A stretch of DNA of 64,000 nucleotides, taken from Emticicia oligotrophica DSM 17448 (GTDB taxonomy: Bacteria > Bacteroidota > Bacteroidia > Cytophagales > Spirosomataceae). Each line of letters begins with the position of its first letter. Position 1 is the stretch's first letter. A model generated the notes under the pieces. That model was given only the letters and a program-made list of their open reading frames with translations, did not search any database and was not told the origin of the DNA. Of this stretch, positions 1 to 64,000 are shown piece by piece. The position numbers and the translations under genes were made by a program. The DNA is taken from assembly GCF_000263195.1 (NCBI RefSeq), contig NC_018748.1, forward strand, positions 2,976,001-3,040,000. The letters are read 5' to 3'.

Positions 1-306
1 GTCGAACGTAATTTTTCTGTAAGTAAATCTACTGTTTATAATACACTTGAATTGTTGGTGGAGTTGGGGCTTGTAAAAAAACGCCAGTTTAATGGTTCAC
101 ATGCAGCTTGCTACGAAAAGGCCTTTGGTAGAAAACAACACAGCCATTTAATTTGTGTAGATTGTAATCGTGTATTTGAATTTTGTGACCCTCGTCTTCA
201 AGCTATTCAAAATACTATTTCTGAGTTCTATGATATGTCTATTATTGACCATTCGCTAATAATCTACGGTCAATGTCAACGAGAGAATTGTAAGAAAAAT
301 ACCTAA
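1..306 (+). CDS. fur: Fur-family ferric uptake regulator, C-terminal part (5' end outside window)
   Basis: The reading frame is open from base 1, so the gene starts upstream of the window; 101 residues are visible. The first residues (SKSTVYNTLELLVELGLV) are the end of the winged-helix DNA-binding domain of Fur proteins. The dimerisation/metal domain follows with the typical H-S-H-L-I-C-V-D-C motif and a C-terminal C-Q-R-E-N-C pair, which together supply the structural zinc CxxC sites. Family knowledge: Fur represses iron-uptake genes when Fe2+ is plentiful. The next two genes are TonB receptors preceded by Fur-box-like palindromes, which supports an iron-responsive Fur over Zur or PerR, although paralogues cannot be told apart from half a protein. 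Confidence 0.9.
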   Translation, partial: VERNFSVSKSTVYNTLELLVELGLVKKRQFNGSHAACYEKAFGRKQHSHLICVDCNRVFEFCDPRLQAIQNTISEFYDMSIIDHSLIIYGQCQRENCKKNT

Positions 307-351
307 TTCTCGTTCGAATACCCATTTGATTTTTTGTATTTCAAATCCTTA

Positions 352-368
352 TTTAAAATTATTCTAAA
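352..368. promoter_or_regulatory. Fur-box-like palindrome, copy 1
   Basis: TTTAAAATTATTCTAAA differs at two of 17 positions from the perfect palindrome at 414-430. It lies just upstream of the predicted -33 element of the fecA-like gene. Inferred to bind the Fur-type regulator encoded immediately upstream. Confidence 0.55.
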
Positions 369-375
369 TAAACCC

Positions 376-405
376 TTGTCGTTTAAAAATTCGTATCTAC
401 ATTTG
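376..405 (+). promoter_or_regulatory. Bacteroidota-type promoter of the fecA-like receptor gene
   Basis: TTG at 376-378 and TACATTTG at 398-405 are separated by 19 bases, a full match to the Bacteroidota housekeeping consensus TTG-N17-23-TAnnTTTG. Fur-box-like sites flank it on both sides (352-368 and 414-430), so the downstream one would cover the transcription start. Confidence 0.65.
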
Positions 406-413
406 TGGTGTTA

Positions 414-430
414 TTTAGAATTAGTCTAAA
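414..430. promoter_or_regulatory. Fur-box-like palindrome, copy 2
   Basis: TTTAGAATTAGTCTAAA has perfect 6-bp arms (TTTAGA/TCTAAA) around a 5-bp centre. It sits 18 bases before the receptor start codon, at or just after the expected transcription start, where a bound repressor would block transcription. A near-identical copy precedes the second receptor at 2929-2945. Confidence 0.6.
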
Positions 431-448
431 CAAAATTAAGAAATAAAT

Positions 449-2875
449 ATGAACTCTTGGAATTATACTATTTTAAGTTTGTTGTTTGTCCCAATGCTTT
501 CTTATGGACAAAAAGCGGCTATTAGTGGCAAGGTTGCAGATAATCAAAAGCAGATTGTAATTGGAGCAAGCATCGTATTAAAAGGCACTGTAAGGGGAGT
601 TCAGACCAATAGCAAAGGTGAATACATTATTAAAGGATTAAAAGAGGGAAATTATACTTTAGTTGTATCGAGCGTTGGTTTGCAGTCTGAAGAAGTTGCG
701 GTTGAACTTAAAGAAAATGAATTGAAAATAGTAGATGTTTCTTTAATGGAAGAGACTTATACACTCAAAGATGTACAGGTGGTAGCAAGCCGCGGCGTGA
801 GAGGGAATGAACATTTAGCAGAAGTAGATGGCTATTCCATAAATGCGACTAAGAAAAACGAAGTTATAAAACTTGACAACCTCAATGCCAATTTGGCAAT
901 GAACAATAGCCGTCAGATTTTTAGTCGAACACCCGGTATTTCGGTTTGGGAAAATGATGGTTCGGGTATTCAGTTGGGCGTGGCATCTCGTGGTTTAAGT
1001 CCGAATCGTTCTTGGGAGTTTAATGTTAGAATGAATGGATATGACATTACACCCGATCCAATGGGTTATCCAGAAGCCTATTACACACCACCAATGGAAG
1101 TAGTTGACCGCATCGAAATTGTCCGTGGAGCTTCTTCTTTACAATACGGCCCACAATTTGGGGGATTGATGAATTTCGTACTTCGCAAGCCTGATATTTC
1201 TACTCGTATTACGGTAGAATCTCAGAATACAACAGGTAGTAATGGCTTGTTTAGTACATTTAATTATATCGGCGGAACTGAAGGACGTTTAAGTTATACT
1301 GCCTATTACCAAAAACGTTTTGGAAACGGTTGGAGAGATAATAGCTACTACAACACTGACCACGCTCACGCCGAATTGAGCTATGCCATTACGAATAAAT
1401 TCAAAATAGGAGCAGAGGCTACCTACATGACTTACAAAAGCCAACAAGCAGGTGGCTTGACCGATGCTCAGTTTGCCCAAGATGCACGCCAAAGTGTGCG
1501 TAGTCGAAATTGGTTTAGTACGCCTTGGTTAGTTCCTTCCCTCTCGGCTGAGTATGTTTTCAGTGAAAAAACAAAATTAAGTTGGAAAGCCTTTGGCGTG
1601 ATTGCCGAGCGTAGTAGTGTTGGGAATGTAGCGGCTATTACAACTGTAGATAACCTTGCTTCAAATCGTCAGGTAGATACAGACTACTACAATAATTATG
1701 GTTCAGAATTACGCTTCATTACAGACTATAAATTTTTTGGATTAAATAATACAGTTGCGAGTGGTTTAAGGTACTACAATGGTAATATCGACCGTAAGCA
1801 GTTAGGAAAAGGGTCGGTTGGGGAAGATATGGAATTTAGTATCGAAGGCGAATATCCACGTGATTTAGATTTTAATAATATCAATAAAGCTGCTTATTTT
1901 GAGAATATTTTCCGCATTAGTAAGAAGTTTTTAGTAACTGCTGGCGGAAGAATTGAAAATATCAGTTCAACCATGCACGGACGTTTGGGTTTATCAAATG
2001 GTGTTGCCAATAATCTAACTCCAACCACTCGAAATCGTAGTTTCTTACTCTTTGGTGGAGGAGCGGAGTACCATCTGACGGAGCAATCGGAGTTTTATAG
2101 TAATATCTCACAAGCATATCGCCCTGTATTGATTTCTGACCTTACACCTCCTGCTACAACTGATGTGATTGACGAAAATCTGCAAGATGCCCGTGGTTAT
2201 AATTTTGACTTTGGATACCGTGGAAAAGTAGCTAACTACTTAAATTTCGATGTTGATTATTTCTATGTAAATTATAATAATCGAATTGGAACAATAACCC
2301 AAACGAATGCAGCCAACCAACGTTATCAGTTCCGCACCAATTTAGGACGTTCAGTTAGCCAAGGTTTTGAAGGGTATATTGAGTTTGACCCAGTCACGGC
2401 TTTCTTCAAAAAATCCAAAATTGGTTATATTAGTATGTTTGCTTCCATAGCTTATATTGATGCTACTTATCGTGATTTCAAGACGACTTTGGTAGTAAAT
2501 GGACAAATAGTAGAAGGTAATCTTTCGGGAAAAAGAGTGGAGAATGCTCCTCGAAAAATTAATCGTTTTGGAATTACTTATACAAAGAAAGGCTTTTCAA
2601 TTACTTGGCAAATGAGCGATATTGGCAAAGCTTATGCCGATGCTACGAATACCGAAGTTGCCAATTCGGCTGCCACAACTGGGGTGATTCCAGCCTATAC
2701 TGTACAAGACCTTTCGGCAAGCTTTAAATTCTTAAAGCACTACAATGTTAAAGCAGGGGTAAATAACCTAACTGATGAAAGATACTTTACACGCCGTGCG
2801 GGTGGATACCCAGGCCCAGGTATTTTACCAGCTGATGGCCGTACATTCTACGTTTCAGCAGGATTTAAGTTTTAA
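449..2875 (+). CDS. TonB-dependent receptor, FecA-like (ferric citrate/siderophore type)
   Basis: 808 residues. A signal peptide ends near the S-Y-G-Q at residues 18-21; a carboxypeptidase-regulatory-like beta domain spans about 24-105; a plug domain spans about 130-250 and includes the RIEIVRGASSLQYGPQFGG motif; the rest is a 22-strand-type barrel ending in the aromatic C-terminus typical of outer-membrane proteins (VSAGFKF). The plug resembles FecA-type receptors. Energised by TonB-ExbBD, it would import a ferric chelate into the periplasm. It follows a Fur gene and a promoter flanked by Fur-box-like sites, so iron-repressed expression is expected. The actual ligand cannot be read from sequence. 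Confidence 0.88.
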   Translation: MNSWNYTILSLLFVPMLSYGQKAAISGKVADNQKQIVIGASIVLKGTVRGVQTNSKGEYIIKGLKEGNYTLVVSSVGLQSEEVAVELKENELKIVDVSLMEETYTLKDVQVVASRGVRGNEHLAEVDGYSINATKKNEVIKLDNLNANLAMNNSRQIFSRTPGISVWENDGSGIQLGVASRGLSPNRSWEFNVRMNGYDITPDPMGYPEAYYTPPMEVVDRIEIVRGASSLQYGPQFGGLMNFVLRKPDISTRITVESQNTTGSNGLFSTFNYIGGTEGRLSYTAYYQKRFGNGWRDNSYYNTDHAHAELSYAITNKFKIGAEATYMTYKSQQAGGLTDAQFAQDARQSVRSRNWFSTPWLVPSLSAEYVFSEKTKLSWKAFGVIAERSSVGNVAAITTVDNLASNRQVDTDYYNNYGSELRFITDYKFFGLNNTVASGLRYYNGNIDRKQLGKGSVGEDMEFSIEGEYPRDLDFNNINKAAYFENIFRISKKFLVTAGGRIENISSTMHGRLGLSNGVANNLTPTTRNRSFLLFGGGAEYHLTEQSEFYSNISQAYRPVLISDLTPPATTDVIDENLQDARGYNFDFGYRGKVANYLNFDVDYFYVNYNNRIGTITQTNAANQRYQFRTNLGRSVSQGFEGYIEFDPVTAFFKKSKIGYISMFASIAYIDATYRDFKTTLVVNGQIVEGNLSGKRVENAPRKINRFGITYTKKGFSITWQMSDIGKAYADATNTEVANSAATTGVIPAYTVQDLSASFKFLKHYNVKAGVNNLTDERYFTRRAGGYPGPGILPADGRTFYVSAGFKF

Positions 2876-2888
2876 TAACCAATATACT

Positions 2889-2915
2889 AAAAGGAAATTC
2901 AAAGAATTTCCTTTT
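2889..2915 (+). terminator. Rho-independent terminator between the two receptor genes
   Basis: Perfect 12-bp arms AAAAGGAAATTC and GAATTTCCTTTT with a 3-base loop, the 3' arm ending in T-rich sequence. It separates the two receptor genes, so the second needs its own promoter. Confidence 0.7.
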
Positions 2916-2928
2916 AAAATCGAGTTTG

Positions 2929-2945
2929 TTTATAATTAGTCTAAA
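2929..2945. promoter_or_regulatory. Fur-box-like palindrome, copy 3
   Basis: TTTATAATTAGTCTAAA matches the site at 414-430 at 16 of 17 positions and lies 21 bases before the second TonB receptor. Conservation in two independent upstream regions supports a shared regulator, most simply the neighbouring Fur. Confidence 0.6.
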
Positions 2946-2966
2946 TAAAAATTAAACCAAAGAAAA

Positions 2967-5423
2967 ATGAAAAATATAATCTACACCTTATTAATGCTTT
3001 GGGCGATTGGAGTTCAAGCTCAAACTCAAACTGGACAAGTCAAAGGAATTGTAAAAAACAGCGAAGGACAAGTTGCCCCTTATGTTTCAATTCAATTGAA
3101 GGAGCTAAAAAAAGGTACAACTTCGAGCGAAAAAGGTGAGTTTTCAATTAGCAATATCAAAGGTGGAAATTATACGTTAGTAGCTTCTTTTGTTGGATAT
3201 AAAACGTTGGAACAAAAAATAAGAATTGAAGAAGGAAAAACACTTAGCCTTTCACTCGAATTATTAGAAAATGCCGAAATGCTAAAAGAAATCGTTATTT
3301 CGGGGACTTATATCGCAAATCGTACTGCTACTTTAGGAAAAGCCAATATCCGTCCACTTGATTTGCCACAAAGTACAGCCGTAGTAAGTAGTACAGTTAT
3401 TGCCGACCAACAAGCCATTAGGCTTGGCGATGTAGTGAAGAATGTCAGCGGGGTTTCACTTACTGAAACGCGTGGGGGCGTTGCCGAAACATTCTCTTCT
3501 CGTGGGTATAGTGTTGGCATTGCCGGAGCAGGAGGAAGTATTTTCAAGAACGGTACAATCAGTAATACCATGGGTTTTCCTGATGCCAGTACTTTAGAAT
3601 CAGTCGAAGTAATGAAAGGAAGCTCGGCTTTACTTTATGGCAATGTTTCAGGTGGTGTGATTATCAATATGGTTACGAAAAAGCCTCGTTTCGATTGGGG
3701 TGGGCAGGCCTCAATGCTTGTTGGAAGCTACAATCAGTACAAGCCGACTGTTGATGTTTATGGGCCGATTAGTAAGAAATTGGCTTTCAGAGTTGTAGGT
3801 ACTTATGAAAATGCTCAAAGCTACCGTGATGTTGTGAAAACAAATAGAGTATATGTTACGCCTTCGTTATTATACAAAATTAGTGACAAAACCGATGTTT
3901 TATTACAGGCTGATTATTTGAAAAGTAATATCGTACCAGATGCAGGCGTAGGAACACCTAACAGTAGAATTACGATTACTGAATTGCCCGAAGCTCCGAG
4001 AAATCGTTTTATAAATACTTCGTGGGCTTATAATAATACTGACCAAACCGCTGGTTTTTTAACTATCAACCATCGTTTCAATAACAACTGGAAGCTTACC
4101 GCTATTGGCTCGGTGCAAGATACACGCGTGAAAGGTTTTGGAGCAGGAGTACCCAATGCCATTGCTGCCAATGGAGACTACACACGAGCATTAAGTGCGG
4201 TGAATACTGCTGAAAAAGATTATACTGCTCAAGTAAATTTGAATGGAAGTTTTAAAACTGGAAAAATCAATCATCAATTATTAGTGGGAGCTGATTTCCT
4301 AAGAATAGAGAATGTGAGCCATACATTTAAATTCATATCAGCTGCTGGGGTAGTAGGTACTGCCTATGATAAAATTAATATTTTCGACCCTACAAAATAT
4401 GTTGCTCGTACAGATATTCCGACCATCGCTGATACTGCTCGCACAACAACTCCACAAAACCGCTATGGTGTTTATATACAAGATTTGATAGCAATTAGTC
4501 CTAAATTCAAAGTATTAGCTGGGTTGAGGTATTCTTATCAAATAGCGTTTCAATCGACTATCTTGAATCTTGAAAAAAATGTTTCACGACGTGGCACAAC
4601 TGCCGATAAATCAGACGCCGCATTTTCTCCGAAACTCGCCTTGATTTATCAGCCATTCCAGACAACCTCTATCTATACTTCATACAGCAATAATTTTACT
4701 ATCAATACAGGCACCGATATTAATGGCGATGCCCTAAAACCATCAATCATCGACCAATACGAAGTTGGGGTAAAAAATGAGTTTTTAGATGGAAAATTAT
4801 CGGTTAACGCAAGTGTTTATAAAATTATCAATAGCAATTTTGCTCAAACGGCTCTTTTTGATAAAAATGGTAATCCAAACACAAATACTAGTATTAGAGA
4901 GTTATCGGGTGAGACAACAAGTGATGGTTTTGAAATTGATTTCAACGGAGTATTATCGAAAAACTTCTATTTCTTGCTTGGTTATGGTCATAACTTCATG
5001 CGTTATACCAATACAACGAGTGTGGTTGGTTCGCAAGTTGAGGGAGAGCAGCTAATCAGAAACCCAAGAAATACGGCCAACGGTTCGTTATTCTATACTT
5101 TCGATAAAACTAAACTAAAAGGTCTAAAATTGGGTATTGCAGCGTTCTACACAGGTAAGCGTTTTGCAGGGAATAACAATGTGGTGGGCTTAAATGGTGG
5201 TTTAAATAATACAACTGCTGCTTTGAGTGCTTATAATGCTTTGATTCCATTAACTGCCTTTACAACTACGGATATTTCGGCGGGATATACTTTTGGTAAA
5301 ATTTCTGTTCTTGCCAAGGTTTCAAATATTTTCAATACTATGAATTATATCGTTCATGACCGTTATAGCATCAATCCGATTGCTCCACGCCAGTTTGCAA
5401 CAACATTGAGTTATAAGTTCTAA
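2967..5423 (+). CDS. TonB-dependent siderophore receptor (FhuA/FoxA-like)
   Basis: 818 residues. Signal peptide to about residue 19 (VQAQ), carboxypeptidase-regulatory domain about 22-110, then a siderophore-receptor plug that begins PLDLPQSTAVVSS and carries the TonB-receptor motif VEVMKGSSALLYGNVSGG, then a beta-barrel ending in TTLSYKF. The PLDLPQS start and the conserved plug spacing are typical of hydroxamate-type siderophore receptors such as FhuA and FoxA. It lies downstream of a FecA-like receptor but behind a terminator and its own Fur-box-like site. Inferred function is outer-membrane uptake of a ferric siderophore; ligand unknown. Confidence 0.88.
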   Translation: MKNIIYTLLMLWAIGVQAQTQTGQVKGIVKNSEGQVAPYVSIQLKELKKGTTSSEKGEFSISNIKGGNYTLVASFVGYKTLEQKIRIEEGKTLSLSLELLENAEMLKEIVISGTYIANRTATLGKANIRPLDLPQSTAVVSSTVIADQQAIRLGDVVKNVSGVSLTETRGGVAETFSSRGYSVGIAGAGGSIFKNGTISNTMGFPDASTLESVEVMKGSSALLYGNVSGGVIINMVTKKPRFDWGGQASMLVGSYNQYKPTVDVYGPISKKLAFRVVGTYENAQSYRDVVKTNRVYVTPSLLYKISDKTDVLLQADYLKSNIVPDAGVGTPNSRITITELPEAPRNRFINTSWAYNNTDQTAGFLTINHRFNNNWKLTAIGSVQDTRVKGFGAGVPNAIAANGDYTRALSAVNTAEKDYTAQVNLNGSFKTGKINHQLLVGADFLRIENVSHTFKFISAAGVVGTAYDKINIFDPTKYVARTDIPTIADTARTTTPQNRYGVYIQDLIAISPKFKVLAGLRYSYQIAFQSTILNLEKNVSRRGTTADKSDAAFSPKLALIYQPFQTTSIYTSYSNNFTINTGTDINGDALKPSIIDQYEVGVKNEFLDGKLSVNASVYKIINSNFAQTALFDKNGNPNTNTSIRELSGETTSDGFEIDFNGVLSKNFYFLLGYGHNFMRYTNTTSVVGSQVEGEQLIRNPRNTANGSLFYTFDKTKLKGLKLGIAAFYTGKRFAGNNNVVGLNGGLNNTTAALSAYNALIPLTAFTTTDISAGYTFGKISVLAKVSNIFNTMNYIVHDRYSINPIAPRQFATTLSYKF

Positions 5424-5576
5424 ATATTGAGAATTATTGAATTATAGGATTATTCAAAATTTTAGCTTTACGAATGGTTCGCCGTTGTAATTACGATTTT
5501 TATATAATAGAACTCAAGTCGAAGCTATTTCTGTAATCGTGCTTAAACGAATTAAAATAACAATTTTACTAGAAAT

Positions 5577-5655
5577 GTACCGTTAGGTACTAAATATTGG
5601 TAACTGTAAAAGATTACAAGGTTATAGGCGTGTCGTAGGTACGCAACAAACTGTA
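5577..5655. repeat. Intergenic three-hairpin element (REP-like candidate)
   Basis: The 278-base gap before the BNR-protein gene holds three small hairpins in a row: GTACC-GTTA-GGTAC near 5578-5591, an AACTGTAA/TTACAAGGTT stem near 5603-5624, and GCGT...ACGC around a GTCGTAGGT core near 5628-5644. The GNTCCGTAGGNAC-like cores resemble hairpins at 43704 and 49552 in this window. No open reading frame is present. I read it as an interspersed palindromic repeat remnant; a structured RNA is the alternative. Confidence 0.35.
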
Positions 5656-5701
5656 TTTTGATTTAAGAAATATTTGCTAAACAAATTAAAACAATTCAAA
5701 A

Positions 5702-7045
5702 ATGTTAAAATTATTAGTGCCCATTCACCTATTTTTTGTTGGACTCTTTGGCTTTTCTTTCATTAATATCCAAGAAGATAGTCATGAAATGACTATCTGT
5801 AAAACTATTGATGTATCAGTTAATCATAAAGGTGGTAATATTGCAAGTAACTTCGGCGATTCACCTATTGAAATAGACCCTAATAAATCATATACTTTAC
5901 CAACCTTGGCCAAAAACAATAAAGGAGAAGTGGTTTTATATTGGACTGAAAAAGACCCTCAGAACGAAGCTGCTTTATATTTTGCAACTTCAAAAGATGG
6001 AAAAACTTATGCTGAAAAGAAATTGGTTTTTGCTGATGCAGGTTTAGGCAATGGTCGCTTGGCTCGTCCAAAACTCCTTTTCAAGAAAAATGGCGAAATG
6101 GTTGCTATTTTTTCTTACCGTGTAGGAGCTACGCCTCCGAGAGAAGCCCGACCAACAACTCAGACACAAGAAGCCACTCATAATAATCATAATGCACCTG
6201 CTTCGCAACAAGTACCAGCAGCCAGACCAAAACGTAGTTCGGAAATAAGATTTACGGTTTCTAAAGATGGAGGAAATACTTGGTCAACACCAACTTCGGT
6301 TGATACCGATACAACAAAACTTACACGTGGTTTCTTTGATGCGGTGGTATTGCCTAATGATGAAGTAGCGGTAGCTTATTTGAAAGATGTAAAAGGTAGT
6401 ACAAAGTTTGAAGAGCGTGATTTGCGTTTGGTAATTACAAAAAATGGTGTTTTTCAACCTGAAAGATTAATCGACCCAGTTGTTTGTGATTGTTGTAATA
6501 TAAGTATGGTTGTGGATGAAGCAGGGGCTTTACACATGGTCTATCGAGATAATAACAATGATATTCGGGATATGGCCCACATTGTTTCGAAGGATAATGG
6601 AGCAACATTTTCAGCACCAAAAACTTTATATGCTGATAAATGGGAAATCAAAGGTTGTCCACATTCGGGAGCTACTTCTGCTTCTACGAAAACTGACCAA
6701 TTTATTACGTGGTTTTCTGGTACACAGAATGGACAATCGGGTGTTCGTTTGACCAATGCTTCAGGTAAATTATTGAAAGTATTAGATTCTTCGGCAAAGA
6801 ATGCCTCTATTGCGGCGGATGATAAAACGGCTGTTTGGGTTTGGGAACAAATTGCCGAAAACGGCCCAAGTAATATCTTTTACAGTAAAGTAATCAATGG
6901 GAAATTACTTGATAGTCAGAAAGTTGCTTCCTCAGACTTTGGACAAAATGCCAGCACTTTAGTAGTGAATGGAAAAGTTTTAGTAGCTTATGAAGTTTTG
7001 AAAGCCGATAAAAAAACTGTGTTAGCGGCTAAGTTTGTGGAGTGA
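5702..7045 (+). CDS. Exported BNR/sialidase-fold protein of unknown function
   Basis: 447 residues with an N-terminal hydrophobic segment (about 1-22) acting as signal or anchor. Repeated Asp-box-like stretches (SKDGKTYAE, SKDGGNTWS, SKDNGATFS) indicate a six-bladed BNR/sialidase-type propeller. A low-complexity Thr/Gln/His/Ala/Pro-rich insertion lies at about 155-178, and a C-D-C-C motif at about residues 262-265 is followed by a lone G-C-P-H, which together could bind a metal. I see no clear arginine triad of true sialidases, so enzymatic sialidase activity is not claimed. It follows two iron-type receptors, so a link to metal or haem uptake is possible but inferred. Confidence 0.7.
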   Translation: MLKLLVPIHLFFVGLFGFSFINIQEDSHEMTICKTIDVSVNHKGGNIASNFGDSPIEIDPNKSYTLPTLAKNNKGEVVLYWTEKDPQNEAALYFATSKDGKTYAEKKLVFADAGLGNGRLARPKLLFKKNGEMVAIFSYRVGATPPREARPTTQTQEATHNNHNAPASQQVPAARPKRSSEIRFTVSKDGGNTWSTPTSVDTDTTKLTRGFFDAVVLPNDEVAVAYLKDVKGSTKFEERDLRLVITKNGVFQPERLIDPVVCDCCNISMVVDEAGALHMVYRDNNNDIRDMAHIVSKDNGATFSAPKTLYADKWEIKGCPHSGATSASTKTDQFITWFSGTQNGQSGVRLTNASGKLLKVLDSSAKNASIAADDKTAVWVWEQIAENGPSNIFYSKVINGKLLDSQKVASSDFGQNASTLVVNGKVLVAYEVLKADKKTVLAAKFVE

Positions 7046-7061
7046 TGAATATAAATAAGTA

Positions 7062-7099
7062 AAAAGAGGCTTAATTTCTCACCGAAATAAGCCTCTTTT
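7062..7099. terminator. Bidirectional terminator between convergent genes
   Basis: An AAAAGAGGCTTA...TAAGCCTCTTTT hairpin with A-rich 5' and T-rich 3' flanks lies between the convergent BNR-protein and SOD genes, so it can stop transcription from both sides. Confidence 0.75.
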
Positions 7100-7117
7100 A
7101 TTCTATCAATTAGATAA

Positions 7118-7837
7118 TTACTTCATCGCTGCTTCAAAGTTTTCGTTAACTTTTTTCCAGTTAACAACATTCCAGAAAGCGGCTACGTAATCGGCACGTT
7201 TGTTTTGATATTTCAAATAATAAGCGTGTTCCCAAACATCAAGAGCTAAAATTGGCGTTCCTTTGTCGGTTGCCACATCCATTAATGGATTATCTTGGTT
7301 GGCAGTCGAAACTATTTTCAATTTCTTGTCAGGCGTAACGATTAACCAAGCCCAACCCGAACCAAAACGAGTAGTAGCTGCTTTTCCAAATTCTTCTTTC
7401 ATTTTATCGAACCCACCAAAAGTTGCTGTAATGGCATCAGCTAATTTACCCGATGGAGCTCCGCCAGCATTTGGCCCCATAATTTGCCAGAAAAATGTAT
7501 GATTCCAGTGACCTCCACCATTATTTCTTACCGCAACAGGATATTTGCTGATATTGCTCAATAACTGGTCGATTGAAAGTTTTTCCATATCAGTTCCTGC
7601 AATGGCTTTGTTGAGGTTATCGACATAAGCTTTGTGGTGACGGTCGTGGTGAATTTCCATCGTCATTTTGTCGATATGTGGTTCAAGAGCATCGTTTGCG
7701 TAAGGGAGCGGAGCAAGAGTGTGCATTCCGTCGAAAAAAACAGGTGCAGATGCAAAAACATCGCCTAATTTAAAAGCGAAAGTACTTGCTATAAAGGTTT
7801 TGATAAAATCTTTTCTATTCATTGGTTTATTAGACAT
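7118..7837 (-). CDS. sodA: Exported Fe/Mn superoxide dismutase
   Basis: 239 residues. The mature part from about residue 38 is a complete Fe/Mn SOD: first metal ligand in [12 protein letters not shown], second in [11 protein letters not shown], and the final Asp and His in [15 protein letters not shown]. It dismutates superoxide to O2 and H2O2; Fe or Mn preference cannot be decided here. Unlike cytoplasmic SODs it has a 35-residue N-extension ([16 protein letters not shown]) with a basic start and hydrophobic core, resembling a Sec or weak Tat signal (RK, not RR). It therefore probably works in the periplasm. A CAAATCTA (-7 on the minus strand) lies at 7853-7860. Confidence 0.9.
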
Positions 7838-7928
7838 TAGGTATTAAACAATCAAATCTACTATTTTCTAACAATACATATTAGTGTTTCGTTTACATTA
7901 ACGAAAATTTAACGTTTTCGAAGAATAT

Positions 7929-8534
7929 CTATTCATAAGATACGCGACTAATAATACTACGCCCAAGGGTAACTTCATCGGCATATTCTAAATCTCCTCC
8001 AATCGGGATTCCACGAGCTATAGTACTGATTTTTTTCCCGAAAGGCTTAAGCTTTTTTTGTAAGTAAAATGCCGTTGTATCGCCCTCCATAGTTGGGCTG
8101 AGAGCCAAAATAATCTCTTGAATTTCAGCGTTTTGCTCAACTCTTCTAATAAGCGATTCTATGTGAAGGTCGTTAGGGCCAATACCCATCAAAGGTGAAA
8201 TAATTCCTCCTAAAATATGATATAGACCGCGATACTGAGCTGTATTTTCAATGGCTAATACATCGCGTGTGTCTTCAACTATGCAAATGACTGAGGTATC
8301 GCGGCGTGGAGAACTACAAATAAGGCATAGTTCTTCATCAGATATATTATGGCATTGTTTACAGTAAGTGGTCTTGGTTCGCATTGCTGTAAGGGCATCA
8401 GCTAAGAGTAATGTCTGTGATTCATCACGTTTCAGTAAGTGAAGTGCCATTCTCAAAGCAGATTTCTTGCCAATTCCAGGTAGCTTTGATATTTCAATTA
8501 CCGCTTCTTCTATCAGTTTTGAGGGGAAATTCAT
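7929..8534 (-). CDS. recR: Recombination mediator protein RecR
   Basis: 201 residues, the usual RecR length. N-terminal helix-hairpin-helix (SKLPGIGKKSALRMALHLL), a C4 zinc finger (CKQCHNISDEELCLIC, about 57-72), then a Toprim domain (VCIVEDTRDVLAIENT...LGGIISPLMGIGP). RecR works with RecO/RecF to load RecA on gapped DNA. It stands alone on the minus strand, with clpS upstream in the same orientation after a gap of about 120 bases that contains a 17-bp palindrome. Confidence 0.96.
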   Translation of the reverse strand: MNFPSKLIEEAVIEISKLPGIGKKSALRMALHLLKRDESQTLLLADALTAMRTKTTYCKQCHNISDEELCLICSSPRRDTSVICIVEDTRDVLAIENTAQYRGLYHILGGIISPLMGIGPNDLHIESLIRRVEQNAEIQEIILALSPTMEGDTTAFYLQKKLKPFGKKISTIARGIPIGGDLEYADEVTLGRSIISRVSYE

Positions 8535-8547
8535 GAAATTAAGTCCA

Positions 8548-8564
8548 CTGTCAACAGTTGACAG
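8548..8564. promoter_or_regulatory. 17-bp perfect palindrome upstream of recR
   Basis: CTGTCAAC-A-GTTGACAG lies 14 bases before the recR start codon. It could be an operator or a short repeat; an adjoining partial repeat (AGTCAAC) suggests the latter. No regulator is identified. Confidence 0.3.
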
Positions 8565-8656
8565 TCAACAGCGTATATTTATTTTATTTTAATCAGTTTA
8601 AACTATTCTTCAAGGCATGAAGCATTTTAACGATTTCTTCAATTCTTAACTTTGAC

Positions 8657-8950
8657 CTATTTCAACATTATTTCAGCAGAGATATGGCGGCGACAAATCT
8701 CATTTCTCATGGCAGCTAATTCTTCAAAATCACCTGATTTAACACCACATTTTCCTTTGTAATGAATAATTAATGTACATTGTTCGGCTTGCTCAGGAGT
8801 ATGTTGACAAACATCAATAAGGGTGTCAATCACGTGGTCGAAGGTATTTATATCATCATTGAAAACGACTAATTCCCATAATTTAATATCGGCGAGGTCT
8901 TCAACGACCTCTTCAATAACTTCAATTTCTGGACTTGGTAACGTTGTCAT
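8657..8950 (-). CDS. clpS: ClpS, ATP-dependent Clp protease adaptor
   Basis: 97 residues from the ATG at 8950; an upstream in-frame GTG at 8968 is less likely. The core LWELVVFNDDINTFDHVI is the ClpS fold with the N-degron pocket residues (N-D-D and following), and the C-terminal part carries the conserved KGKCGVKSGDFEEL stretch. ClpS delivers N-end-rule substrates to ClpAP (or ClpCP). The acidic N-terminal arm (EIEVIEEVVEDLAD) is the flexible ClpA-binding extension. No clp gene is adjacent. Confidence 0.92.
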   Translation of the reverse strand: MTTLPSPEIEVIEEVVEDLADIKLWELVVFNDDINTFDHVIDTLIDVCQHTPEQAEQCTLIIHYKGKCGVKSGDFEELAAMRNEICRRHISAEIMLK

Positions 8951-9135
8951 CTGTTTAAACTTTTGCACAAATTTGGTTTATTAATAAAAGAAAAAAAGTA
9001 ATTTGGACTTTTGTGTCTACTCTTTTGGGCATTTTATAATGCTAAGATAATTCATTCTTACGAAAGAGTCGTTTTGTTATCGAAAAAAAAGTTTTGATAT
9101 TTGAACAAGATTTTAAACCATAAGTACGCATTTGT

Positions 9136-10578
9136 ATGACTTCATCCCTTGCTTTAACTATTTTAGTAATCTATTTCCTTGTTCTAATTGCCATTTCATT
9201 TTACACAGCTAAAGGAGCCGATACTAATACTTTTTTTACCGCTAATCGCCAATCGCCATGGTATTTGGTGGCTTTTGGTATGATTGGAACATCAATTTCG
9301 GGCGTAACGTTCGTTTCTGTACCTGGAGCAGTTGGAAAAATTCAATTTTCTTATTTTCAAGTAGTTTTGGGCTATGCTTTGGGTTATTGGGTAATTGGCA
9401 CAATTTTGATGCCGATGTATTACCGTCTAAACTTAATTTCTATTTACGGCTATCTCGAAAAAAGATTTGGTTTTTGGTCTTATAAAACGGGTTCAGCATT
9501 TTTTCTATTATCTCGTACAGTTGGTTCGGCTGTGCGTATGTATGTAGCGGTGCAGGTATTGCAATTAGCTATTTTCGATTCGTTGGGTGTGCCATTCGAA
9601 TTGACCGTTTTGATAGCTATGGGCTTAATCTTTGTTTATACCTTTAAAGGTGGGGTAAAGACAATCATTATTACCGATACACTTCAAACATTTTTCTTAT
9701 TAACAGCCTTAGTGTTGACTATTTATTTGATAGGTAAACAATTAGATTTAGGATTTTTTGACTTGTTTTCTACTGTAAAAGATAGCCAATATTCTAAAGT
9801 ATTTGTTTGGGATTGGGCGAATAAACATCATTTCTTGAAGGATTTCTTCTCAGGAGCATTCATAGCTATCGTAATGACTGGTCTTGACCAAGATTTAATG
9901 CAGAAAAACCTGACCTGTAAGAGTATTGACGAAGCTCAAAAGAATATGTTTTGGTTTTATGTAGTTTTGGTGTTTGTGAATCTCTTATTCTTGAGTTTGG
10001 GCGTATTGCTCTATATGTATTCTGAGAAAATGGGCTTGCCAATTCCTGCTAAAACCGATGATTTGTACCCTTCTTTAGCTTTAGGAAATAAATTTGGAAC
10101 ATTGGCTGCCGTAACATTTTTATTGGGCATTACCGCTGCAACTTATGCCAGTTCGGATTCTGCTCTTACAGCTCTTACAACCTCCTTTTGTGTTGATTTT
10201 TTACACATCGAAAAATATGATGAGGCCAAACGCCAACGTCTCAAGCACTATGTCCATTTAGGTTTTACGGCTGTATTTTTTGTTGTAATTATCATTTTTA
10301 GAGCACTGAATAGTCAAGAGGTAATATCTGCAGTATTCAATATTGCAGGCTATACTTATGGGCCATTATTAGGACTATTTGCATTTGGATTATATCTCAA
10401 ACGTCCGCTTAAAGATAAATTTGTACCTTACGTTTGTGTGGCTGCACCGTTTTTGACTTACGCAGTTGAAGAAGTTTCGAAAACAACAATTGATTTTGAA
10501 TTTGGTTTCTCGAAGTTGATGCTCAATGGATTTATAACTTTTGTAGGGCTTTGGCTTTTGTCGAGAAAAGCTGAATAA
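9136..10578 (+). CDS. Sodium:solute symporter (SSS family)
   Basis: 480 residues with about 13 hydrophobic membrane segments over the whole length. The N-terminal part (FFTANRQSPWYLVAFGMIGTSISGVTFVSVPG) is the conserved SSS substrate and sodium-binding region in TM1-2, and RLNLISIYGYLEKRFG is the SSS signature between TM2 and TM3. It would use the Na+ gradient to import a small solute such as a sugar, sialic acid, amino acid or vitamin. No catabolic gene is next to it, so the substrate is unassigned. The gene ends at a strong bidirectional hairpin. Confidence 0.88.
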   Translation: MTSSLALTILVIYFLVLIAISFYTAKGADTNTFFTANRQSPWYLVAFGMIGTSISGVTFVSVPGAVGKIQFSYFQVVLGYALGYWVIGTILMPMYYRLNLISIYGYLEKRFGFWSYKTGSAFFLLSRTVGSAVRMYVAVQVLQLAIFDSLGVPFELTVLIAMGLIFVYTFKGGVKTIIITDTLQTFFLLTALVLTIYLIGKQLDLGFFDLFSTVKDSQYSKVFVWDWANKHHFLKDFFSGAFIAIVMTGLDQDLMQKNLTCKSIDEAQKNMFWFYVVLVFVNLLFLSLGVLLYMYSEKMGLPIPAKTDDLYPSLALGNKFGTLAAVTFLLGITAATYASSDSALTALTTSFCVDFLHIEKYDEAKRQRLKHYVHLGFTAVFFVVIIIFRALNSQEVISAVFNIAGYTYGPLLGLFAFGLYLKRPLKDKFVPYVCVAAPFLTYAVEEVSKTTIDFEFGFSKLMLNGFITFVGLWLLSRKAE

Positions 10579-10583
10579 TATTT

Positions 10584-10616
10584 AAGTTAGACTTCGCTTC
10601 AAGCGAAGTCTAACTT
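10584..10616. terminator. Bidirectional terminator between symporter and peptidase genes
   Basis: Perfect 16-bp arms (AAGTTAGACTTCGCTT and its complement) separated by a single C, followed by a T run and preceded by A-rich sequence. It sits between convergent genes and can serve both. Confidence 0.85.
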
Positions 10617-10627
10617 TTTTCTTTCCT

Positions 10628-12511
10628 TTACCCCAAGAAACTCAGCAGATTCTGCAACCAAAACATTATTTTTAAAGCATATTTCGCAAATGGCCACGCA
10701 GATTGGTTAATACTCTTACTATTATTGTTCAGGTTTAAGTCAAATAAAATTTTGTTTTGAGGGTCGATTGTTACCGATTGGATGTCTTTCTTGAAATTAA
10801 AAGTTTTTGAAAAATCTTCGCCAGTCCAATTGATTTCTTCTTCTTTTCCATCAATAAATTTTATTAGTATTTCAGTTGGAATTTTCATTTCACCGAGTCT
10901 TTCAATGGTAAATTTATTGCCCGAAATTTCCTTCACTGCGTAGTCATGGTCAGGAGCGTTGTAAAGTGTTTGTTCAAAATACCAATCAAAGTCTTTCCCA
11001 AACTTATAATTGGTCTTTTTAGGAGCAATTTCATTCACAATATTTACAAAATCCTTCACTGAAGGGTGCTTGAATCTCCATCTGATAAAATAAGATTGCA
11101 TGACTTCATCCATCACCTCTTTACTAATCAAATTCTCTAAAGTCTGTAGCATGGTAGCGGTTTTCATGTAGGTCATTATCCCATACGTACCTTTGGGGTA
11201 TCGCCAAGATTCACGAGCAATCTCGGTTACTTTTACATTACTCATGCCCACGTATGAAATTCGAGGCAATTCTGAATCATTGATTTTAAAACCTAATAAA
11301 TTAGACATCGAACCTTTTCCATAAGTAGCATCCATGATTCTCGTTTCGAAATATTGATTAAAACCTTCATCGAGAAAAGACTCTTCAAATTCATTAGAAG
11401 CCAACATTCCTTGAAAATATTGATGCCCAAACTCATGAATTGTTACCACTTCAGGCGAGCGAATTCCTTTAGGTAAACCCCAAATCGTTTCGCCACAAGT
11501 AATAAAAGTTGGATATTCCATGCCTGAAGAACCAGCTCCTGCAAGCGGCGGGTCAACCAATGTAAGAACCGTATAAGGGTATTTACCTAAGTGTTTCTCG
11601 AAATATTCTAAAGCCGCAATGGCCGACTGGAAAAAACGTTCCGTAGTACCACTATGTTCGGGCTGAACTACTGCCTTGATTTTTACGTGCTTCCACTGCC
11701 TTACGCTTACTTCAAATCTTGGTGAGACCGTCCATGCAAAATCATGTACATCTTCTGCTCGGTAGCGGATGGTTTTGGTATTATCGCTGTTTTGCTTTTC
11801 ATGTTGAAGTATGCCCGTAGCTGCCAAAACAAAGTTCTTTGGAACAGTCATGCTGACATTGTAAACACCGAAATCTGCGTAAAACTCGCTATCTGCATGA
11901 AACTGGTGACAATTCCATTGACCACGCTTGGCATATCTCATTCCTGTAGTTTCATAAACACCAATTTTCGGAAACCATTGTCCAATCAAATGATAATCGC
12001 CAGCGTAGCCAGTTCGTGCAAAAACTTTGGGTAAACGAGCACTAAAGTCTATATCAAGCGTGATACGCTCATTAGGATGCAAAGGCTTATTGAGCTTTAC
12101 ACTTATTACGGTTTGGTCTTTATCGTTGAGGTCGTCGGGTTGAATAAATTTTATCTGAGAAGTTAAGTTTTCACCTCTACGAATTTTCATTGATTTTACA
12201 TCAATCCAACCCCAATTCCCTACGTTTTTTTTATCCATCATTTCACCACGAAGCTGCCCGCCCGATTCTTTCATGAATGTTGAGTTTTTATTTTTGAAAG
12301 CATTGAGGTATAGATGAAATTGAAGCTCGGAGATAATATCAGTTGAGGTGTTTTTCCAAACAAGCGTTTCTTTGCCTTCAAGTGTGTGCTTGATTGGGTC
12401 AAGTTTGACAGAAATATCATAATTAGCAATGCGGCCACTCAAAGGTTGCGTTTGAGCAAAGCTTATGATTGATAATAAGAAAAAGGGTATAGTTTTAAAA
12501 AACTTAGGCAT
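10628..12511 (-). CDS. M1 family zinc metallopeptidase (gluzincin)
   Basis: 627 residues, signal peptide at 1-19 ending in SFAQ. An N-terminal beta domain typical of aminopeptidase N (residues about 25-230) is followed by the catalytic domain with the substrate-binding GSSGMEYPTF motif (a GxMEN variant) and the zinc site HEFGHQYF...(x)...E at about residues 352-375. It probably trims peptides in the periplasm or at the cell surface. The C-terminal helical domain is short compared with cytosolic PepN (about 870 residues), as in Bacteroidota secreted M1 enzymes. It is monocistronic, convergent with the symporter and divergent from the NodB-type deacetylase. Confidence 0.9.
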   Translation of the reverse strand: MPKFFKTIPFFLLSIISFAQTQPLSGRIANYDISVKLDPIKHTLEGKETLVWKNTSTDIISELQFHLYLNAFKNKNSTFMKESGGQLRGEMMDKKNVGNWGWIDVKSMKIRRGENLTSQIKFIQPDDLNDKDQTVISVKLNKPLHPNERITLDIDFSARLPKVFARTGYAGDYHLIGQWFPKIGVYETTGMRYAKRGQWNCHQFHADSEFYADFGVYNVSMTVPKNFVLAATGILQHEKQNSDNTKTIRYRAEDVHDFAWTVSPRFEVSVRQWKHVKIKAVVQPEHSGTTERFFQSAIAALEYFEKHLGKYPYTVLTLVDPPLAGAGSSGMEYPTFITCGETIWGLPKGIRSPEVVTIHEFGHQYFQGMLASNEFEESFLDEGFNQYFETRIMDATYGKGSMSNLLGFKINDSELPRISYVGMSNVKVTEIARESWRYPKGTYGIMTYMKTATMLQTLENLISKEVMDEVMQSYFIRWRFKHPSVKDFVNIVNEIAPKKTNYKFGKDFDWYFEQTLYNAPDHDYAVKEISGNKFTIERLGEMKIPTEILIKFIDGKEEEINWTGEDFSKTFNFKKDIQSVTIDPQNKILFDLNLNNNSKSINQSAWPFAKYALKIMFWLQNLLSFLG

Positions 12512-12602
12512 GAAATATTGTGGTTATTCTTTTATTGCAATTTAGAAATTAAATATTATTTCTAACCAAAATTTCAGACTTTTGCATAAAAGAGAATGAG
12601 CG

Positions 12603-13226
12603 ATGTTTCTGCATAAAACTAATTTTTTGATGAGGGCTTTGTACCCCAATTTTGTTTGGAGAAAACCTTCAACGGATAAAACCATTTTTTTAACTTTTGA
12701 TGATGGCCCAATACCAGAAGTAACTGAATTTGTGCTCGAAACACTTGAAAAATATCAGGCAAAAGCTACTTTTTTTTGCATTGGCGATAACATCAATAAG
12801 CATCCAGAAGTATTCAAAAGAGTTATAAAAGAAGGCCATTCTGTAGGGAATCATACATTTAATCATTTACGAGGATGGGCTACAGAAGATGAGCAATATT
12901 TAGAAAATACTGAAAAATGTAAGGCTGAAATTGAAAAGTTTGGTATAAAAACGCAACTATTTAGACCACCTTATGGACGAATTAAACGTAGTCAAGCACG
13001 AAGTATATTATCAACCAATGAAATAATTATGTGGGATGTGCTGAGTGGCGATTTCTCGCAAGATTTAACGCCCGAAACAGTTCTCAATAAAACAATCAAA
13101 TACACGGAGTCGGGTTCGATTGTACTTTTTCATGATAGCATCAAAGCCAATAAACGTATGGCCTATGCTTTACCAAAATTTTTAGAACATTTTTCTGCAC
13201 AAGGATTTAAGTTTTCAAAGCTTTAA
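12603..13226 (+). CDS. Polysaccharide deacetylase (NodB fold, CE4)
   Basis: 207 residues, one NodB domain. Motif 1 FLTFDDGPIPEVT supplies the catalytic Asp and metal Asp; motif 2 GHSVGNHTFNH supplies the two metal histidines; motif 3 RPPYGRIK and motif 5 IVLFHDS complete the active site. It would remove N-acetyl groups from a glycan such as peptidoglycan or an exopolysaccharide. There is no obvious signal peptide. Only 4 bases separate it from a GT2 glycosyltransferase, so the two are almost certainly co-transcribed and may act on the same polymer. Confidence 0.9.
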   Translation: MFLHKTNFLMRALYPNFVWRKPSTDKTIFLTFDDGPIPEVTEFVLETLEKYQAKATFFCIGDNINKHPEVFKRVIKEGHSVGNHTFNHLRGWATEDEQYLENTEKCKAEIEKFGIKTQLFRPPYGRIKRSQARSILSTNEIIMWDVLSGDFSQDLTPETVLNKTIKYTESGSIVLFHDSIKANKRMAYALPKFLEHFSAQGFKFSKL

Positions 13227-13230
13227 TTAT

Positions 13231-14217
13231 ATGAATCAACCCTCTATAAGCATTCTGGTTGCGGCTCGAAACGAAGAGAAAAATATACTCGAATTATTAC
13301 TTTCATTGAGCAAGTTAAGTTATCCGAAAGAGCAAATACAGATTCTTATCGGAAATGATGATTCTACTGATAAAACTGCCCAAATTGTTGAAAGTTTTAT
13401 TGCTAAAAATAATGGATATAGAGATTTTCAATTAGTAAATATTCAGCATCAGGTTGCAAACCTGAAAGGTAAAGCCAACGTTTTGGCTCAATTAGCTCAT
13501 TTGGCCATTGGCGAGTATTTTTTCTTTACCGATGCTGATATTGAAGTTCCAGAGTATTGGATTGAAGGCTTTTTATCTGAAATGCAAAACACTGGGGTAG
13601 GAGTAGGTTTATCATTGGTAAAACACAGAAATTGGTTTGAAGCAAGCCAAGCCATTGAGTGGCTTTTTGCTTTGAATCTGATGAAAACTTTTTCAGATTT
13701 TAAACTACCGACTACTGGAATGGGAAATAATATGGTGGTAAGTGCCGAAGCGTATTGGGCGGTTGGTGGATATGAAAAAATAGGTTTTTCAATTGTTGAA
13801 GATTATGCCATTTACAAGGCAATTATTGATAAAGGATTTGGCTTTAAGCAATTGTTTCGGCCAGAAGTATTAGCTATAACTAAACCTCCACAAAATTATT
13901 TTGAACAACGGAAACGCTGGGTTACAGGCGGAATTTCTACGGGCTCATTGCTCATTTATCCAGCCATTATTCAAGGTTTGGCTTTGCCTATTTTGCTAAT
14001 TATTGGTGTATTTTCGTGCAAAACTACCCTGATAATAATGATTCTAAATCTTTTGGTAAACTTCTTTATCGGTCAAAATATCTTTAAAACCTTGCACCAA
14101 ACTCAATTGCTAAAATACATTCCCGCTTATACTATTTACATGTACGTATTTTGGTTTTTGCAATTGGTTGTTTATTTATTGCCAACTAAACTCGTTTGGA
14201 AAGGGCGAGAATACTGA
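13231..14217 (+). CDS. Family 2 glycosyltransferase with C-terminal membrane segments
   Basis: 328 residues. GT-A fold: N-terminal ISILVAARNEEKNILELL nucleotide-binding start, GNDDSTDKT, the DxD-like FTDADIEVP metal site at about 96-105, and a QRKRWVTGG (Q/RxxRW-type) motif at about 231-240 as in processive enzymes. Two to three hydrophobic segments follow (about 250-320). It is therefore a membrane-bound transferase that elongates or decorates a glycan on the cytoplasmic face. Pairing with the preceding NodB-type deacetylase resembles poly-N-acetylglucosamine-type gene pairs, but the product is unknown. Confidence 0.88.
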   Translation: MNQPSISILVAARNEEKNILELLLSLSKLSYPKEQIQILIGNDDSTDKTAQIVESFIAKNNGYRDFQLVNIQHQVANLKGKANVLAQLAHLAIGEYFFFTDADIEVPEYWIEGFLSEMQNTGVGVGLSLVKHRNWFEASQAIEWLFALNLMKTFSDFKLPTTGMGNNMVVSAEAYWAVGGYEKIGFSIVEDYAIYKAIIDKGFGFKQLFRPEVLAITKPPQNYFEQRKRWVTGGISTGSLLIYPAIIQGLALPILLIIGVFSCKTTLIIMILNLLVNFFIGQNIFKTLHQTQLLKYIPAYTIYMYVFWFLQLVVYLLPTKLVWKGREY

Positions 14218-14385
14218 TTTCTATAAAGAATCTTTAGGCTGTTTTAGCTCTCGTTGATGCTTGATTGTCAGAAATCCAATGGTGCTAATTAAGTTGAAGA
14301 TTTTCGGGTAAATTCAAAGGTTTGCCAAATAAATATACAATCCTTCGTTTCATTTGGTGAATAAGATATTATTCCAATTAATCTC

Positions 14386-15468
14386 TCAAACATAATTTTT
14401 CCATTTGAAATAAAACCATAATCCAATCGAAATAATAACCATACTTCCGAGTGTATAAAAATAACCGTTTGGATGGTGAAGTTCGGGAATATTATCGAAG
14501 TTCATGCCATAAATACCCGCAATAAAAGTAAGAGGCATAAAAATAGCCGTAAAAACCGTGAGGGTTTTCATGACTGAATTCATTTTATTACTAATACTCG
14601 TTAGGTAGATATTTTGAATATTCTCTATCATTTCTCGATAAGATTCGATGGTTTCGAGTATTTGTAAGATATGGTCATAAACATCACGGAGGTAAATGAT
14701 TGTATGGTCGTGAATTAAATCTGAGTTTTCACGGGTGAGTATGCCAAACATATCACGTAATGGAAGCACTGATTTTCTGATAAAAAGTAATTCTCTGCGA
14801 AGTTCGTACAGGCTGGTTTGATCGTTTCGGTGAGGATTTTCAATGATTTTAACCTCTAATTCTTCTAATTTTTCGCTAAACTTTTCTAAAACCACAAAAT
14901 AATTGTCAACCACTAAATCACAGAGAGAATAAAATAGATAATCAGCTTTTCCTTTGCGAGTTTTTCCTACCGAAGCTTTTAGTCGAGCAAAAATTGGTGA
15001 AAACACATCAGATTTATGCATTTCTTGAAATGAAATTACATAGTTTTTACCCAAAACTAATGCAACATGCTCGGTTTCGACTTCATTCAAATTCTCATTG
15101 AACTGTAACATTTTCATTACCATAAAAATGTTTTGTTCGCCAAAATGCTCAAGTTTAGGTTTTTGTTCGGTATTTAATACATCTTCAAGTAGAAGCGGAT
15201 GTAAATGCAAATGTTTACCAATACTTTCAATAACCGAAACTTCATGCACACCATCTACATCAAGCCAACTTACATAATTATCGGTTGGAAATAACTGACA
15301 AGCATTCGTAGTTTTTACTTCTTTTATTTGGCAGCTTTCTTCGTTAAATTCAGTAAGTTTTACAACGGTGCTTATAGGTACATCTTTTCCCACATAGGCA
15401 AGGGTACCTGGCGAAGTAAAAGCCTTCTTCTGAACATACTTTTTGTATTTCTTGTGATTCTTCGACAT
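14386..15468 (-). CDS. corA: CorA-type magnesium/cobalt transporter
   Basis: 360 residues when started at the ATG at 15468 (MSKNHKKYKKYVQ); the frame runs further upstream but that would overlap the helicase gene. A large cytoplasmic N-domain with the long alpha-helical stalk is followed by two transmembrane helices; the signature YGMN at about residues 318-321 ends TM1 and a short basic tail (FKWKNYV) follows TM2. CorA pentamers let Mg2+ (also Co2+ or Ni2+) enter down the potential. The start is 11 bases downstream of the helicase stop, suggesting read-through transcription from that gene. Confidence 0.93.
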   Translation of the reverse strand: MSKNHKKYKKYVQKKAFTSPGTLAYVGKDVPISTVVKLTEFNEESCQIKEVKTTNACQLFPTDNYVSWLDVDGVHEVSVIESIGKHLHLHPLLLEDVLNTEQKPKLEHFGEQNIFMVMKMLQFNENLNEVETEHVALVLGKNYVISFQEMHKSDVFSPIFARLKASVGKTRKGKADYLFYSLCDLVVDNYFVVLEKFSEKLEELEVKIIENPHRNDQTSLYELRRELLFIRKSVLPLRDMFGILTRENSDLIHDHTIIYLRDVYDHILQILETIESYREMIENIQNIYLTSISNKMNSVMKTLTVFTAIFMPLTFIAGIYGMNFDNIPELHHPNGYFYTLGSMVIISIGLWFYFKWKNYV

Positions 15469-15479
15469 AGATTTACTAC

Positions 15480-16907
15480 TTAGCTTTCCAAAAACTGCTT
15501 GTTGAAATTCAATAAAAATACTTCCTTTACGCCACGTGTAATGGCTGTGTAAAGCCATCGAATGAAATCTCCATCAATTTCGGCGTCGGGTGGAAGATAA
15601 CCTTGGTCAACAAATACGGCATCCCACTGCCCACCTTGCGATTTATGACAGGTTAAGGCATAAGCAAACTTTACCTGCAATGCATTAAGATAAGCATCTT
15701 TGCGGAGTAAATCTTGTCGCTCTTTCTTCGATTTTACCCAAAAATAATCTTTCATGACATTTTCGTAAAGCATCTTATTTTCCTCGGCCGTAAGTGTTGG
15801 AGAGTTTGAATAAAGTGTATCCAAGATTATTTTGCAATCAAATTCTTCTTCATCAGGATAATCAACCAGTTTTAAGGTTACATTCGCGAAGCGTAGGCCA
15901 TGCATTTCTTCTTCTCTACGAATCTTTACTACTTCTACGAAATCACCATTGGCAATGAAACCTGCTTTTGATTCTTCACCCAAAATCGAATAGTTATTCC
16001 TTACAACCATCAGCATATCGCCCGAGTCAAGTTCATTCTCAGAATAATTAATGGCCGTTCGAATGTAGCGGTTATATTGAACCGCCGTTTTATTAGAGCG
16101 AGTAATAATGGTTGTATTTTCTCTACCGTATTTATCATAAGCATATCGAATTCCGTCTTCCAAACGTTCGCCCGTCATTCGATAAAAATCCTTGTATTTA
16201 CTCGTAATTAGTTTAATAATAGGCTCTTCATTACTTAATTGCTTGCGAAGTTCGGTAGCATTGGTCAGAATTCCCGAACCTTCTCCTTGTCGCATTACTT
16301 CCGTAAGTACGTGTTCGGTGACCGTAGTATGGTATCTCCCTTCTAAATGTTGAGCACTTAGGGCAGGGCTTACTTGCATACCTACTGGCGGGAGCTGAGC
16401 TTCATCACCGATGAGGATAAGCTTATTGGTTTCTTGTTCAAATACAAAATCAAGTAAATCGTGCAATAGGCTATTAGAGCCAAAATCTCGCTCATCAGAG
16501 ATCATAGAAGCTTCATCGACGATATATACTGTGCCTTCTTGGTTATTTTTCATTCGCTCAAAAACCAAGGCTCCAGTATAGGCATTTTCTACTTGTCGAT
16601 AGATTTTTTTATGGATAGTTAGAGCCATTCGCTTCGAATAGCTCGACATCACCTTGGCTGCTCGACCAGTTGGTGCCAATAACACAGCTTTATAACCAAA
16701 CTCTTTTAAAACCTTGATAAGCGTACTTACAAAAGTGGTTTTACCTGTACCTGCATAACCTTTCAAAATAAAAGTATCTCTAAAACGCTCTTCGCCCAGA
16801 ATAAAATCATCCATTAATTTGAAGAGTTTCGCTTGTCCAAATGTTGGTGTAAAAGGAAACTTTTTAAGGAATCGTTCAGAGGGTTTTACATTTTCGTCTA
16901 ATGCCAT
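15480..16907 (-). CDS. RecD-like superfamily 1 DNA helicase/ATPase
   Basis: 475 residues. Walker A GYAGTGKTT at about 49-57, Walker B VYIVDEASM, motif III LIGDEAQLPPVG, and the C-terminal UvrD-like motifs VKFAYALTCHKSQGGQWDAVFVD with the RWLYTAITRG motif VI. This arrangement is that of RecD/TraA-type SF1B helicases, here as a short stand-alone form without the N-terminal RecD2 extension. It likely unwinds DNA during repair or replication restart. It is followed after 11 bases by corA. Confidence 0.9.
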   Translation of the reverse strand: MALDENVKPSERFLKKFPFTPTFGQAKLFKLMDDFILGEERFRDTFILKGYAGTGKTTFVSTLIKVLKEFGYKAVLLAPTGRAAKVMSSYSKRMALTIHKKIYRQVENAYTGALVFERMKNNQEGTVYIVDEASMISDERDFGSNSLLHDLLDFVFEQETNKLILIGDEAQLPPVGMQVSPALSAQHLEGRYHTTVTEHVLTEVMRQGEGSGILTNATELRKQLSNEEPIIKLITSKYKDFYRMTGERLEDGIRYAYDKYGRENTTIITRSNKTAVQYNRYIRTAINYSENELDSGDMLMVVRNNYSILGEESKAGFIANGDFVEVVKIRREEEMHGLRFANVTLKLVDYPDEEEFDCKIILDTLYSNSPTLTAEENKMLYENVMKDYFWVKSKKERQDLLRKDAYLNALQVKFAYALTCHKSQGGQWDAVFVDQGYLPPDAEIDGDFIRWLYTAITRGVKEVFLLNFNKQFLES

Positions 16908-17032
16908 TTTCTAATATTTCATCAAGAATAGAAACACTCTATTCAAGTCTTATTCATCAAATTCTTATGCAAAATAAACCTTTAAATTTTAAAAACATTC
17001 AAGAATAGCTAAATCCCTCATGTTTGATTCAT

Positions 17033-17040
17033 TATCTTTG
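17033..17040 (+). promoter_or_regulatory. Predicted -7 element for the Nudix gene
   Basis: TATCTTTG matches TAnnTTTG exactly and lies 26 bases before the Nudix start codon. No good TTG -33 element is seen at the right distance, so confidence is moderate. Confidence 0.45.
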
Positions 17041-17066
17041 CGGGCTAATTCTAAAATAGAGAAGAA

Positions 17067-17540
17067 ATGACCGAAATAGATGCTAAAAGTACAGCCCAAA
17101 AACTATATGGCAATAGAATTAGGGTGCGGGCCTGCGGAATTTGCATCGAAAATGGTCGAGTGCTGATGATTGGACACCGTGCCATTTTGGGTGATACAAC
17201 ATTTTGGGCTCCGCCCGGAGGAGGTGTTGAATTAGGTGAAATGATAGAAGATGCCCTTCGAAGAGAGTTTCTCGAAGAAACTGGGCTTGAAGTAGAGGTA
17301 GGGAAAATGGTATTGATGAATGAGTTTGTTAACTTACCATTGCACGGCATAGAATTGTTTTTTTTAGTCAAGAAAATAGGGGGAGAACTGGTTTTAGGAC
17401 AAGACCCCGAAATGAAATCTGAAGAGCAACTGATTCAAAAAATTGAATGGATGTCGTTAGATGAAATAAAAAGTTTAAATTTGAGCGAAAAACATCAATT
17501 TTGGCAAAAATATGGAAGTTTTGACGAGATAATTGTGTAA
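17067..17540 (+). CDS. Nudix hydrolase
   Basis: 157 residues. The Nudix box GGVELGEMIEDALRREFLEE (then TGL) fits Gx5Ex7REUxEExGU without exception and lies at about residues 52-74. The family hydrolyses nucleoside diphosphates linked to another moiety; the substrate cannot be read from sequence. The short spacing to the DUF3822 gene (146 bases) leaves open whether they share a transcript. Confidence 0.9.
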   Translation: MTEIDAKSTAQKLYGNRIRVRACGICIENGRVLMIGHRAILGDTTFWAPPGGGVELGEMIEDALRREFLEETGLEVEVGKMVLMNEFVNLPLHGIELFFLVKKIGGELVLGQDPEMKSEEQLIQKIEWMSLDEIKSLNLSEKHQFWQKYGSFDEIIV

Positions 17541-17686
17541 ATTCGTTTGAGCATTTGATTTCAATAGAAGTGGTGGGTTTGGCTATCAAAGTGCTGATTA
17601 TTAGTTGAGTATCGATTGTATACTGAATCTAAAACCCCAACTTGCTCAAGGATACTTTTGCTAAATACCTAAATTGATATAATTCA

Positions 17687-18565
17687 TTGGAGAATCTTAC
17701 TTTAAATATAACCCCAAGTTTTGAGATAAAAGACGACCGCTTCGATACCAATCAAATAGCCGATTGTCATTTATTGATTGAGGTGAGCCGTGACCGTTTT
17801 CGTTTTACGGTATATAATTCCATTTATGATTTAGTCATGTGGTTGGAAGATTACCATGTTTTTTCATTATTAAACGAAAACCAATTACTCAAAACGCTAA
17901 AAAATGTTTATCAAAACCATCAGTTTTTAGCAGCTAATTATTGGAAAACCATTCGTTTATCAGTAAATGCTAATCATTTTACGCTCATTCCTGAAGAGTA
18001 TTATGAGAGTAATGAAGCCGCCAAGTATCTTAATTTTGCTGCTGGGAGAAACATTTCTGAAAAAGAACAAATTATTGATTTTCGATTTAGCCGATTTGGA
18101 GCCGTTTGTATTTTTGGTATCGAAAAAGAAACAATTACCTGGTTCAAGGAAATGTATCCCGCTCGTAAAATTGACCCTATACCAGTAATCGGCACCCTAA
18201 TTGAGGGAATTGTTGAAGATAAAAATAATCAAGGATTACACATTTATTTCGAAGATTATTACATCACAATAATTTATTTTAAGGATTCAAAATTACATTT
18301 TTGTAATCGCTTTCATTTCCGAACTTCCCAAGATATGGTTTATCATGTCTTATTTGTGATGAATGAATTAGGCCTGCAAACAGATACTCCAGTGATTTTT
18401 TATGGAGAAATTACTTCGTTTTCGGATAGATATATTCAACTTGGACAATCATTAAGTAATATTAAGTTTGCACTAAATCCTTCAAAAATTCGTTTTAGTC
18501 AATATTTCAGTGATTTGCCTGAGCACCGATATTACTCACTTTTTAGTTCGTATTATCTATATTAA
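17687..18565 (+). CDS. DUF3822 family protein
   Basis: 292 residues, recognised as the Bacteroidota-specific DUF3822 family (N-terminal DCHLLIEVSRDRFRFTV, C-terminal FGEI-like beta region). The fold is expected to be ASKHA-like from family knowledge, function unknown. The only plausible start is TTG at 17687; upstream in frame is a stop at 17669-17680, and the next ATG would remove more than 40 residues. It precedes coaD by 57 bases. In many Bacteroidota an rsmD gene lies between DUF3822 and coaD; here it is missing. Confidence 0.8.
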   Translation: MENLTLNITPSFEIKDDRFDTNQIADCHLLIEVSRDRFRFTVYNSIYDLVMWLEDYHVFSLLNENQLLKTLKNVYQNHQFLAANYWKTIRLSVNANHFTLIPEEYYESNEAAKYLNFAAGRNISEKEQIIDFRFSRFGAVCIFGIEKETITWFKEMYPARKIDPIPVIGTLIEGIVEDKNNQGLHIYFEDYYITIIYFKDSKLHFCNRFHFRTSQDMVYHVLFVMNELGLQTDTPVIFYGEITSFSDRYIQLGQSLSNIKFALNPSKIRFSQYFSDLPEHRYYSLFSSYYLY

Positions 18566-18622
18566 TCAAACGATTATTGTGAGATTTAGTCAAAAATAAC
18601 GCTTAACAAAGCTACAAATAAC

Positions 18623-19078
18623 ATGAAAAAAGTTGCCCTTTTCCCTGGTTCTTTTGACCCCTTTACCAAAGGGCATGCCGATATCGTGATGCGTGGACTC
18701 AAACTTTTTGATGAAGTAATTATTGGAATCGGTACAAACTCGGCAAAAAAACGCTATTTCCCGCTTGAAATGATGACTGATAAAATTCGGGAAACATTTC
18801 AAGATACCAACAAAGTGAAAATTATTGCTTATGATGACCTAACGGCTAATGCGGTTGTTACGTATGGGGCGAATTTTTTATTGAGAGGTTTAAGAAATAC
18901 AACCGACTTTGAATATGAAAATACCATTTCACAAGTCAATAGGCATTTAGTGAATGGTTTAGAAACAGTTTTTCTCATTACTTCGCCTGAGTTAGCTCCG
19001 ATTAGCTCAACCATTGTTCGTGAATTGCATAAATATGGTGCAAAAGTAAATGAGTTCTTGCCGTATGATTTAGATTAA
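18623..19078 (+). CDS. coaD: Phosphopantetheine adenylyltransferase
   Basis: 151 residues, the normal CoaD length. Nucleotidyltransferase motif PGSFDPFTKGH (TxGH-type) at residues 8-18; substrate loop LLRGLRNTTDFEYE, and the C-terminal ISSTIVREL (SSTxVRE) motif. It transfers AMP from ATP to 4'-phosphopantetheine, the fourth step of coenzyme A synthesis. It sits between DUF3822 and a small lipoprotein gene, all on the plus strand with short gaps. Confidence 0.96.
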   Translation: MKKVALFPGSFDPFTKGHADIVMRGLKLFDEVIIGIGTNSAKKRYFPLEMMTDKIRETFQDTNKVKIIAYDDLTANAVVTYGANFLLRGLRNTTDFEYENTISQVNRHLVNGLETVFLITSPELAPISSTIVRELHKYGAKVNEFLPYDLD

Positions 19079-19099
19079 GTATAATAATGAATTAAAATA

Positions 19100-19528
19100 A
19101 TGAAAAAACTCCTTTTTTTAGCTACTTTATTGTTTGTTTTTAGCTGTAAAAAAACAGAGACTCCTACCGAACCTAATAAAGTTTTATCGGGTAACTTTTG
19201 GAAACTCGACCGATTTGCTGATACTGAAGGTAAAACCTTAAGCCAAAATCAATTAAATTCTCAAGCTCAAGCTTTGTTTGCTCTTGATTATGAATTTCGT
19301 GATGATAACGTAACTCGTGCTAAAGACCGCATTACGAAGCAAATCTTAAATGCTGGTACTTGGTATCTCATTCAAGATAACCAAGTATTAGATATTGATA
19401 TTTTAGGCTTTAAAGGTCAGTTTAAAATTATTGTGCTTTCAAAAGATAAAATGGTCCTTCAGGCCGAAAACAATAAAATGATAAGTGCAGGGCAGTTTGT
19501 AAATATGGAATTTGTGCCTGCATTCTAA
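19100..19528 (+). CDS. Small lipoprotein of unknown function
   Basis: 142 residues. The signal peptide MKKLLFLATLLFVFSC has a lipobox with Cys16 followed by KKTE. The remainder has a lipocalin-like or META-like beta composition (SGNFWKLDRF, GTWYLIQDNQVLDIDILGFKGQFKIIVLS). No family is recognised with confidence. It starts 21 bases after coaD and ends 73 bases before murF-alr, so it may ride on the same transcript. Confidence 0.75.
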   Translation: MKKLLFLATLLFVFSCKKTETPTEPNKVLSGNFWKLDRFADTEGKTLSQNQLNSQAQALFALDYEFRDDNVTRAKDRITKQILNAGTWYLIQDNQVLDIDILGFKGQFKIIVLSKDKMVLQAENNKMISAGQFVNMEFVPAF

Positions 19529-19601
19529 TACATATATCTATCATTGAATCTTCTGAAATTTTGTGAAGATTCAATGAATTTAATTTTTCCCCTTCTTCCA
19601 A

Positions 19602-22076
19602 GTGAATTTCCTTTCCGAACCAATTATTACTCAAGCATCGGTATTACTTACTGATAGCCGTTTGGTATCTCAACCTGAACACAGTGTTTTTTTTGCCATT
19701 AAGGGTGAACATCATGATGGACATGCTTTTGTAGCAGAGCTTTATAACAAAGGTGTAAGAGAATTTGTGGTTGAGAAAAAAGCCATGTCAGAGGCCTTTG
19801 TGGCCGAACTATCTACTTTGACTGATGCTAAAATATACTTAGTAGAAAATGCTATTCGTGCCTTGCAAAACTTGGTAGCAAAACACCGCCAAAAATTTGA
19901 TATTCCTGTAATTGGTGTAACGGGTAGCAATGGAAAAACAATTGTAAAAGAATGGCTAAGTGTATTATTGGCCAAAGATTATAATTTAGTTAAAAGTCCG
20001 CGTAGTTATAATTCTCAGATAGGTGTTCCACTATCGGTTTGGGAATTAAACGAAAATCACAATTTAGGTATTTTTGAGGCTGGCATTTCAAAATCTGGCG
20101 AAATGGAGTTTCTCGAACCGGTTATTCGTCCAACCATTGGCATTTTTACAAATATTGGTTCGGCACACGATGAAGGTTTTCGAAGTAGAAAGCAAAAAGC
20201 TACCGAAAAACTTCGCTTATTTCAGAGATGCCAGGTATTGATTTATTGTAAGGACTATGAAGATATTGATGATGAAATCAGAATTTTATTAAAAGCGGTA
20301 AATCCCAAAATTAAATTAATTGATTGGTCAAGAAAGGCAGGAAGTAAAACTTTTGTGAATGTAACGAAATTTGCAACATACTGTACTTTACAAATTCTTT
20401 GGAATGGTCAAATCCATGATTTTAAGATTCCATTAGCTGATGATGCTTCGATTGAAAATGCTACTCATTGTATTTTCTTGATGCTTCATTTGGAGATTCC
20501 AAATGGTGATATTCAATCAAGATTAGATTGGTTAAAACCTGTAGCTATGCGTTTGGAATTAAAGCAAGGTATCAATGATTGTTATTTAATTGATGATTCT
20601 TATAATAATGATTATGCAGGTCTTGCAGTGGCATTGAATTTTATGATTCAACAACACACAAAACGAGATAAGGTGCTGATAATCAGTGATGTTCTGCAGT
20701 CAGGTTTAGAAGAAAACGAATTGTATGAGAGTATTGCAGAATTAGTAAGAGGAAAAAAAATAGATAAAGTAATAGGAATAGGGGAGGTAATTTACAGAAA
20801 TCAAAAGGCATTTTACACGCCGAACCTTGAAGATAAAAAAACGGTATTCTATCAATCTACCCAAGAATTTCTTGAAAAATATCCAATCAACCAGCTTCAA
20901 AGTTCATTGATATTGGTCAAAGGAGCAAGAAAGTTTGAATTTGAAAAAATTATCAATCGCCTTACACTTAAGGTACACGGTACTGTCTTTGAGGTAAACC
21001 TTGATGCCCTCACTAATAATCTCAATTTTTACCGAAATAAAATAGGGCTGGGTACTAAAATTATGGTAATGGTAAAAGCATTTGCCTATGGCAGTGGAAG
21101 TGCTGAGGTAGCAAGCTTACTCGAATACCACAAAGTTGATTATTTAGGCGTAGCTTATACCGATGAAGGCGTGGTTTTGCGTCAAAATGGCATTAAATTG
21201 CCAATTATGGTATTAAATCCTCAACCTGAATCATTTGCCAAGTTGGTTGAATATAACTTAGAACCCGAGATTTATAGCTTCAAGCTTTTTGAGCAATTCT
21301 TGAATTTTACCAATCGTTTTACTAATAAAATTTTTAAAATTCATCTCAAAATCGACACGGGAATGCACCGTTTGGGTTTTGTGGAGCAAGATATTATTTC
21401 GGTTATTGACTTACTCAATCAAAATCCTACTATTCAAGTGGCCTCGATATTTAGCCATTTAGTAGGAGCAGACGAAAGCGAGCATAATGCTTTCTCGAAA
21501 CTGCAGATTGAGAAATTCGAGCAAATGTCGCAACAAATTTTAGCTGCAATACCGAGACAAAAACCGCTTAGACATATCTGTAATTCAGCTGGAATTATCC
21601 GTTTCCCAGAAGCCAAATTTGATATGGTTCGCCTTGGTATTGGCCTCTATGGAGTGGAAGTTACGGGAGTAGAACAAAATGCATTACAGACCGTTGGGAC
21701 GCTCAAGACCGTAATTTCTCAGATTAAACACTTGCAAGCAGGCACAACGGTTGGATATAGCCGAAAAGGGGTATTAGAAAGAGAGTCGAAAATTGCAACG
21801 ATTGCTATTGGTTATGCCGATGGTTTCGACCGTGGTTTTAGTAAAGGCGTTGGCAAAGTATTGGTTAATGGCGTAGCGTGCCCTGTCGTTGGAAATGTCT
21901 GTATGGATATGACCATGATTGATGTAACCGATGTAGAGTGTGAGGAAGGTGATGAAGTAATAATTTTTGGGAAAGACCTTTCAATTACAGAATTAGCCCA
22001 AACGATTGATACAATTCCGTATGAAATTCTTACGGGCGTAAGTGAACGAGTAAAAAGGGTTTTCTTTAAAGAATAA
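19602..22076 (+). CDS. Bifunctional MurF-Alr: UDP-MurNAc-tripeptide:D-Ala-D-Ala ligase / alanine racemase
   Basis: 824 residues, the fused form usual in Bacteroidota. The N-terminal half (1-450) is a Mur ligase with the ATP motif GVTGSNGKT; the C-terminal half (about 455-824) is alanine racemase with the PLP lysine in MVMVKAFAYGSG (about 489) and the catalytic tyrosine in GTTVGYSRKG. It makes D-alanine and joins D-Ala-D-Ala to the peptidoglycan precursor. The start is GTG at 19602; no ATG in frame lies nearby. A degraded copy of its last ~660 bases is found at 38473-39147. Confidence 0.95.
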   Translation: MNFLSEPIITQASVLLTDSRLVSQPEHSVFFAIKGEHHDGHAFVAELYNKGVREFVVEKKAMSEAFVAELSTLTDAKIYLVENAIRALQNLVAKHRQKFDIPVIGVTGSNGKTIVKEWLSVLLAKDYNLVKSPRSYNSQIGVPLSVWELNENHNLGIFEAGISKSGEMEFLEPVIRPTIGIFTNIGSAHDEGFRSRKQKATEKLRLFQRCQVLIYCKDYEDIDDEIRILLKAVNPKIKLIDWSRKAGSKTFVNVTKFATYCTLQILWNGQIHDFKIPLADDASIENATHCIFLMLHLEIPNGDIQSRLDWLKPVAMRLELKQGINDCYLIDDSYNNDYAGLAVALNFMIQQHTKRDKVLIISDVLQSGLEENELYESIAELVRGKKIDKVIGIGEVIYRNQKAFYTPNLEDKKTVFYQSTQEFLEKYPINQLQSSLILVKGARKFEFEKIINRLTLKVHGTVFEVNLDALTNNLNFYRNKIGLGTKIMVMVKAFAYGSGSAEVASLLEYHKVDYLGVAYTDEGVVLRQNGIKLPIMVLNPQPESFAKLVEYNLEPEIYSFKLFEQFLNFTNRFTNKIFKIHLKIDTGMHRLGFVEQDIISVIDLLNQNPTIQVASIFSHLVGADESEHNAFSKLQIEKFEQMSQQILAAIPRQKPLRHICNSAGIIRFPEAKFDMVRLGIGLYGVEVTGVEQNALQTVGTLKTVISQIKHLQAGTTVGYSRKGVLERESKIATIAIGYADGFDRGFSKGVGKVLVNGVACPVVGNVCMDMTMIDVTDVECEEGDEVIIFGKDLSITELAQTIDTIPYEILTGVSERVKRVFFKE
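21413..22076 (+). repeat. alr 3'-end direct repeat, left copy (inside intact murF-alr)
   Basis: This part of the intact gene is matched by 38473-39147 in the same orientation at roughly 85-90% identity by eye. The two copies flank the whole hydrogenase locus. Homology on the right-hand side begins abruptly at ACTCAATCAAAA and ends at the stop codon. Confidence 0.85.
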
Positions 22077-22133
22077 TTCAAGGCTTCTAATTTAATTATT
22101 GGAACTCATAAGATACTTTAGTAGTATTTGGGG

Positions 22134-22163
22134 TTGGCTATTCTGAAACATCAGAATGGCCAA
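22134..22163. terminator. Hairpin after murF-alr
   Basis: TTGGCTATTCTGA and TCAGAATGGCCAA form 13-bp arms with one mismatch and a 4-base loop, 57 bases after the murF-alr stop. It is followed by ATATGTTTGTTTT. A terminator is likely, though it might also be a protein-binding site for tetR1. Confidence 0.5.
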
Positions 22164-22169
22164 ATATGT

Positions 22170-22209
22170 TTGTTTTAGAAGAATTAGAAAAAAGCTATTT
22201 TTGTAATTC
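22170..22209 (+). promoter_or_regulatory. tetR1 promoter with overlapping imperfect palindrome
   Basis: TTG at 22170-22172 and TATTTTTG at 22196-22203 (spacer 23) form a promoter of the local consensus. GAATTAGAAAAA (22181-22192) and TTTTTGTAATTC (22198-22209) are inverted arms with one mismatch around a 5-base centre and cover the -7 box. The arms share the TTAGAAA word of the operators at 22870, 24109, 24133 and 29653, so weak autoregulation of tetR1 is plausible. Confidence 0.45.
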
Positions 22210-22221
22210 TTTAAATGTAAT

Positions 22222-22863
22222 ATGATGAAACCTTCGGCCGATACAAAATCTCGAATTCTTGAAAAATCAATCGAATTATTCAATCGTTTTGGTTTTGTGA
22301 GTATTCGTTTGCAGCACATTGCTGATGAAGTAGGCATCAGTGTCGGTAATTTAGCCTATCATTTTAAAAATAAAGATGCAATTTTTGAGGCTATCTATGA
22401 AGAAATCGAAGAAAACCAGAAGATTTTACTTGCAGATTTGAAGATTGTTCCTCTCTTTATCAATATTGATAAACATATTCGAGATACTTACGCAATTCAG
22501 CAAAAATTTAGCTTCTTCTATTCTGATACCTTTGAAATCCTACGAAACTTTCCACTAATCAAGAAAAAATACCGAGAATACACTCGTTGGTATATTCAGC
22601 AAATCGAAAACATGATTTCCTTCAATGTAGCACGTGGTACTTTTACGGTTGAATCGCACGAAAAACTACACCTCCAATTGGCTGAGCAATATTGGATGAC
22701 CATGGAATTTTGGTTGTATCAGCGTAGAATCAGAACTTTCGAAGAAATCAATATTGAAGATTATGTATTAGCACTTTGGGCTTTATTGCTACCTCATTTC
22801 ACCCACATAGGAAATCTTGAGTACAAACAAATGCACTACAATGAAAATTTTAATTGGTTATGA
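22222..22863 (+). CDS. TetR-family regulator 1 of the hydrogenase locus
   Basis: 213 residues. TetR N-terminal helix-turn-helix at about 8-55 (ILEKSIELFNRFGFVSIRLQ ... GISVGNLAYHFKNKDAIFEA). The C-terminal ligand or dimer domain is helical, with an LAEQYWMTMEFWL stretch that is matched by LAEAIWMTLVFWI in tetR2, showing paralogy along the whole length. The upstream gene is murF-alr and the next is small protein A, whose promoter has an 18-bp palindrome. I infer that it regulates small protein A and the hydrogenase genes; the ligand is unknown. Two starting codons ATGATG are present; the first is used here. Confidence 0.85.
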   Translation: MMKPSADTKSRILEKSIELFNRFGFVSIRLQHIADEVGISVGNLAYHFKNKDAIFEAIYEEIEENQKILLADLKIVPLFINIDKHIRDTYAIQQKFSFFYSDTFEILRNFPLIKKKYREYTRWYIQQIENMISFNVARGTFTVESHEKLHLQLAEQYWMTMEFWLYQRRIRTFEEINIEDYVLALWALLLPHFTHIGNLEYKQMHYNENFNWL

Positions 22864-22869
22864 TTTATA

Positions 22870-22887
22870 TTAGAAAATAATTTCTAA
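22870..22887. promoter_or_regulatory. Putative TetR operator O1 (small protein A)
   Basis: TTAGAAAATAATTTCTAA, arms TTAGAAA/TTTCTAA around ATAA. It is identical to the site at 24109-24126 before hupS. It overlaps the predicted -7 box at 22885-22892, a position suited to repression. Confidence 0.65.
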
Positions 22888-22892
22888 TTTTG
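22885..22892 (+). promoter_or_regulatory. Predicted -7 element for small protein A
   Basis: TAATTTTG fits TAnnTTTG. It overlaps the last bases of operator O1. Because it would place transcription start near 22899, it excludes the TTG at 22890 as the start codon and supports ATG 22920. Confidence 0.5.
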
Positions 22893-22919
22893 ATTAAAAA
22901 TCAATTAAATACGCCTTTA

Positions 22920-23282
22920 ATGACTTCATCGACCTGTAAAATAGATGAGCGTATGTATAATAGTTTGTTAGAACTATTGAATGATACCTATTTTATTGAT
23001 ACAAAGGGTAATATACAAGATTTTCAGTTTTACCACGATGACCATTGGCTTTCTGATAGTGCAGTAATTGATAATTTGATTTATAAGCGTGGAGAATGGA
23101 ATATTGAGTTACTCTTCGCCCTACACACAAATCCGTTGAAGTTTATCAAACGCCAAATCATGTCTTACTCATGCCCCAAAAAAGCAACGCTTTCGGCGAG
23201 TTTGATGCGAAGAATGGCTGCCAAAGACCAAAGGGGGACTTTGGAGGTAAAAGTTGAGAATTTTAATATTTGTACGAATTAG
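22920..23282 (+). CDS. Small protein A, hydrogenase-locus paralogue family
   Basis: 120 residues from the ATG at 22920. No known family is recognised. It is clearly related to small protein B (27796-28119): shared features in order are a W-L-x-D element, an LL/MLF strand followed by NPLK, a KKA, then KDxRGTL and the C-terminal N-x-N-I-C-x-N with the last residues NICTN. The N-terminal 25 residues are not shared. It is predicted soluble, without signal peptide. It lies between two paralogous TetR genes, directly behind an 18-bp palindrome. A role in hydrogenase assembly or in signalling to the regulators is inferred only from location. Confidence 0.7.
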   Translation: MTSSTCKIDERMYNSLLELLNDTYFIDTKGNIQDFQFYHDDHWLSDSAVIDNLIYKRGEWNIELLFALHTNPLKFIKRQIMSYSCPKKATLSASLMRRMAAKDQRGTLEVKVENFNICTN

Positions 23283-23339
23283 TAGATAGTTGATTCAAAT
23301 TTTAGTTATAATCTATTATTTGTAGAAAGGTAAGAAGAG

Positions 23340-23954
23340 ATGTATAAAACAAAAGAAAGAATAGTTAATGCTTCAATAAAGCTATTTAATGACCACGGAA
23401 TAGCGAGTGTGCGTTTGCAGCAAATTGCTGACGAAATAGGAATCAGTGTGGGAAATTTAGCGTATCATTTCAAAAATAAAGAAGCAATTATTCATTCTGT
23501 ATACGAAAAGCTCTTCGAAGATTTTCAACAAATTTTAGGCTCTTATCTTAAAACGCCCTCTCTTTTAGATTTTGATTCACAAATAAGTCATTACTTTGAT
23601 TTCTTCAAAAATTATCAGTTTTATATTAGTGATTTATTCGCTTCCGAACATCCTTTACCCGAAGTACGAGAACAATGGCAAGAGTTTATGAATAAAATGA
23701 TTTTTCAGATTCGTAAACGTCTTGATTTTCATGCTCGAAGGGGTGACCTCAGTCCGCAACCTGAAAATACCTACGATATTTTGGCCGAAGCTATTTGGAT
23801 GACACTCGTATTTTGGATACCCCAACAACAAATGCGAAATAAGCCAATTTCTGAAGCCCGATTTAAAGGAGCAGTTTGGAATAATATCCGTCCTTATCTC
23901 ACTGAGAAAGGAACCTCCGAATTTGCCAGTCAAATACTCCCAATTTTTATTTGA
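23340..23954 (+). CDS. TetR-family regulator 2 of the hydrogenase locus
   Basis: 204 residues with the same TetR helix-turn-helix as tetR1 (ASIKLFNDHGIASVRLQQIA, GISVGNLAYHFKNKEAII), differing at only a few positions in the recognition region, so both should read similar DNA sites. C-terminal domains are more diverged, consistent with different ligands or heterodimer formation. It starts 57 bases after small protein A and is followed by a 262-base region holding two operator-like palindromes and the hupS promoter. Confidence 0.85.
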   Translation: MYKTKERIVNASIKLFNDHGIASVRLQQIADEIGISVGNLAYHFKNKEAIIHSVYEKLFEDFQQILGSYLKTPSLLDFDSQISHYFDFFKNYQFYISDLFASEHPLPEVREQWQEFMNKMIFQIRKRLDFHARRGDLSPQPENTYDILAEAIWMTLVFWIPQQQMRNKPISEARFKGAVWNNIRPYLTEKGTSEFASQILPIFI

Positions 23955-24108
23955 AGTATGATGTAAATCATATTTTCTATTCCTAATTAGTCTCACCTTT
24001 GATAAAAGGTAATCATAGACGATTTTCTCCAATGTTTTTGTTTGAAGGGCTGTGGAAATCAAGATTGTTTACTGCTCAATTTCTTCGTTTAATTTAGAAT
24101 AATTATAA

Positions 24109-24126
24109 TTAGAAAATAATTTCTAA
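24109..24126. promoter_or_regulatory. Putative TetR operator O2 (hupS, distal)
   Basis: TTAGAAAATAATTTCTAA, base-for-base identical to operator O1 at 22870-22887. Its start is 24 bases before that of operator O3, a little over two helical turns, which would allow two dimers side by side. Confidence 0.65.
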
Positions 24127-24132
24127 AAAATA

Positions 24133-24150
24133 TTAGAAAAATTTTTCTAA
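24133..24150. promoter_or_regulatory. Putative TetR operator O3 (hupS, proximal)
   Basis: TTAGAAAAATTTTTCTAA is a perfect 18-bp palindrome. It covers the position expected for the -33 element of the hupS promoter (-7 box at 24166-24173), so binding here should block RNA polymerase. Confidence 0.65.
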
Positions 24151-24165
24151 TTAAATTTATTATTT

Positions 24166-24173
24166 TACATTTG
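24166..24173 (+). promoter_or_regulatory. Predicted -7 element of the hupSL promoter
   Basis: TACATTTG is a perfect TAnnTTTG match, 44 bases before the hupS start codon. There is no clean TTG at -33; that position is a T run inside operator O3. Confidence 0.6.
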
Positions 24174-24216
24174 AACATTAAATAATACAATTTCAACTCT
24201 TTTTTAAACCTGTCCT

Positions 24217-25200
24217 ATGGCAAATGTTCTATGGTTACAAGGTGGGGCATGTAGTGGAAACACCATGTCGTTCCTCAATGCCGAAGAGCCAACAGTCGTT
24301 GATTTAGTGACTGACTTTGGTATAAACATTCTTTGGCACCCTTCTGTTGGCTTGGAAATTGGGCACCAAGTCACACATCTTCTCGAAGATATAATCAATG
24401 GTAAAGTTCAGTGCGATATTTTTGTCTATGAAGGCAGTATTATCGAAGGACCAAATGGTACAGGTACAATGAACTACTTCTGCGACCGCCCAATGAAAGA
24501 TTGGGTAAAAGAACTCGCTGCTGTGGCAGGTTATGTAGTCGCAATCGGTGATTGTGCTACTTGGGGAGGTATCCCTGCGGTTGCCCCAAACCCGAGTGAA
24601 TCTACGGGTATGCAATTTTTAAAGAAAGAAAAAGGCGGTTTTTTGGGTGCTAACTATAAATCTAAAGGTGGTTTACCTGTAATTAATATACCAGGTTGTC
24701 CTGCTCACCCTGACTGGGTAACACAGATTTTAGTGGCTATTTCAACAGGCCGTATTGGTGATATAAAGATTGATGAATTCCATCGTCCGAGTACATTTTT
24801 TACTGATTTTGTACAAACCGGCTGTACGAATGTGGTAAACTTTGCCAACAAAGTAGATGGAGGATTCGGTAAAAGAGGTAATGGTTGTTTGTTTTATGAG
24901 GTGGGCTGCCGTGGACCGATGACCAGAGCGAGTTGTAACCGTATTTTGTGGAATCGCACATCGAGTAAAACACGTGCGAATCACCCTTGTTTGGGTTGTA
25001 CTGAACCTGGTTTTCCACACCATGATTTACAAAAAGGCAGTGTATTCAAAACCCTTAAATATCTTGGGTATTTTCCGCAAGATGTACCAGCTGGAAATTC
25101 TAAGCTTGGTTATTATTTAAGAGCTGGTTTTGAAAAGACAATGCACGCTACTGAAGTAGCTTTCGGTGTAACAAAGTCGCATAGCGAAAGCTCAATCTAA
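24217..25200 (+). CDS. hupS: [NiFe] hydrogenase small subunit, group 2a type
   Basis: 327 residues, no Tat signal, so a cytoplasmic enzyme. The N-terminus MANVLWLQGGACSGNTMSFL and following NAEEPTVVDL closely match the group 2a subunits of cyanobacteria (HupS) and mycobacteria (Huc). In the proximal-cluster motif the usual CxxC reads C12-S-G-N15, so the second cysteine is Asn, as in that group. Other cluster cysteines are seen in IGDCATWGG, NIPGCPAHP, and the C-terminal run GCLFYEVGCRGP ... SCNR ... CLGC. It passes electrons from the Ni-Fe site along iron-sulphur clusters. It is followed by hupL after 56 bases. Confidence 0.95.
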   Translation: MANVLWLQGGACSGNTMSFLNAEEPTVVDLVTDFGINILWHPSVGLEIGHQVTHLLEDIINGKVQCDIFVYEGSIIEGPNGTGTMNYFCDRPMKDWVKELAAVAGYVVAIGDCATWGGIPAVAPNPSESTGMQFLKKEKGGFLGANYKSKGGLPVINIPGCPAHPDWVTQILVAISTGRIGDIKIDEFHRPSTFFTDFVQTGCTNVVNFANKVDGGFGKRGNGCLFYEVGCRGPMTRASCNRILWNRTSSKTRANHPCLGCTEPGFPHHDLQKGSVFKTLKYLGYFPQDVPAGNSKLGYYLRAGFEKTMHATEVAFGVTKSHSESSI

Positions 25201-25256
25201 TTAGAAAACTAGGTTTGCTAATTACCCAATCATCATTTCAAAAATCAACCGTTAAA

Positions 25257-26849
25257 ATGGCTATCTCGAAAGAATTAAATATATCACCTGTAGGTCGTGT
25301 AGAAGGCGACCTCGACGTAAAAGTGTATATGGAAGACGGCGTGGTGACCCGTGCTCATACACAAGCTGCCATGTTTCGTGGTTTCGAACAAATCATGGCA
25401 GGTAAAGACCCTCAATCAGGCTTAATCGTAACCCCACGTATTTGTGGAATTTGTGGGGGCTCGCACCTCTATTGTGCCTCATCGGCCTTAGATACTGTGT
25501 GGGAAACCACACTTACGCCTAATGCACTTTTACTCCGTGCTTTAGGGCAAGCTACCGAAACAATTCAGAGTATTCCTCGTTGGTTCTATGCAATTTTTGC
25601 AACCGACATGGCTAATAAAAAATTTGCTAATAAACCACTTTATTCAGAAGTAGTGAAGCGTTGGGCCGCTTATGTGGGTACTTCTTTTCAGAAAGGCATT
25701 ACTGCCAGTGCATTGCCAGTGCAAGTATATGCTTTATTCGGTGGACAATGGCCTCATTCAAGCTATATGGTTCCGGGTGGCGTCATGTGTGCACCAACCT
25801 TGAAGGATATTACTCGTGCCCATGCTATTATGAATCAATTCCGTAAAGATTGGCTCGAAAGTATTTTCTTGGGTTGTTCGATAGAGCGTTATCGTCAAAT
25901 CAAAACTTGGGATGATTTATTGGCTTGGGTAGAAGAAAATGAAAGTCAGAAAAACTCAGATTTAGGTTTATTTATAAGAGCAGGTTTGGAGTTTGGCTTA
26001 CATAAATTTGGTCAAGGTGTAGGTAAATTTATTGCTTATGGCACTTATATTCATAAAGACCTATGGAATAAACCTAAAATTGAAACTCGTCAAAATGCTG
26101 TAATAAGTTCAGGTGGATTTTTCGATGGAAAAGAATTTCACGACTTTAATCACCTGGATGTAATGGAACACGTAAGCCATGCTTGGTATAAAGATGTGGA
26201 TGCTGCTCACCCTTGGAATGAACCTTTGCCAACACCAATGCCATCTCAAAATTTGGCCAATTCAGATTTCAATGGCAAGTATAGTTGGGCCAAAGCACCT
26301 CGTTATGCTGGTCATGCTGCCGAAGCAGGTCCACTTTCACGTGTGTTGATGAATGCAAATCCTAAAAATGCAAATCATCAGATTCAAGACCCATTATTCT
26401 TAGACATCATTCAAAAATTAGGTCCAAATGTATTCACTCGTACATTAGCACGCTTGCATGAAGCAGCACGCTTGTATGATTACATTGATGAGTGGTTACG
26501 CCAAATTGACCTTAACGGTGAATTTTACATTAAACCAACTGAAAAAGATGGTAAAGGATTTGGTGCTACTGAAGCGGCACGTGGAGCTTTGGCTCACTGG
26601 ATTGAGATTGAAAATGGAGTTATCAAAAACTATCAAGTAATGGCTCCTACAACTTGGAATGTTGGCCCGAACGATGATAGAGGTAACCCTGGTCCAATCG
26701 AAGCAGCTTTGGAAGGAACTGAAATTGAAGATCCACATGACCCTGTAGAAGTTGGCATGGTGGCTCGTTCGTTTGACTCATGTTTGGTTTGTACTGTACA
26801 CGCACATGATGCCAAAAATGGTAAAGAAATGGCACGTTTCAAACTATAA
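25257..26849 (+). CDS. hupL: [NiFe] hydrogenase large subunit, group 2a type
   Basis: 530 residues from ATG 25257; the TTG at 25215 upstream in frame is not needed since MAISKELNISPVGRVEGD is the normal start. The active-site ligands are all present: L1 motif RICGICGGSH with Cys63 and Cys66, and L2 motif DSCLVCTVH with Cys509 and Cys512. The chain continues 15 residues beyond His515 (AHDAKNGKEMARFKL), the peptide removed by the maturation protease after nickel insertion. Group 2a enzymes oxidise H2, often at low concentration and in the presence of O2; the direction in this host is inferred. A strong terminator follows 23 bases later. Confidence 0.96.
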   Translation: MAISKELNISPVGRVEGDLDVKVYMEDGVVTRAHTQAAMFRGFEQIMAGKDPQSGLIVTPRICGICGGSHLYCASSALDTVWETTLTPNALLLRALGQATETIQSIPRWFYAIFATDMANKKFANKPLYSEVVKRWAAYVGTSFQKGITASALPVQVYALFGGQWPHSSYMVPGGVMCAPTLKDITRAHAIMNQFRKDWLESIFLGCSIERYRQIKTWDDLLAWVEENESQKNSDLGLFIRAGLEFGLHKFGQGVGKFIAYGTYIHKDLWNKPKIETRQNAVISSGGFFDGKEFHDFNHLDVMEHVSHAWYKDVDAAHPWNEPLPTPMPSQNLANSDFNGKYSWAKAPRYAGHAAEAGPLSRVLMNANPKNANHQIQDPLFLDIIQKLGPNVFTRTLARLHEAARLYDYIDEWLRQIDLNGEFYIKPTEKDGKGFGATEAARGALAHWIEIENGVIKNYQVMAPTTWNVGPNDDRGNPGPIEAALEGTEIEDPHDPVEVGMVARSFDSCLVCTVHAHDAKNGKEMARFKL

Positions 26850-26872
26850 ACTGAATAAACCTAAAGTACTAC

Positions 26873-26906
26873 GCCCGTAAATTTAACTTTATTTACGGGC
26901 TTTTTT
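26873..26906 (+). terminator. Rho-independent terminator after hupL
   Basis: GCCCGTAAAT and ATTTACGGGC form perfect 10-bp arms with an 8-base loop, followed by six T residues. It splits the structural genes from the maturation genes, probably letting hupSL be made in excess. Confidence 0.9.
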
Positions 26907-26950
26907 ACAAAAGACTAGATTTTAAAAGTGTCCTAAAATAAGCATATCCA

Positions 26951-27493
26951 ATGGTTTTAATTGACGAAAAAAAAACTATTAGTATAGAAGAAAAGGCTTC
27001 AATAGTAGGCAAAACTGCCATAATGGGTTTTGGAAATCCCTGCCGAAGTGATGATGGTATTGCCATTTATGTTATCGACGAATTGAAGCAACTGGTGAGT
27101 GAGGATAATGATTCTTTTACTCTTTTCGACATGGGTACTTCGGCTTTTGAGGTGCTGTTTCAATTGCAAGGCCATCATCGTATTATCATTGTTGATGCTG
27201 TAATCAATACAGGCGAACCAGCTGGAACAATTTATAAATTACCTGCGAGTGAAATCAACGCACAAATTCAAGATGACCCAATGGTATTCTTGCATAGCCT
27301 TAAATGGGATCAAGCACTTTCTTATGCAAAGAAAATTCTACGAGAAGCCTACCCTGAAGATATTGAAGTTTATTTGATTGCAGTAAATAATACAAAGCTT
27401 GATATTCAGTTGAGTGAAGAGGTGAAACGGGCTGGTGATAAAGTTATAGAGCTTTTAAAAGATGATATTTTAGGAATAAGTAGAAAAAAATGA
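26951..27493 (+). CDS. hupW: Hydrogenase maturation endopeptidase (HyaD/HupW family)
   Basis: 180 residues. The N-terminal MGFGNPCRSDDGIAIYVIDE carries the GNxxxxDDG motif whose Asp (D34/D35 region) contacts nickel; DMGTSAFEV and IVDAV are the next conserved strands, and HSLKWDQAL holds the expected histidine ligand. It cuts the C-terminal peptide of HupL after the active-site histidine. It overlaps the next small gene by 4 bases (ATGA). The name hupW is used by analogy with cyanobacteria. Confidence 0.88.
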   Translation: MVLIDEKKTISIEEKASIVGKTAIMGFGNPCRSDDGIAIYVIDELKQLVSEDNDSFTLFDMGTSAFEVLFQLQGHHRIIIVDAVINTGEPAGTIYKLPASEINAQIQDDPMVFLHSLKWDQALSYAKKILREAYPEDIEVYLIAVNNTKLDIQLSEEVKRAGDKVIELLKDDILGISRKK

Positions 27494-27795
27494 TTCAACT
27501 GAAAAAAGGCCATATATGGTTTGCGAAAGAACAGGTTGATTTACTTTTTGGAGATGAAGAAAAAGTAAATTTAGTGTATTATCCCGATCGACAAACCTTA
27601 TTGATTGCAGCTCGTTCAAAGTTGTTTTTTGAAAAAATGCACAAAACTACTTGGGCTGTACTAAAACTTCGAAACTTGAATGGCGACAAGACGATATCTA
27701 TTCAAGACCTAATCTTAGACAATGACCTTGATGAGACTGACAGAACCTTAACCTATGATTTAAAAAATACTGGAATTTTAAGCATCGAATTATAG
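27490..27795 (+). CDS. Small hypothetical protein in hydrogenase maturation block (101 aa)
   Basis: 101 residues, not recognised. It begins MIQLKKGHIWFAKEQVDLLF and has alternating hydrophobic and charged residues with no cysteine cluster, signal peptide or membrane segment; the C-terminal part is acidic (LDNDLDETDRTLTYDL). It overlaps the protease gene by 4 bases and abuts small protein B with no gap, so it must be co-translated with hydrogenase maturation genes. In Nostoc-type extended hyp operons small ORFs occupy a comparable position, but orthology cannot be tested here. Confidence 0.7.
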   Translation: MIQLKKGHIWFAKEQVDLLFGDEEKVNLVYYPDRQTLLIAARSKLFFEKMHKTTWAVLKLRNLNGDKTISIQDLILDNDLDETDRTLTYDLKNTGILSIEL

Positions 27796-28119
27796 ATGTA
27801 TATCGCAGATAGCATAAATTTCGAATACTCTGAAAACCAAAAAGGAGCAAGAAAAGACTTTGATATTTTCGAAGAAAACCTTTGGCTACATGATACAGAG
27901 ATTCGCTATATAATAGATTTGAAAAATGGGAGATGGCACCTGACGATGCTTTTTATTTCGATTTATAACCCACTCAAATTACGCTGTCATTATCTCGATC
28001 ACTACGATTCTCAGAAAAAAGCAGAACTATACGCACAAATATTTCAAAGAGGCATTAGAAAAGATGCCAGAGGAACCCTAAAACTTAACGAAAATGCTTA
28101 CAATATTTGCTACAACTAA
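27796..28119 (+). CDS. Small protein B, hydrogenase-locus paralogue family
   Basis: 107 residues, starting directly after the stop of the 101-aa gene. It is a divergent paralogue of small protein A: W-L-H-D, MLF...NPLK, KKAE, KDARGTL and the terminal AYNICYN correspond in order and spacing. No database family is recognised. The single C-terminal cysteine in NICxN is conserved in both and is the best candidate functional residue. Its last 26 bases overlap the TPR gene in another frame. A role in hydrogenase assembly is inferred from tight coupling to hupW and hyp genes. Confidence 0.7.
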   Translation: MYIADSINFEYSENQKGARKDFDIFEENLWLHDTEIRYIIDLKNGRWHLTMLFISIYNPLKLRCHYLDHYDSQKKAELYAQIFQRGIRKDARGTLKLNENAYNICYN

Positions 28120-29608
28120 CCTGTTTACTCATCTTCAAGAAGTAATCAATGCTGAGTATCGACTAAATGAAGTGGTAGTGCTTGATTTATTGGAAAACCT
28201 AAATAAAGTCACAACCAATTACCTAATAGTTGAGCAATCGGAGATAAAAATCCCGATTCATTGGGAAAATGATGTACCGCCTTTTCTGTTATCAAATCCA
28301 ATCGTTTTCGATGAACAAAATCTGTTAGCAGTTATTTATTTTAAGCTTAATAATTTCGAGAAAGCCTATCATTTCGCCGAAAACAATGCAATTTTATTAA
28401 GTGATATTGATATTTGTAATTGTTTGCAACACGGCATTTCTATTGGACTTAACACCAATATCACTCCAATTGAATCCTATTCAAAATTTGATATATATCG
28501 CCATTGGCACAATCTGGCAGTGAAGGCTCATTATGGTGAAATTCTTAGTTTTGTAAGTGCTTATCAGATGAAGGATTTTTACCAAAAAGCCCTAGAGTTG
28601 GCTCCAAACGATGAGTATCGAGCATTTACAGCTAAACAATATGCCTCGTTTTTATTAGATACTGAGGAACTCGAAAATGCAGAAATTTTGCTTGAAGATT
28701 GTATCAGTAAAGCCATTTCTGATGATGCTAAATTCGAGTTAATGAATGTTCAGTATGGTGTTTGGCTTAAACAATTAGGTATTCCTTATGATGAAAATTT
28801 GTTGCAAAAAACAAAAAATACCCTTTGGGAAGTGCTCAAATATTACGAAAAGCAGCAAAACCATTTACAAGTAGCAATCATATTGATAGATGCGGCATAC
28901 GTAGCTAATATTTCGGAAAGTTTTGCCGAAGCCTTGGGCTATATCAACCGTGCTATTGATATACTCCGAAACGAAGATATTCCCGAATTGTTGGCTAATG
29001 CCCAATACCGAAAAGGGGTATTGTTTTACACATGGGCTCAGGTCGGAAATATTCAATTTTATAAACCTGCCATGGAAGCTTATCAAGAAGCTCTCAAAAT
29101 ATTTACGTATGATAATGCACCCGATATTTTTGCTGAAATTCAGCACCATTTGGGGGTAATTTACTCCGAAATCCCTGATGAAGTGAAGAAAAAAAGTCTT
29201 TGGGCTGCTGTTTCGGTTAGTTCATTTCATCAAGCTCTCAATCATTTTACTAGAGAGACTCACCCTTTTGAGTATGCCATGATTTGCAATAGTTTTGCTA
29301 ATGCACTTACAAAATATCCTCCTTCTGTTAAAGGTGATAATTTTGCAAAAGCATTAAACTATTACCGAAAATCACTCGAAATTCGTTCGGCAGAAGAATA
29401 CCCTTACGAAAGAGCCTTAACGATTTTAAATTTCTTGGAAGCATGTTGGTTTGTCAATCACGAAGACGAACTTCAAGAGCAATTGCTATTCGATGAAATG
29501 ACTGCCAAAGCTTATGAAATCTCTACTTTAACCAACGATACAAAATTGTTGTCAGAAGCTCAGCGTCATTTAGAAAAAATCCAAGAGCTAAGCAAACTAT
29601 TAGCTTAA
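28094..29608 (+). CDS. TPR-repeat protein of the hydrogenase locus
   Basis: 504 residues, soluble. Helical repeats run from about residue 140 to the end, with TPR-like A/B helices such as KAYHFAENNAILL, EFLQKALELAPNDEYRAFTAK-type stretches, AEALGYINRAIDIL, PAMEAYQEALKIF and KALNYYRKSLEIR. The N-terminal 130 residues are not repetitive. TPR domains hold protein partners; group 2a loci of cyanobacteria and actinobacteria also carry TPR proteins, so a scaffold in small-subunit assembly is a reasonable inference. The start ATG overlaps small protein B by 26 bases. Confidence 0.75.
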   Translation: MLTIFATTNLFTHLQEVINAEYRLNEVVVLDLLENLNKVTTNYLIVEQSEIKIPIHWENDVPPFLLSNPIVFDEQNLLAVIYFKLNNFEKAYHFAENNAILLSDIDICNCLQHGISIGLNTNITPIESYSKFDIYRHWHNLAVKAHYGEILSFVSAYQMKDFYQKALELAPNDEYRAFTAKQYASFLLDTEELENAEILLEDCISKAISDDAKFELMNVQYGVWLKQLGIPYDENLLQKTKNTLWEVLKYYEKQQNHLQVAIILIDAAYVANISESFAEALGYINRAIDILRNEDIPELLANAQYRKGVLFYTWAQVGNIQFYKPAMEAYQEALKIFTYDNAPDIFAEIQHHLGVIYSEIPDEVKKKSLWAAVSVSSFHQALNHFTRETHPFEYAMICNSFANALTKYPPSVKGDNFAKALNYYRKSLEIRSAEEYPYERALTILNFLEACWFVNHEDELQEQLLFDEMTAKAYEISTLTNDTKLLSEAQRHLEKIQELSKLLA

Positions 29609-29652
29609 GATTTTGGTGTGTTTTCCTTGAAAATTAAGGCTTAAGTCAAGAT

Positions 29653-29670
29653 TTAGAAAACATTTTCTAA
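29653..29670. promoter_or_regulatory. Putative TetR operator O4 (hypA)
   Basis: TTAGAAAACATTTTCTAA has 8-bp inverted arms around a 2-base centre and the same outer half-sites and spacing as O1-O3. It lies 83 bases before hypA and 38 bases before the predicted -7 box, so it would act further upstream than the other sites. Confidence 0.55.
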
Positions 29671-29707
29671 AATGAAAAATCTACTATTTTTTCTCTGATT
29701 TTAAAGA

Positions 29708-29715
29708 TATTTTTG
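29708..29715 (+). promoter_or_regulatory. Predicted -7 element for the hypA operon
   Basis: TATTTTTG fits TAnnTTTG and lies 21 bases before hypA in the only sizeable gap (127 bases) between the TPR gene and hypA. No TTG is seen at -33. Confidence 0.4.
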
Positions 29716-29735
29716 GAGAAAGAATAGCAAAAGGC

Positions 29736-30077
29736 ATGCACGAAATCTCATTAGTTCGAAACATTTTTAAGACCCTCGAAGAAGAATTCCCGAATGATAT
29801 TCCAAAGATTCGTGGTATTTTTCTAAAGGCAGGCTTGCTTTCAAATGTTCAGCCAATTCTGATGCAAAATGCGTTTCAAGCAGTGCTCGAAGATCAGCCA
29901 AAGTACCAAAATACCAGTTTGCATGTAGAAGTGCTACCGATTTTGATTTATTGTGATTCATGCAATAAAACATGCGAAGTAGAACAGTATCGTTTTGTGT
30001 GTACTTGTGGTAAGCCGAGCCGAAATGTAGTGCAAGGCGAAGAACTCCTGATCAGTAGAGTAGAATTTGCTGAATAA
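29736..30077 (+). CDS. hypA: Hydrogenase nickel-insertion protein HypA
   Basis: 113 residues, normal length. It starts MHEISLV, giving the N-terminal nickel-binding M-H-E triad. The zinc loop reads CDSC ... CTCG (about residues 73-92); the second pair is CxC in place of the usual CxxC. HypA takes nickel from HypB and delivers it to the large subunit precursor. It heads the hypAB-F block, behind a predicted promoter and an operator-like palindrome. Confidence 0.93.
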   Translation: MHEISLVRNIFKTLEEEFPNDIPKIRGIFLKAGLLSNVQPILMQNAFQAVLEDQPKYQNTSLHVEVLPILIYCDSCNKTCEVEQYRFVCTCGKPSRNVVQGEELLISRVEFAE

Positions 30078-30115
30078 TTTATCATTCAATCTTTAAAATT
30101 TCCTGCTCGGAAACT

Positions 30116-30814
30116 ATGAAACCAAAGTCAAATCAAGCTTCTGTTGGCTCAGTTCAATGCGATAATACTACGCTTAATTTACTCAAAGTCAATGATTTTG
30201 TGGCAAAAGCCATTCGTGAACGGTTGCCAAATATATTGGTTATTAATATTTGCTCCTCACCAGGAAGTGGAAAAACCACCCTCATGCAAGAAACGGGGAA
30301 ACGTCTTCGTGACAAATTAAATTTAGCTGTTTTGGTAGGTGACCCAGAGACAGAACGTGATGCCATAAGGATGCGTGATGTGGGTATCAATGCCTTACAG
30401 ATTGTTACTGGTGGGATGTGCCACATTGAAGCACAAATGATTTACCAAGCCCTCGACCATATTGACCTCACAGGTGTTGATTTATTATTCATCGAAAACG
30501 TAGGGAATTTGGTTTGTCCTGCTGCTTTTGACCTTGGAGAAGATTATCGAGTAACACTTCTAGCCGCAACCGAAGGTGACGATAAACCCAAAAAATACCC
30601 ACGAATGTTTCTCACAAGTGAGCTAATGGTTGTTTCAAAGGCCGATTTATTACCTTATGTGCCATTTTCGGTGGAAGCTGTAACGAAAGATGCAAGAGAT
30701 GTGAATCCTGATATTGAGGTAATTACGATTTCGAGTCTAAAAGGTGATGGAATGGATGAATGGTGTGAGTGGCTCATGAAAAAGGTAGAAGAAAAGAAAG
30801 GTGTCTTAGCATGA
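30116..30814 (+). CDS. hypB: Hydrogenase nickel-insertion GTPase HypB
   Basis: 232 residues. P-loop SSPGSGKTTLMQ at about 45-56; the G-domain metal site residues Cys-His appear in GGMCHIEAQM; DLLFIENVGNLVCPA is the switch II region and SKADL the base-recognition motif. It hydrolyses GTP during nickel insertion. The N-terminus has neither a histidine-rich nickel store nor a CxxCGC-type high-affinity site; only Cys15 is seen. It lies between hypA and hypF (4-base gap to hypF). Confidence 0.94.
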   Translation: MKPKSNQASVGSVQCDNTTLNLLKVNDFVAKAIRERLPNILVINICSSPGSGKTTLMQETGKRLRDKLNLAVLVGDPETERDAIRMRDVGINALQIVTGGMCHIEAQMIYQALDHIDLTGVDLLFIENVGNLVCPAAFDLGEDYRVTLLAATEGDDKPKKYPRMFLTSELMVVSKADLLPYVPFSVEAVTKDARDVNPDIEVITISSLKGDGMDEWCEWLMKKVEEKKGVLA

Positions 30815-30818
30815 AATA

Positions 30819-33083
30819 ATGGTATTTGAAATTCGCATAAAAGGGCAGGTACAAGGGGTTGGTTTTAGACCATTTATTTATCGTTTAGCAATCGAAAATA
30901 AAGTAAATGGTTGGGTAAATAATACCAATGAGGGCGTTTTAGTGGAAGTATCATTGCCTGTTAATCAGATTGAAAGTTTCTGTGAAAAGATTAAACAAGA
31001 AGCTCCAAAATTAGCGAAAATAACAAATATTTCTTTTGAAGAAATCGAGCGAAAACCAGTATTTGAAAAAGGTTTTCATATCATCAAAAGTGAAAGAAAT
31101 ACCAAAACTAATGTTTTACTAAGTCCTGATTTTGCTATTTGTCCAACTTGTAGAAAGGAAATTCATACCCAAAACGACCGTCGATTTCTATATGCTTTTA
31201 CAACTTGTACTTATTGCGGACCAAGGTATTCAATCACTCAGAAACTCCCATACGACCGCGAATTGACAAGCATGGAAGCTTTTTGTATGTGTGCAGATTG
31301 TCAGAAAGAGTACGATAATGTTGAGAATCGAAGATACTTTTCGCAGACAAATTCTTGCAAGAAATGTGGCGTTCAACTTTCATTTTTTGATAAGCACAGA
31401 GCATTGCTTACGAACGAATCTGATGAAGTATTAAAACTAAGTGTTGAAGCACTGAAGGAAGGTAAAATACTGGCAATTAAAGGTATTGGTGGCTATTTAT
31501 TAATGTGTGATGCGAATAATGAACAAACAATTGCTATCCTTCGCCAAAGAAAACACCGACCCACCAAGCCATTTGCGGTGATGTATCCAAGCCTAAAATT
31601 GCTTGAAGAAGAAATTAGCTTAAAAGAGCAGGAGAAAGAGGCATTAGCCAATGAAACGGCCTCAATTGTGCTTTTAAATGCTCCAGATTCAACATTGGCA
31701 ACTACTGGTTTATTGGGTGTTATGCTGCCATATACACCTTTGTTTGAACTCATTGCTCAAACGTTTGCCAAACCCATAATTGCCACCAGTGGAAATCTGA
31801 GTCATTCACCAATTGTTTATCAAGATGATAATGCTTTGGCAGAATTGTTGGAAATAGCCGATTGTATTATTCAAAATAATCGAGCAATCGTAGTGCCTCA
31901 AGATGATAGCGTACTGAGGTTTAGCCCAATTTATAATCAAAAAATTGTTCTGAGGCGTTCGAGGGGTTTAGCTCCAACATTTATACAGGCATCATTAGCT
32001 TTAAAAAATAATGTGTTGGCGATGGGAGCAATGTTGAAAAGTACATTTGCCATTACCCATGAAAATAATGTTTACATAAGCCAATATTTGGGTGATTTAA
32101 CTGATTTTGATACACAAGAAAATTATAGACATACTCTCAAGCATTTATCGGAAGTAATCAGTTTTGAGCCATCTACCATCTTGATTGATAAACACAAAAT
32201 GTATCCATCAAGTGAAATGGGAAAAGCAATGGCTCAAAAACAAAAACTCAATTTAGTTGAAATTCAACATCATCAAGCTCATTTTGCCGCTGTTTTGGCT
32301 GAAAATGATTTGTTTGGAAGCAAAGAACCTATTTTAGGAATTATCTGGGATGGAACAGGCTGGGGCGAAGATGGACAAATTTGGGGTGGAGAGTTCTTTG
32401 AATATCAAGATGATTTAGGTCTAGAGCGAGTTGCTCATTTTGATTATTTCTCGAATTTGATGGGAGATAAAATGGCACGGGAACCACGTTTATCGGCCTT
32501 GGCAATTACGCATGAAGTGGAAGATGTCCAAGAATTTATCCGAAGAAAGTTTAGTGAAACAGAATGGAATCTTTACCAGAAGTTTCTTTCTCAAAATTCA
32601 AATATCAATACTTCATCTGTTGGTCGAATATTAGATGGTTTGGCTTCTTTGTTAGGTATCCTCGATAAATCTACTTATGAAGGTGAAGCTGCCATGTATT
32701 TAGAGGCTAAAGCAAGGGAATTTTTTGATAAAAACTCAGCTGAAATAACTAGCTATAATTTGGTGTGTAATGCTGAAAATAAGATTAATTTAAACCCAAT
32801 GATTAAGCAAATTTTTGAAGATATTCAGAAAAATGTAAGTATAGAAAAAATAGCAGCTAAAATTCATTTTTCGTTGATAAAGCTTATTCAAGGAATAGCT
32901 AATCGTCTAAAAATCAAACGATTGGCGTTTTCGGGAGGAGTTTGGCAAAATGCAGTTTTGGTAGATTTAGCCTTTCAGCACCTTGATGATTTTGAACTCT
33001 TTTTTCATAAGCAGTTATCTCCCAATGATGAGTGCATTTCATTTGGACAACTAGCTTTTTATAGTTTTTTGAAAACACCTTAA
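30819..33083 (+). CDS. hypF: Carbamoyltransferase HypF
   Basis: 754 residues, complete. Domains in order: acylphosphatase (1-90, KGQVQGVGFRPFIYRLA), two zinc fingers (about 108-190, CPTC ... CTYC ... CADC ... CKKC), a YrdC/Sua5-like domain (about 200-385, IKGIGGYLLMCDA) and a Kae1-like domain (about 400-754, with HHQAHFAAV and a second metal/nucleotide region IWDGTGWGEDG). It converts carbamoyl phosphate and ATP to a carbamoyl adenylate and passes the group to HypE for cyanide ligand synthesis. Confidence 0.96.
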   Translation: MVFEIRIKGQVQGVGFRPFIYRLAIENKVNGWVNNTNEGVLVEVSLPVNQIESFCEKIKQEAPKLAKITNISFEEIERKPVFEKGFHIIKSERNTKTNVLLSPDFAICPTCRKEIHTQNDRRFLYAFTTCTYCGPRYSITQKLPYDRELTSMEAFCMCADCQKEYDNVENRRYFSQTNSCKKCGVQLSFFDKHRALLTNESDEVLKLSVEALKEGKILAIKGIGGYLLMCDANNEQTIAILRQRKHRPTKPFAVMYPSLKLLEEEISLKEQEKEALANETASIVLLNAPDSTLATTGLLGVMLPYTPLFELIAQTFAKPIIATSGNLSHSPIVYQDDNALAELLEIADCIIQNNRAIVVPQDDSVLRFSPIYNQKIVLRRSRGLAPTFIQASLALKNNVLAMGAMLKSTFAITHENNVYISQYLGDLTDFDTQENYRHTLKHLSEVISFEPSTILIDKHKMYPSSEMGKAMAQKQKLNLVEIQHHQAHFAAVLAENDLFGSKEPILGIIWDGTGWGEDGQIWGGEFFEYQDDLGLERVAHFDYFSNLMGDKMAREPRLSALAITHEVEDVQEFIRRKFSETEWNLYQKFLSQNSNINTSSVGRILDGLASLLGILDKSTYEGEAAMYLEAKAREFFDKNSAEITSYNLVCNAENKINLNPMIKQIFEDIQKNVSIEKIAAKIHFSLIKLIQGIANRLKIKRLAFSGGVWQNAVLVDLAFQHLDDFELFFHKQLSPNDECISFGQLAFYSFLKTP

Positions 33084-33102
33084 AAAGTTTCAAAAAGTAC
33101 AA

Positions 33103-33201
33103 GGTTAAACGCATTTAATTTGTCCCAATATGGATACTTATTTTATAGTGTCTAATGGAACGTCTTTTAAACAAATTAAGAGGTATTTAATGCGTTTAAC
33201 C
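33103..33201. repeat. Imperfect inverted repeat between hypF and hypC
   Basis: GGTTAAACGCATT (33103-33115) and AATGCGTTTAACC (33189-33201) are perfect 13-bp arms; further in, TTAATTTGT (33115-33123) pairs with ACAAATTAA (33171-33179). The roughly 100-base element fills much of the 253-base gap and has no ORF. It could be a processing or attenuation structure within the hyp transcript or a small palindromic insertion. Confidence 0.5.
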
Positions 33202-33268
33202 CAAAAAAACACCCAAACTGAATTTATACGGTTTAGGTAAATCTAAATTATTTCCTTGTTCTTATAAC

Positions 33269-33286
33269 CATTGAATTTATTCAATG
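33269..33286. promoter_or_regulatory. Short palindrome upstream of hypC
   Basis: CATTGAA-TTTA-TTCAATG, 51 bases before hypC, is a perfect 7-bp inverted repeat distinct from the TetR-like operators. Function unknown. Confidence 0.3.
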
Positions 33287-33336
33287 AATCAAAAATATTA
33301 GGCTTTTAAATTTCTAAATTTAAACATAGAACTCAC

Positions 33337-33636
33337 ATGTGTTTGGCAATTCCGGGTAAAATAAAATCAATCGAATATCAATACGATGGTTTGGTCAGAA
33401 TGGCAAAAGTAGTTTTCGGAGGTATTACCAAAGAGGCTTCACTCGAAATGGTTCCTGATGCCCAAGTAGGCGATTACGTGCTTGTACATGTAGGTGTGGC
33501 CATAAGTAAAGTGGATGAAGAAGAAGCACAAAAAACCTTTAAATATTTAGAGGAAATAGGTGAGATTGATGAGCTTGTAGAACATGCACAAATTGATAAA
33601 AACTCTATTGATGAAGGTATTAGTAAGTTTTTATAA
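33337..33636 (+). CDS. hypC: Hydrogenase assembly chaperone HypC
   Basis: 99 residues. It begins MCLAIPGKI, with the essential Cys2 that binds the iron precursor and HypD. A short acidic helical tail follows the beta-barrel (DEGISKFL at the end). HypC shuttles the Fe(CN)2CO unit from HypD to the large subunit precursor. It begins a hypCDE block separated from hypF by an inverted repeat. Confidence 0.95.
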   Translation: MCLAIPGKIKSIEYQYDGLVRMAKVVFGGITKEASLEMVPDAQVGDYVLVHVGVAISKVDEEEAQKTFKYLEEIGEIDELVEHAQIDKNSIDEGISKFL

Positions 33637-33676
33637 TGCATTTTAAATCATTTTGAACTTATTCCCAATTGGGCTT

Positions 33677-34780
33677 ATGAAATTTTTATCCGAATTCCGA
33701 GACCCCGAGGTAGTAGAGCAATACATTGCCGAATTACACAAGATTACCACTCGCCCATGGACAATCATGGAAATTTGTGGTGGCCAAACACATAGTTTGG
33801 TGAAAAATGGTATTTTGAATATTCTACCAAAGCAAATCACGATGGTTCATGGACCAGGATGTCCAGTTTGTGTGACTCCCTTAACATTGATTGATAAAGC
33901 CTTGTACTTAGCAGAAGAGAAAAATGTAATTCTGTGTTCGTATGGCGATATGATTCGTGTACCTGGTTCAAAGAAAAGTTTGCTTGAAGCAAAGGCTAGC
34001 GGAGCAGATATTCGTATTATGTATTCTCCATTAGAAGCCGTTAAGATTGCTCAAGAAAATCCTTCAAGAGAAGTCGTATTCTTTGCAGTCGGTTTTGAAA
34101 CTACAGCACCTGCCAATGCACTTTCTGTACTTCATGCACAACGATTAGGATTAAAAAACTATTCAATTTTAGCTTCACATGTATTAGTGCCACCAGCAAT
34201 GGAAGCAGTAATAAACGATGAAGAAGCAAAAATTGAAGCTTTTTTAGCAGCAGGTCATGTTTGTACGATTATGGGTATGAATGAATACGAGCCGATTGTA
34301 GAAAAATATAAAATTCCGATGGTTGTAACGGGTTTTGAACCAGTAGATTTACTTCAAGGAATCTTAATGACTGTCAGACAACTTGAAAACGGCGAAGCAA
34401 AACTTGAAAATCAATACAGTAGAGTGGTAAAAGCTGAAGGGAATCTAGAAGCTCAGAAAGTAATAGCAAAAGTATTTAAAACTGATGACAGAGAGTGGCG
34501 AGGAATCGGAACTATTCCGAAAAGTGGTTGGGAAGTAAGCGATGAAATGGCTGAATTTGATGCCAATAAGAAGTTTTCGGTGAATATTCAGAAAGTACCC
34601 GAATGTGCAGATTGTATTGCTGGACAAATTTTGAAAGGTATTAAAAAGCCTTTTGAGTGTAGCCAATTTGGTAAAGCTTGTACGCCGCTCAATCCATTAG
34701 GAGCTCCGATGGTTTCTTCAGAAGGTGCTTGTGCAGCATATTATCATTATTCTGAAGCTACTGAAGAAGTGTTAGCTTAA
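33677..34780 (+). CDS. hypD: Hydrogenase Fe-S scaffold protein HypD
   Basis: 367 residues from ATG 33677 (MKFLSEFRDPE, the usual HypD start); a TTG 24 bases upstream is in frame but not needed. Conserved motifs: IMEICGGQTHS, HGPGCPVCVTP, AVGFETTAP and GFEPVDLLQGI, and a C-terminal cluster-binding set ECADC ... FECSQFGKACTP. It holds a [4Fe-4S] cluster and is the platform for adding CN and CO to iron. Confidence 0.95.
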   Translation: MKFLSEFRDPEVVEQYIAELHKITTRPWTIMEICGGQTHSLVKNGILNILPKQITMVHGPGCPVCVTPLTLIDKALYLAEEKNVILCSYGDMIRVPGSKKSLLEAKASGADIRIMYSPLEAVKIAQENPSREVVFFAVGFETTAPANALSVLHAQRLGLKNYSILASHVLVPPAMEAVINDEEAKIEAFLAAGHVCTIMGMNEYEPIVEKYKIPMVVTGFEPVDLLQGILMTVRQLENGEAKLENQYSRVVKAEGNLEAQKVIAKVFKTDDREWRGIGTIPKSGWEVSDEMAEFDANKKFSVNIQKVPECADCIAGQILKGIKKPFECSQFGKACTPLNPLGAPMVSSEGACAAYYHYSEATEEVLA

Positions 34781-34809
34781 AAGATTTTAAAATTTCAGTT
34801 CAAAATTCA

Positions 34810-35862
34810 ATGCATACTTCAATACTTAGCCTTTCTTGCCCCATGCCGCAACTCGATTTTGAGGTAATTACCTTAGGTCATGGAAGTGGAGGCGTATTAA
34901 CTAATAAATTACTCGAATCAGGGGTTTTTGATTTACTGAAAAATCCGATTTTAGATGACCATCACGATGGGGCAATTTTTCAATTAGAAGGTAAATTGGC
35001 TTTTTCGACCGATAGTTATGTTATTTCCCCTGTTTTCTTTCCAGGTGGGAATATTGGTGAATTGGCTATCAATGGTACTGTGAATGATTTGGCCATGTGT
35101 GGAGCTATCCCCAAATATCTCTCGCTAAGTTTTATCCTTGAAGAAGGGCTTACCATGCAGGAGTTTTGGGAGATATTACTGTCTATCAAATTTGCAGCCG
35201 AAAAAGCGGGTGTATACATTGTAACAGGCGATACTAAAGTTGTAGAAAGAGGAAAGGGCGATAAAATCTTTATCAATACTGCGGGTGTTGGACAAATTCA
35301 TCCTAAAGCTGAAATTTCATCCCGAAAAGTACAAGCGGGCGATAAAATCATTGTCAGTGGAAACATTGCTACACACGGAATCGCCATCATGTCGGTACGT
35401 GAAGGGTTAGAATTCGAAACTAGCATCGAAAGTGATACAGCCAATCTTAATCATACTGTTAAAGAGCTTTTAGATACATTTGGTTCGGATATTCATTTAT
35501 TCCGTGACCCAACACGGGGCGGTGTTGCCACGGTTCTGAATGAAATAGCACGAGATACTAAGTTGGGTATAAATATTATACAGAAAAATATTCCAGTCAT
35601 AGAAGAAGTTTATGGAGCTTGCGAATTGCTTGGCCTTGACCCACTATATGTAGCGAATGAAGGTGTTTTTATGGCCGTAGTATCAGCCGATGTGGCAAAT
35701 GATTTTCTAGCAAAGCTAAAAACTTTAGAGAATGGATTGGATGCGGCTATTATCGGAGAAGTGGTTGAAGAACACCCTAAACAAGTAGTATTGCAGAGTA
35801 AAATTGGTGGAAAACGAGTTATAAATATGCTTGTTGGTGAACAATTACCTCGAATTTGCTAA
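34810..35862 (+). CDS. hypE: Hydrogenase maturation factor HypE
   Basis: 350 residues, PurM-like ATP-dependent dehydratase. VITLGHGSGG is the N-terminal glycine-rich ATP motif and the protein ends in PRIC, the conserved terminal cysteine that carries the thiocarboxamide and then the thiocyanate group. The ATG at 34810 is preferred because the ILSLSCPMP leader before the glycine motif occurs in other HypE proteins; ATG 34843 is the alternative. It is spaced 29 bases from hypD and from the NHL gene. Confidence 0.95.
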   Translation: MHTSILSLSCPMPQLDFEVITLGHGSGGVLTNKLLESGVFDLLKNPILDDHHDGAIFQLEGKLAFSTDSYVISPVFFPGGNIGELAINGTVNDLAMCGAIPKYLSLSFILEEGLTMQEFWEILLSIKFAAEKAGVYIVTGDTKVVERGKGDKIFINTAGVGQIHPKAEISSRKVQAGDKIIVSGNIATHGIAIMSVREGLEFETSIESDTANLNHTVKELLDTFGSDIHLFRDPTRGGVATVLNEIARDTKLGINIIQKNIPVIEEVYGACELLGLDPLYVANEGVFMAVVSADVANDFLAKLKTLENGLDAAIIGEVVEEHPKQVVLQSKIGGKRVINMLVGEQLPRIC

Positions 35863-35891
35863 GCCAGTTTTTACTTTAATAATACTTTCAA

Positions 35892-37034
35892 ATGAATATT
35901 AGTCTTTCCAAAATACCGCCCTCACTTGGTAGTGGTCTATCGGCAACAGCAATTGATAAACCAGCATTGGTGGGTTCTTATCAGATATTCAAAGGAAATG
36001 AGCATAACCCTTTATTAGCACCAAGAGGCGTTTGGAAATACCAAAATTATTTGATGGTTTCTGATACTGGGCAGAATCGAGTATTCATTTGGAATCAAAT
36101 TCCTTCAGATACTTATGCAAATCCAGATATTGTGTTGGGGCAAATTGAGCAATCCGACACTGGTAGAAATGCAGGAAGTACCGTCAGTGCCAGTACGCTT
36201 CAATATCCTTCAGGCATTTGGACAGATGGCACTAAACTCATCATTGCCGATGCTTGGAATCATCGGGTTTTAATATGGCATTCTTTTCCAACGAAAAATG
36301 GTCAAGCCGCTGATGTGGTCATTGGACAACCTAATTTCGAGCAAAACGAACCCAATATCAGAGGTATTGGTTCAACTCCCTCTGCACAAAGCCTAAATTG
36401 GCCCTATGGTGTTTTCTCTGATGGCACGCATCTATGGATTTGTGATACGGGAAATCGAAGAATTTTATTTTATAATTCTATTCCAACCGAAAATTTTGCC
36501 GCAGCCAGTAAAGTAATTGGTAAACCAAGTTTTACGGAGCGTGACTATGAAAATTATGAACCCATTTGGCCGTATTCCTTACGAGTTAGTACTAATGGTG
36601 TTTTGGCAATAACCGATACGCAATTTTATCGAACACTTATTTGGCATCATTGGAAAGATGCTTTTACAAAAACGGCTGATGTAATTATTGGTCAGCCCGA
36701 CTTTGATTCTAATGGAATGAATCAGTTTAGTCTCGCTCCTAAACAAGATTCCATGAGTTGGACTTATGATTCGTTTTTTTATAAAAATGGCATTTTTGTA
36801 GCCGATACTGGCAATAGTAGGCTTTTGTGGTTTGAAAATATTCCGAGTAGCAACGCTCCTGAGGCCGATAATTTATTAGGGCATTATGATTTCAATACTG
36901 GAAGTGAAAATACTCAAACACGTTTTGGAACCGATACACAACTCTATTGGCCTTTTTCGATTTGCGTTGATGGAGAAAAATTAGTTTTGGCCGATACAGG
37001 AAATCATCGACTCATTATTTATGATATCTTATAA
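35892..37034 (+). CDS. NHL-repeat protein of the hydrogenase locus
   Basis: 380 residues with about six NHL-type blades. Repeat units are visible as YLMVSDTGQNRVFIWN, LIIADAWNHRVLIWHSFP, LWICDTGNRRILFYNSIP, GIFVADTGNSRLLWFENIP and LVLADTGNHRLIIYD, each with the DTGNxR signature, interleaved with VIGQPxF segments. No signal peptide, so cytoplasmic. NHL proteins also occur in hup/hyp operons of heterocystous cyanobacteria and in actinobacterial group 2a loci. A structural role in hydrogenase assembly is inferred. Confidence 0.85.
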   Translation: MNISLSKIPPSLGSGLSATAIDKPALVGSYQIFKGNEHNPLLAPRGVWKYQNYLMVSDTGQNRVFIWNQIPSDTYANPDIVLGQIEQSDTGRNAGSTVSASTLQYPSGIWTDGTKLIIADAWNHRVLIWHSFPTKNGQAADVVIGQPNFEQNEPNIRGIGSTPSAQSLNWPYGVFSDGTHLWICDTGNRRILFYNSIPTENFAAASKVIGKPSFTERDYENYEPIWPYSLRVSTNGVLAITDTQFYRTLIWHHWKDAFTKTADVIIGQPDFDSNGMNQFSLAPKQDSMSWTYDSFFYKNGIFVADTGNSRLLWFENIPSSNAPEADNLLGHYDFNTGSENTQTRFGTDTQLYWPFSICVDGEKLVLADTGNHRLIIYDIL

Positions 37035-37040
37035 TGTATT

Positions 37041-37661
37041 ATGGAAAATGTTATTGCATTAGTTGGGGCGGCAATCATTGGTTTTTCTCACTCGTTTGAG
37101 GCCGACCATTTGGTGGCAGTGAGCAGCATTGTTACACGTAGAGATAATACTTTGGCGGCAATTAAAGATGGTATTTTTTGGGGTTTGGGGCATACGTCAA
37201 CTATTCTGATTGTAGCGGCAATTTATCTGATTGGTAAATTTATCTTAAATGAAAACGATTTTAAGTATTTTGAAGCAGGTGTAGGTATAATGTTAATTGG
37301 TTTAGGGTTTGTTCGCTTTTATCGTATTTTCCAAGAACGTTCGCACGGGCATATACATGCTAATGAGCCTACATTTGGTTTAGCTTATGGCGTAGGTTTA
37401 GTTCATGGTTTAGCAGGAAGCGGGGGTTTATTAATTTCGGTACTCACACAAATCAAAGACCATGTATTAGCATTTGCTTATATTACCTTGTTTGGCCTTG
37501 GCTCGGTTGTAGGTATGATGCTTGCTGCTGGAATTTTTAGCCTTCCATTTTCATCAAAAATCCTAAATAATCGTTGGCTTTCATTTGGTTTAGGCTTGGT
37601 TTCTGCCTCGCTTTGTGTTGGTTTAGGAATAAGCATTGTTTATAAAAACATTTTTCAATAA
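37041..37661 (+). CDS. Nickel permease (NicO/UreH-like, HX4DH motif)
   Basis: 206 residues, about six membrane helices. The first helix carries HSFEADH, the HX4DH nickel/cobalt signature, at residues 19-25, and a cytoplasmic histidine-containing loop (RSHGHIHANEP) lies near residue 108. Further helices have LVHGLAGSGGLL and FGLGSVVGMMLAAG. It most likely brings in Ni2+ for the Ni-Fe site. It starts 6 bases after the NHL gene and belongs to the hypCDE transcript. Confidence 0.85.
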   Translation: MENVIALVGAAIIGFSHSFEADHLVAVSSIVTRRDNTLAAIKDGIFWGLGHTSTILIVAAIYLIGKFILNENDFKYFEAGVGIMLIGLGFVRFYRIFQERSHGHIHANEPTFGLAYGVGLVHGLAGSGGLLISVLTQIKDHVLAFAYITLFGLGSVVGMMLAAGIFSLPFSSKILNNRWLSFGLGLVSASLCVGLGISIVYKNIFQ

Positions 37662-37681
37662 CATAGATCTGTATAAACTTT

Positions 37682-37927
37682 ATGTCAAACTCACCCATTT
37701 ATAATGAGTCCGAATTTGTAGCTTATGCACTGAATCAGATGAATATAAAGATTCTTCGACAAGAGGGAAAATACTTTGATTTAGAAGGTGGTTTTTCGGT
37801 TGAAGTGGAAGGCAAAGATCTTTATAGATTATCGGTAGAAGATTGGGTAATTTCACCATTTGAAGATATTGGTAAAATGTGCGAGTTTATTAAGAAAAAC
37901 CTCGAAATCTCACAGCAAAATGAATAA
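37682..37927 (+). CDS. Small hypothetical protein (81 aa)
   Basis: 81 residues, acidic, no signal or membrane segment, no recognised family. It begins MSNSPIYNESEFVAYAL. It starts 20 bases after the nickel permease and its stop overlaps the start of the bifunctional nuclease gene, so it translationally links the hydrogenase locus with that gene. Confidence 0.65.
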   Translation: MSNSPIYNESEFVAYALNQMNIKILRQEGKYFDLEGGFSVEVEGKDLYRLSVEDWVISPFEDIGKMCEFIKKNLEISQQNE

Positions 37928-38471
37928 ACTTGAAGTTTCGGTGATTGCTTTAGCCGAAAGTGAATCCAAGAAAGGGTATTATGTTTTGATTTTAGAAGAA
38001 CAAAAATCAAAAAAACGGATTCCGATTATTGTAGGTAATCAGGAAGCACAGGCCATTGCCATTCACTTAGAAAGACTTCAACCTGCTCGACCTTTAACGC
38101 ATGATTTATTCAAAAATGTAATTGACCAATTAAAGGCAAAGCTTCGTGAAGTGAATATCCATCAGCTCGAAAATGAAATATTTTACTCAAATATTATCCT
38201 GCAATCAGTTGATGGTGAAGTGTTTGATATAGATTCTCGCACATCCGATGCCATTGCTTTAGCTGTGCGTTTTTCTTGCCCGATTTATGTTAGTCAATCT
38301 GTTTTAGAAAGTGCTGGCTATGAAATTGATGATAAAGGCAAAGAAAAGAAGGGTTCTTATGCAGAATATACCTTAGCAGAATTAGAGGAGTTATTAGAAA
38401 AGATTCTAAAAAAAGAAGATTACGAAAGTGCGGCTCGGGTAAGAGATGCCATTGAAAGAAGAAAAAGGTGA
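37920..38471 (+). CDS. Bifunctional nuclease family protein (DUF151) with UVR motif
   Basis: 183 residues from the ATG at 37920; the TTG at 37860 lies inside the previous gene. The DUF151/BFN domain covers about 1-135 (VGNQEAQAIAIHLERLQPAR, DSRTSDAIALAVRF). The C-terminus (LEELLEKILKKEDYESAARV, then RDAIERRK) is a UvrB/UvrC-type UVR motif, a combination common in Bacteroidota. Family members have been reported to have DNase/RNase activity. It overlaps the 81-aa gene by 8 bases. The truncated alr copy begins one base after its stop codon. Confidence 0.85.
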   Translation: MNKLEVSVIALAESESKKGYYVLILEEQKSKKRIPIIVGNQEAQAIAIHLERLQPARPLTHDLFKNVIDQLKAKLREVNIHQLENEIFYSNIILQSVDGEVFDIDSRTSDAIALAVRFSCPIYVSQSVLESAGYEIDDKGKEKKGSYAEYTLAELEELLEKILKKEDYESAARVRDAIERRKR

Positions 38472-38472
38472 A

Positions 38473-39147
38473 GACTCAATCAAAACCCTACTATTCAAGT
38501 GGCTTCGATATTTAGTCATTTAGTAGGGGCAGACGAAAGTGAGTATAATGCCTTTTTTAAACTGCAGATTGAGAAATTCGAGCAAATATTACAACAAATT
38601 TTAGCTGCTAAATCGAGACAAAAACCGCTTAGACATATCTGTAATACAGCTGGAATTATCCGTTCCCCAGAAGCCCAATTTGATATGGTTCGCTTAGGTA
38701 TTGTATTGGACTTAGTGGCGTGGAAGTAACAGGAAGTAGAACAAAATAAAATGCTTTGCAAACGGTTGGAACGCTGAAGACCGTGATTTCTCAAATCAAA
38801 TATTTAGAGGCTGGCACAACCGTTGGATATATTCGAAAGGGTGTATTGGAACGAGATTCGAAAATTACCACGATTGCTATTGGTTCTGCCGATGGTTTTG
38901 ACCGTGGTTGTAGCAAAGGTGTTGGGAAAGTTTTGGTTAATGGAGTGGCTTGTCCTGTCGTAGGTAATGTTTGCATGGACATGACCATGATTGATGTAAC
39001 CGATGTAGAGTGTGAGGAAGCTGATGAAGTAATAATTTTTGGAAAGACCTTTCAATTACAGAATTAGCCCAAACTATTGATATAATTCCGTATGAAATTT
39101 TTACGGGAGTAAGTGAACGAGTAAAACGAGTATTTTATAAAGAATAA
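38473..39147 (+). pseudogene. Truncated, frameshifted alr 3' fragment (right direct repeat)
   Basis: The segment reproduces the last ~220 codons of murF-alr (21413-22076). It has no start, and frameshifts near 38705-38760 and again near 39045 break it into three frames, with active-region changes such as S to I after GY and Y to S in IGYADG. Before the frameshifts most differences are in third codon positions, meaning the copy diverged while still functional and decayed later. Its end coincides with a stop codon and a hairpin. Confidence 0.9.
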
Positions 39148-39179
39148 TATAGGAGTTAAGTAATTAACTCTCCTATATT
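39146..39179 (+). terminator. Hairpin at the end of the alr fragment
   Basis: AATATAGGAG (39146-39155) and CTCCTATATT (39170-39179) form perfect 10-bp arms overlapping the alr-fragment stop codon. It looks like the original terminator of an alr gene. The intact copy at 22076 has a different downstream sequence. Confidence 0.65.
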
Positions 39180-39259
39180 ACCTCTCATCAAAGATGGTTG
39201 GTGGCAATACATTTTTAATGGAAACGAAGTCGTAGTTGAAAACACTCTTTTCCCATAGT

Positions 39260-40603
39260 TTACTCAGCTTGAGATACAATATTTTTAATTACATTGTCTA
39301 ACTCTTGGGCACTGGTAGTGATTGAATCAAATAGATATCTTTTTTCTGCTTCATCTATTTGATCAATTTGCAGCAACTCGACAATCGTCATGAGCCTACA
39401 CAAAGGAGCTCTTATGATATGTGATTGATGCCAGGCAATATCTTTTAGCTTATTGTTTTGTAGTATTATGGTATTATTTTTATTGTTAAGTTCTGTGATA
39501 TCTTGAATAATAAATATAATGTTATCTTGCTTTTTACTTTTAAAAAACTCCGAACTCAAGAGTATTTCTATTCTATCATTTTCTTTTGAAATACCAGTAA
39601 AACGTTCATTGTTGCATATGAAATTTTCGATATTCATTGAAAAATTGTCTATGTTTATTACATCCTGACTTTCAAATTCAATATCTTCAATAATATCTGT
39701 AAGGTATAATTCTAAAAACGCTTTAGAATCATATTTGAATAATTTCATGGCGTAAAAGTTAGCGTATGAAATTTTTAAACTCTTATCGGAAATAAGAATG
39801 CCAATTGGTGCCGAATTGGCTATTTTTCTAAATCGCTCTTCACTTTCGATTAGTGATTGTTCTAGCTTTTTCTTTTCAGTAATATCCTTTGCGAAAATAG
39901 AAACACCATAAAGTTTGAGTTCTTGATTATAAACAGGATTAAACTTTGTTTGATACCATACTTCCTGGCCTGAGGCTGTAAGGTAAGGAATTTCTACTAA
40001 TGAGCTTTCACCTCTAGCTGCTTTGGGGTAATACTCATAAAATAGATTGGCTTTGTCGGGCATAAAATTTCGAAAATCCATGCCTATGATAGCATTGACA
40101 TCTGTATTATTTAGGGTTGTTTGGAAGGCTATCTGATTCATGGTGATAATCTTATAGTCCAAATCAAGTAAAGTAATAGATTCATCAGTATTATCTAATA
40201 TGGCTTTTATATTTTCACTCATATTAGATATTTTTTTCTCTGCTATTTTTTCATTTGTTATATTCTTGGCACTTAAAGTCACACCAATTAATTCGTCTTC
40301 GTCGTAAACGGGCGATGTTTTGTATTCAAACCAATAAGAGGTATTTTCATGTTGGGTTAGGTTTTGAATGGTAAATGGAATTCCATTTATTGCAGATTCA
40401 AAAGCATCTAAATAAATTTTTCGGTTTGCTTCAATAACAAAGTTAGGATAATATAAATCGCCAACTTGTATTTCCCTTTTGTGGTATTCAAACAACACTT
40501 CTTTAATAGACTTATTAAATGCCATTACTTCATGATTTTTGCCTATTAAGACAATGTTGTCGGGGCTATTATCCAAAATTGCTTTGAAATACTTTTGTAA
40601 CAT
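39260..40603 (-). CDS. Three-PAS sensor protein with phosphoacceptor-like domain but no ATPase domain
   Basis: 447 residues, cytoplasmic. Three PAS domains at about 1-120, 125-250 and 260-375 (start points FKAILDNSPDNIVLIG, IKAILDNTDESITLLDLDY, RKIANSAPIGILISD). They are followed by a short coiled-coil and a HisKA-like helix pair LKDIAWHQSHIIRAPLCRLM, ending at ...VIKNIVSQAE. There is no HATPase domain afterwards, and the stop codon is clean. Related Bacteroidota proteins of this short type exist. The histidine in WHQSHIIRAP may accept a phosphate from another kinase. Orphan gene, flanked by the alr fragment and a long non-coding region. Confidence 0.8.
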   Translation of the reverse strand: MLQKYFKAILDNSPDNIVLIGKNHEVMAFNKSIKEVLFEYHKREIQVGDLYYPNFVIEANRKIYLDAFESAINGIPFTIQNLTQHENTSYWFEYKTSPVYDEDELIGVTLSAKNITNEKIAEKKISNMSENIKAILDNTDESITLLDLDYKIITMNQIAFQTTLNNTDVNAIIGMDFRNFMPDKANLFYEYYPKAARGESSLVEIPYLTASGQEVWYQTKFNPVYNQELKLYGVSIFAKDITEKKKLEQSLIESEERFRKIANSAPIGILISDKSLKISYANFYAMKLFKYDSKAFLELYLTDIIEDIEFESQDVINIDNFSMNIENFICNNERFTGISKENDRIEILLSSEFFKSKKQDNIIFIIQDITELNNKNNTIILQNNKLKDIAWHQSHIIRAPLCRLMTIVELLQIDQIDEAEKRYLFDSITTSAQELDNVIKNIVSQAE

Positions 40604-41532
40604 TTTTAGGTTTTATTAAAAGATTGTGTCCAACGTTTAATTGACTTTCTAAGGTAGCGTTCATTAGCTATGTCGTTGATTAGCATTCCTATCTATAAAC
40701 ATGGATAGGAAGCCCATCAACTTTTTTTAGCCAAGTTGATGCCCCTTAGAAATTTTGTTTCGATTATCTTCTCGGTAGCAAATTGTCACTCAACCAGAAA
40801 TAATTATCTGATTTGAAAAAACTTAAAATGGTTCTTATGCATATACGCTTCTAGCAAAAAGCTTTCCGTGATTTGTCTAGCTTTCATTCCTGCTTTTGTA
40901 TTGATACTCAAACTAACGTATTGTTTGGTCTATTTCTAGTTATGTGTCTAAGGTTAATCGAACAACATGTTTTGCTAGTTCTTTTAAATAGAATTTGAAG
41001 TAGTAGTTAGTTTGTATGAACCATTTGATTTTTACTAAATTTCTTTGAGTTGTACTTTATGTGTTTAAATTTTGAGCTATTGAAGTCAAAATGAGGTCTA
41101 TTAAGTTTTAAATGGCTATTATTTAAAGTGACTCAAAGCTATTTTTAGATTAATCCAATTTTCAATGGAAAGTTAAAGCAAATTTCTTGAATGACAAAAG
41201 AAAACATAATGATAGTTTTCGTGCGATTAATCATTGATGCTTTTTGTATTATTTCCTTCAAAAAATATATGCTTAAGAAACTTAGAAATGTTGCTCTAAG
41301 TGGTAATAGCTTGATTATTATTAGGCAAATCGAGAAAAGATAGTTTATTAGTAAAGTTCTGTATTAAGCCTAACAAGATAGGAGGTAAAAGAAGATTATT
41401 GAAGTTTTGTTTGTATAAAAGTAACGAACAAGAGAGCAAATAGTAATTCATTGCCGTCTAGGCGACCCCTTCTGCTTTAACTGACGGCAATGAATAGTTT
41501 TTCTAACTAAATTTGTGATAACTCATATTAGC
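40604..41532. other. 929-base region without convincing genes
   Basis: No ORF of useful length is present on either strand. Contents seen: inverted repeat TTCCTATC/GATAGGAA at 40686-40711, a second at 40715-40741 (CATCAACTT/AAGTTGATG), and the ATTCATTGCCGTC hairpin at 41446-41495. The rest is AT-rich unique-looking sequence. It may be decayed coding DNA, a small RNA locus or a regulatory region for the PAS gene. Confidence 0.6.
41446..41526. repeat. Interspersed hairpin repeat, copy 1 (GCCGTC type)
   Basis: ATTCATTGCCGTC (41446-41458) and GACGGCAATGAAT (41483-41495) are perfect 13-bp arms, followed by a tail ATTTGTGATAACTCAT (41511-41526). The same GTTTTAACTGACGGCAAT arm and a related tail occur at 50842-51057. 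Confidence 0.55.
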
Positions 41533-42486
41533 CTAGAGTTTTTCTAAAGCATCTAAAACCTCTTTTTCGGTAGATGGTTTAAGTTCTATTTCAATGGTTT
41601 GTAGGTCCTCAATTTTTATATCTTTGAAAAAGGAAAACACCTCTTCTTTGGTTGTTTGGGCGATGGCTACAATCTTCACATCTTCACCAATAGGAACATT
41701 TAATGACTTGCCATTAAAGACTTGAATAACTGAGTTGATATTAGGCAGTACCATAAAAATGGCAACATTTTCTAATGGTACTTTGGTTGATACAAACGAA
41801 ACAGTTGTTTGTGGTCTGGGGTCATTAGCAAATTTATCACAGTTTATCCAGCCAAATCTTTTCGGGAAAATTTCATACGAACCTTTACCAGCAAATATGG
41901 TAAAACGCCCTTCTTGTTGGTTAGGATTGTTTGCCGTATCTGGTGGGGCCTCTTGCCAAGTGAATCTATCATTTCTTCCATATCCTTCATAAAATAACCA
42001 CATATCATTATCTACTACGGCCGCTGGAATGGAGATATTTGGAGGATATGAACTAACTTGTAGCGGGTTGCCATTTTTAGATACACTAAGATAAATAGCA
42101 CCACCCGTACTCAATAATCGTCCGTATGATTCTGTAGGCTTTCGATGTAAAATCATGTCTTTAAGGCTATAAAGTTCAATAATTTCAATATCAAATGGAT
42201 ATTTAACTTCTGAACCTTGCGGACTTACAAGATTCCACTCATAGAGCCATATTTTAGTGCCCTTGGGAGTTGTAATTGGCAAGTCATCTGAGCTCTTAAC
42301 TGTGAATTTCTGTGATACACTTGCCAGTTTATTTAAAATTGGTAAATCATATTCTCCTTCAAAAACCTTATCCTTAAATGGGTCAACAGGCTCTTCGGCC
42401 GGAATTAAGCGGTCAGTAGAGCAGGAATAGATGCTCGCTACAAATAATGTACTGAGCAGTAATTTGAATAAATGCTTAATTTTCAT
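41533..42486 (-). CDS. Lipoprotein of unknown function
   Basis: 317 residues. The signal peptide ends at a lipobox IYSC with Cys22, followed by STDRLIPAEEPVDPF. The rest has no recognised domain; it is rich in beta-strand-like segments, ends in an alpha-helical STEKEVLDALEKL tail, and contains WEAP/FTWQEAPPD and FPKRFGWINCDKF segments. It starts 13 bases after the outer-membrane protein gene upstream (same strand), so the two form an operon and may act together at the outer membrane. Confidence 0.7.
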   Translation of the reverse strand: MKIKHLFKLLLSTLFVASIYSCSTDRLIPAEEPVDPFKDKVFEGEYDLPILNKLASVSQKFTVKSSDDLPITTPKGTKIWLYEWNLVSPQGSEVKYPFDIEIIELYSLKDMILHRKPTESYGRLLSTGGAIYLSVSKNGNPLQVSSYPPNISIPAAVVDNDMWLFYEGYGRNDRFTWQEAPPDTANNPNQQEGRFTIFAGKGSYEIFPKRFGWINCDKFANDPRPQTTVSFVSTKVPLENVAIFMVLPNINSVIQVFNGKSLNVPIGEDVKIVAIAQTTKEEVFSFFKDIKIEDLQTIEIELKPSTEKEVLDALEKL

Positions 42487-42499
42487 CTCTTTTAGTGAA

Positions 42500-43054
42500 T
42501 TATCGGATAACTGGACAATTGTTTCTTTTCTTATCTTTAATAAATCCCGGATAAATTAATAGCCCTATTTCGCCGTTTGATTCATTCCAAAGAGCATTAT
42601 ATTTTACTTCCGCAAAAAAACGCATGGTATGAGAGCCAAAAGAGGTGCCAAGGCCAACCATAGGTAGAATATTTTGCTTATCAGCTTTACTATTAGCACT
42701 GCTGATATAGTTAAACCATTGGTTATAATCAGCTCCAACGCTTAAATATAAATTAGGCTTTTGTGGCTGAACTTGACTTCTTCTATAACTAACTTTGTTT
42801 ACTGAGGAAATTAGCACTAAGTGGGCATTAACGCCTGCATAAATTTCGTGAATTTCATTGAATTGTGGTGCATACTTTACTGAAGGCACCAAGAGTAGCT
42901 TATCATTTACAGGTATCTGCGAACGAAGACCCACGCCAACAGTTTTTAGAGGAAAATTATACATGAACGAGGCCCCAAATGATACTTTATCTTGAGCAAT
43001 GGTGGAAAATGAGAAACAAAGTAATAGTAAGGTAATTGTGTAAAGTTTTATCAC
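42500..43054 (-). CDS. Small outer-membrane beta-barrel protein candidate
   Basis: 184 residues, signal peptide to about 21 (SFSTIAQ). The remaining chain shows alternating hydrophobic strands with aromatic ends (VSFGASFMYNF, LLLVPSVKYAPQF, LYLSVGADYNQWF, MRFFAEVKYNALW, IGLLIYPGF), typical of an 8-stranded barrel. Function unknown. A CAAATATA (-7 on the minus strand) lies at 43093-43100. It is followed by the lipoprotein gene. Confidence 0.65.
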   Translation of the reverse strand: MIKLYTITLLLLCFSFSTIAQDKVSFGASFMYNFPLKTVGVGLRSQIPVNDKLLLVPSVKYAPQFNEIHEIYAGVNAHLVLISSVNKVSYRRSQVQPQKPNLYLSVGADYNQWFNYISSANSKADKQNILPMVGLGTSFGSHTMRFFAEVKYNALWNESNGEIGLLIYPGFIKDKKRNNCPVIR

Positions 43055-43158
43055 GGGCTACAAGTAGTTTGGTTTTAATAGAAACAGCTTTACAAATATA
43101 TGGTTTTCTTCATATTTAACTTCGCGGGGCTTTTGTTTATTCTTGAAAAAATTGGAAA

Positions 43159-43178
43159 TATAGGTATTTTTACCTATA
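43159..43178. promoter_or_regulatory. 20-bp perfect palindrome between divergent genes
   Basis: TATAGGTA-TTTT-TACCTATA lies between the divergent barrel and small exported protein genes and could be a shared operator site or a short hairpin. Confidence 0.35.
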
Positions 43179-43194
43179 AAATTTATCTATTTTA

Positions 43195-43225
43195 TTGCTC
43201 GGTATTTATTTGAGCTATAATTTTG
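43195..43225 (+). promoter_or_regulatory. Bacteroidota-type promoter of the small exported protein gene
   Basis: TTG at 43195-43197 and TAATTTTG at 43218-43225 with a spacer of 20 bases, 42 bases before ATG 43268. It excludes the in-frame TTG at 43223 as start. Confidence 0.55.
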
Positions 43226-43267
43226 AATTGTTTCTGCAAGAAACAAAAAATAAATATTATTCGAAAA

Positions 43268-43636
43268 ATGAAAAATATACTAAACGCCTTAGTGGTGTTA
43301 TCGGCGTTGTCGGTAACTACCACCAGTTTTGCACAGTCGAGTGCTCCAAATTCAGCTAACTACAAGCAGCAAAACCAGCTTTTGGGTAGAAAAAATACCT
43401 CTAATGCTCCAGCAAAAGTCCAGTTGAATAATGATTATTCAACGAACCCGCATGCCAATAATCGAAATTATAAAGCAAAAACCAAAAACAATCAAAAGTC
43501 AAATATTGTGGTGGCTGTTAATAATGATGATATCCAACGAAATTATAAGCAGAAAAACTTACTAACCAACAAAGGCAGAGAAGTCAATCGAAAAACAAAG
43601 CATAAATTAGATTCTACACAAGTTATAGCGGAATAA
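43268..43636 (+). CDS. Small exported protein with NYK repeats
   Basis: 122 residues from ATG 43268. Cleavable signal peptide MKNILNALVVLSALSVTTTS with FAQ at the cut. The mature protein is short, basic and rich in Asn/Lys/Gln, with imperfect repeats NYKQQNQLLGRKN, NRNYKAKTKNN and RNYKQKNLLTNKG. No family is recognised; it is probably periplasmic or surface-associated and intrinsically disordered. It has its own promoter. Confidence 0.6.
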   Translation: MKNILNALVVLSALSVTTTSFAQSSAPNSANYKQQNQLLGRKNTSNAPAKVQLNNDYSTNPHANNRNYKAKTKNNQKSNIVVAVNNDDIQRNYKQKNLLTNKGREVNRKTKHKLDSTQVIAE

Positions 43637-43703
43637 GAAACGTGTCAATTTTCGACTGTTTTGAGATTGAAAATTGCGGTGCTGAAGCCTAATTTGATAG
43701 AAA

Positions 43704-43761
43704 TGAGTTCCTTAGGAAAAACGACCTATCGCTGCTAAATAGATAGCTCCTAAGGAACTCA
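43704..43761. repeat. Interspersed hairpin, AGTTCC-type copy 1
   Basis: TGAGTTCCTTAGGA (43704-43717) and TCCTAAGGAACTCA (43748-43761) are perfect 14-bp arms around a 30-base loop that has a further small CTATC/GATAG stem. It lies between convergent genes and can also act as a terminator. The site at 49552-49601 has the same architecture and related arms. Confidence 0.55.
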
Positions 43762-43801
43762 AAATCTTTAAAAATACTATTTTAATTGCTTGCTGAAATC
43801 C

Positions 43802-45514
43802 TTACAAAGTTTTTTTTGCAGTAATTTCACTGAAAACTTCCTCTGAAAGCTTTTTGTCTAAACCATAAATATCTTTCCTGAAATTGAGTTGACCGTTGCT
43901 GCTTACCCAAGTTGTGAAATAAACAATATAAACAGGTAAGGCTGGTTTGAGCTTAATGAAGTTTTCTTCATCTTTTTCCAATATTTCATCAACTTTTTCA
44001 CTACTCCAATTTGGGTTGTTTCTAAGCAAATACAAGGCTAATTTTCGAGGTTCTGAAAGGCGAATACAACCGTGGCTGAATGCTCGTGCGGATTCATTAA
44101 ATAAACCTTTCGAGGGGGTATCATGCAGATAAATGCTATAACTATTTGGAAATAAAAACTTTATTTTGCCTAAAGAATTCTTATTACCAGGCCTCTGGCG
44201 GAAGTTATAAGGTGGAATGCTGTTGGCATATTTAGTCCAGTCGACGGTTGAAGGGTCGATGACTTTATTTCCCGATAGGACTTCCATATCATTCTTTGAA
44301 AGATACGAAATGCCATTTTGAAGCTTTGGCATGATTTCGTTTTGAATGATACTCGTTGGCACATTCCAATAAGGATTTAGAACAACCATTGATAAATCGC
44401 CTCTAAAAATACTGGTTTTCGTTGCGGCTTTCCCTACTACTACCGACATATCCCATGATAATTTTTTGTTTTCGAATATGTGAAGTTTAAACTCTGGAAT
44501 ATTTACCATTAAATAATTATTTTCTAATTCAACGGGGGCCCAGCGAAGTCGTTCCATATTAATCATCATTTGCTTGATTCTGGCTTCAATCGGTATATTG
44601 AGTTCGGATAAAGTTGCCGCATTTATTTTTCCTGTTTCTTTCAAACCCATCCGTTGCTGAAAACGCTTGATGGCAACACTTAAAGAATCGCTAAACACTG
44701 AAGAAGTATCTCTTTGTTTTAAATCGCCAGTTAAGACTAAATAATCATTCAGACTTTGCACTAAAGAATCTCTATCTCCTGTATTTAATGGTTTTTGCGT
44801 TGTTATTATTTTCGGGAAACCACCTTTTTTCTGAATCTCTCTGTACTGACGTAACTTCTCTTTTAAGGCGATATAGTATTGATTAACAGGCTCTTGTACT
44901 CTATTGGTTTGTTTCGCTGACACCAGAGAATCTAATAGTATTTGGTAGTTTTTCTTTTTTCGAGGAATAAACCACTCAAGGTCAATAGGGTCTTTGGTTG
45001 TGCCCGTATAGGCTTTATCGGCAAATTTGAAAAATGTACTGGTGAGCAATAATTCTAAATTATGCATGGGGTCTTTTTGCTTCAAAAAGCTTTTACTGTC
45101 ACTTTCAGCTTCAGCTAATAAACTATCGAGTGTATGGTTTTTTAGTGAATTATCTTGAAAGTCATCGCTAAAATTTTGTAGTTGTACGTAGAAATCGGGA
45201 GCTGCATGAGTGAGTCCATCTTTATTAATCCAAGCAAATTGAAAGTTTCTACGCTTATAAAACTCTAAAACTTCATTCTTGATAGAATCGCTAGCTTCAA
45301 ATGTTTTGAAAAAATCAGCTATTTCAAGGCTATCAACGGTTAAATGAGTAAAGTTTTCTGCCGAATAAACGCTTTCATCGGCTAAAATAACCTTCTTTTT
45401 TTGCTTATTTTTACAACTCGAAATCGAGCCAACTATTGAGATTAAAGTAAAAAATGTGATGAGTTTTAAGAAAATTTTAGTTTTTCTAACTCCTAATATA
45501 TAACAAACTTCCAT
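43802..45514 (-). CDS. L,D-transpeptidase with peptidoglycan-binding domain (YcbB-like)
   Basis: 570 residues from ATG 45514; a TTG two codons earlier is not needed. N-terminal lipoprotein-like signal with SISSC near residue 33. Helical domain, then a peptidoglycan-binding motif ([20 protein letters not shown], about 290-325), and a YkuD catalytic domain at about 350-500 with HDTPSKGLF and SHGCIRL, the catalytic Cys. It forms 3-3 cross-links in peptidoglycan. The start overlaps the end of a second L,D-transpeptidase-family gene by 29 bases, so the two are an operon. Confidence 0.9.
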
Positions 45515-46124
45515 TGGCAAGAACAGGTAAAACCTGTGGAATTAGGTCGTTTGGTAGAGCTGGACAACCATGACTTCGGCCGAGTCTGCCAAACTGATTG
45601 ATAAATGATTTGCTTACATAGGCAGCTCCATGAATAATTATCTCTCGACGACGAGCATTATCGTTTAATCCTTTTTGTAAACCTTCCAGCAGGAGAGCAT
45701 CACCATGTTTTGGACTTTTTATTGGGCTTCCAACCAAATAAAATCCTAAACTACTTTGGTGTGAGTTCATTTTATTTGAAAACGAGTGTGCTATATTTTC
45801 GCCAGACTTTTGTCCATGAGCTACCAAAGATGAAATTAACAATTTTTTCTTCGAAATATCAATCACAAAAAATCGTTCGACGTCTGAGGGTAGAGAAAAA
45901 TCCACAATAGTAATGATGGGTTTGGCAGGATGAAACTTCGAAAGCCCTTTAATTGATTCTCTAAAGGCCTCATATTTTACGATTCCAGCCAATTTACATT
46001 CGTAATATAATTGATGAATGGCATCGGTTTCGTGGTAAACTTTAGAAGGATTGGTGGTAGCTTCTTGAGGACTTACTGTATAAAAATTAAGAAAAAAATA
46101 TAGAAATTGAAGACTTGATAACAT
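45486..46124 (-). CDS. L,D-transpeptidase catalytic domain family protein (YkuD_2)
   Basis: 212 residues, N-terminal hydrophobic segment ([17 protein letters not shown]). The motif [10 protein letters not shown] ... [10 protein letters not shown] carries the active-site His and Cys, with P in place of I-R as usual in the YkuD_2 subfamily. It likely trims or modifies murein cross-links. The stop lies inside the start of the larger YcbB-like gene, so they are translated together, with this one first. Confidence 0.85.
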
Positions 46125-46279
46125 GATAAAAAATAAAAAATCAGGTGAGATTTAGACCTTATTTATATTAACAAAATTCTGATAAAAAATATTGCAAGAA
46201 ATAAGATTTTTCTAAGAATTGATTATTATGAAATTTTAAAATACTGACCGAAATCATAATAGAATGTATGCCAAATTTA

Positions 46280-46287
46280 TAGTTTTG
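46280..46287 (+). promoter_or_regulatory. Predicted -7 element for the DUF4136 gene
   Basis: TAGTTTTG fits TAnnTTTG and lies 19 bases before the start codon at 46307. Confidence 0.4.
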
Positions 46288-46306
46288 ATAAAAATTTTGT
46301 AGAATC

Positions 46307-46903
46307 ATGAAAAGAATAGGCTTTGTAATATTTTTAGTTATTGGATTAGGAGCTTGTAGCAGAAAATTACATATTGAGCGAGAACCCAATATTGCCATTG
46401 AAAAATATCGAAATTATACTTGGAATAAACTCGAAGCTACCAAGGCATCACATCCTTTATATAGTTCAGAAGAACTAAACGAAACCATTATCCGAAAAGT
46501 AGATAAGATTTTGGCTCAAAAAGGTTTTCGTAGAAATATTGCCACACCCGATTTTTTTGTAGATTTTCATATTTATGTCGAAGAACAAAAGTTTCAAAAT
46601 TTGGTTTGCGGGGCTGGTTTTTACCGTGGTGAAAGATATTTACCCGATTTAAGTCAAAGAACATATTGTGAAAGTCCAGAAATTGTAAATTATGATAACG
46701 GGACGCTGATTATTGATATTGTAGATGCTCAAACAGGACAATTAGTGTGGCGTGGAGCAGCTGAAGAAATCATTGATAATCCTGCTTATGCAGCTACTGT
46801 TTTCGAGAAAAAAGTAAAACGTATTCTGAGAAAATTCCCTTCAAGTAAAGGAGAAACCAAAGCAAAAAAGCAAGATGTTGAAAAAGTGATTTCGGTGAAT
46901 TGA
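46307..46903 (+). CDS. DUF4136 lipoprotein
   Basis: 198 residues. Lipoprotein signal with GLGAC, Cys17. The body fits DUF4136 (YRNYTWNKLEA near the N-terminus, TIIRKVDKILAQKGF, DFFVDFHIYVEE, GTLIIDIVDAQTGQLVWRGA). The function of the family is unknown. A basic tail (SSKGETKAKKQD) follows. It stands alone and is convergent with a membrane-protein operon across a perfect 52-bp palindrome. Confidence 0.85.
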   Translation: MKRIGFVIFLVIGLGACSRKLHIEREPNIAIEKYRNYTWNKLEATKASHPLYSSEELNETIIRKVDKILAQKGFRRNIATPDFFVDFHIYVEEQKFQNLVCGAGFYRGERYLPDLSQRTYCESPEIVNYDNGTLIIDIVDAQTGQLVWRGAAEEIIDNPAYAATVFEKKVKRILRKFPSSKGETKAKKQDVEKVISVN

Positions 46904-47002
46904 AGATTTATAGTTTTTGGTTAGAAAGAAATATTCAAATCGCAAATTTTCAAAGATTTAAGTATTAAAAATATACAAAATTGGGTAATATATTCAAAAT
47001 TA

Positions 47003-47054
47003 GTTGTTGAGCGAAGGCTAAGCCCAAATTTGGGCTTAGCCTTCGCTCAACAAC
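47003..47054. terminator. 52-bp perfect palindrome, bidirectional terminator
   Basis: Arms of 26 bp (from GTTGTTGAGCGAAGG to AAGCCCAAA and its exact complement) meet with no spacer at AAATTT. It lies between the convergent DUF4136 gene and the membrane-protein gene at 47106. As RNA it would be a very stable hairpin. Confidence 0.75.
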
Positions 47055-47105
47055 CAAAACTTTAAGGTTAAATCCTTTTGGTCGATTATTTAAGAAAATC
47101 AATAC

Positions 47106-47888
47106 TTACATCCGCCAAAATGGTAAACCCGCCATTGCTTGAATAAGCGTAAATAGCACATAGACAAAGTAAACAACAGAGAATCCCCAAACAGCATTCG
47201 TAGCCGATGTTTCTTTTAGCTTCTGCGAAATGTAAAAACCAAAGATTGGAATAATTTGCAAAGCATGGATACCCATAAAATGAGCCACGCGTAAATCGCC
47301 AACAAGCGTACTCCAATTGATAAAAGGTAGCCCTTTGCCTCCATCATTTGCTCCAACAGTATGGGTGTTGGCTGCACTAATGTAGCCGCCCCAAAAACTA
47401 AAAATTACGAATAGAATAAGTCCAATTTGAATGCTTAAAACTTTAGGTTTATCTATCGAATATTTTTTTTGACGTATAAAAACAATGCTAATTCTAAGTG
47501 TTTGTATGGTTAGTATAACTATAAAAATACCCATTAAAGCATATAATACGATACCATAAATACCTGAACGATTGAAGTGTGATAATTCTCCACGTAATGC
47601 CTGAGAAACAATAGCAAACTGTTCAAACCCCATAGCTACGACGGCTAACCAAGAATACTTGCTCACTTTTTCTTGGTCATTCACATAATACAACAGAAAG
47701 GCCATCGTCCAACTGTAAATCCAGATACTTAAGGCAAATTTTAGCGGTTTTATCATTGAGTTTATTCCCAAAATAACTTCTTCATTGAAAAATGAATAAG
47801 CTAGTAATAAGCCCGCTAGGAGAAGATTTATGGTTCCTAAATGCCCTAAAATCTTGTTTCTTCTATATATATCATTAATCAACTGCAT
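47106..47888 (-). CDS. Multi-pass membrane protein of unknown function
   Basis: 260 residues with about seven predicted hydrophobic helices (LGTINLLLAGLLLAYSF, FALSIWIYSWTMAFLLYY, IYGIVLYALMGIFIVILTIQ and others). Conserved-looking polar positions are E and H in ... FMGIHALQIIPIFGF. No family recognised. Its start overlaps the ABA4-like gene by 14 bases, so the pair is translationally coupled and probably forms one membrane complex or pathway. Confidence 0.7.
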   Translation of the reverse strand: MQLINDIYRRNKILGHLGTINLLLAGLLLAYSFFNEEVILGINSMIKPLKFALSIWIYSWTMAFLLYYVNDQEKVSKYSWLAVVAMGFEQFAIVSQALRGELSHFNRSGIYGIVLYALMGIFIVILTIQTLRISIVFIRQKKYSIDKPKVLSIQIGLILFVIFSFWGGYISAANTHTVGANDGGKGLPFINWSTLVGDLRVAHFMGIHALQIIPIFGFYISQKLKETSATNAVWGFSVVYFVYVLFTLIQAMAGLPFWRM

Positions 47889-48297
47889 TTTTCCTGATGG
47901 TTTTGATGATGATGAAAATTAGGTAGCCCATTGGTCCAAACATAAAAGTAAAAGGTAGGGCGATGAAGGCCAGCCAATGGGGCATTTGTAGCCTTTGAAT
48001 TTCTCTAACAATGTATGCACCCACAAATAAATCAAAAGCCAAATAATGGAGCCAACCTGCGGCAAGTGCATTGTCTTTTTCGAACAAAGCACGTACATTT
48101 TGTAGGGTACTAAAGCTATCAAATTTAAAATCACCAATATCACTGAGCAGTAAGTAAGCATAAACAATAGCAAACAGTACAAGTAATCCGTTGAGAATAA
48201 AAGGTTGAGTATATTTCCATTTGGGAGCGAAAAAAAGCGGTAGCCAACCTAGTAGTACTATCGAACTACCAAGCTGAAAAATAGTTGAAGCATTCAT
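47875..48297 (-). CDS. ABA4-like family protein (DUF4281)
   Basis: 140 residues, four hydrophobic segments. The pattern W-L-H-Y-L-A-F-D-L-F-V-G-A followed by FIALPFTFMFGPMGYL is that of DUF4281, the bacterial relatives of the plant neoxanthin-synthesis protein ABA4. A carotenoid link is family knowledge only; no carotenoid gene is near. It starts 3 bases before the DUF2141 stop-side and overlaps the following membrane gene. Confidence 0.8.
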   Translation of the reverse strand: MNASTIFQLGSSIVLLGWLPLFFAPKWKYTQPFILNGLLVLFAIVYAYLLLSDIGDFKFDSFSTLQNVRALFEKDNALAAGWLHYLAFDLFVGAYIVREIQRLQMPHWLAFIALPFTFMFGPMGYLIFIIIKTIRKNAVD

Positions 48298-48300
48298 AAA

Positions 48301-48729
48301 TTAATCGATTAGTTTGATGAAAAAGGTGTTGTTTTGATTATTGAATACTATTTTACATTCAGCAAAATTGGGAGCTGAAAATTTAGGTTTAATATTCTGA
48401 CTAAAACCAAATGGTTCTTTCGGATAGCCAACTAAATTGGTATCTAACTTTTTATTACCATTGGAATCTTGATAAATAGCCAAGGCATATTCACCAACTG
48501 GAATATCATTCCATGTGAGTAGCACTTCACCAGTTTTGCTGGGTTTTACCTCTTTGCCAAATTCAAATTTGTTTTGGTCAGGAAAGCTATTTTCTTTTTT
48601 GTAAAAAGCAATTCTTAGTGTAGCTAAACTTTTAATATTAGATACTTTTAGTGAAAATTGTGGTGTTTGGGCGTGTGTAATATTCATACACAGCAAAAAG
48701 CATAAAGGAAGCAAAAGAATAGATTTCAT
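48301..48729 (-). CDS. DUF2141 exported protein
   Basis: 142 residues from ATG 48729; an upstream in-frame ATG (48774) would put residues before the signal peptide MKSILLLPLCFLLCMNITHA. The mature part has the DUF2141 features VSNIKSLATLRIAFYK and GEYALAIYQDSNGNKKLDTN (an EF-like DSNGNGKLD stretch) and FGFSQN. Periplasmic or surface, function unknown. First gene of a three-gene set with the ABA4-like and membrane proteins (4-base gap). Confidence 0.85.
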   Translation of the reverse strand: MKSILLLPLCFLLCMNITHAQTPQFSLKVSNIKSLATLRIAFYKKENSFPDQNKFEFGKEVKPSKTGEVLLTWNDIPVGEYALAIYQDSNGNKKLDTNLVGYPKEPFGFSQNIKPKFSAPNFAECKIVFNNQNNTFFIKLID

Positions 48730-48806
48730 AATTCTGAATATTTTTTGTTTGATGAGGCAAAATTCTGAAATCATATAAGCATTTACTTGTCACATTTGTT
48801 ACAAAA

Positions 48807-49397
48807 TTATTTAGATATTAGCATTTTTCTGATTCTACTTAAAGATTGACGCTCAATACCTAAATATGAGGAAAGGTAAGTAAGTGAAATTCGATTGAAT
48901 AAATTGGGACTACGTTTGATAAAATTAAGGTAACGTTCTTCCGCATTTTCGAATAAGAAACTTTCAATGCGAGTTTGTTGTAAGATTAAAACCTCTTCGG
49001 TAACTAATCTTCCGTAACGCTCGATACTTTTATATTTTTTATATCCTTCCTGCATGGTCGTGTATGGCAAATTAACAACAATGCTTGGTTCGATGCATTT
49101 AAAATAATATTTGCTTGGTTTTTGGCGAATAAATGCCCCATAATCAGTGGCATATTCATTTTCTTTGATAAAACCAACGGTGATTTCATCTCCTTTTTCG
49201 TCAATATAATATGACCTAATAAGGCCTTCAATGACATAACCGATTGATTTTTGAATTTGACCTGCTTTTAAGTAATAATGTTTGGCTTTAATTTCAGAAA
49301 TACTCAAATGTTCTTCGATAAAGCTTAGTTCTTCATCATTAATTTCCTTACAAATTTGTTGGTATGATTCGAGATATAACTTGATGGGAGTTTCCAA
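48807..49397 (-). CDS. Crp/Fnr-family transcriptional regulator
   Basis: 196 residues. The cyclic-nucleotide-binding-like beta-roll occupies about 20-135 (KAKHYYLKAGQIQKSIGYVIEG) and a winged helix-turn-helix about 140-196 (ISLTYLSSYLGIERQSLSRI). No Fnr cysteine cluster is present. Regulators of this short Bacteroidota type often control neighbouring small-membrane-protein genes. It starts 77 bases upstream of DUF2141 on the same strand and probably controls or is co-transcribed with that set. Confidence 0.85.
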   Translation of the reverse strand: METPIKLYLESYQQICKEINDEELSFIEEHLSISEIKAKHYYLKAGQIQKSIGYVIEGLIRSYYIDEKGDEITVGFIKENEYATDYGAFIRQKPSKYYFKCIEPSIVVNLPYTTMQEGYKKYKSIERYGRLVTEEVLILQQTRIESFLFENAEERYLNFIKRSPNLFNRISLTYLSSYLGIERQSLSRIRKMLISK

Positions 49398-49551
49398 ATA
49401 TTTAATACTTAAAAGGTGAAAATTTTATAAAATTTACGAAGGTTCGGTTTATAAATATTGTATAAATATCTTATAGTCAATAATTTAAGAACTAAAAAAA
49501 GCTCCGCAGGATTTAAATGTCGCGAGAAAATCGTACATTTTTAATGTTTTG

Positions 49552-49630
49552 AGTTCCGTAGGAACGGCTAATTTAGTTACATTGGTCGTTCCTACGGAAC
49601 TGTTTTATCTCAAAATTTGGGATGACTCAT
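49552..49630. repeat. Interspersed hairpin, AGTTCC-type copy 2 with conserved tail
   Basis: AGTTCCGTAGGAACG (49552-49566) and CGTTCCTACGGAACT (49587-49601) are perfect 15-bp arms. The tail TTTGGGATGACTCAT (49616-49630) recurs at 51044-51057 (TCGGGATGACTCAT) and, changed, at 41511-41526. Confidence 0.6.
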
Positions 49631-49800
49631 AATGATATGAGATTTTAACATATATTTCTATAAATATTAAGGCTCTCTGAGGCAAATTTGACTCATTTTA
49701 ATATAGAAATCACCTTAAAAATAGGAAAATGCTTTAAAATGTTTTTCTTGTGGTTTAAAATTTCTATAAACAGACTTTCGACTTATGCAGAAAGTTGGGC

Positions 49801-49808
49801 TATATTTG
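49801..49808 (+). promoter_or_regulatory. Predicted -7 element for the SUMF1-like gene
   Basis: TATATTTG fits TAnnTTTG, 22 bases before the TTG start at 49831. It rules out the TTG at 49795 as a start codon. Confidence 0.45.
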
Positions 49809-49830
49809 TAAAAACAAAACTCAACCAACC

Positions 49831-50802
49831 TTGAAAAAAATAACTATTTCCATCCTTTTTTTTGCATGCGTTGCCTTTCGTAACGACGACTTTAAACCCT
49901 ACACCGAGCACATTCCGGGTCTTGAACATGGCTTAGATATGGTACCAATCCCAGCAGGAGAATTTATGATGGGCAGTCCAGAAAGCGAAAAAGACCGCAA
50001 ACCAGATGAAGGTCCACAACACAAAGTAAAAATTGATGCTTTTTGGATGGCTAAATTCGAAACCTCATGGGAAATGTACGAAACATTTTTCAATAAGGAA
50101 TTGGAGGTGAAAGATGAGAAAAATACCAACGAAGTAGCTAGTCGTGTAAGTACAGTGGCTCGCCCAACGCAGCCTTACGTAGAGATGTCGTTTGGACAAG
50201 GTAAAGAACATGGTTTTCCAGTGTGTAATGTTACTCAGTTTGCTGCTCGTGCTTTTTGTAAGTGGTTATATGCAAAAACAGGGAATTTTTATCGACTCCC
50301 AACCGAAGCAGAGTGGGAGTATGCTGCTCGTGCAGGTTCGAAAACAACTTTCTATTTTGGCGATGATGCCTCTAAATTGAAAGAATATGCATGGTATTTT
50401 GATAACTCAGATGGTGCTTACAAGAAATCAGGACAATTGAAACCGAATGCTTGGGGATTATATGATATGTACGGAAATGTGGCCGAATGGACTTCGGATT
50501 TATATGTTGCAGATTTTTATAGTAAACCCGAGGCCGCCAATAATCCTTATGTAAAACCTTCGAATCATTACCCACACGTAATTCGTGGTGGTCACTGGGA
50601 CGATGACGCCGACCGCCTTCGCAGTGCTTCACGCCGTACTTCAACGCCAGAATTAAAACAACGTGACCCTCAAATCCCTAAATCTGATTGGTGGCTTACT
50701 GATGCACCATTTTTAGGTTTTAGAGTAGTTAGGCCAGTAAAACAACCTTCAAAAGAAGAAATTGAAGCTTATTTCGCTCGCCCCCCAAAAGATATTCCTT
50801 GA
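49831..50802 (+). CDS. Formylglycine-generating-enzyme-like (SUMF1) exported protein
   Basis: 323 residues from TTG 49831, which gives a short signal peptide (KKITISILFFACVAF). The body is an FGE-sulfatase domain: MVPIPAGEFMMGSPESEKD, RLPTEAEWEYAARAG, NAWGLYDMYGNVAEWTSD and RGGHWDDDADRLRSASRR ... FLGFRVVRP. The usual cysteine pair of true formylglycine-generating enzymes near the RGG region is absent, so another activity or a structural role (as in the gliding-related GldK family) is likely. Monocistronic. A weak start codon suggests low expression. Confidence 0.8.
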   Translation: MKKITISILFFACVAFRNDDFKPYTEHIPGLEHGLDMVPIPAGEFMMGSPESEKDRKPDEGPQHKVKIDAFWMAKFETSWEMYETFFNKELEVKDEKNTNEVASRVSTVARPTQPYVEMSFGQGKEHGFPVCNVTQFAARAFCKWLYAKTGNFYRLPTEAEWEYAARAGSKTTFYFGDDASKLKEYAWYFDNSDGAYKKSGQLKPNAWGLYDMYGNVAEWTSDLYVADFYSKPEAANNPYVKPSNHYPHVIRGGHWDDDADRLRSASRRTSTPELKQRDPQIPKSDWWLTDAPFLGFRVVRPVKQPSKEEIEAYFARPPKDIP

Positions 50803-50841
50803 TAGAAAATATTTGTCTTTAATTTTAAAGAAATTTCTATC

Positions 50842-50978
50842 ATTGCCGTCAGTTTTAACTAACGGATACCTTTGAATTAGCAGATTTGACTTTAGTCTAA
50901 ATAGATAGTTTGACTAAAGTCAAATCTGTTTTGTTTTATACTTGATTCTTTATTCTGTCAGTTAAAACAGACGGCAAT
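50842..50978. repeat. Nested inverted repeat, GCCGTC type copy 2
   Basis: The outer arms ATTGCCGTCAGTTTTAACTA (50842-50861) and 50959-50978 pair at 18 of 20 positions; inside them CAGATTTGACTTTAGTC (50881-50897) and GACTAAAGTCAAATCTG (50912-50928) are perfect 17-bp arms. A TCGGGATGACTCAT tail follows at 51044-51057. Related to the hairpin at 41446. Confidence 0.6.
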
Positions 50979-51062
50979 TAATTAATACTGATGAGGTCAA
51001 GTAAATACTGTCAATAAATTATCCGAAATGGTGCTTAGAAAAATCGGGATGACTCATTTGTA

Positions 51063-51812
51063 TTATTTCGAACGACTAATGAAGTTTTTGAGTAAAGGTA
51101 AATCATCAGTTCCGAGTACATCTACACCCAAAGATTGTAGTGTTTCATAGCCTAAAATCGTATTTGGCGTTCCCCAAAGTCTAACCTTTTTGTTTTTGGA
51201 GTGCATGTCTTTGACAAATACACTTATTTTATCTGCAACGTCTTGTGGGATAGCTGTTTGCCCCGGCCAATATTTTCCGAAATCTAAAAAGCTGGCACTA
51301 ACAATATAGAGCCTATTCAGCTCGGAATCTGAATAAGTTAAATTCTTTCTACCATCAAAGAAAAACATTGTATCGTAATGCTTGAATTCTGAGGGTGGGG
51401 GCATATCTCCACTGATAGAGATAATCACATGAGTAAGTTGTTTTTTATGAGGTTTGAGCGAAGTTTCAAGAGCCTCCATAATAGCTCGACCGTTCTTTTT
51501 TAAATCAAGTAGCAGGTGCAAAGATTTTTTATTAGCATAAGGATAACCACCAATTTGTTTGATTTTTGCCAAAAGAGGTTCAATATAAAGCTTTTCAAGC
51601 GTGCGTTCAGTCGATACATCTTTTTCATCATGAGCCACACAAAGCTGTCCATCTTTGAGGTATAAATCTGCTTCAATCGAATCGAAACCTAAATTATATG
51701 CAGCAAAAAAAGGTTCTTTTTGTTCATAATCGTTGTGAGAATGAATAAGTTGGGCAAAAACATTGACTTGGAGAATGAGAAATATACCAAGCATTAAAAC
51801 ATTTTTTTTCAT
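51063..51812 (-). CDS. Exported GDPD/PI-PLC-like phosphodiesterase
   Basis: 249 residues from ATG 51812 (MKKNVLMLGIFLILQVNVFA signal, then QLIHSHNDY); an upstream in-frame ATG would precede the signal. HSHNDYEQ, IEADLYLKDGQLCVAHDEK are the first catalytic His, acidic pair and second His of the GDPD/PI-PLC-like TIM barrel. It hydrolyses a phosphodiester, possibly a glycerophosphodiester, in the periplasm; the Bacteroidota subfamily substrate is not known. It follows pfkB on the same strand (45-base gap). Confidence 0.85.
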   Translation of the reverse strand: MKKNVLMLGIFLILQVNVFAQLIHSHNDYEQKEPFFAAYNLGFDSIEADLYLKDGQLCVAHDEKDVSTERTLEKLYIEPLLAKIKQIGGYPYANKKSLHLLLDLKKNGRAIMEALETSLKPHKKQLTHVIISISGDMPPPSEFKHYDTMFFFDGRKNLTYSDSELNRLYIVSASFLDFGKYWPGQTAIPQDVADKISVFVKDMHSKNKKVRLWGTPNTILGYETLQSLGVDVLGTDDLPLLKNFISRSK

Positions 51813-51857
51813 AATCTTAAAGGGTTGAAATAGATGAATCATAAATCCAACAAATGG

Positions 51858-52784
51858 TTATTTATATTTTTTTAGCCACTCAAATAATCTTTGAGCATCG
51901 GCTTGTTTGAATAATTGTGTACCTTCGTTCATGGTTGCTGCCGAACCACATGCAACTCCCCAACGAAGCATTTCGTGCAGACTTTTTCCCGTAGATAAAG
52001 CCCAAACCATTCCTCCAACCATACTATCGCCAGCTCCTACCGTACTTTTTTTCTGAACTGATGGAGCTGGAATATGTTCACAAATATCTTTAGTTACTAA
52101 AACTGCTCCTTGTGGGCCAAGTGAAACTACTACAATTTCGCAGCCTCCTTTGGCGATGATTTCTCGGGCGGCTTCATCAACTTGGTCGGTTTCGAGGCTT
52201 TCCTCTCCAACTAATTTTGCTAGTTCACCCACATTGGGTTTTAGCAGAAAAACACCTTCATCAATGGCGTTTTTGAGCGGTTCACCTGAAGTATCAATGA
52301 CAAGCTTTGAGCCAATTTTTCTAGAAACGGCCGCTACTTTTTCGTAAAAATCATCTCCTAAGCCCACTGATAAACTACCACTTGCAACTAAAAACTCTGG
52401 TTTTAATGCTTCTATTTTTTGCAAGATGGCATTAGCTTCTTCTGGTAGGATTTCCGCCCCAGGCATACCGAAACGATATTGGGCATTGGTAAGTACATCT
52501 ACCGCAATAAAGTTTTCACGAGTCCAATTTTGGGATTTAATTGTTTGAAAATCAATATTTTCTTTAGTCAATAAATCCTGTAATAAGTTGCCAGTGGGGC
52601 CACCAGCGGTAAAAACTGCCGTTGATTTTCCACCTAAACGAGCAATGGCTTTTGATACATTTATTCCGCCGCCACCTGCATCGAAGTGTGGGTTTTCGCA
52701 GCGAATTTTCTGTTCGGCAACTAAGCCTGAAAACTTAGTGCTCTTATCGACTGCTGGATTGACTGTTAGTGTGACTATTTTCAT
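51858..52784 (-). CDS. pfkB: PfkB-family phosphofructokinase (6-phosphofructokinase II / 1-phosphofructokinase)
   Basis: 308 residues, usual length. N-terminal GGGGINVSKAIARLGG substrate-binding motif and C-terminal STVGAGDSMVGG with catalytic Asp. It phosphorylates a phosphorylated sugar, most probably fructose 6-phosphate (PfkB) or fructose 1-phosphate (FruK); FPr-PTS genes are absent here, favouring PfkB. It lies 28 bases after xerD on the same strand and precedes the GDPD-like gene. Confidence 0.85.
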   Translation of the reverse strand: MKIVTLTVNPAVDKSTKFSGLVAEQKIRCENPHFDAGGGGINVSKAIARLGGKSTAVFTAGGPTGNLLQDLLTKENIDFQTIKSQNWTRENFIAVDVLTNAQYRFGMPGAEILPEEANAILQKIEALKPEFLVASGSLSVGLGDDFYEKVAAVSRKIGSKLVIDTSGEPLKNAIDEGVFLLKPNVGELAKLVGEESLETDQVDEAAREIIAKGGCEIVVVSLGPQGAVLVTKDICEHIPAPSVQKKSTVGAGDSMVGGMVWALSTGKSLHEMLRWGVACGSAATMNEGTQLFKQADAQRLFEWLKKYK

Positions 52785-52812
52785 AATTCTTGATTTTGAT
52801 AAACAGAATAAA

Positions 52813-53739
52813 TTATCGTTTGTTCATTGCATATTTATATTCTCTTGGATGAAAACTTCTCATAGTTTCAGATAAAAATACTCGGTCGAGGTGGGTATAA
52901 ACCTCCGTAGTGGTTATTGATTCGTGACCAAGCATTTCTTGTACGGCTCGAAGGTCTGCTCCGCCCTCAATGAGATGCGTGGCAAAAGAATGTCGAAAAG
53001 TATGGGGTGAAATATTTTTTTGAATACCCGCTTGCTCTGCTAAATTCTTGATAATCAGAAAAATCATTACCCTTGTAAGCTTTTTCCCACGTCGATTAAG
53101 AAATACAATATCTTCTGATTCGGGGTCAATATCTTGATGGTTTCTAATATTTTCTAAGTAAATATTCGTGTACTTTACTGCGTCTCTACCAATTGGAATT
53201 AACCTAACTTTTCGTCCTTTACCAAATACTCGCACGAAACCAATATCGAAGTAACAATTAGTGATTTTTAATTCAATTAGTTCAGAAACCCGCATTCCAC
53301 AACTATATAAAACCTCTAAAATAGCACGATTTCGAGGCCCTTCAGGTGATGAAAGGTCAATAACATCAAGCATTCGTTCGATTTCAGGGAATGATAGTGT
53401 GTCTGGAAGTTTTCTGCCGATTTTAGGCGACTCGATGAGTTGGGTCGGGTCGTTTTGAATCAAATTTTCGATGGCTAAATATTTATAAAAAGCTTTAATA
53501 CCCGAAAGCATTCTTGCTTGAGAAGTAGCTGTCAGCCCTATTTCATTGAGGTACTCTAAGAAATCCATCACATCACGTTCGTTGATGTTTTCGGGTGATG
53601 GTTGGTGGGCTAAAAGTTCAGAAAATTGGCTTAGTTTTTCAACGTCTCTGATATATGCTTCGATAGAGTTTTCTGATAAAGCTCGTTCTAAGCGAAGAAA
53701 ATCTTTGAAATGTTGTATGTAAATCGACCAATTTTGCAC
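52813..53739 (-). CDS. xerD: Site-specific tyrosine recombinase XerD/XerC
   Basis: 308 residues. N-terminal SAM-like domain (SENSIEAYIRDVEKLSQF, about 1-90), then a catalytic domain with the Arg in SCGMRVSELIEL, the HTFRHSFATHLIEGG box with H-x-x-R, and the C-terminal LGHESITTTEVYTHLD with His and the nucleophilic Tyr. It resolves chromosome dimers at dif with its partner. XerD is favoured by genome context typical of Bacteroidota (aroQ divergent). It is not next to a mobile element. Confidence 0.93.
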   Translation of the reverse strand: MQNWSIYIQHFKDFLRLERALSENSIEAYIRDVEKLSQFSELLAHQPSPENINERDVMDFLEYLNEIGLTATSQARMLSGIKAFYKYLAIENLIQNDPTQLIESPKIGRKLPDTLSFPEIERMLDVIDLSSPEGPRNRAILEVLYSCGMRVSELIELKITNCYFDIGFVRVFGKGRKVRLIPIGRDAVKYTNIYLENIRNHQDIDPESEDIVFLNRRGKKLTRVMIFLIIKNLAEQAGIQKNISPHTFRHSFATHLIEGGADLRAVQEMLGHESITTTEVYTHLDRVFLSETMRSFHPREYKYAMNKR

Positions 53740-53853
53740 AGTTGATGCCTATTTTTTATTAGAATGACACGATATTTAGAAATAATAAAATCCTTTGAGA
53801 GAATCTATTATTTTTACAGCAAATTAAGGCGTTTTATCTTATACTTGTTCAAT

Positions 53854-54282
53854 ATGTCGAAAAATATCATCATCATTAATGGGCCAAACCTTAATCTTTT
53901 AGGGAAGCGTGAGCCGCATATCTATGGAAGCCTTACGTTTGAGGCTTATTTTGAGGAATTACAGGCAATGTTTCTGGAGCATACACTTCATTATTTTCAG
54001 TCGAACCACGAAGGTGCTATCATTGATAAAATCCATGAAGTAGGTTATGGTGAAACCGAATACTCAGGAATCGTGATAAATGCAGGTGCATATACGCATA
54101 CTTCGGTGGCTATTGCCGATGCTCTTTCAGCAGTAAAAACCCCAGCAGTAGAGGTACATATTTCAAATATTCACACCCGTGAGGCTTTTCGTCATCATTC
54201 ATATCTCACCCGTGTTTGCAAAGGCATGATTACGGGTTTAGGTATGAAAGGGTATGAATTTGGGGTGAGGTATTTTTTATAA
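53854..54282 (+). CDS. aroQ: Type II 3-dehydroquinate dehydratase
   Basis: 142 residues from ATG 53854 (MSKNIIIINGPNLNLLGKRE); a longer frame upstream lacks homology. Catalytic Tyr in EPHIYG, the NAGAYTHTSVAI substrate loop and VEVHISNIHTRE are all present, and His near HHSYLTRVCKG completes the site. It converts 3-dehydroquinate to 3-dehydroshikimate. Divergent from xerD. Confidence 0.95.
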   Translation: MSKNIIIINGPNLNLLGKREPHIYGSLTFEAYFEELQAMFLEHTLHYFQSNHEGAIIDKIHEVGYGETEYSGIVINAGAYTHTSVAIADALSAVKTPAVEVHISNIHTREAFRHHSYLTRVCKGMITGLGMKGYEFGVRYFL

Positions 54283-54595
54283 ATGAACATTATTTTTTTA
54301 CTAGAAATAGATTAGGCTTCCTTATTCTAAAAATCTATTAGTTAGAGGTTTAATGTATTTACTCATCATGTATAGAAGATGAAAGGAGATATTATAAAGT
54401 TCTCTAACTAAAAGGTAAAATAAATCCTTATTGACTTAAACAGTCGTTAAAAACACCCTTTATGTCGATTATTTAATAGGAATAATACAATTTTTTTTAT
54501 AATCGTAACTGTTAAACATATTTTTGTGTTTATTTAACAATTTGTATCCTCTAAAACTATATTTCAAGAACTTATTCTTTAATCAATAATTTAAT
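54283..54595. other. 313-base intergenic region upstream of the RND operon
   Basis: No ORF. It holds the inverted repeat TTAGTTAGAG (54338-54347)/CTCTAACTAA (54402-54411) and a predicted -7 box TATTTTTG at 54519-54526, about 70 bases before the adaptor start codon. It probably is the control region of the efflux operon. Confidence 0.5.
54519..54526 (+). promoter_or_regulatory. Predicted -7 element of the RND operon
   Basis: TATTTTTG fits TAnnTTTG; a T run covers the -33 position but has no clear TTG. Confidence 0.4.
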
Positions 54596-55708
54596 ATGCG
54601 TACGATTCTGACTATTGTTGCTGTTGTTGCAGTCTTAGTACTTGGTAAAATATTCTTTTTTAAAAAACCTGAAGAAAAAGGCATGGGAGGTGGTCCTGGT
54701 GGAGCTCCTTCGGCTGGAAAAGGTGGCGAAAAAGGGAAAGATGGAAAAGACGGAAAACCAGCAGGCCCACCGGTTTCTGTAAATGTATTTGTAGTAAATT
54801 CTGAAACCCTTGATAATGTTGTTACTGCCTCAGGTACAATCTATCCAAACGAAGAAGTTGAACTAAGAGCCGAAGCATCTGGTCGAATCACAGCTTTGAG
54901 CATTAAAGAAGGTAGTCGAGTGGCTGCTGGGCAAATCATTGCCAAAATTAAAGATACCGACTTACAAGCTCAGTTAAAAAAACTTAACTATGAAATTGAA
55001 TTGGCGAAACAAACAGAAGCTCGCCAAAAGAAATTGTTGGATATCAATGCTATCAGCAAAGAAGAGTACGAAATTACGGCCAATAAGATTAATACTTTAA
55101 ATGCCGATAAAGAACTCATCGAAGCAAACCTTGAGAAAACAGTTCTGAAAGCTCCTTTTGCAGGAAAAATTGGTTTGAAAAACGTGAGTCAAGGTGCTTA
55201 TGTAACGCCTACTACTAGCCTTGCTACATTGGTACAGACTAATCCTGTGAAAATCGACTTCTCGATTCCAGAAAAATATTCAACACAAATGCGTGTGGGT
55301 AGAGGTGTAAAATTTGAAGTAGAAGGGCAATCAGAAACCTATACGGCTAATGTAGTGGCGATTGACCCTAAAATCGACCCAAATCTTCGTACGCTTAAAT
55401 TACGAGCTATTGCTAAAAACCCTGCTGATAGATTATTGCCGGGTATGTTCGTACGTGTCTCGGTTGACCTTGATATTACTCAAGCAATCATGATTCCTAC
55501 TGAAGCGGTTGTGCCTGTTTTGAAAGGGAAAAAAGTTTATGTAGTTCGTGATGGCAAAGCAAACGAAGTAATGATTGAAACGGGCCTACGCACAGATAAA
55601 AAAATACAAGTTACCAGTGGCCTTTCGGCTGGCGATTCACTTATCGTGACAGGTATCATGGCATTGAAAAAAGATTCACCTGTTAAGATTAAGAGTCCAC
55701 AGAAGTAA
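54596..55708 (+). CDS. RND efflux periplasmic adaptor (membrane fusion protein)
   Basis: 370 residues. N-terminal membrane anchor (TIVAVVAVLVLGKIFFF, about 4-20), then a Gly/Lys-rich linker with Gly-X-Y-like triplets (about 27-60), then the HlyD/AcrA-type body: lipoyl half (SGTIYPNEEVELRAEASGRI ... GQIIAKI), helical hairpin about 125-175, second lipoyl half (TVLKAPFAGKIGLKNVSQGA), beta-barrel and membrane-proximal domains. It links the inner membrane pump and TolC. It is 134 bases before the pump gene. Confidence 0.93.
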   Translation: MRTILTIVAVVAVLVLGKIFFFKKPEEKGMGGGPGGAPSAGKGGEKGKDGKDGKPAGPPVSVNVFVVNSETLDNVVTASGTIYPNEEVELRAEASGRITALSIKEGSRVAAGQIIAKIKDTDLQAQLKKLNYEIELAKQTEARQKKLLDINAISKEEYEITANKINTLNADKELIEANLEKTVLKAPFAGKIGLKNVSQGAYVTPTTSLATLVQTNPVKIDFSIPEKYSTQMRVGRGVKFEVEGQSETYTANVVAIDPKIDPNLRTLKLRAIAKNPADRLLPGMFVRVSVDLDITQAIMIPTEAVVPVLKGKKVYVVRDGKANEVMIETGLRTDKKIQVTSGLSAGDSLIVTGIMALKKDSPVKIKSPQK

Positions 55709-55842
55709 AAGTATCTTTTATTTACTAAGCCCATTGGCACTGAATATATATATATTATTAGCTGAAATTAGATTTTTTGTAAAAACACAAGCCGTGGAGT
55801 AAATTTAAGCTCTTGCTCATCGACTATTGACCATCGACAAGT

Positions 55843-58800
55843 ATGTCTATCTCAACCATTTCAATCAAACGTCCGGTATTAGCCATTGTGATGAACTTGC
55901 TCATCATTTTGTTCGGTGCAATTGGCTATACTTTCTTGGGTGTACGCGAGTATCCATCCATAGACCCGCCTGTGGTAACGGTTCGCACCAATTATGTTGG
56001 TGCCAATGCCGATATTATTGAGTCGCAGATTACTGAGCCACTCGAAAAATCATTGAATGCCATCGAAGGTATCAAGTCAATCAACTCTTCATCAAACAAT
56101 GGTTCGAGCCAAATTACAATTGAGTTTGAGATTGGTGTTGATATGGAGACGGCTGCCAACGACGTTCGTGATAAAGTATCGAGCTCTGTTCGTCAACTCC
56201 CACAAGATATTGATGGCCCTCCAACGGTGTTTAAAGCTGATGCCAACTCAGACCCTATCATGAGTATGATGTTGCAATCGGATATCAGAAACCACATGGA
56301 GATTAGCGATTATGCAGAGAACGTAATAGCACAACGCCTACAGACCATTCAGGGAATCAGTCAAGTGATGATTTGGGGGCAAAAAAGATTCTCGATGAGG
56401 CTTTGGATGGACCCAAATAAATTAGCTTCACAGAATGTTACTACACAAGATGTAAAACAAGCACTTGACCGTGAGAACGTAGAACTTCCAAGTGGTAAGT
56501 TGGCTGGAGATAATACAGAACTTACTGTGAAAACAGTGGGTAGATTTAAGAACGAAGAAGATTTTAATAACTTGATTATCAAGACGGTAGGAGAGAAAAT
56601 TATTCGTTTTAAAGATATTGGTGAGGCAGTTTTAGGTTCAGAAAACGAAGAAACTGTTATGCGTATCAATGGTGCTCCTTCTATTGGTTTAGCCATTGTA
56701 CCTCAGCCGGGTGCTAATTACTTAGAAATTTCGGCACAAGTAAGAAAACGTTTGGCTGAAATTAAGAAGGAATTACCGAAAGACTATCGCATGGAGTTGA
56801 TGTCAGATACGACAACATTTATCCAACGCTCGGTAGAAGAAGTAGGGGAAACACTTTTGATTGCTATTGGATTGGTTGTAATCATTATTTTCTTGTTCTT
56901 CCGCGATTGGATTATTGCGGTTCGTCCGTTGATTGATATTCCAGTATCTTTGGTTGGTACATTCTTCTTAATGTATTTGTTTGGTTTCTCCGTAAACGTA
57001 TTAACACTTTTGGCTATCGTTTTAGCTACGGGTCTCGTAGTTGATGATGGTATTGTTGTTACTGAAAATATTTACAAGAAAATAGAGGAGGGCATGAGCC
57101 CAATTGAAGCAGCCATTAAAGGTTCAAACGAAATTATGTTTGCCGTACTTTCTACTTCAATTACTCTATCATCAGTATTTTTACCAGTAATTTTCATGGA
57201 AGGTTTTGTTGGTCGATTATTCCGTGAATTCGGTATTGTATTAGCCTCTGCTGTTTTAATTTCTGCATTCGTTTCATTGACTTTAACACCAATGTTGAAT
57301 GCTTACTTAGTACGTAAAAACCAGAAGCATAGTCGTTTCTACGAAATGACCGAGCCATTCTTTGAAAGAGTAATCGGTGGCTATAAAGAGCGTTTGACGA
57401 GCTTTATGAATATTAGATGGGTAGCAATTCCATTGATTTTATTTACGTTTGCCATGACTTGGTATTTCGGAAAAGATCTTCAACAAGAATTAGCTCCGCT
57501 TGATGACCGTAGTGCGATGCGTTTACAGATTACAGCTCCAGAAGGTGCTTCATTCGAATTTACCGACAATTATATCCAAAAATTAGGTAGAACAGTCAGA
57601 GATTCTGTTCCAGAGGCTACTTCAATCGTAACCATGACAGCTCCAGGCTTCACAGGTTCTGGTGCAGCAAATACAGGTTTTACTCGTTTGGTATTAACTG
57701 ACCCTAAAGACAGAAAACGCACTCAGATGCAAATAGCAGATCAGATTGGTAGAATTACCAAGAGAATGCCTGATGCAAGAGCCTTTGTATTACAGCAAGA
57801 AACTATTTCATTAGATAAAAGAGGTGGTTTACCTGTACAATATGTAATTCAGGCCCCAGATTTCGAAAAACTTCGTCAGTATGTGCCTAAATTCATGGAA
57901 GAAGTTGCAAAAGAACCAACTTTCATGGTTTCTGACCTTAACTTGAAATTTAATAAACCAGAGCTTGAAGTTAGTATCGACCGCGAAAAAGCTAAAAGTA
58001 TGGGTGTTTCGGTGGCCGATGTTGCTCAATCAATGCAGTTGGCATTTGCTGGTCAACGTTTTGGCTATTTCACAATGAATGGTCGTCAATACCAAGTAAT
58101 TGGTCAGTTCGACCGTGCTAATCGTGATGAACCACTCGATTTGAAAAATACTTACGTTAAAAATAATCGTGGAGAAATTATTCAGCTTGATAATATTGTG
58201 AAGATTAACGAAGAGAGTAGCCCTCCGCAACTTTACCATTTTAATCGTTATATGAGTGCTACTGTTTCGGCAGGTTTAGCTCCTGGTAAGACGATTGGTG
58301 ATGGTATCAAGGCGATGGATAAAATCAGAGATAAGCTGAATGATGATGTAATTCGTACGGCCTTGGCAGGTTCTTCAAGAGATTTTGCCGAAAGTTCATC
58401 GAATACTCTTTACATGTTCCTTTTAGCTTTAGTTTTGGTTTACTTGATTTTAGCTGCCCAATTCGAAAGTTTCGTTGACCCATTCATTATCATGCTTACG
58501 GTACCATTGGCGGTTGCAGGTGCGGTATTCTCATTGTGGTATTTCAACCAAACACTCAATATCTTTAGTCAGATTGGAATGATTATGTTGATTGGTTTGG
58601 TTACTAAGAATGGTATCTTGATTGTGGAATTTGCCAACCAGCTACGTGAAAAAGGTATGGAAATCAGAGAAGCTGCAATTGAGGCGGCATCTATGCGTTT
58701 CCGTCCGATTTTGATGACCAGTTTGGCTACTGTTTTAGGAGCTGCTCCGATTGCCTTTGCTTTGGGTTCGGCAGGTAAAAGCCGTATGGCAATGGGTATC

Positions 58801-58941
58801 GTAATTATGGGTGGTCTATTGTTCTCATTGGTACTTACGCTCTATGTAATTCCTGCGATTTATACCTTCTTGTCACGCAACAAGAATTTCGAGCGAATGA
58901 AACAAATTGAAGATATTGCCCACGAAGCTGAATTAGCGTAA
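55843..58941 (+). CDS. RND family multidrug efflux pump (AcrB/MexB-like)
   Basis: 1032 residues, hydrophobe/amphiphile efflux type. TM1 begins at once (IKRPVLAIVMNLLIILFGAI), the porter domain spans 40-330, TM2-6 lie at about 335-560 with GLVVDDGIVVTENIYKK, the proton-relay Asp pair in TM4, and the second porter and TM7-12 blocks mirror the first (QIGMIMLIGLVTKNGILIVE near 925). It exports toxic compounds using the proton gradient. The 102-base gap to TolC holds a palindromic repeat. Confidence 0.95.
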   Translation: MSISTISIKRPVLAIVMNLLIILFGAIGYTFLGVREYPSIDPPVVTVRTNYVGANADIIESQITEPLEKSLNAIEGIKSINSSSNNGSSQITIEFEIGVDMETAANDVRDKVSSSVRQLPQDIDGPPTVFKADANSDPIMSMMLQSDIRNHMEISDYAENVIAQRLQTIQGISQVMIWGQKRFSMRLWMDPNKLASQNVTTQDVKQALDRENVELPSGKLAGDNTELTVKTVGRFKNEEDFNNLIIKTVGEKIIRFKDIGEAVLGSENEETVMRINGAPSIGLAIVPQPGANYLEISAQVRKRLAEIKKELPKDYRMELMSDTTTFIQRSVEEVGETLLIAIGLVVIIIFLFFRDWIIAVRPLIDIPVSLVGTFFLMYLFGFSVNVLTLLAIVLATGLVVDDGIVVTENIYKKIEEGMSPIEAAIKGSNEIMFAVLSTSITLSSVFLPVIFMEGFVGRLFREFGIVLASAVLISAFVSLTLTPMLNAYLVRKNQKHSRFYEMTEPFFERVIGGYKERLTSFMNIRWVAIPLILFTFAMTWYFGKDLQQELAPLDDRSAMRLQITAPEGASFEFTDNYIQKLGRTVRDSVPEATSIVTMTAPGFTGSGAANTGFTRLVLTDPKDRKRTQMQIADQIGRITKRMPDARAFVLQQETISLDKRGGLPVQYVIQAPDFEKLRQYVPKFMEEVAKEPTFMVSDLNLKFNKPELEVSIDREKAKSMGVSVADVAQSMQLAFAGQRFGYFTMNGRQYQVIGQFDRANRDEPLDLKNTYVKNNRGEIIQLDNIVKINEESSPPQLYHFNRYMSATVSAGLAPGKTIGDGIKAMDKIRDKLNDDVIRTALAGSSRDFAESSSNTLYMFLLALVLVYLILAAQFESFVDPFIIMLTVPLAVAGAVFSLWYFNQTLNIFSQIGMIMLIGLVTKNGILIVEFANQLREKGMEIREAAIEAASMRFRPILMTSLATVLGAAPIAFALGSAGKSRMAMGIVIMGGLLFSLVLTLYVIPAIYTFLSRNKNFERMKQIEDIAHEAELA

Positions 58942-58946
58942 AGAAA

Positions 58947-59022
58947 TGTAGGGGCGTATCGCATACGCCTGCAAGCATAAATACTTGTTTTGTTGTAGAG
59001 ACGTATGCGATATGTCTCTACT
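58947..59022. repeat. REP-like palindromic pair between pump and TolC genes
   Basis: GGCGTAT-CGC-ATACGCC (58953-58969) and GTAGAGAC...GTCTCTAC (58995-59021) are two hairpins that also pair with each other over about 23 bases. They are the only sequence in the pump-TolC gap. The arms resemble short repeats common in Bacteroidota genomes, from memory. Confidence 0.55.
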
Positions 59023-59043
59023 TATAGATTGAAAATCTGAATC

Positions 59044-60336
59044 ATGAAAAAAATCTTTTTCCTTATATTTTTATTGCCTGCTGTTTTACATGCTCAAGAA
59101 ATACTTACGCTTGAAAATGCCGTTGGTGCTGCCCTTGAAAAAAGCTATGATATAAAAGTGGCTCAAATGCAACAAGAAGTGGTTAATCTTCAAGTATTTA
59201 AAGGAAATGCAGGGATGTTACCAAGAGTAGATTTGAATGGCAATATTGGTACTGCCTTCAATGAAGTAAACCAGAAACTGTCAAACGGAAGTGAAATTAA
59301 CCGTTTTGGTAGAAGCCTTGCCCCAACCACCAATGTTGCCATGACTTGGACTTTGTATGATGGAAAAAGAATGTATGCCACTTTCGACCGACTGAAAGGT
59401 CAAGGACAATTGAGCCAGATACAAACTCGCCAAATGATGGAAAATACAGTAGTAAGTGTAATGCAAGCTTATTACGAAGTGATGCGTCAGAAACAGACAG
59501 TGTCGTTCTTACAAACAATTATTAAATATTACGAAGAGCGTTTGGCAATTACTCAGCAACGTTGGGAATTTGGTAAAGGCTCAAAATTAGATTATCTCCA
59601 GTCAAAAACTGAACTTAATAATCAAGTCACACAGTTAGTTCAAGCTAAAAACTCCTTGAGAAATGCAAAGGTTGCTCTCAATAATTTGATGGTAAGATCT
59701 GCTGACCAAGATTTTGATGTGCAAGAAGTTGTAGGAATTATGTTTGACCCAACAACAGAGCAATTGAAAAATCAAGCCCGTGCAGCCAATAAAAGCTTGC
59801 AAGCGATTCGTAAAACGACAGATATTAGCTTGATTACGCAGAAAGAAGTAGCTGCTAATAAACTTCCACGTGTGAGCCTCAACTCATCGTTTGGTTATTC
59901 TCTAAGTAAAACTAATGCGGGTTTATTTTTATACAACCAAAACGTTGGTTTGAACGTTGGTTTGGTAGCAAGCTGGAATATCTTCAATGGAGAAATTACT
60001 CGTCGCCAAATCCAAACTTCTAAGATAAATACCGAAATATTGCGTAAGCAAGAAGAAGATACTTGGGTACAATTAGAGGGCGATTTAATGCGTGCCTATA
60101 ATCAATACCAGACAGATAAAGAACTCTTAAAATTAGAAGAAGAAAACAATGAAGTAGCAGAGGAAAACTTGAAGATTTCGTTGGAGAAATTCAAATTAGG
60201 AGGTTCGACAATCTTAGAGTTAAATGAAGCACAACGTAGTTTGAATACTTCGTTAAACCGCCTCACCAATGCTCGTTACAATATCAAAATCTCTGAACTC
60301 CAAGTAATGCGTCTAAGCGGGGAGTTAGTGAAATAA
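59044..60336 (+). CDS. TolC-family outer membrane efflux protein
   Basis: 430 residues. Signal peptide to about 19 (VLHAQ), then two tandem OEP repeats of long helices and short strands (LENAVGAALEKSYDIKVAQMQ, LKNQARAANKSLQAIRK, and LEENNEVAEENLKISLEKF). It forms the outer-membrane channel for the preceding adaptor and pump. The gene ends in a long hairpin that separates it from the convergent Gfo/Idh gene. Confidence 0.93.
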   Translation: MKKIFFLIFLLPAVLHAQEILTLENAVGAALEKSYDIKVAQMQQEVVNLQVFKGNAGMLPRVDLNGNIGTAFNEVNQKLSNGSEINRFGRSLAPTTNVAMTWTLYDGKRMYATFDRLKGQGQLSQIQTRQMMENTVVSVMQAYYEVMRQKQTVSFLQTIIKYYEERLAITQQRWEFGKGSKLDYLQSKTELNNQVTQLVQAKNSLRNAKVALNNLMVRSADQDFDVQEVVGIMFDPTTEQLKNQARAANKSLQAIRKTTDISLITQKEVAANKLPRVSLNSSFGYSLSKTNAGLFLYNQNVGLNVGLVASWNIFNGEITRRQIQTSKINTEILRKQEEDTWVQLEGDLMRAYNQYQTDKELLKLEEENNEVAEENLKISLEKFKLGGSTILELNEAQRSLNTSLNRLTNARYNIKISELQVMRLSGELVK

Positions 60337-60348
60337 TGAATAATGTAA

Positions 60349-60405
60349 AATTAAAAATGGATAATGTGGAATGAGTGATTCATTTTACATTATCCATTTT
60401 TAATT
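60349..60405. terminator. Bidirectional terminator after tolC
   Basis: Two 26-bp arms (24 matches) starting AATTAAAAATGGATAATG, with a 5-base loop, lie between convergent genes. Confidence 0.75.
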
Positions 60406-60410
60406 AATAA

Positions 60411-61727
60411 TTATACTGCTCTTGTCTTACCTGGCATTGGAATTTGGTAATACCCATCTTTATCTGGTAAAGTTTTAGGTAGTGTATCCCAAGTGTAAGT
60501 ATCAGGCATTATGTTGATATCAGAATTGAGAGCTTCTTCCCACTTCACACGCTTACCCGAATACGTAGCCATACGACCCATAATTGCAGTGAGTGTACTC
60601 TTCGCACCATTTTCTGCATCGTTGATTGGCTTGTTATTTACAATACAATCAAATAATACATCGTGTTCTACTTGATATGGGTTGCCATCTCCTTCTCCCT
60701 TATGACGCCAAATATTATTTCCTTTTAAATCAAAAATTTTACCTTCAGTTGCACGGCCTTTTGTACCAATCAAATGCTCTGATACATCCGAAACTGTACC
60801 TGGTTGATGGCGGCATGAACTCGATAAAATCATACCATCAGCATACTTAAATTCTACGTAGTGGTGGTCAAAGATTTCACCGTATTTTTTGTCAGTTCTT
60901 ACTTGTCTTCCGCCCATACCAACAGCTTCAACAGGATAACCTTTTTTAAACCAGTTGATTACGTCGATGTTATGAATGTGTTGCTCGTTGATGTGGTCGC
61001 CACAAAGCCAAACAAAATAGTACCAGTTACGCATTTGGTATTCCATTTCAGTTTGGTTTGGCTGACGCTCATTTACCCAAACACCATCATTATTCCAGTA
61101 ACAACGAGCCGCAACGATATCACCGATTGCACCTTCGTCAATTACTCTTTTATAGGTCTCTAAATATGATTTTTGGTAGTGACGTTGTAAGCCTACGACT
61201 ACTTTTAAATTTTTCTTTTTCGATTCTTCAGCAGCAGCCAAAACTCTTCTGATACCCGGAGCATCAGTTGCCACTGGTTTTTCCATGAAAACGTGCTTGC
61301 CTTGGCGAACAGCTTCCTCAAAATGAATCGGACGGAAACCCGGAGGAGTTGTCAATAAAACTACATCTGCTAAAGCGATGGCTTGTTTGTATCCATCAAA
61401 ACCTACAAATTTGTTTTGTTCTGGCACATCTACACGGCTTTTTACGCCTTTGCCATCACCTTTGTCATTGGTTAGGTTTTTGTAGCAAGAGTCGATTCTA
61501 TCGCGGAATGCGTCAGCCATTGCTACTAATTTAACATTTTGTTTTACCGAAAGAGCTTGCATCGCTGCTCCAGTTCCACGTCCACCGCAGCCAATCAAGG
61601 CAACTTTTATGGTATCGTCAACTGAAGAATTGGCAAATGTTTCGATGGGTAATGAAGCCACTGAAAGGCCGCCCACTGCGGCTGCCGAGGTCTTTACGAA
61701 ATCTCGGCGAGAAAAGTTTGTGTCCAT
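60411..61727 (-). CDS. Gfo/Idh/MocA-family oxidoreductase with Tat signal
   Basis: 438 residues. N-terminal twin-arginine signal NFSRRDFVKTSAAAVGG. Then a Rossmann fold with GCGGRGTGAAMQA NAD(P) motif, MADAFRDR, EKPVA and the C-terminal alpha/beta domain of the family (VGLQRHYQKSYLETYKRVID, then HIHNIDVINWFKKGYPVEAVG). Exported members act on sugars or are glycosidases that use bound NAD. The substrate is unknown. Monocistronic with a CAAATTTA (-7, minus strand) at 61763-61770. Confidence 0.9.
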   Translation of the reverse strand: MDTNFSRRDFVKTSAAAVGGLSVASLPIETFANSSVDDTIKVALIGCGGRGTGAAMQALSVKQNVKLVAMADAFRDRIDSCYKNLTNDKGDGKGVKSRVDVPEQNKFVGFDGYKQAIALADVVLLTTPPGFRPIHFEEAVRQGKHVFMEKPVATDAPGIRRVLAAAEESKKKNLKVVVGLQRHYQKSYLETYKRVIDEGAIGDIVAARCYWNNDGVWVNERQPNQTEMEYQMRNWYYFVWLCGDHINEQHIHNIDVINWFKKGYPVEAVGMGGRQVRTDKKYGEIFDHHYVEFKYADGMILSSSCRHQPGTVSDVSEHLIGTKGRATEGKIFDLKGNNIWRHKGEGDGNPYQVEHDVLFDCIVNNKPINDAENGAKSTLTAIMGRMATYSGKRVKWEEALNSDINIMPDTYTWDTLPKTLPDKDGYYQIPMPGKTRAV

Positions 61728-61836
61728 TATTTATTGATTATAGAGTTGAATAATTTCAAAAACAAATTTATTATAATTATTCGGACGATTACTAAGATTT
61801 GTTAAAAAAGTATGATAAAAATGCTTCAGCTTTATG

Positions 61837-61844
61837 TAAATTTG
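61837..61844 (+). promoter_or_regulatory. Predicted -7 element for the double-thioredoxin gene
   Basis: TAAATTTG fits TAnnTTTG and lies 46 bases before the start codon at 61891. Confidence 0.4.
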
Positions 61845-61890
61845 GTTAGATTTAACTGATACTATCTTTTCTCTATTCAACCTTACAAAA

Positions 61891-63042
61891 ATGAAAGCTT
61901 TATTTAGTTTTTTCTTGGCCTTTCTATTCTTTTTTGGGCAAGCTCAAACAAAATTTGTGGCTAAACCACAAGCAGTACCCCACCATGAGACTCCAACTTT
62001 AGCCATTGGAGCAAAAGCTCCTGATTTTCGTCTTCCAAATTATGACGGAAAGTTTTATTCGCTCAAAGATTTTGCTGCGGCAAAAGTGCTGGTTATCATT
62101 TTTACTTGCGTGCACTGCCCGACTGCTCAAGCCTACGAAGACCGCATCAAGAAAATTGTAGTTGATTATAAGAATAAAGGAGTGGCGGTAGTTGCTATTT
62201 CACCGAATAGCCCTAATGGATTACTACTTGAAGAATTGGGCTACACTGATCTCAATGACGATTTTGATAATATGAAAATTCGGGCAAAAGATAAGCAATT
62301 TAATTTTCCGTTTTTGTACGATGGTGATACAGAATCGGTTTCGATTAAATATGGACCAGTTGCTACACCTCATGCCTTTGTATTTGATAGTCAGCGAGTA
62401 TTAAAATATAACGGTCGCCTTGATGCAGTAGAAAAACCAAGTAAAGGAGCCAATGCTGAAGATTTAAGAAAAGCAATTGATGAAGTTTTAGCAGGAAAAG
62501 AACTAACTACGCCAACTACAAAAACCTTTGGCTGCTCGGTAAAATGGGCATGGAAGACTGAATATAATGAAAAAAACGAGAAAAATTGGCGTTCTCGACC
62601 TGTCACACTCGAAGAAATTGATGCTGAAGGCGTAAAGTCATTGGTTAAAAATAATGATTCTGATAAACTCAGATTAATCAATGTTTGGGCTACATGGTGT
62701 GGGCCTTGCATAATGGAATATCCTGATTTTATTGACATTCACCGCATGTATGGTGCCCGAGACTTTGAGTTTGTTTCGATTTCGGCCGATAAACTTGAGA
62801 AAAAAGATAAAGCCTTGAAGTTTTTGAAAGAAAAATACTCAGGTGTAAAAAATTATATCTTTAAAGAAGACGACATCTATAAACTTATAGAGGCCATCGA
62901 CCCTAAATGGAATGGTGCTTTACCTTATACGCTGTTGGTCGAGCCTGGTGGAAAAGTAGTTTATGGTGTGCAGGGAAGTATTGATAACCTAAAACTGAAA
63001 AAAATGATCGTTGATCACCCAAAAATTGGCCGTTATTTTTAA
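61891..63042 (+). CDS. Exported protein with two thioredoxin-fold domains
   Basis: 383 residues. Signal peptide to about 18 (FFFGQAQ). Domain 1 (about 35-200) is redoxin/AhpC-TSA-like with APDFRLPNYDGKFYSLKDF and a CVHC pair at the resolving position; domain 2 (about 245-383) is a thioredoxin/ResA-like domain with INVWATWCGPCIMEYPDF. The linker (FGCSVKWAWKTEYNEKNEKN) has a further Cys. It probably reduces or detoxifies substrates in the periplasm, possibly with one domain feeding electrons to the other. It is divergent from the Gfo/Idh gene and 29 bases before a regulator. Confidence 0.85.
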   Translation: MKALFSFFLAFLFFFGQAQTKFVAKPQAVPHHETPTLAIGAKAPDFRLPNYDGKFYSLKDFAAAKVLVIIFTCVHCPTAQAYEDRIKKIVVDYKNKGVAVVAISPNSPNGLLLEELGYTDLNDDFDNMKIRAKDKQFNFPFLYDGDTESVSIKYGPVATPHAFVFDSQRVLKYNGRLDAVEKPSKGANAEDLRKAIDEVLAGKELTTPTTKTFGCSVKWAWKTEYNEKNEKNWRSRPVTLEEIDAEGVKSLVKNNDSDKLRLINVWATWCGPCIMEYPDFIDIHRMYGARDFEFVSISADKLEKKDKALKFLKEKYSGVKNYIFKEDDIYKLIEAIDPKWNGALPYTLLVEPGGKVVYGVQGSIDNLKLKKMIVDHPKIGRYF

Positions 63043-63071
63043 AATGACAAAAAGTATTTAGTTATTAGAAT

Positions 63072-63536
63072 ATGCTTTTAAATTTTCTAAGTAAACACCG
63101 AGATACAATTCTCTATGGAGTTTCGCTGGCTTTATTGTTGTTTTTCTTAAAATGGATTGAGCTTCGCTTCATTATTATCAATCATGCCTTAGAAATTTAC
63201 ATTGGTCTGATAGCCTTATTGTTTACGGCTTTAGGAATTTGGTTGGCTATGAAATTAGTGAGGCCTAAAGTGGAGACAAAAATCATTGAAAAATCTATTG
63301 TTTTAAATGATTTTCAATTCAATGAGGCGGCTATGATCGAACTTGGTTTGAGCAAACGTGAATTGGAAGTTTTACAATTGATGGCTACTGGACTAAGCAA
63401 TCAGGAAATTGCCGAAAAACTATTTGTTTCGCTCAATACGATTAAAACTCATTCTTCGAAAGTATTTGAGAAAATGGATGTCAAACGCCGCACGCAGGCC
63501 GTAGAAAAAGCAAAAAGATTGAGTTTGATTGAATAA
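63072..63536 (+). CDS. Membrane-tethered LuxR-type regulator
   Basis: 154 residues. Two hydrophobic segments (about 12-35 and 42-62) precede a LuxR/GerE helix-turn-helix at about 90-150 (LSKRELEVLQLMATGLSNQEI, FVSLNTIKTHSSKVFEKMDV). There is no receiver domain. The protein is anchored in the inner membrane with DNA-binding domain in the cytoplasm, so the signal may come from the membrane or the periplasm. It directly follows the double-thioredoxin gene. Confidence 0.85.
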   Translation: MLLNFLSKHRDTILYGVSLALLLFFLKWIELRFIIINHALEIYIGLIALLFTALGIWLAMKLVRPKVETKIIEKSIVLNDFQFNEAAMIELGLSKRELEVLQLMATGLSNQEIAEKLFVSLNTIKTHSSKVFEKMDVKRRTQAVEKAKRLSLIE

Positions 63537-63542
63537 ATTATC

Positions 63543-63597
63543 TCATACTTTGGTGTGAAATTGGGTAATTTGTTGAAAATCACTCAAAAGTATGAGT
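63543..63597. terminator. Inverted repeat after the LuxR-type gene
   Basis: CTCATACTTT near 63543-63552 and AAAGTATGAG near 63586-63597 are inverted arms with a long loop. It could be a terminator, but there is no T run after it. Confidence 0.35.
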
Positions 63598-63647
63598 CTG
63601 AATTTCGCTAAAAACCTCAGATTTGTGGCATAAACAAAACAATTCTT

Positions 63648-64000
63648 ATGAAAAAGCTTATTCTAACCAATGGCCTCATTGCAGGCGTTCTGATTTCAGT
63701 TTTTACAGTATGTTCTATCGCCTATTGCTATGCTTCGGGCAATTTCGAAGGAAACATGGTGCTGGGTTATGCCGCCATGATTTTATCCTTTTCGTTTGTG
63801 TTTGTAGGTGTAAAAAAGTTTCGAGATGAGCAAAACGATGGAACGCTCACTTTCGGTAAAGGTTTCATAACGGGCCTTTATATTTCACTGATTGCTTCTT
63901 CAATATATGTGCTTACATGGTTGATTGATTATTATTTTTTCATTCCAGATTTTCTTGAAAAATTTAGTCAACAATCGCTTACGAAGATGAAAGGTAGCGG
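63648..64000 (+). CDS. DUF4199 family membrane protein, N-terminal part (runs off the window)
   Basis: The frame starting at ATG 63648 is open to the end of the window (117 complete codons). It starts MKKLILTNGLIAGVLISVF and has three hydrophobic helices in the visible part, with GKGFITGLYISLIASSIYVL matching the DUF4199 pattern. Family function is unknown; members are small inner-membrane proteins of Bacteroidota. It lies 111 bases after the LuxR-type gene. Confidence 0.8.
   Translation, partial: MKKLILTNGLIAGVLISVFTVCSIAYCYASGNFEGNMVLGYAAMILSFSFVFVGVKKFRDEQNDGTLTFGKGFITGLYISLIASSIYVLTWLIDYYFFIPDFLEKFSQQSLTKMKGS

Follow-up and report, generated by a model that had tools for sequence, protein, structure and literature searches.

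Four palindromes at the group 2a hydrogenase locus of Emticicia oligotrophica are very probably the operators of a dedicated TetR regulon

With group 2a hydrogenases, aerobic bacteria can use traces of H2. For Huc, the group 2a enzyme of Mycobacterium smegmatis, GylR acts indirectly and the direct regulators are unidentified, according to the available part of one report (PMC13098282), and the accessible portion of another states that, to its authors' knowledge in 2020, H2 oxidation was unreported for various enzyme-bearing lineages of Bacteroidota (PMC7784904). Our literature search found no TetR protein controlling a group 2a hydrogenase, in line with the first-pass annotation of the DNA analyzed here, which had held control of such an enzyme by a TetR pair to be undescribed.

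The window, i.e., the whole analyzed stretch of 64,000 nucleotides from E. oligotrophica DSM 17448, contains a hydrogenase locus (Table 1). Judged by its sequence, the hydrogenase is a group 2a (Huc-type) uptake enzyme, for which H2 oxidation is inferred. HupL best matched chains 7uus and 7utd (E value, about 1e-191; next best, 4e-60), which we take to be Huc of M. smegmatis, and both CxxC pairs of the Ni-Fe site are present (RICGIC, CxxC 77; DSCLVC, CxxC 523 of the translated frame). The NiCoT-like permease carries the motif HSFEADHL and gave a weak match to HoxN/NixA. The small protein smA had no family match in Pfam or NCBIfam and no PDB relative better than an E value of 0.9, and its predicted model was poor (pLDDT, 50.5); its open reading frame opens at TTG 22890, and the ATG in Table 1 was taken as the start by inference.

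Table 1. Features of the hydrogenase locus (window coordinates)
Feature	Position	Strand	Basis
TetR1, 213 aa, TetR_N + PF13972, optional paralog	22222..22863	+	domain match
Operator 1 (putative), on the smA-tetR2 promoter, overlapping its -7 box	22870..22887	.	exact motif match
Putative smA -7 box TAATTTTG, TAnnTTTG type	22885..22892	+	position, consensus
smA, small protein without known family	22920..23282	+	ORF
TetR2, 204 aa, TetR_N + PF13972, probably binding every operator (inferred)	23340..23954	+	
Operator 2 (putative), distal hupS site	24109..24126	.	exact motif match
Operator 3 (putative), proximal hupS site, covering the -33 region	24133..24150	.	exact motif match
Putative hupS -7 box TACATTTG	24166..24173	+	position, consensus
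hupS, hydrogenase small subunit	24217..25200	+	
hupL, hydrogenase large subunit, closest solved chains 7uus/7utd	25215..26849	+	
Hydrogenase maturation protease	26951..27493	+	
Two small proteins (27490-27795; 27796-28119, an smA relative) and TPR protein (28094-29608)	27490..29608	+	
Operator 4 (putative), 5' of hypA	29653..29670	.	exact motif match
hypA, hypB, hypF, hypC, hypD, hypE	29736..35862	+	
NHL-repeat protein (35892-37034) and NiCoT-like permease (37041-37661)	35892..37661	+	

The palindrome TTAGAAA-N4-TTTCTAA has four exact matches in the 5.22-Mb genome, all inside the window at the hydrogenase locus, where they had been annotated before; the reversed control pattern has none in the whole genome. 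Sequence comparison confirmed the identity of site 1 with site 2 and the perfect palindromic symmetry of site 3, and the coordinates place the sites, as proposed, before smA, hupS (two copies), and hypA. The two TetR genes had been said to lie between the sites, which holds for TetR2 only: the TetR1 gene stops 6 bp upstream of site 1. Inexact matches count for nothing unless their position backs them: with up to one mismatch allowed, the genome has 15 places for the palindrome and 22 for the reversed pattern. Only one of the 11 one-mismatch places, that at a TonB receptor, was examined further. Although neither binding nor expression data are available, we consider it very probable that a dedicated TetR regulon for the group 2a hydrogenase has these four palindromes as its operators. 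The best explanation as a whole, which we regard as likely, is a TetR2/TetR1 switch acting on the hup, hyp, smA, and some TonB receptor promoters. TetR2 would bind the palindrome, as would TetR1, a paralog sharing its recognition helix, where present; a ligand in the TetR pocket is inferred to be the signal. From operators at set positions upstream of the hup and hyp promoters and of some TonB receptor promoters, the switch would govern the hydrogenase, its maturation, and probably the uptake of nickel, while an operator on the smA-tetR2 -7 box, where present, would shut down the regulator's own operon.

Hydrogenase genes were found in 23 of 150 genomes of the family, and all 23 contain the exact motif. 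They hold 68 exact sites, 67 of which precede smA, hupS, hypA, hypC, or TonB receptor genes; the single exception (locus L055) showed no link to hydrogenase or metal uptake genes. Neither of the two outcomes that the first-pass annotation had named as refuting its proposal was met: within the 23 genomes the motif does not occur at many unrelated loci, and it is not missing from the hydrogenase loci of relatives, given that hupS is preceded by an exact site in all 22 family genomes with HupL. The 127 family genomes without hydrogenase genes contain 12 exact sites in total; no hup or hyp gene was found near the two of these that were inspected (L064 and L065, both in genome G102). All 22 HupL genomes also carry smA and the TetR2 gene, and 13 carry the TetR1 gene. 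Across the family, the fixed member of the pair is TetR2, with TetR1 optional, a distinction not made before.

The predicted regulon takes in unlinked TonB receptors as well, which extends the earlier proposal; that they carry nickel is inferred. Both the TonB barrel and the plug were found in the receptor proteins. A site with up to two mismatches was present at 11 of 21 receptor places in hydrogenase genomes versus 0 of 66 in other genomes, and it was absent at the remaining 10 (including that in G110). The upstream site, unlike the presence of the receptor, tracks the hydrogenase. Receptor presence was itself rejected as a hydrogenase marker, with the receptor occurring in 88 of 150 genomes and commonly without this hydrogenase. 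A HupE_UreJ_2 gene adjoins the receptor in the E. oligotrophica genome and at L054 and L056; the neighbors at L052, L060, L061, and L066 are other genes, and a NicO-like match at L053 fell below its cut-off. Membership in the regulon suggests nickel uptake as the function of two kinds of TonB receptor.

Putative boxes could be located that agree with the earlier placement of sites on the -7 box and the -33 region of the first two promoters. Site 1 starts 15 bp before the smA -7 box and overlaps it, sites 3 and 2 begin 33 and 57 bp, respectively, upstream of the hupS -7 box, and site 4 begins 55 bp upstream of TATTTTTG at position 29708, before hypA. The distances to the -7 box are fixed, at about 33 and 55 to 58 bp at hup and hyp and at 15 bp at smA. 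Spacing at hupS is constant over the phylum, as assessed in the best 80 of 144 loci found with a TetR2 profile (a set that overlaps the family sample); in the family, a consensus -7 box was missing for 7 of 34 hupS sites. Single hypA, hypC, and receptor sites with a consensus -7 box mostly start 51 to 56 bp upstream of it, and with loosely defined boxes at hypB, 8 of 26 sites lie at 54 to 55 bp, yet 5 lie at 44 bp. A -33 box was seen at one of seven hyp promoters, in what was a small test.

This geometry bears on the mode of control. Most TetR proteins are repressors, and TetR2 and TetR1 could be plain, ligand-released repressors at every promoter, a reading that competes with activation only and leaves the regulon untouched. 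Two sites are indeed placed where a repressor could block, the smA site on the -7 box and the proximal hupS site on the -33 region. However, the single hypA, hypC, and receptor sites with a consensus -7 box mostly lie at a distance from it that is long for simple occlusion, and the constant hupS spacing also speaks against plain repression, as does the TTG at the -33 place, counted at 0 of 47 hup promoters versus 5 of 9 smA promoters. The caveat here is that the -33 place at hup is taken up by the operator itself and that the window's own smA promoter also lacks TTG. We rate plain repression at somewhat less than an even chance. The geometry leans towards activation, a mode that had not been proposed before, and we regard activation within the TetR regulon as about an even call. 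The fixed distances suggest, but do no more than suggest, activation of the enzyme genes combined with autorepression where an smA site exists. Autorepression through that site cannot be general, since only 16 of 79 smA upstream regions among the best 80 of the 144 loci have a site with up to two mismatches; 60 have more than three.

That TetR2 and TetR1 are the binders is likewise inferred. Both match TetR_N above the cut-off (5.4e-10 for TetR1 and 2e-11 for TetR2), they are the only PF13972 proteins in the genome, and among its seven TetR proteins they alone share their recognition helix. TetR2 is modeled with a TetR fold (pLDDT, 90.2; best PDB match 3nnr, with a TM score of 0.78), and a tree separates 63 TetR1 from 81 TetR2 proteins without error, with a support of 0.49 for the dividing branch. 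Beside the TetR cassette, 72 of 73 hupS starts in the best 80 of the 144 phylum loci have the motif at up to two mismatches, TetR2 presence in this set holding by construction; sites at hypA (11 of 60) and hypB (23 of 47) are patchy. In seven HupL genomes outside the family, the site was present in all five with TetR beside the hydrogenase and in neither of the two without, although this control consists of just two Bacteroidota genomes with the same hydrogenase operon and no adjoining TetR cassette. At L259 and L260, the sole TetR found beside the hydrogenase scored closer to TetR1, and smA was not found at the L259 hydrogenase locus. The predicted switch occurs in several orders of Bacteroidota. 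Binding data being absent, the palindrome could still be owned by some other DNA-binding protein, for instance smA, which is of unknown function and mostly co-travels with the TetR genes; we consider this improbable because motif and TetR genes come and go together, the TetR helix is conserved along with the motif, and neither TetR1 nor smA was found at every site-bearing locus. The co-occurrence supports the original assignment of the palindrome to the TetR proteins.

Even less credence is due to a role as RNA hairpins or terminators: longer inverted-repeat arms, scored for 62 of the 67 sites, reach at least 6 at 5 of 14 hypA, 1 of 2 hypC, and 4 of 9 receptor sites, but at 0 of 6 smA and only 6 of 30 hupS sites, the arms vary among genomes whereas the 14 core bases are invariant, and hupS sites lie upstream of the -7 box wherever a box was found. 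Chance occurrence in AT-rich DNA, to which the 30 window matches at up to three mismatches (shuffle mean, 17.9) might point, is refuted by the genome-wide exact count and by the 23-genome comparison, in which the reversed pattern had 2 sites versus 68.

The TetR2/TetR1 switch may, more tentatively still than plain repression, be a dual regulator that activates the hydrogenase, maturation, and TonB nickel uptake promoters and represses smA-tetR2, with two paralogs on one operator combining two signals. The activating positions would then be those before the hup and hyp -7 boxes, with repression at smA where the site exists; the lack of an smA site in most of the best 80 of the 144 loci lowers the odds of this reading. 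A candidate direct regulator, an exact operator, and a regulon are now proposed for much of one phylum, which makes the timing of H2 use in these bacteria directly testable.

FasR-like and some other TetR proteins are activators. FasR is among the fold matches of TetR2, and activation would suit the upstream sites, but the targets differ and activation at the hydrogenase locus rests on geometry alone. Domain makeup and fold are shared with PF13972 TetR regulators, among which 3nnr (Maqu_3571) and 3rh2 (Sama_0099) have the nearest solved folds, and regulators of this kind likewise have a dyad operator adjoining the regulator gene, here a candidate operator without binding data; the listed names of 3nnr and 3rh2 are not hydrogenase related, whereas the predicted targets here are hydrogenase genes, maturation genes, and TonB receptors. 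Finally, the large subunit resembles that of Huc, the group 2a [NiFe] hydrogenase of M. smegmatis, but the control proposed here differs.

The palindrome TTAGAAA-N4-TTTCTAA was recovered as an exact match at all four places reported by the first-pass annotation and nowhere else in the 5.22-Mb genome, in which the reversed control pattern had no match; its expected restriction to the hydrogenase locus thus holds for this strain. The locus reads TetR1, O1, smA (a small protein of no known family), TetR2, O2 and O3, hupS, hupL, a protease, two small proteins, a TPR protein, O4, hypA, hypB, hypF, hypC, hypD, hypE, an NHL protein, and a NiCoT-like permease. The nearest solved chains to HupL are 7uus and 7utd (E about 1e-191), which we take to be the group 2a hydrogenase of M. 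smegmatis known as Huc. The smA product and a small protein of the hup operon appear to be related, and smA as a search query matched the latter in several relatives (about 53 to 76 bits).

Positions of operators and genes (C5, contig of the same strain; L numbers, examined loci)
Feature	Position	Remark
TetR1	window 22222-22863	
O1	window 22870-22887	
smA	window 22920-23282	
TetR2	window 23340-23954	
O2	window 24109-24126	
O3	window 24133-24150	
hup-operon small protein	window 27796-28119	
O4	window 29653-29670	
NiCoT-like permease	window 37041-37661 (relative in the TonB/CobN gene row of G103, L053:8374-9000)	end of hyp gene row; HSFEADHL
TonB receptor	C5:678162-680408	
TonB receptor site	C5:680508-680525	one mismatch; directly behind HupE/UreJ-like gene
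HupE/UreJ-like, DUF3500, and LytTR response-regulator genes	L157:4037-7684	adjoin the strain's TonB receptor
Sites within longer inverted repeats	L032:11434; L044:4245; L047:4242; L050:4182; L053:3230 and 14906; L056:4526; L057:4322; L058:4396; L061:4014	

HupL was detected in 22 of the 150 sampled Spirosomataceae genomes; with G025, a genome whose hydrogenase contig stops short of hupL, counted in, this gives 23 hydrogenase genomes. All 23 contain the exact motif, against 11 of the remaining 127 (68 and 12 sites, respectively), and the reversed pattern had 2 matches in the 23. Inspection of the surroundings of all 68 sites placed 34 at hupS, 15 at hypA, 2 at hypC, 6 at smA, and 9 at an unlinked TonB receptor, with one behind hypF in genome G103 and one at an unrelated place (locus L055); two loci, L051 and L053, have one site before hypA and another before hypC. 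Only the L055 site thus lacks a connection with hydrogenase or metal-uptake genes, and the expected confinement of the motif in relatives is borne out, widened to the unlinked TonB receptor.

This receptor was found at 90 places in 88 of the 150 genomes, and 87 places were scanned up to 400 bp upstream, the cut matches of genomes G013, G023, and G105 being excluded. Sites with 0 to 2 mismatches, 69 to 105 bp ahead of the aligned receptor start, were present at 11 of 21 places in hydrogenase genomes but at none of 66 in others; among close orthologs (at least 74% identity to the receptor of locus L054), the figures were 10 of 11 and 0 of 4, genome G110 being the sole miss. In G128 (locus L071), the site deviates at two positions, and in G110 (L073) it is gone, which suggests decay. 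Since the site of the strain itself adjoins a HupE/UreJ-like gene, nickel is a likely, albeit unproven, substrate of the receptor; against this, many genomes that lack this hydrogenase have the receptor, and the genes adjoining the receptor vary. The G103 site behind hypF precedes a TonB receptor of another kind, in a row of genes that also encodes an ExbB-like protein, a CobN-like protein, and a NiCoT-like permease that is a relative of the one in the window.

As predicted, the motif is kept at the hydrogenase loci of relatives: an exact hupS site, TetR2, and smA occur in all 22 HupL-bearing family genomes, whereas TetR1 occurs in only 13, so that TetR2 would suffice in Spirosomataceae. A HupL-seeded search (two draws of 395 genomes), which avoids the TetR2 seed, allowed seven hydrogenase genomes outside the family to be examined. 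Five have a TetR gene adjoining the hydrogenase, and each of these has a site at that locus, exact in four and with one mismatch in G865; two, G331 and G430, carry the operon without TetR1, smA, or TetR2. In the latter two, 19.5 and 18 kb of locus, respectively, are free of sites at up to two mismatches, and neither genome has the exact motif anywhere; no TetR2 relative was found in G331 at E 1e-10, and G430 has one distant relative, elsewhere in the genome. In two of the five (loci L259 and L260), the single TetR seen scores nearer TetR1, and the retained paralog may therefore vary.

The strain encodes no PF13972 proteins other than TetR1 and TetR2, and of its seven TetR_N proteins only these two have RLQ.IADE.GISVGNLAYHF in common. 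The recognition-helix core is invariant across 18 TetR2 proteins; minor variants (e.g., ISPGNL) occur phylum-wide, and the helix differs in two TetRs of genomes that lack the hydrogenase. A TetR2 profile search found 144 relatives, which, in a tree with two outgroups, separate cleanly into TetR1 and TetR2, with weak support for the dividing branch. The best 80 of the 144 were kept; judged by their titles, these are from Bacteroidota, and 78 have hupS nearby. At the 73 hupS starts counted (those followed by hupL and preceded by 250 bp or more of sequence; the split gene of locus L228 enters twice), 60 sites were exact, 11 had one mismatch, one had two, and one had more than three, while shuffled DNA gave two or fewer mismatches in 9 of 1460 cases. 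In Saprospiraceae-type loci (L172, L174, L178, L179, L213, L214, L217, L225, L234, and others; nine aligned), a second hupS-like gene directly follows tetR2, ahead of the operator and hupS-hupL; the 27 "extra" hupS genes counted phylum-wide include hupS severed from hupL by contig ends.

At the tabulated loci, the operator is centered in a longer inverted repeat (arms of 10 to 18 bp, differing between genomes), perhaps the preceding gene's terminator hairpin merged with the operator.

According to PMC2483708, Bacteroidetes promoters have TTTG at -33 and TAnnTTTG at -7. Measured from the first base of the site, TAnnTTTG in the family lies at 32-33 or 57-58 bp in every one of the 27 of 34 hupS sites that have it, at 55-56 bp for hypA (11 of 15), 56 bp for hypC (2 of 2), 56 or 51 bp for the TonB receptor (4 of 9), and 15 bp for smA (4 of 6). 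Phylum-wide, 82 hupS occurrences include 46 at 32-34 bp, 27 at 56-58 bp, and 6 at 78-79 bp, and the smA spacing is 15 bp in 8 of 9. The -33 place holds TTG in 5 of 9 smA promoters (the window's own smA promoter is not one of the five) versus 0 of 47 hup promoters counted (L228 twice); the absence from hup promoters is partly forced because the operator occupies that place. Only 16 of 79 smA upstream regions phylum-wide have a site within two mismatches, which argues against the smA site functioning generally. Plain repression at these promoters remains a strong rival; nevertheless, the fixed distant spacing and the single upstream hyp sites read best, by inference, as activation, in which TetR bound at the distant hup and hyp sites would activate these promoters and, where the smA site exists, autorepression would occur at smA.

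Regulators of the TetR family that act on a dyad operator are well known. Among the matches listed in the open-licence PubMed Central literature, no report of TetR control of hydrogenase genes appeared, nor one of a TetR pair on a group 2a hydrogenase, consistent with the first-pass annotation's view of the latter as undescribed. As far as their accessible text goes, PMC7784904 describes a group 2a clade within Bacteroidota, with no transcription factor found in the relevant text, PMC13098282 gives the direct regulators of huc as unidentified, and the "tetr" text matches in PMC6883350 and PMC10017518 are words like tetrazolium and tetramer. New here are the inferred hydrogenase target, an occurrence in several orders, two paralogs that would share a single operator, and a site geometry like that of an activator.
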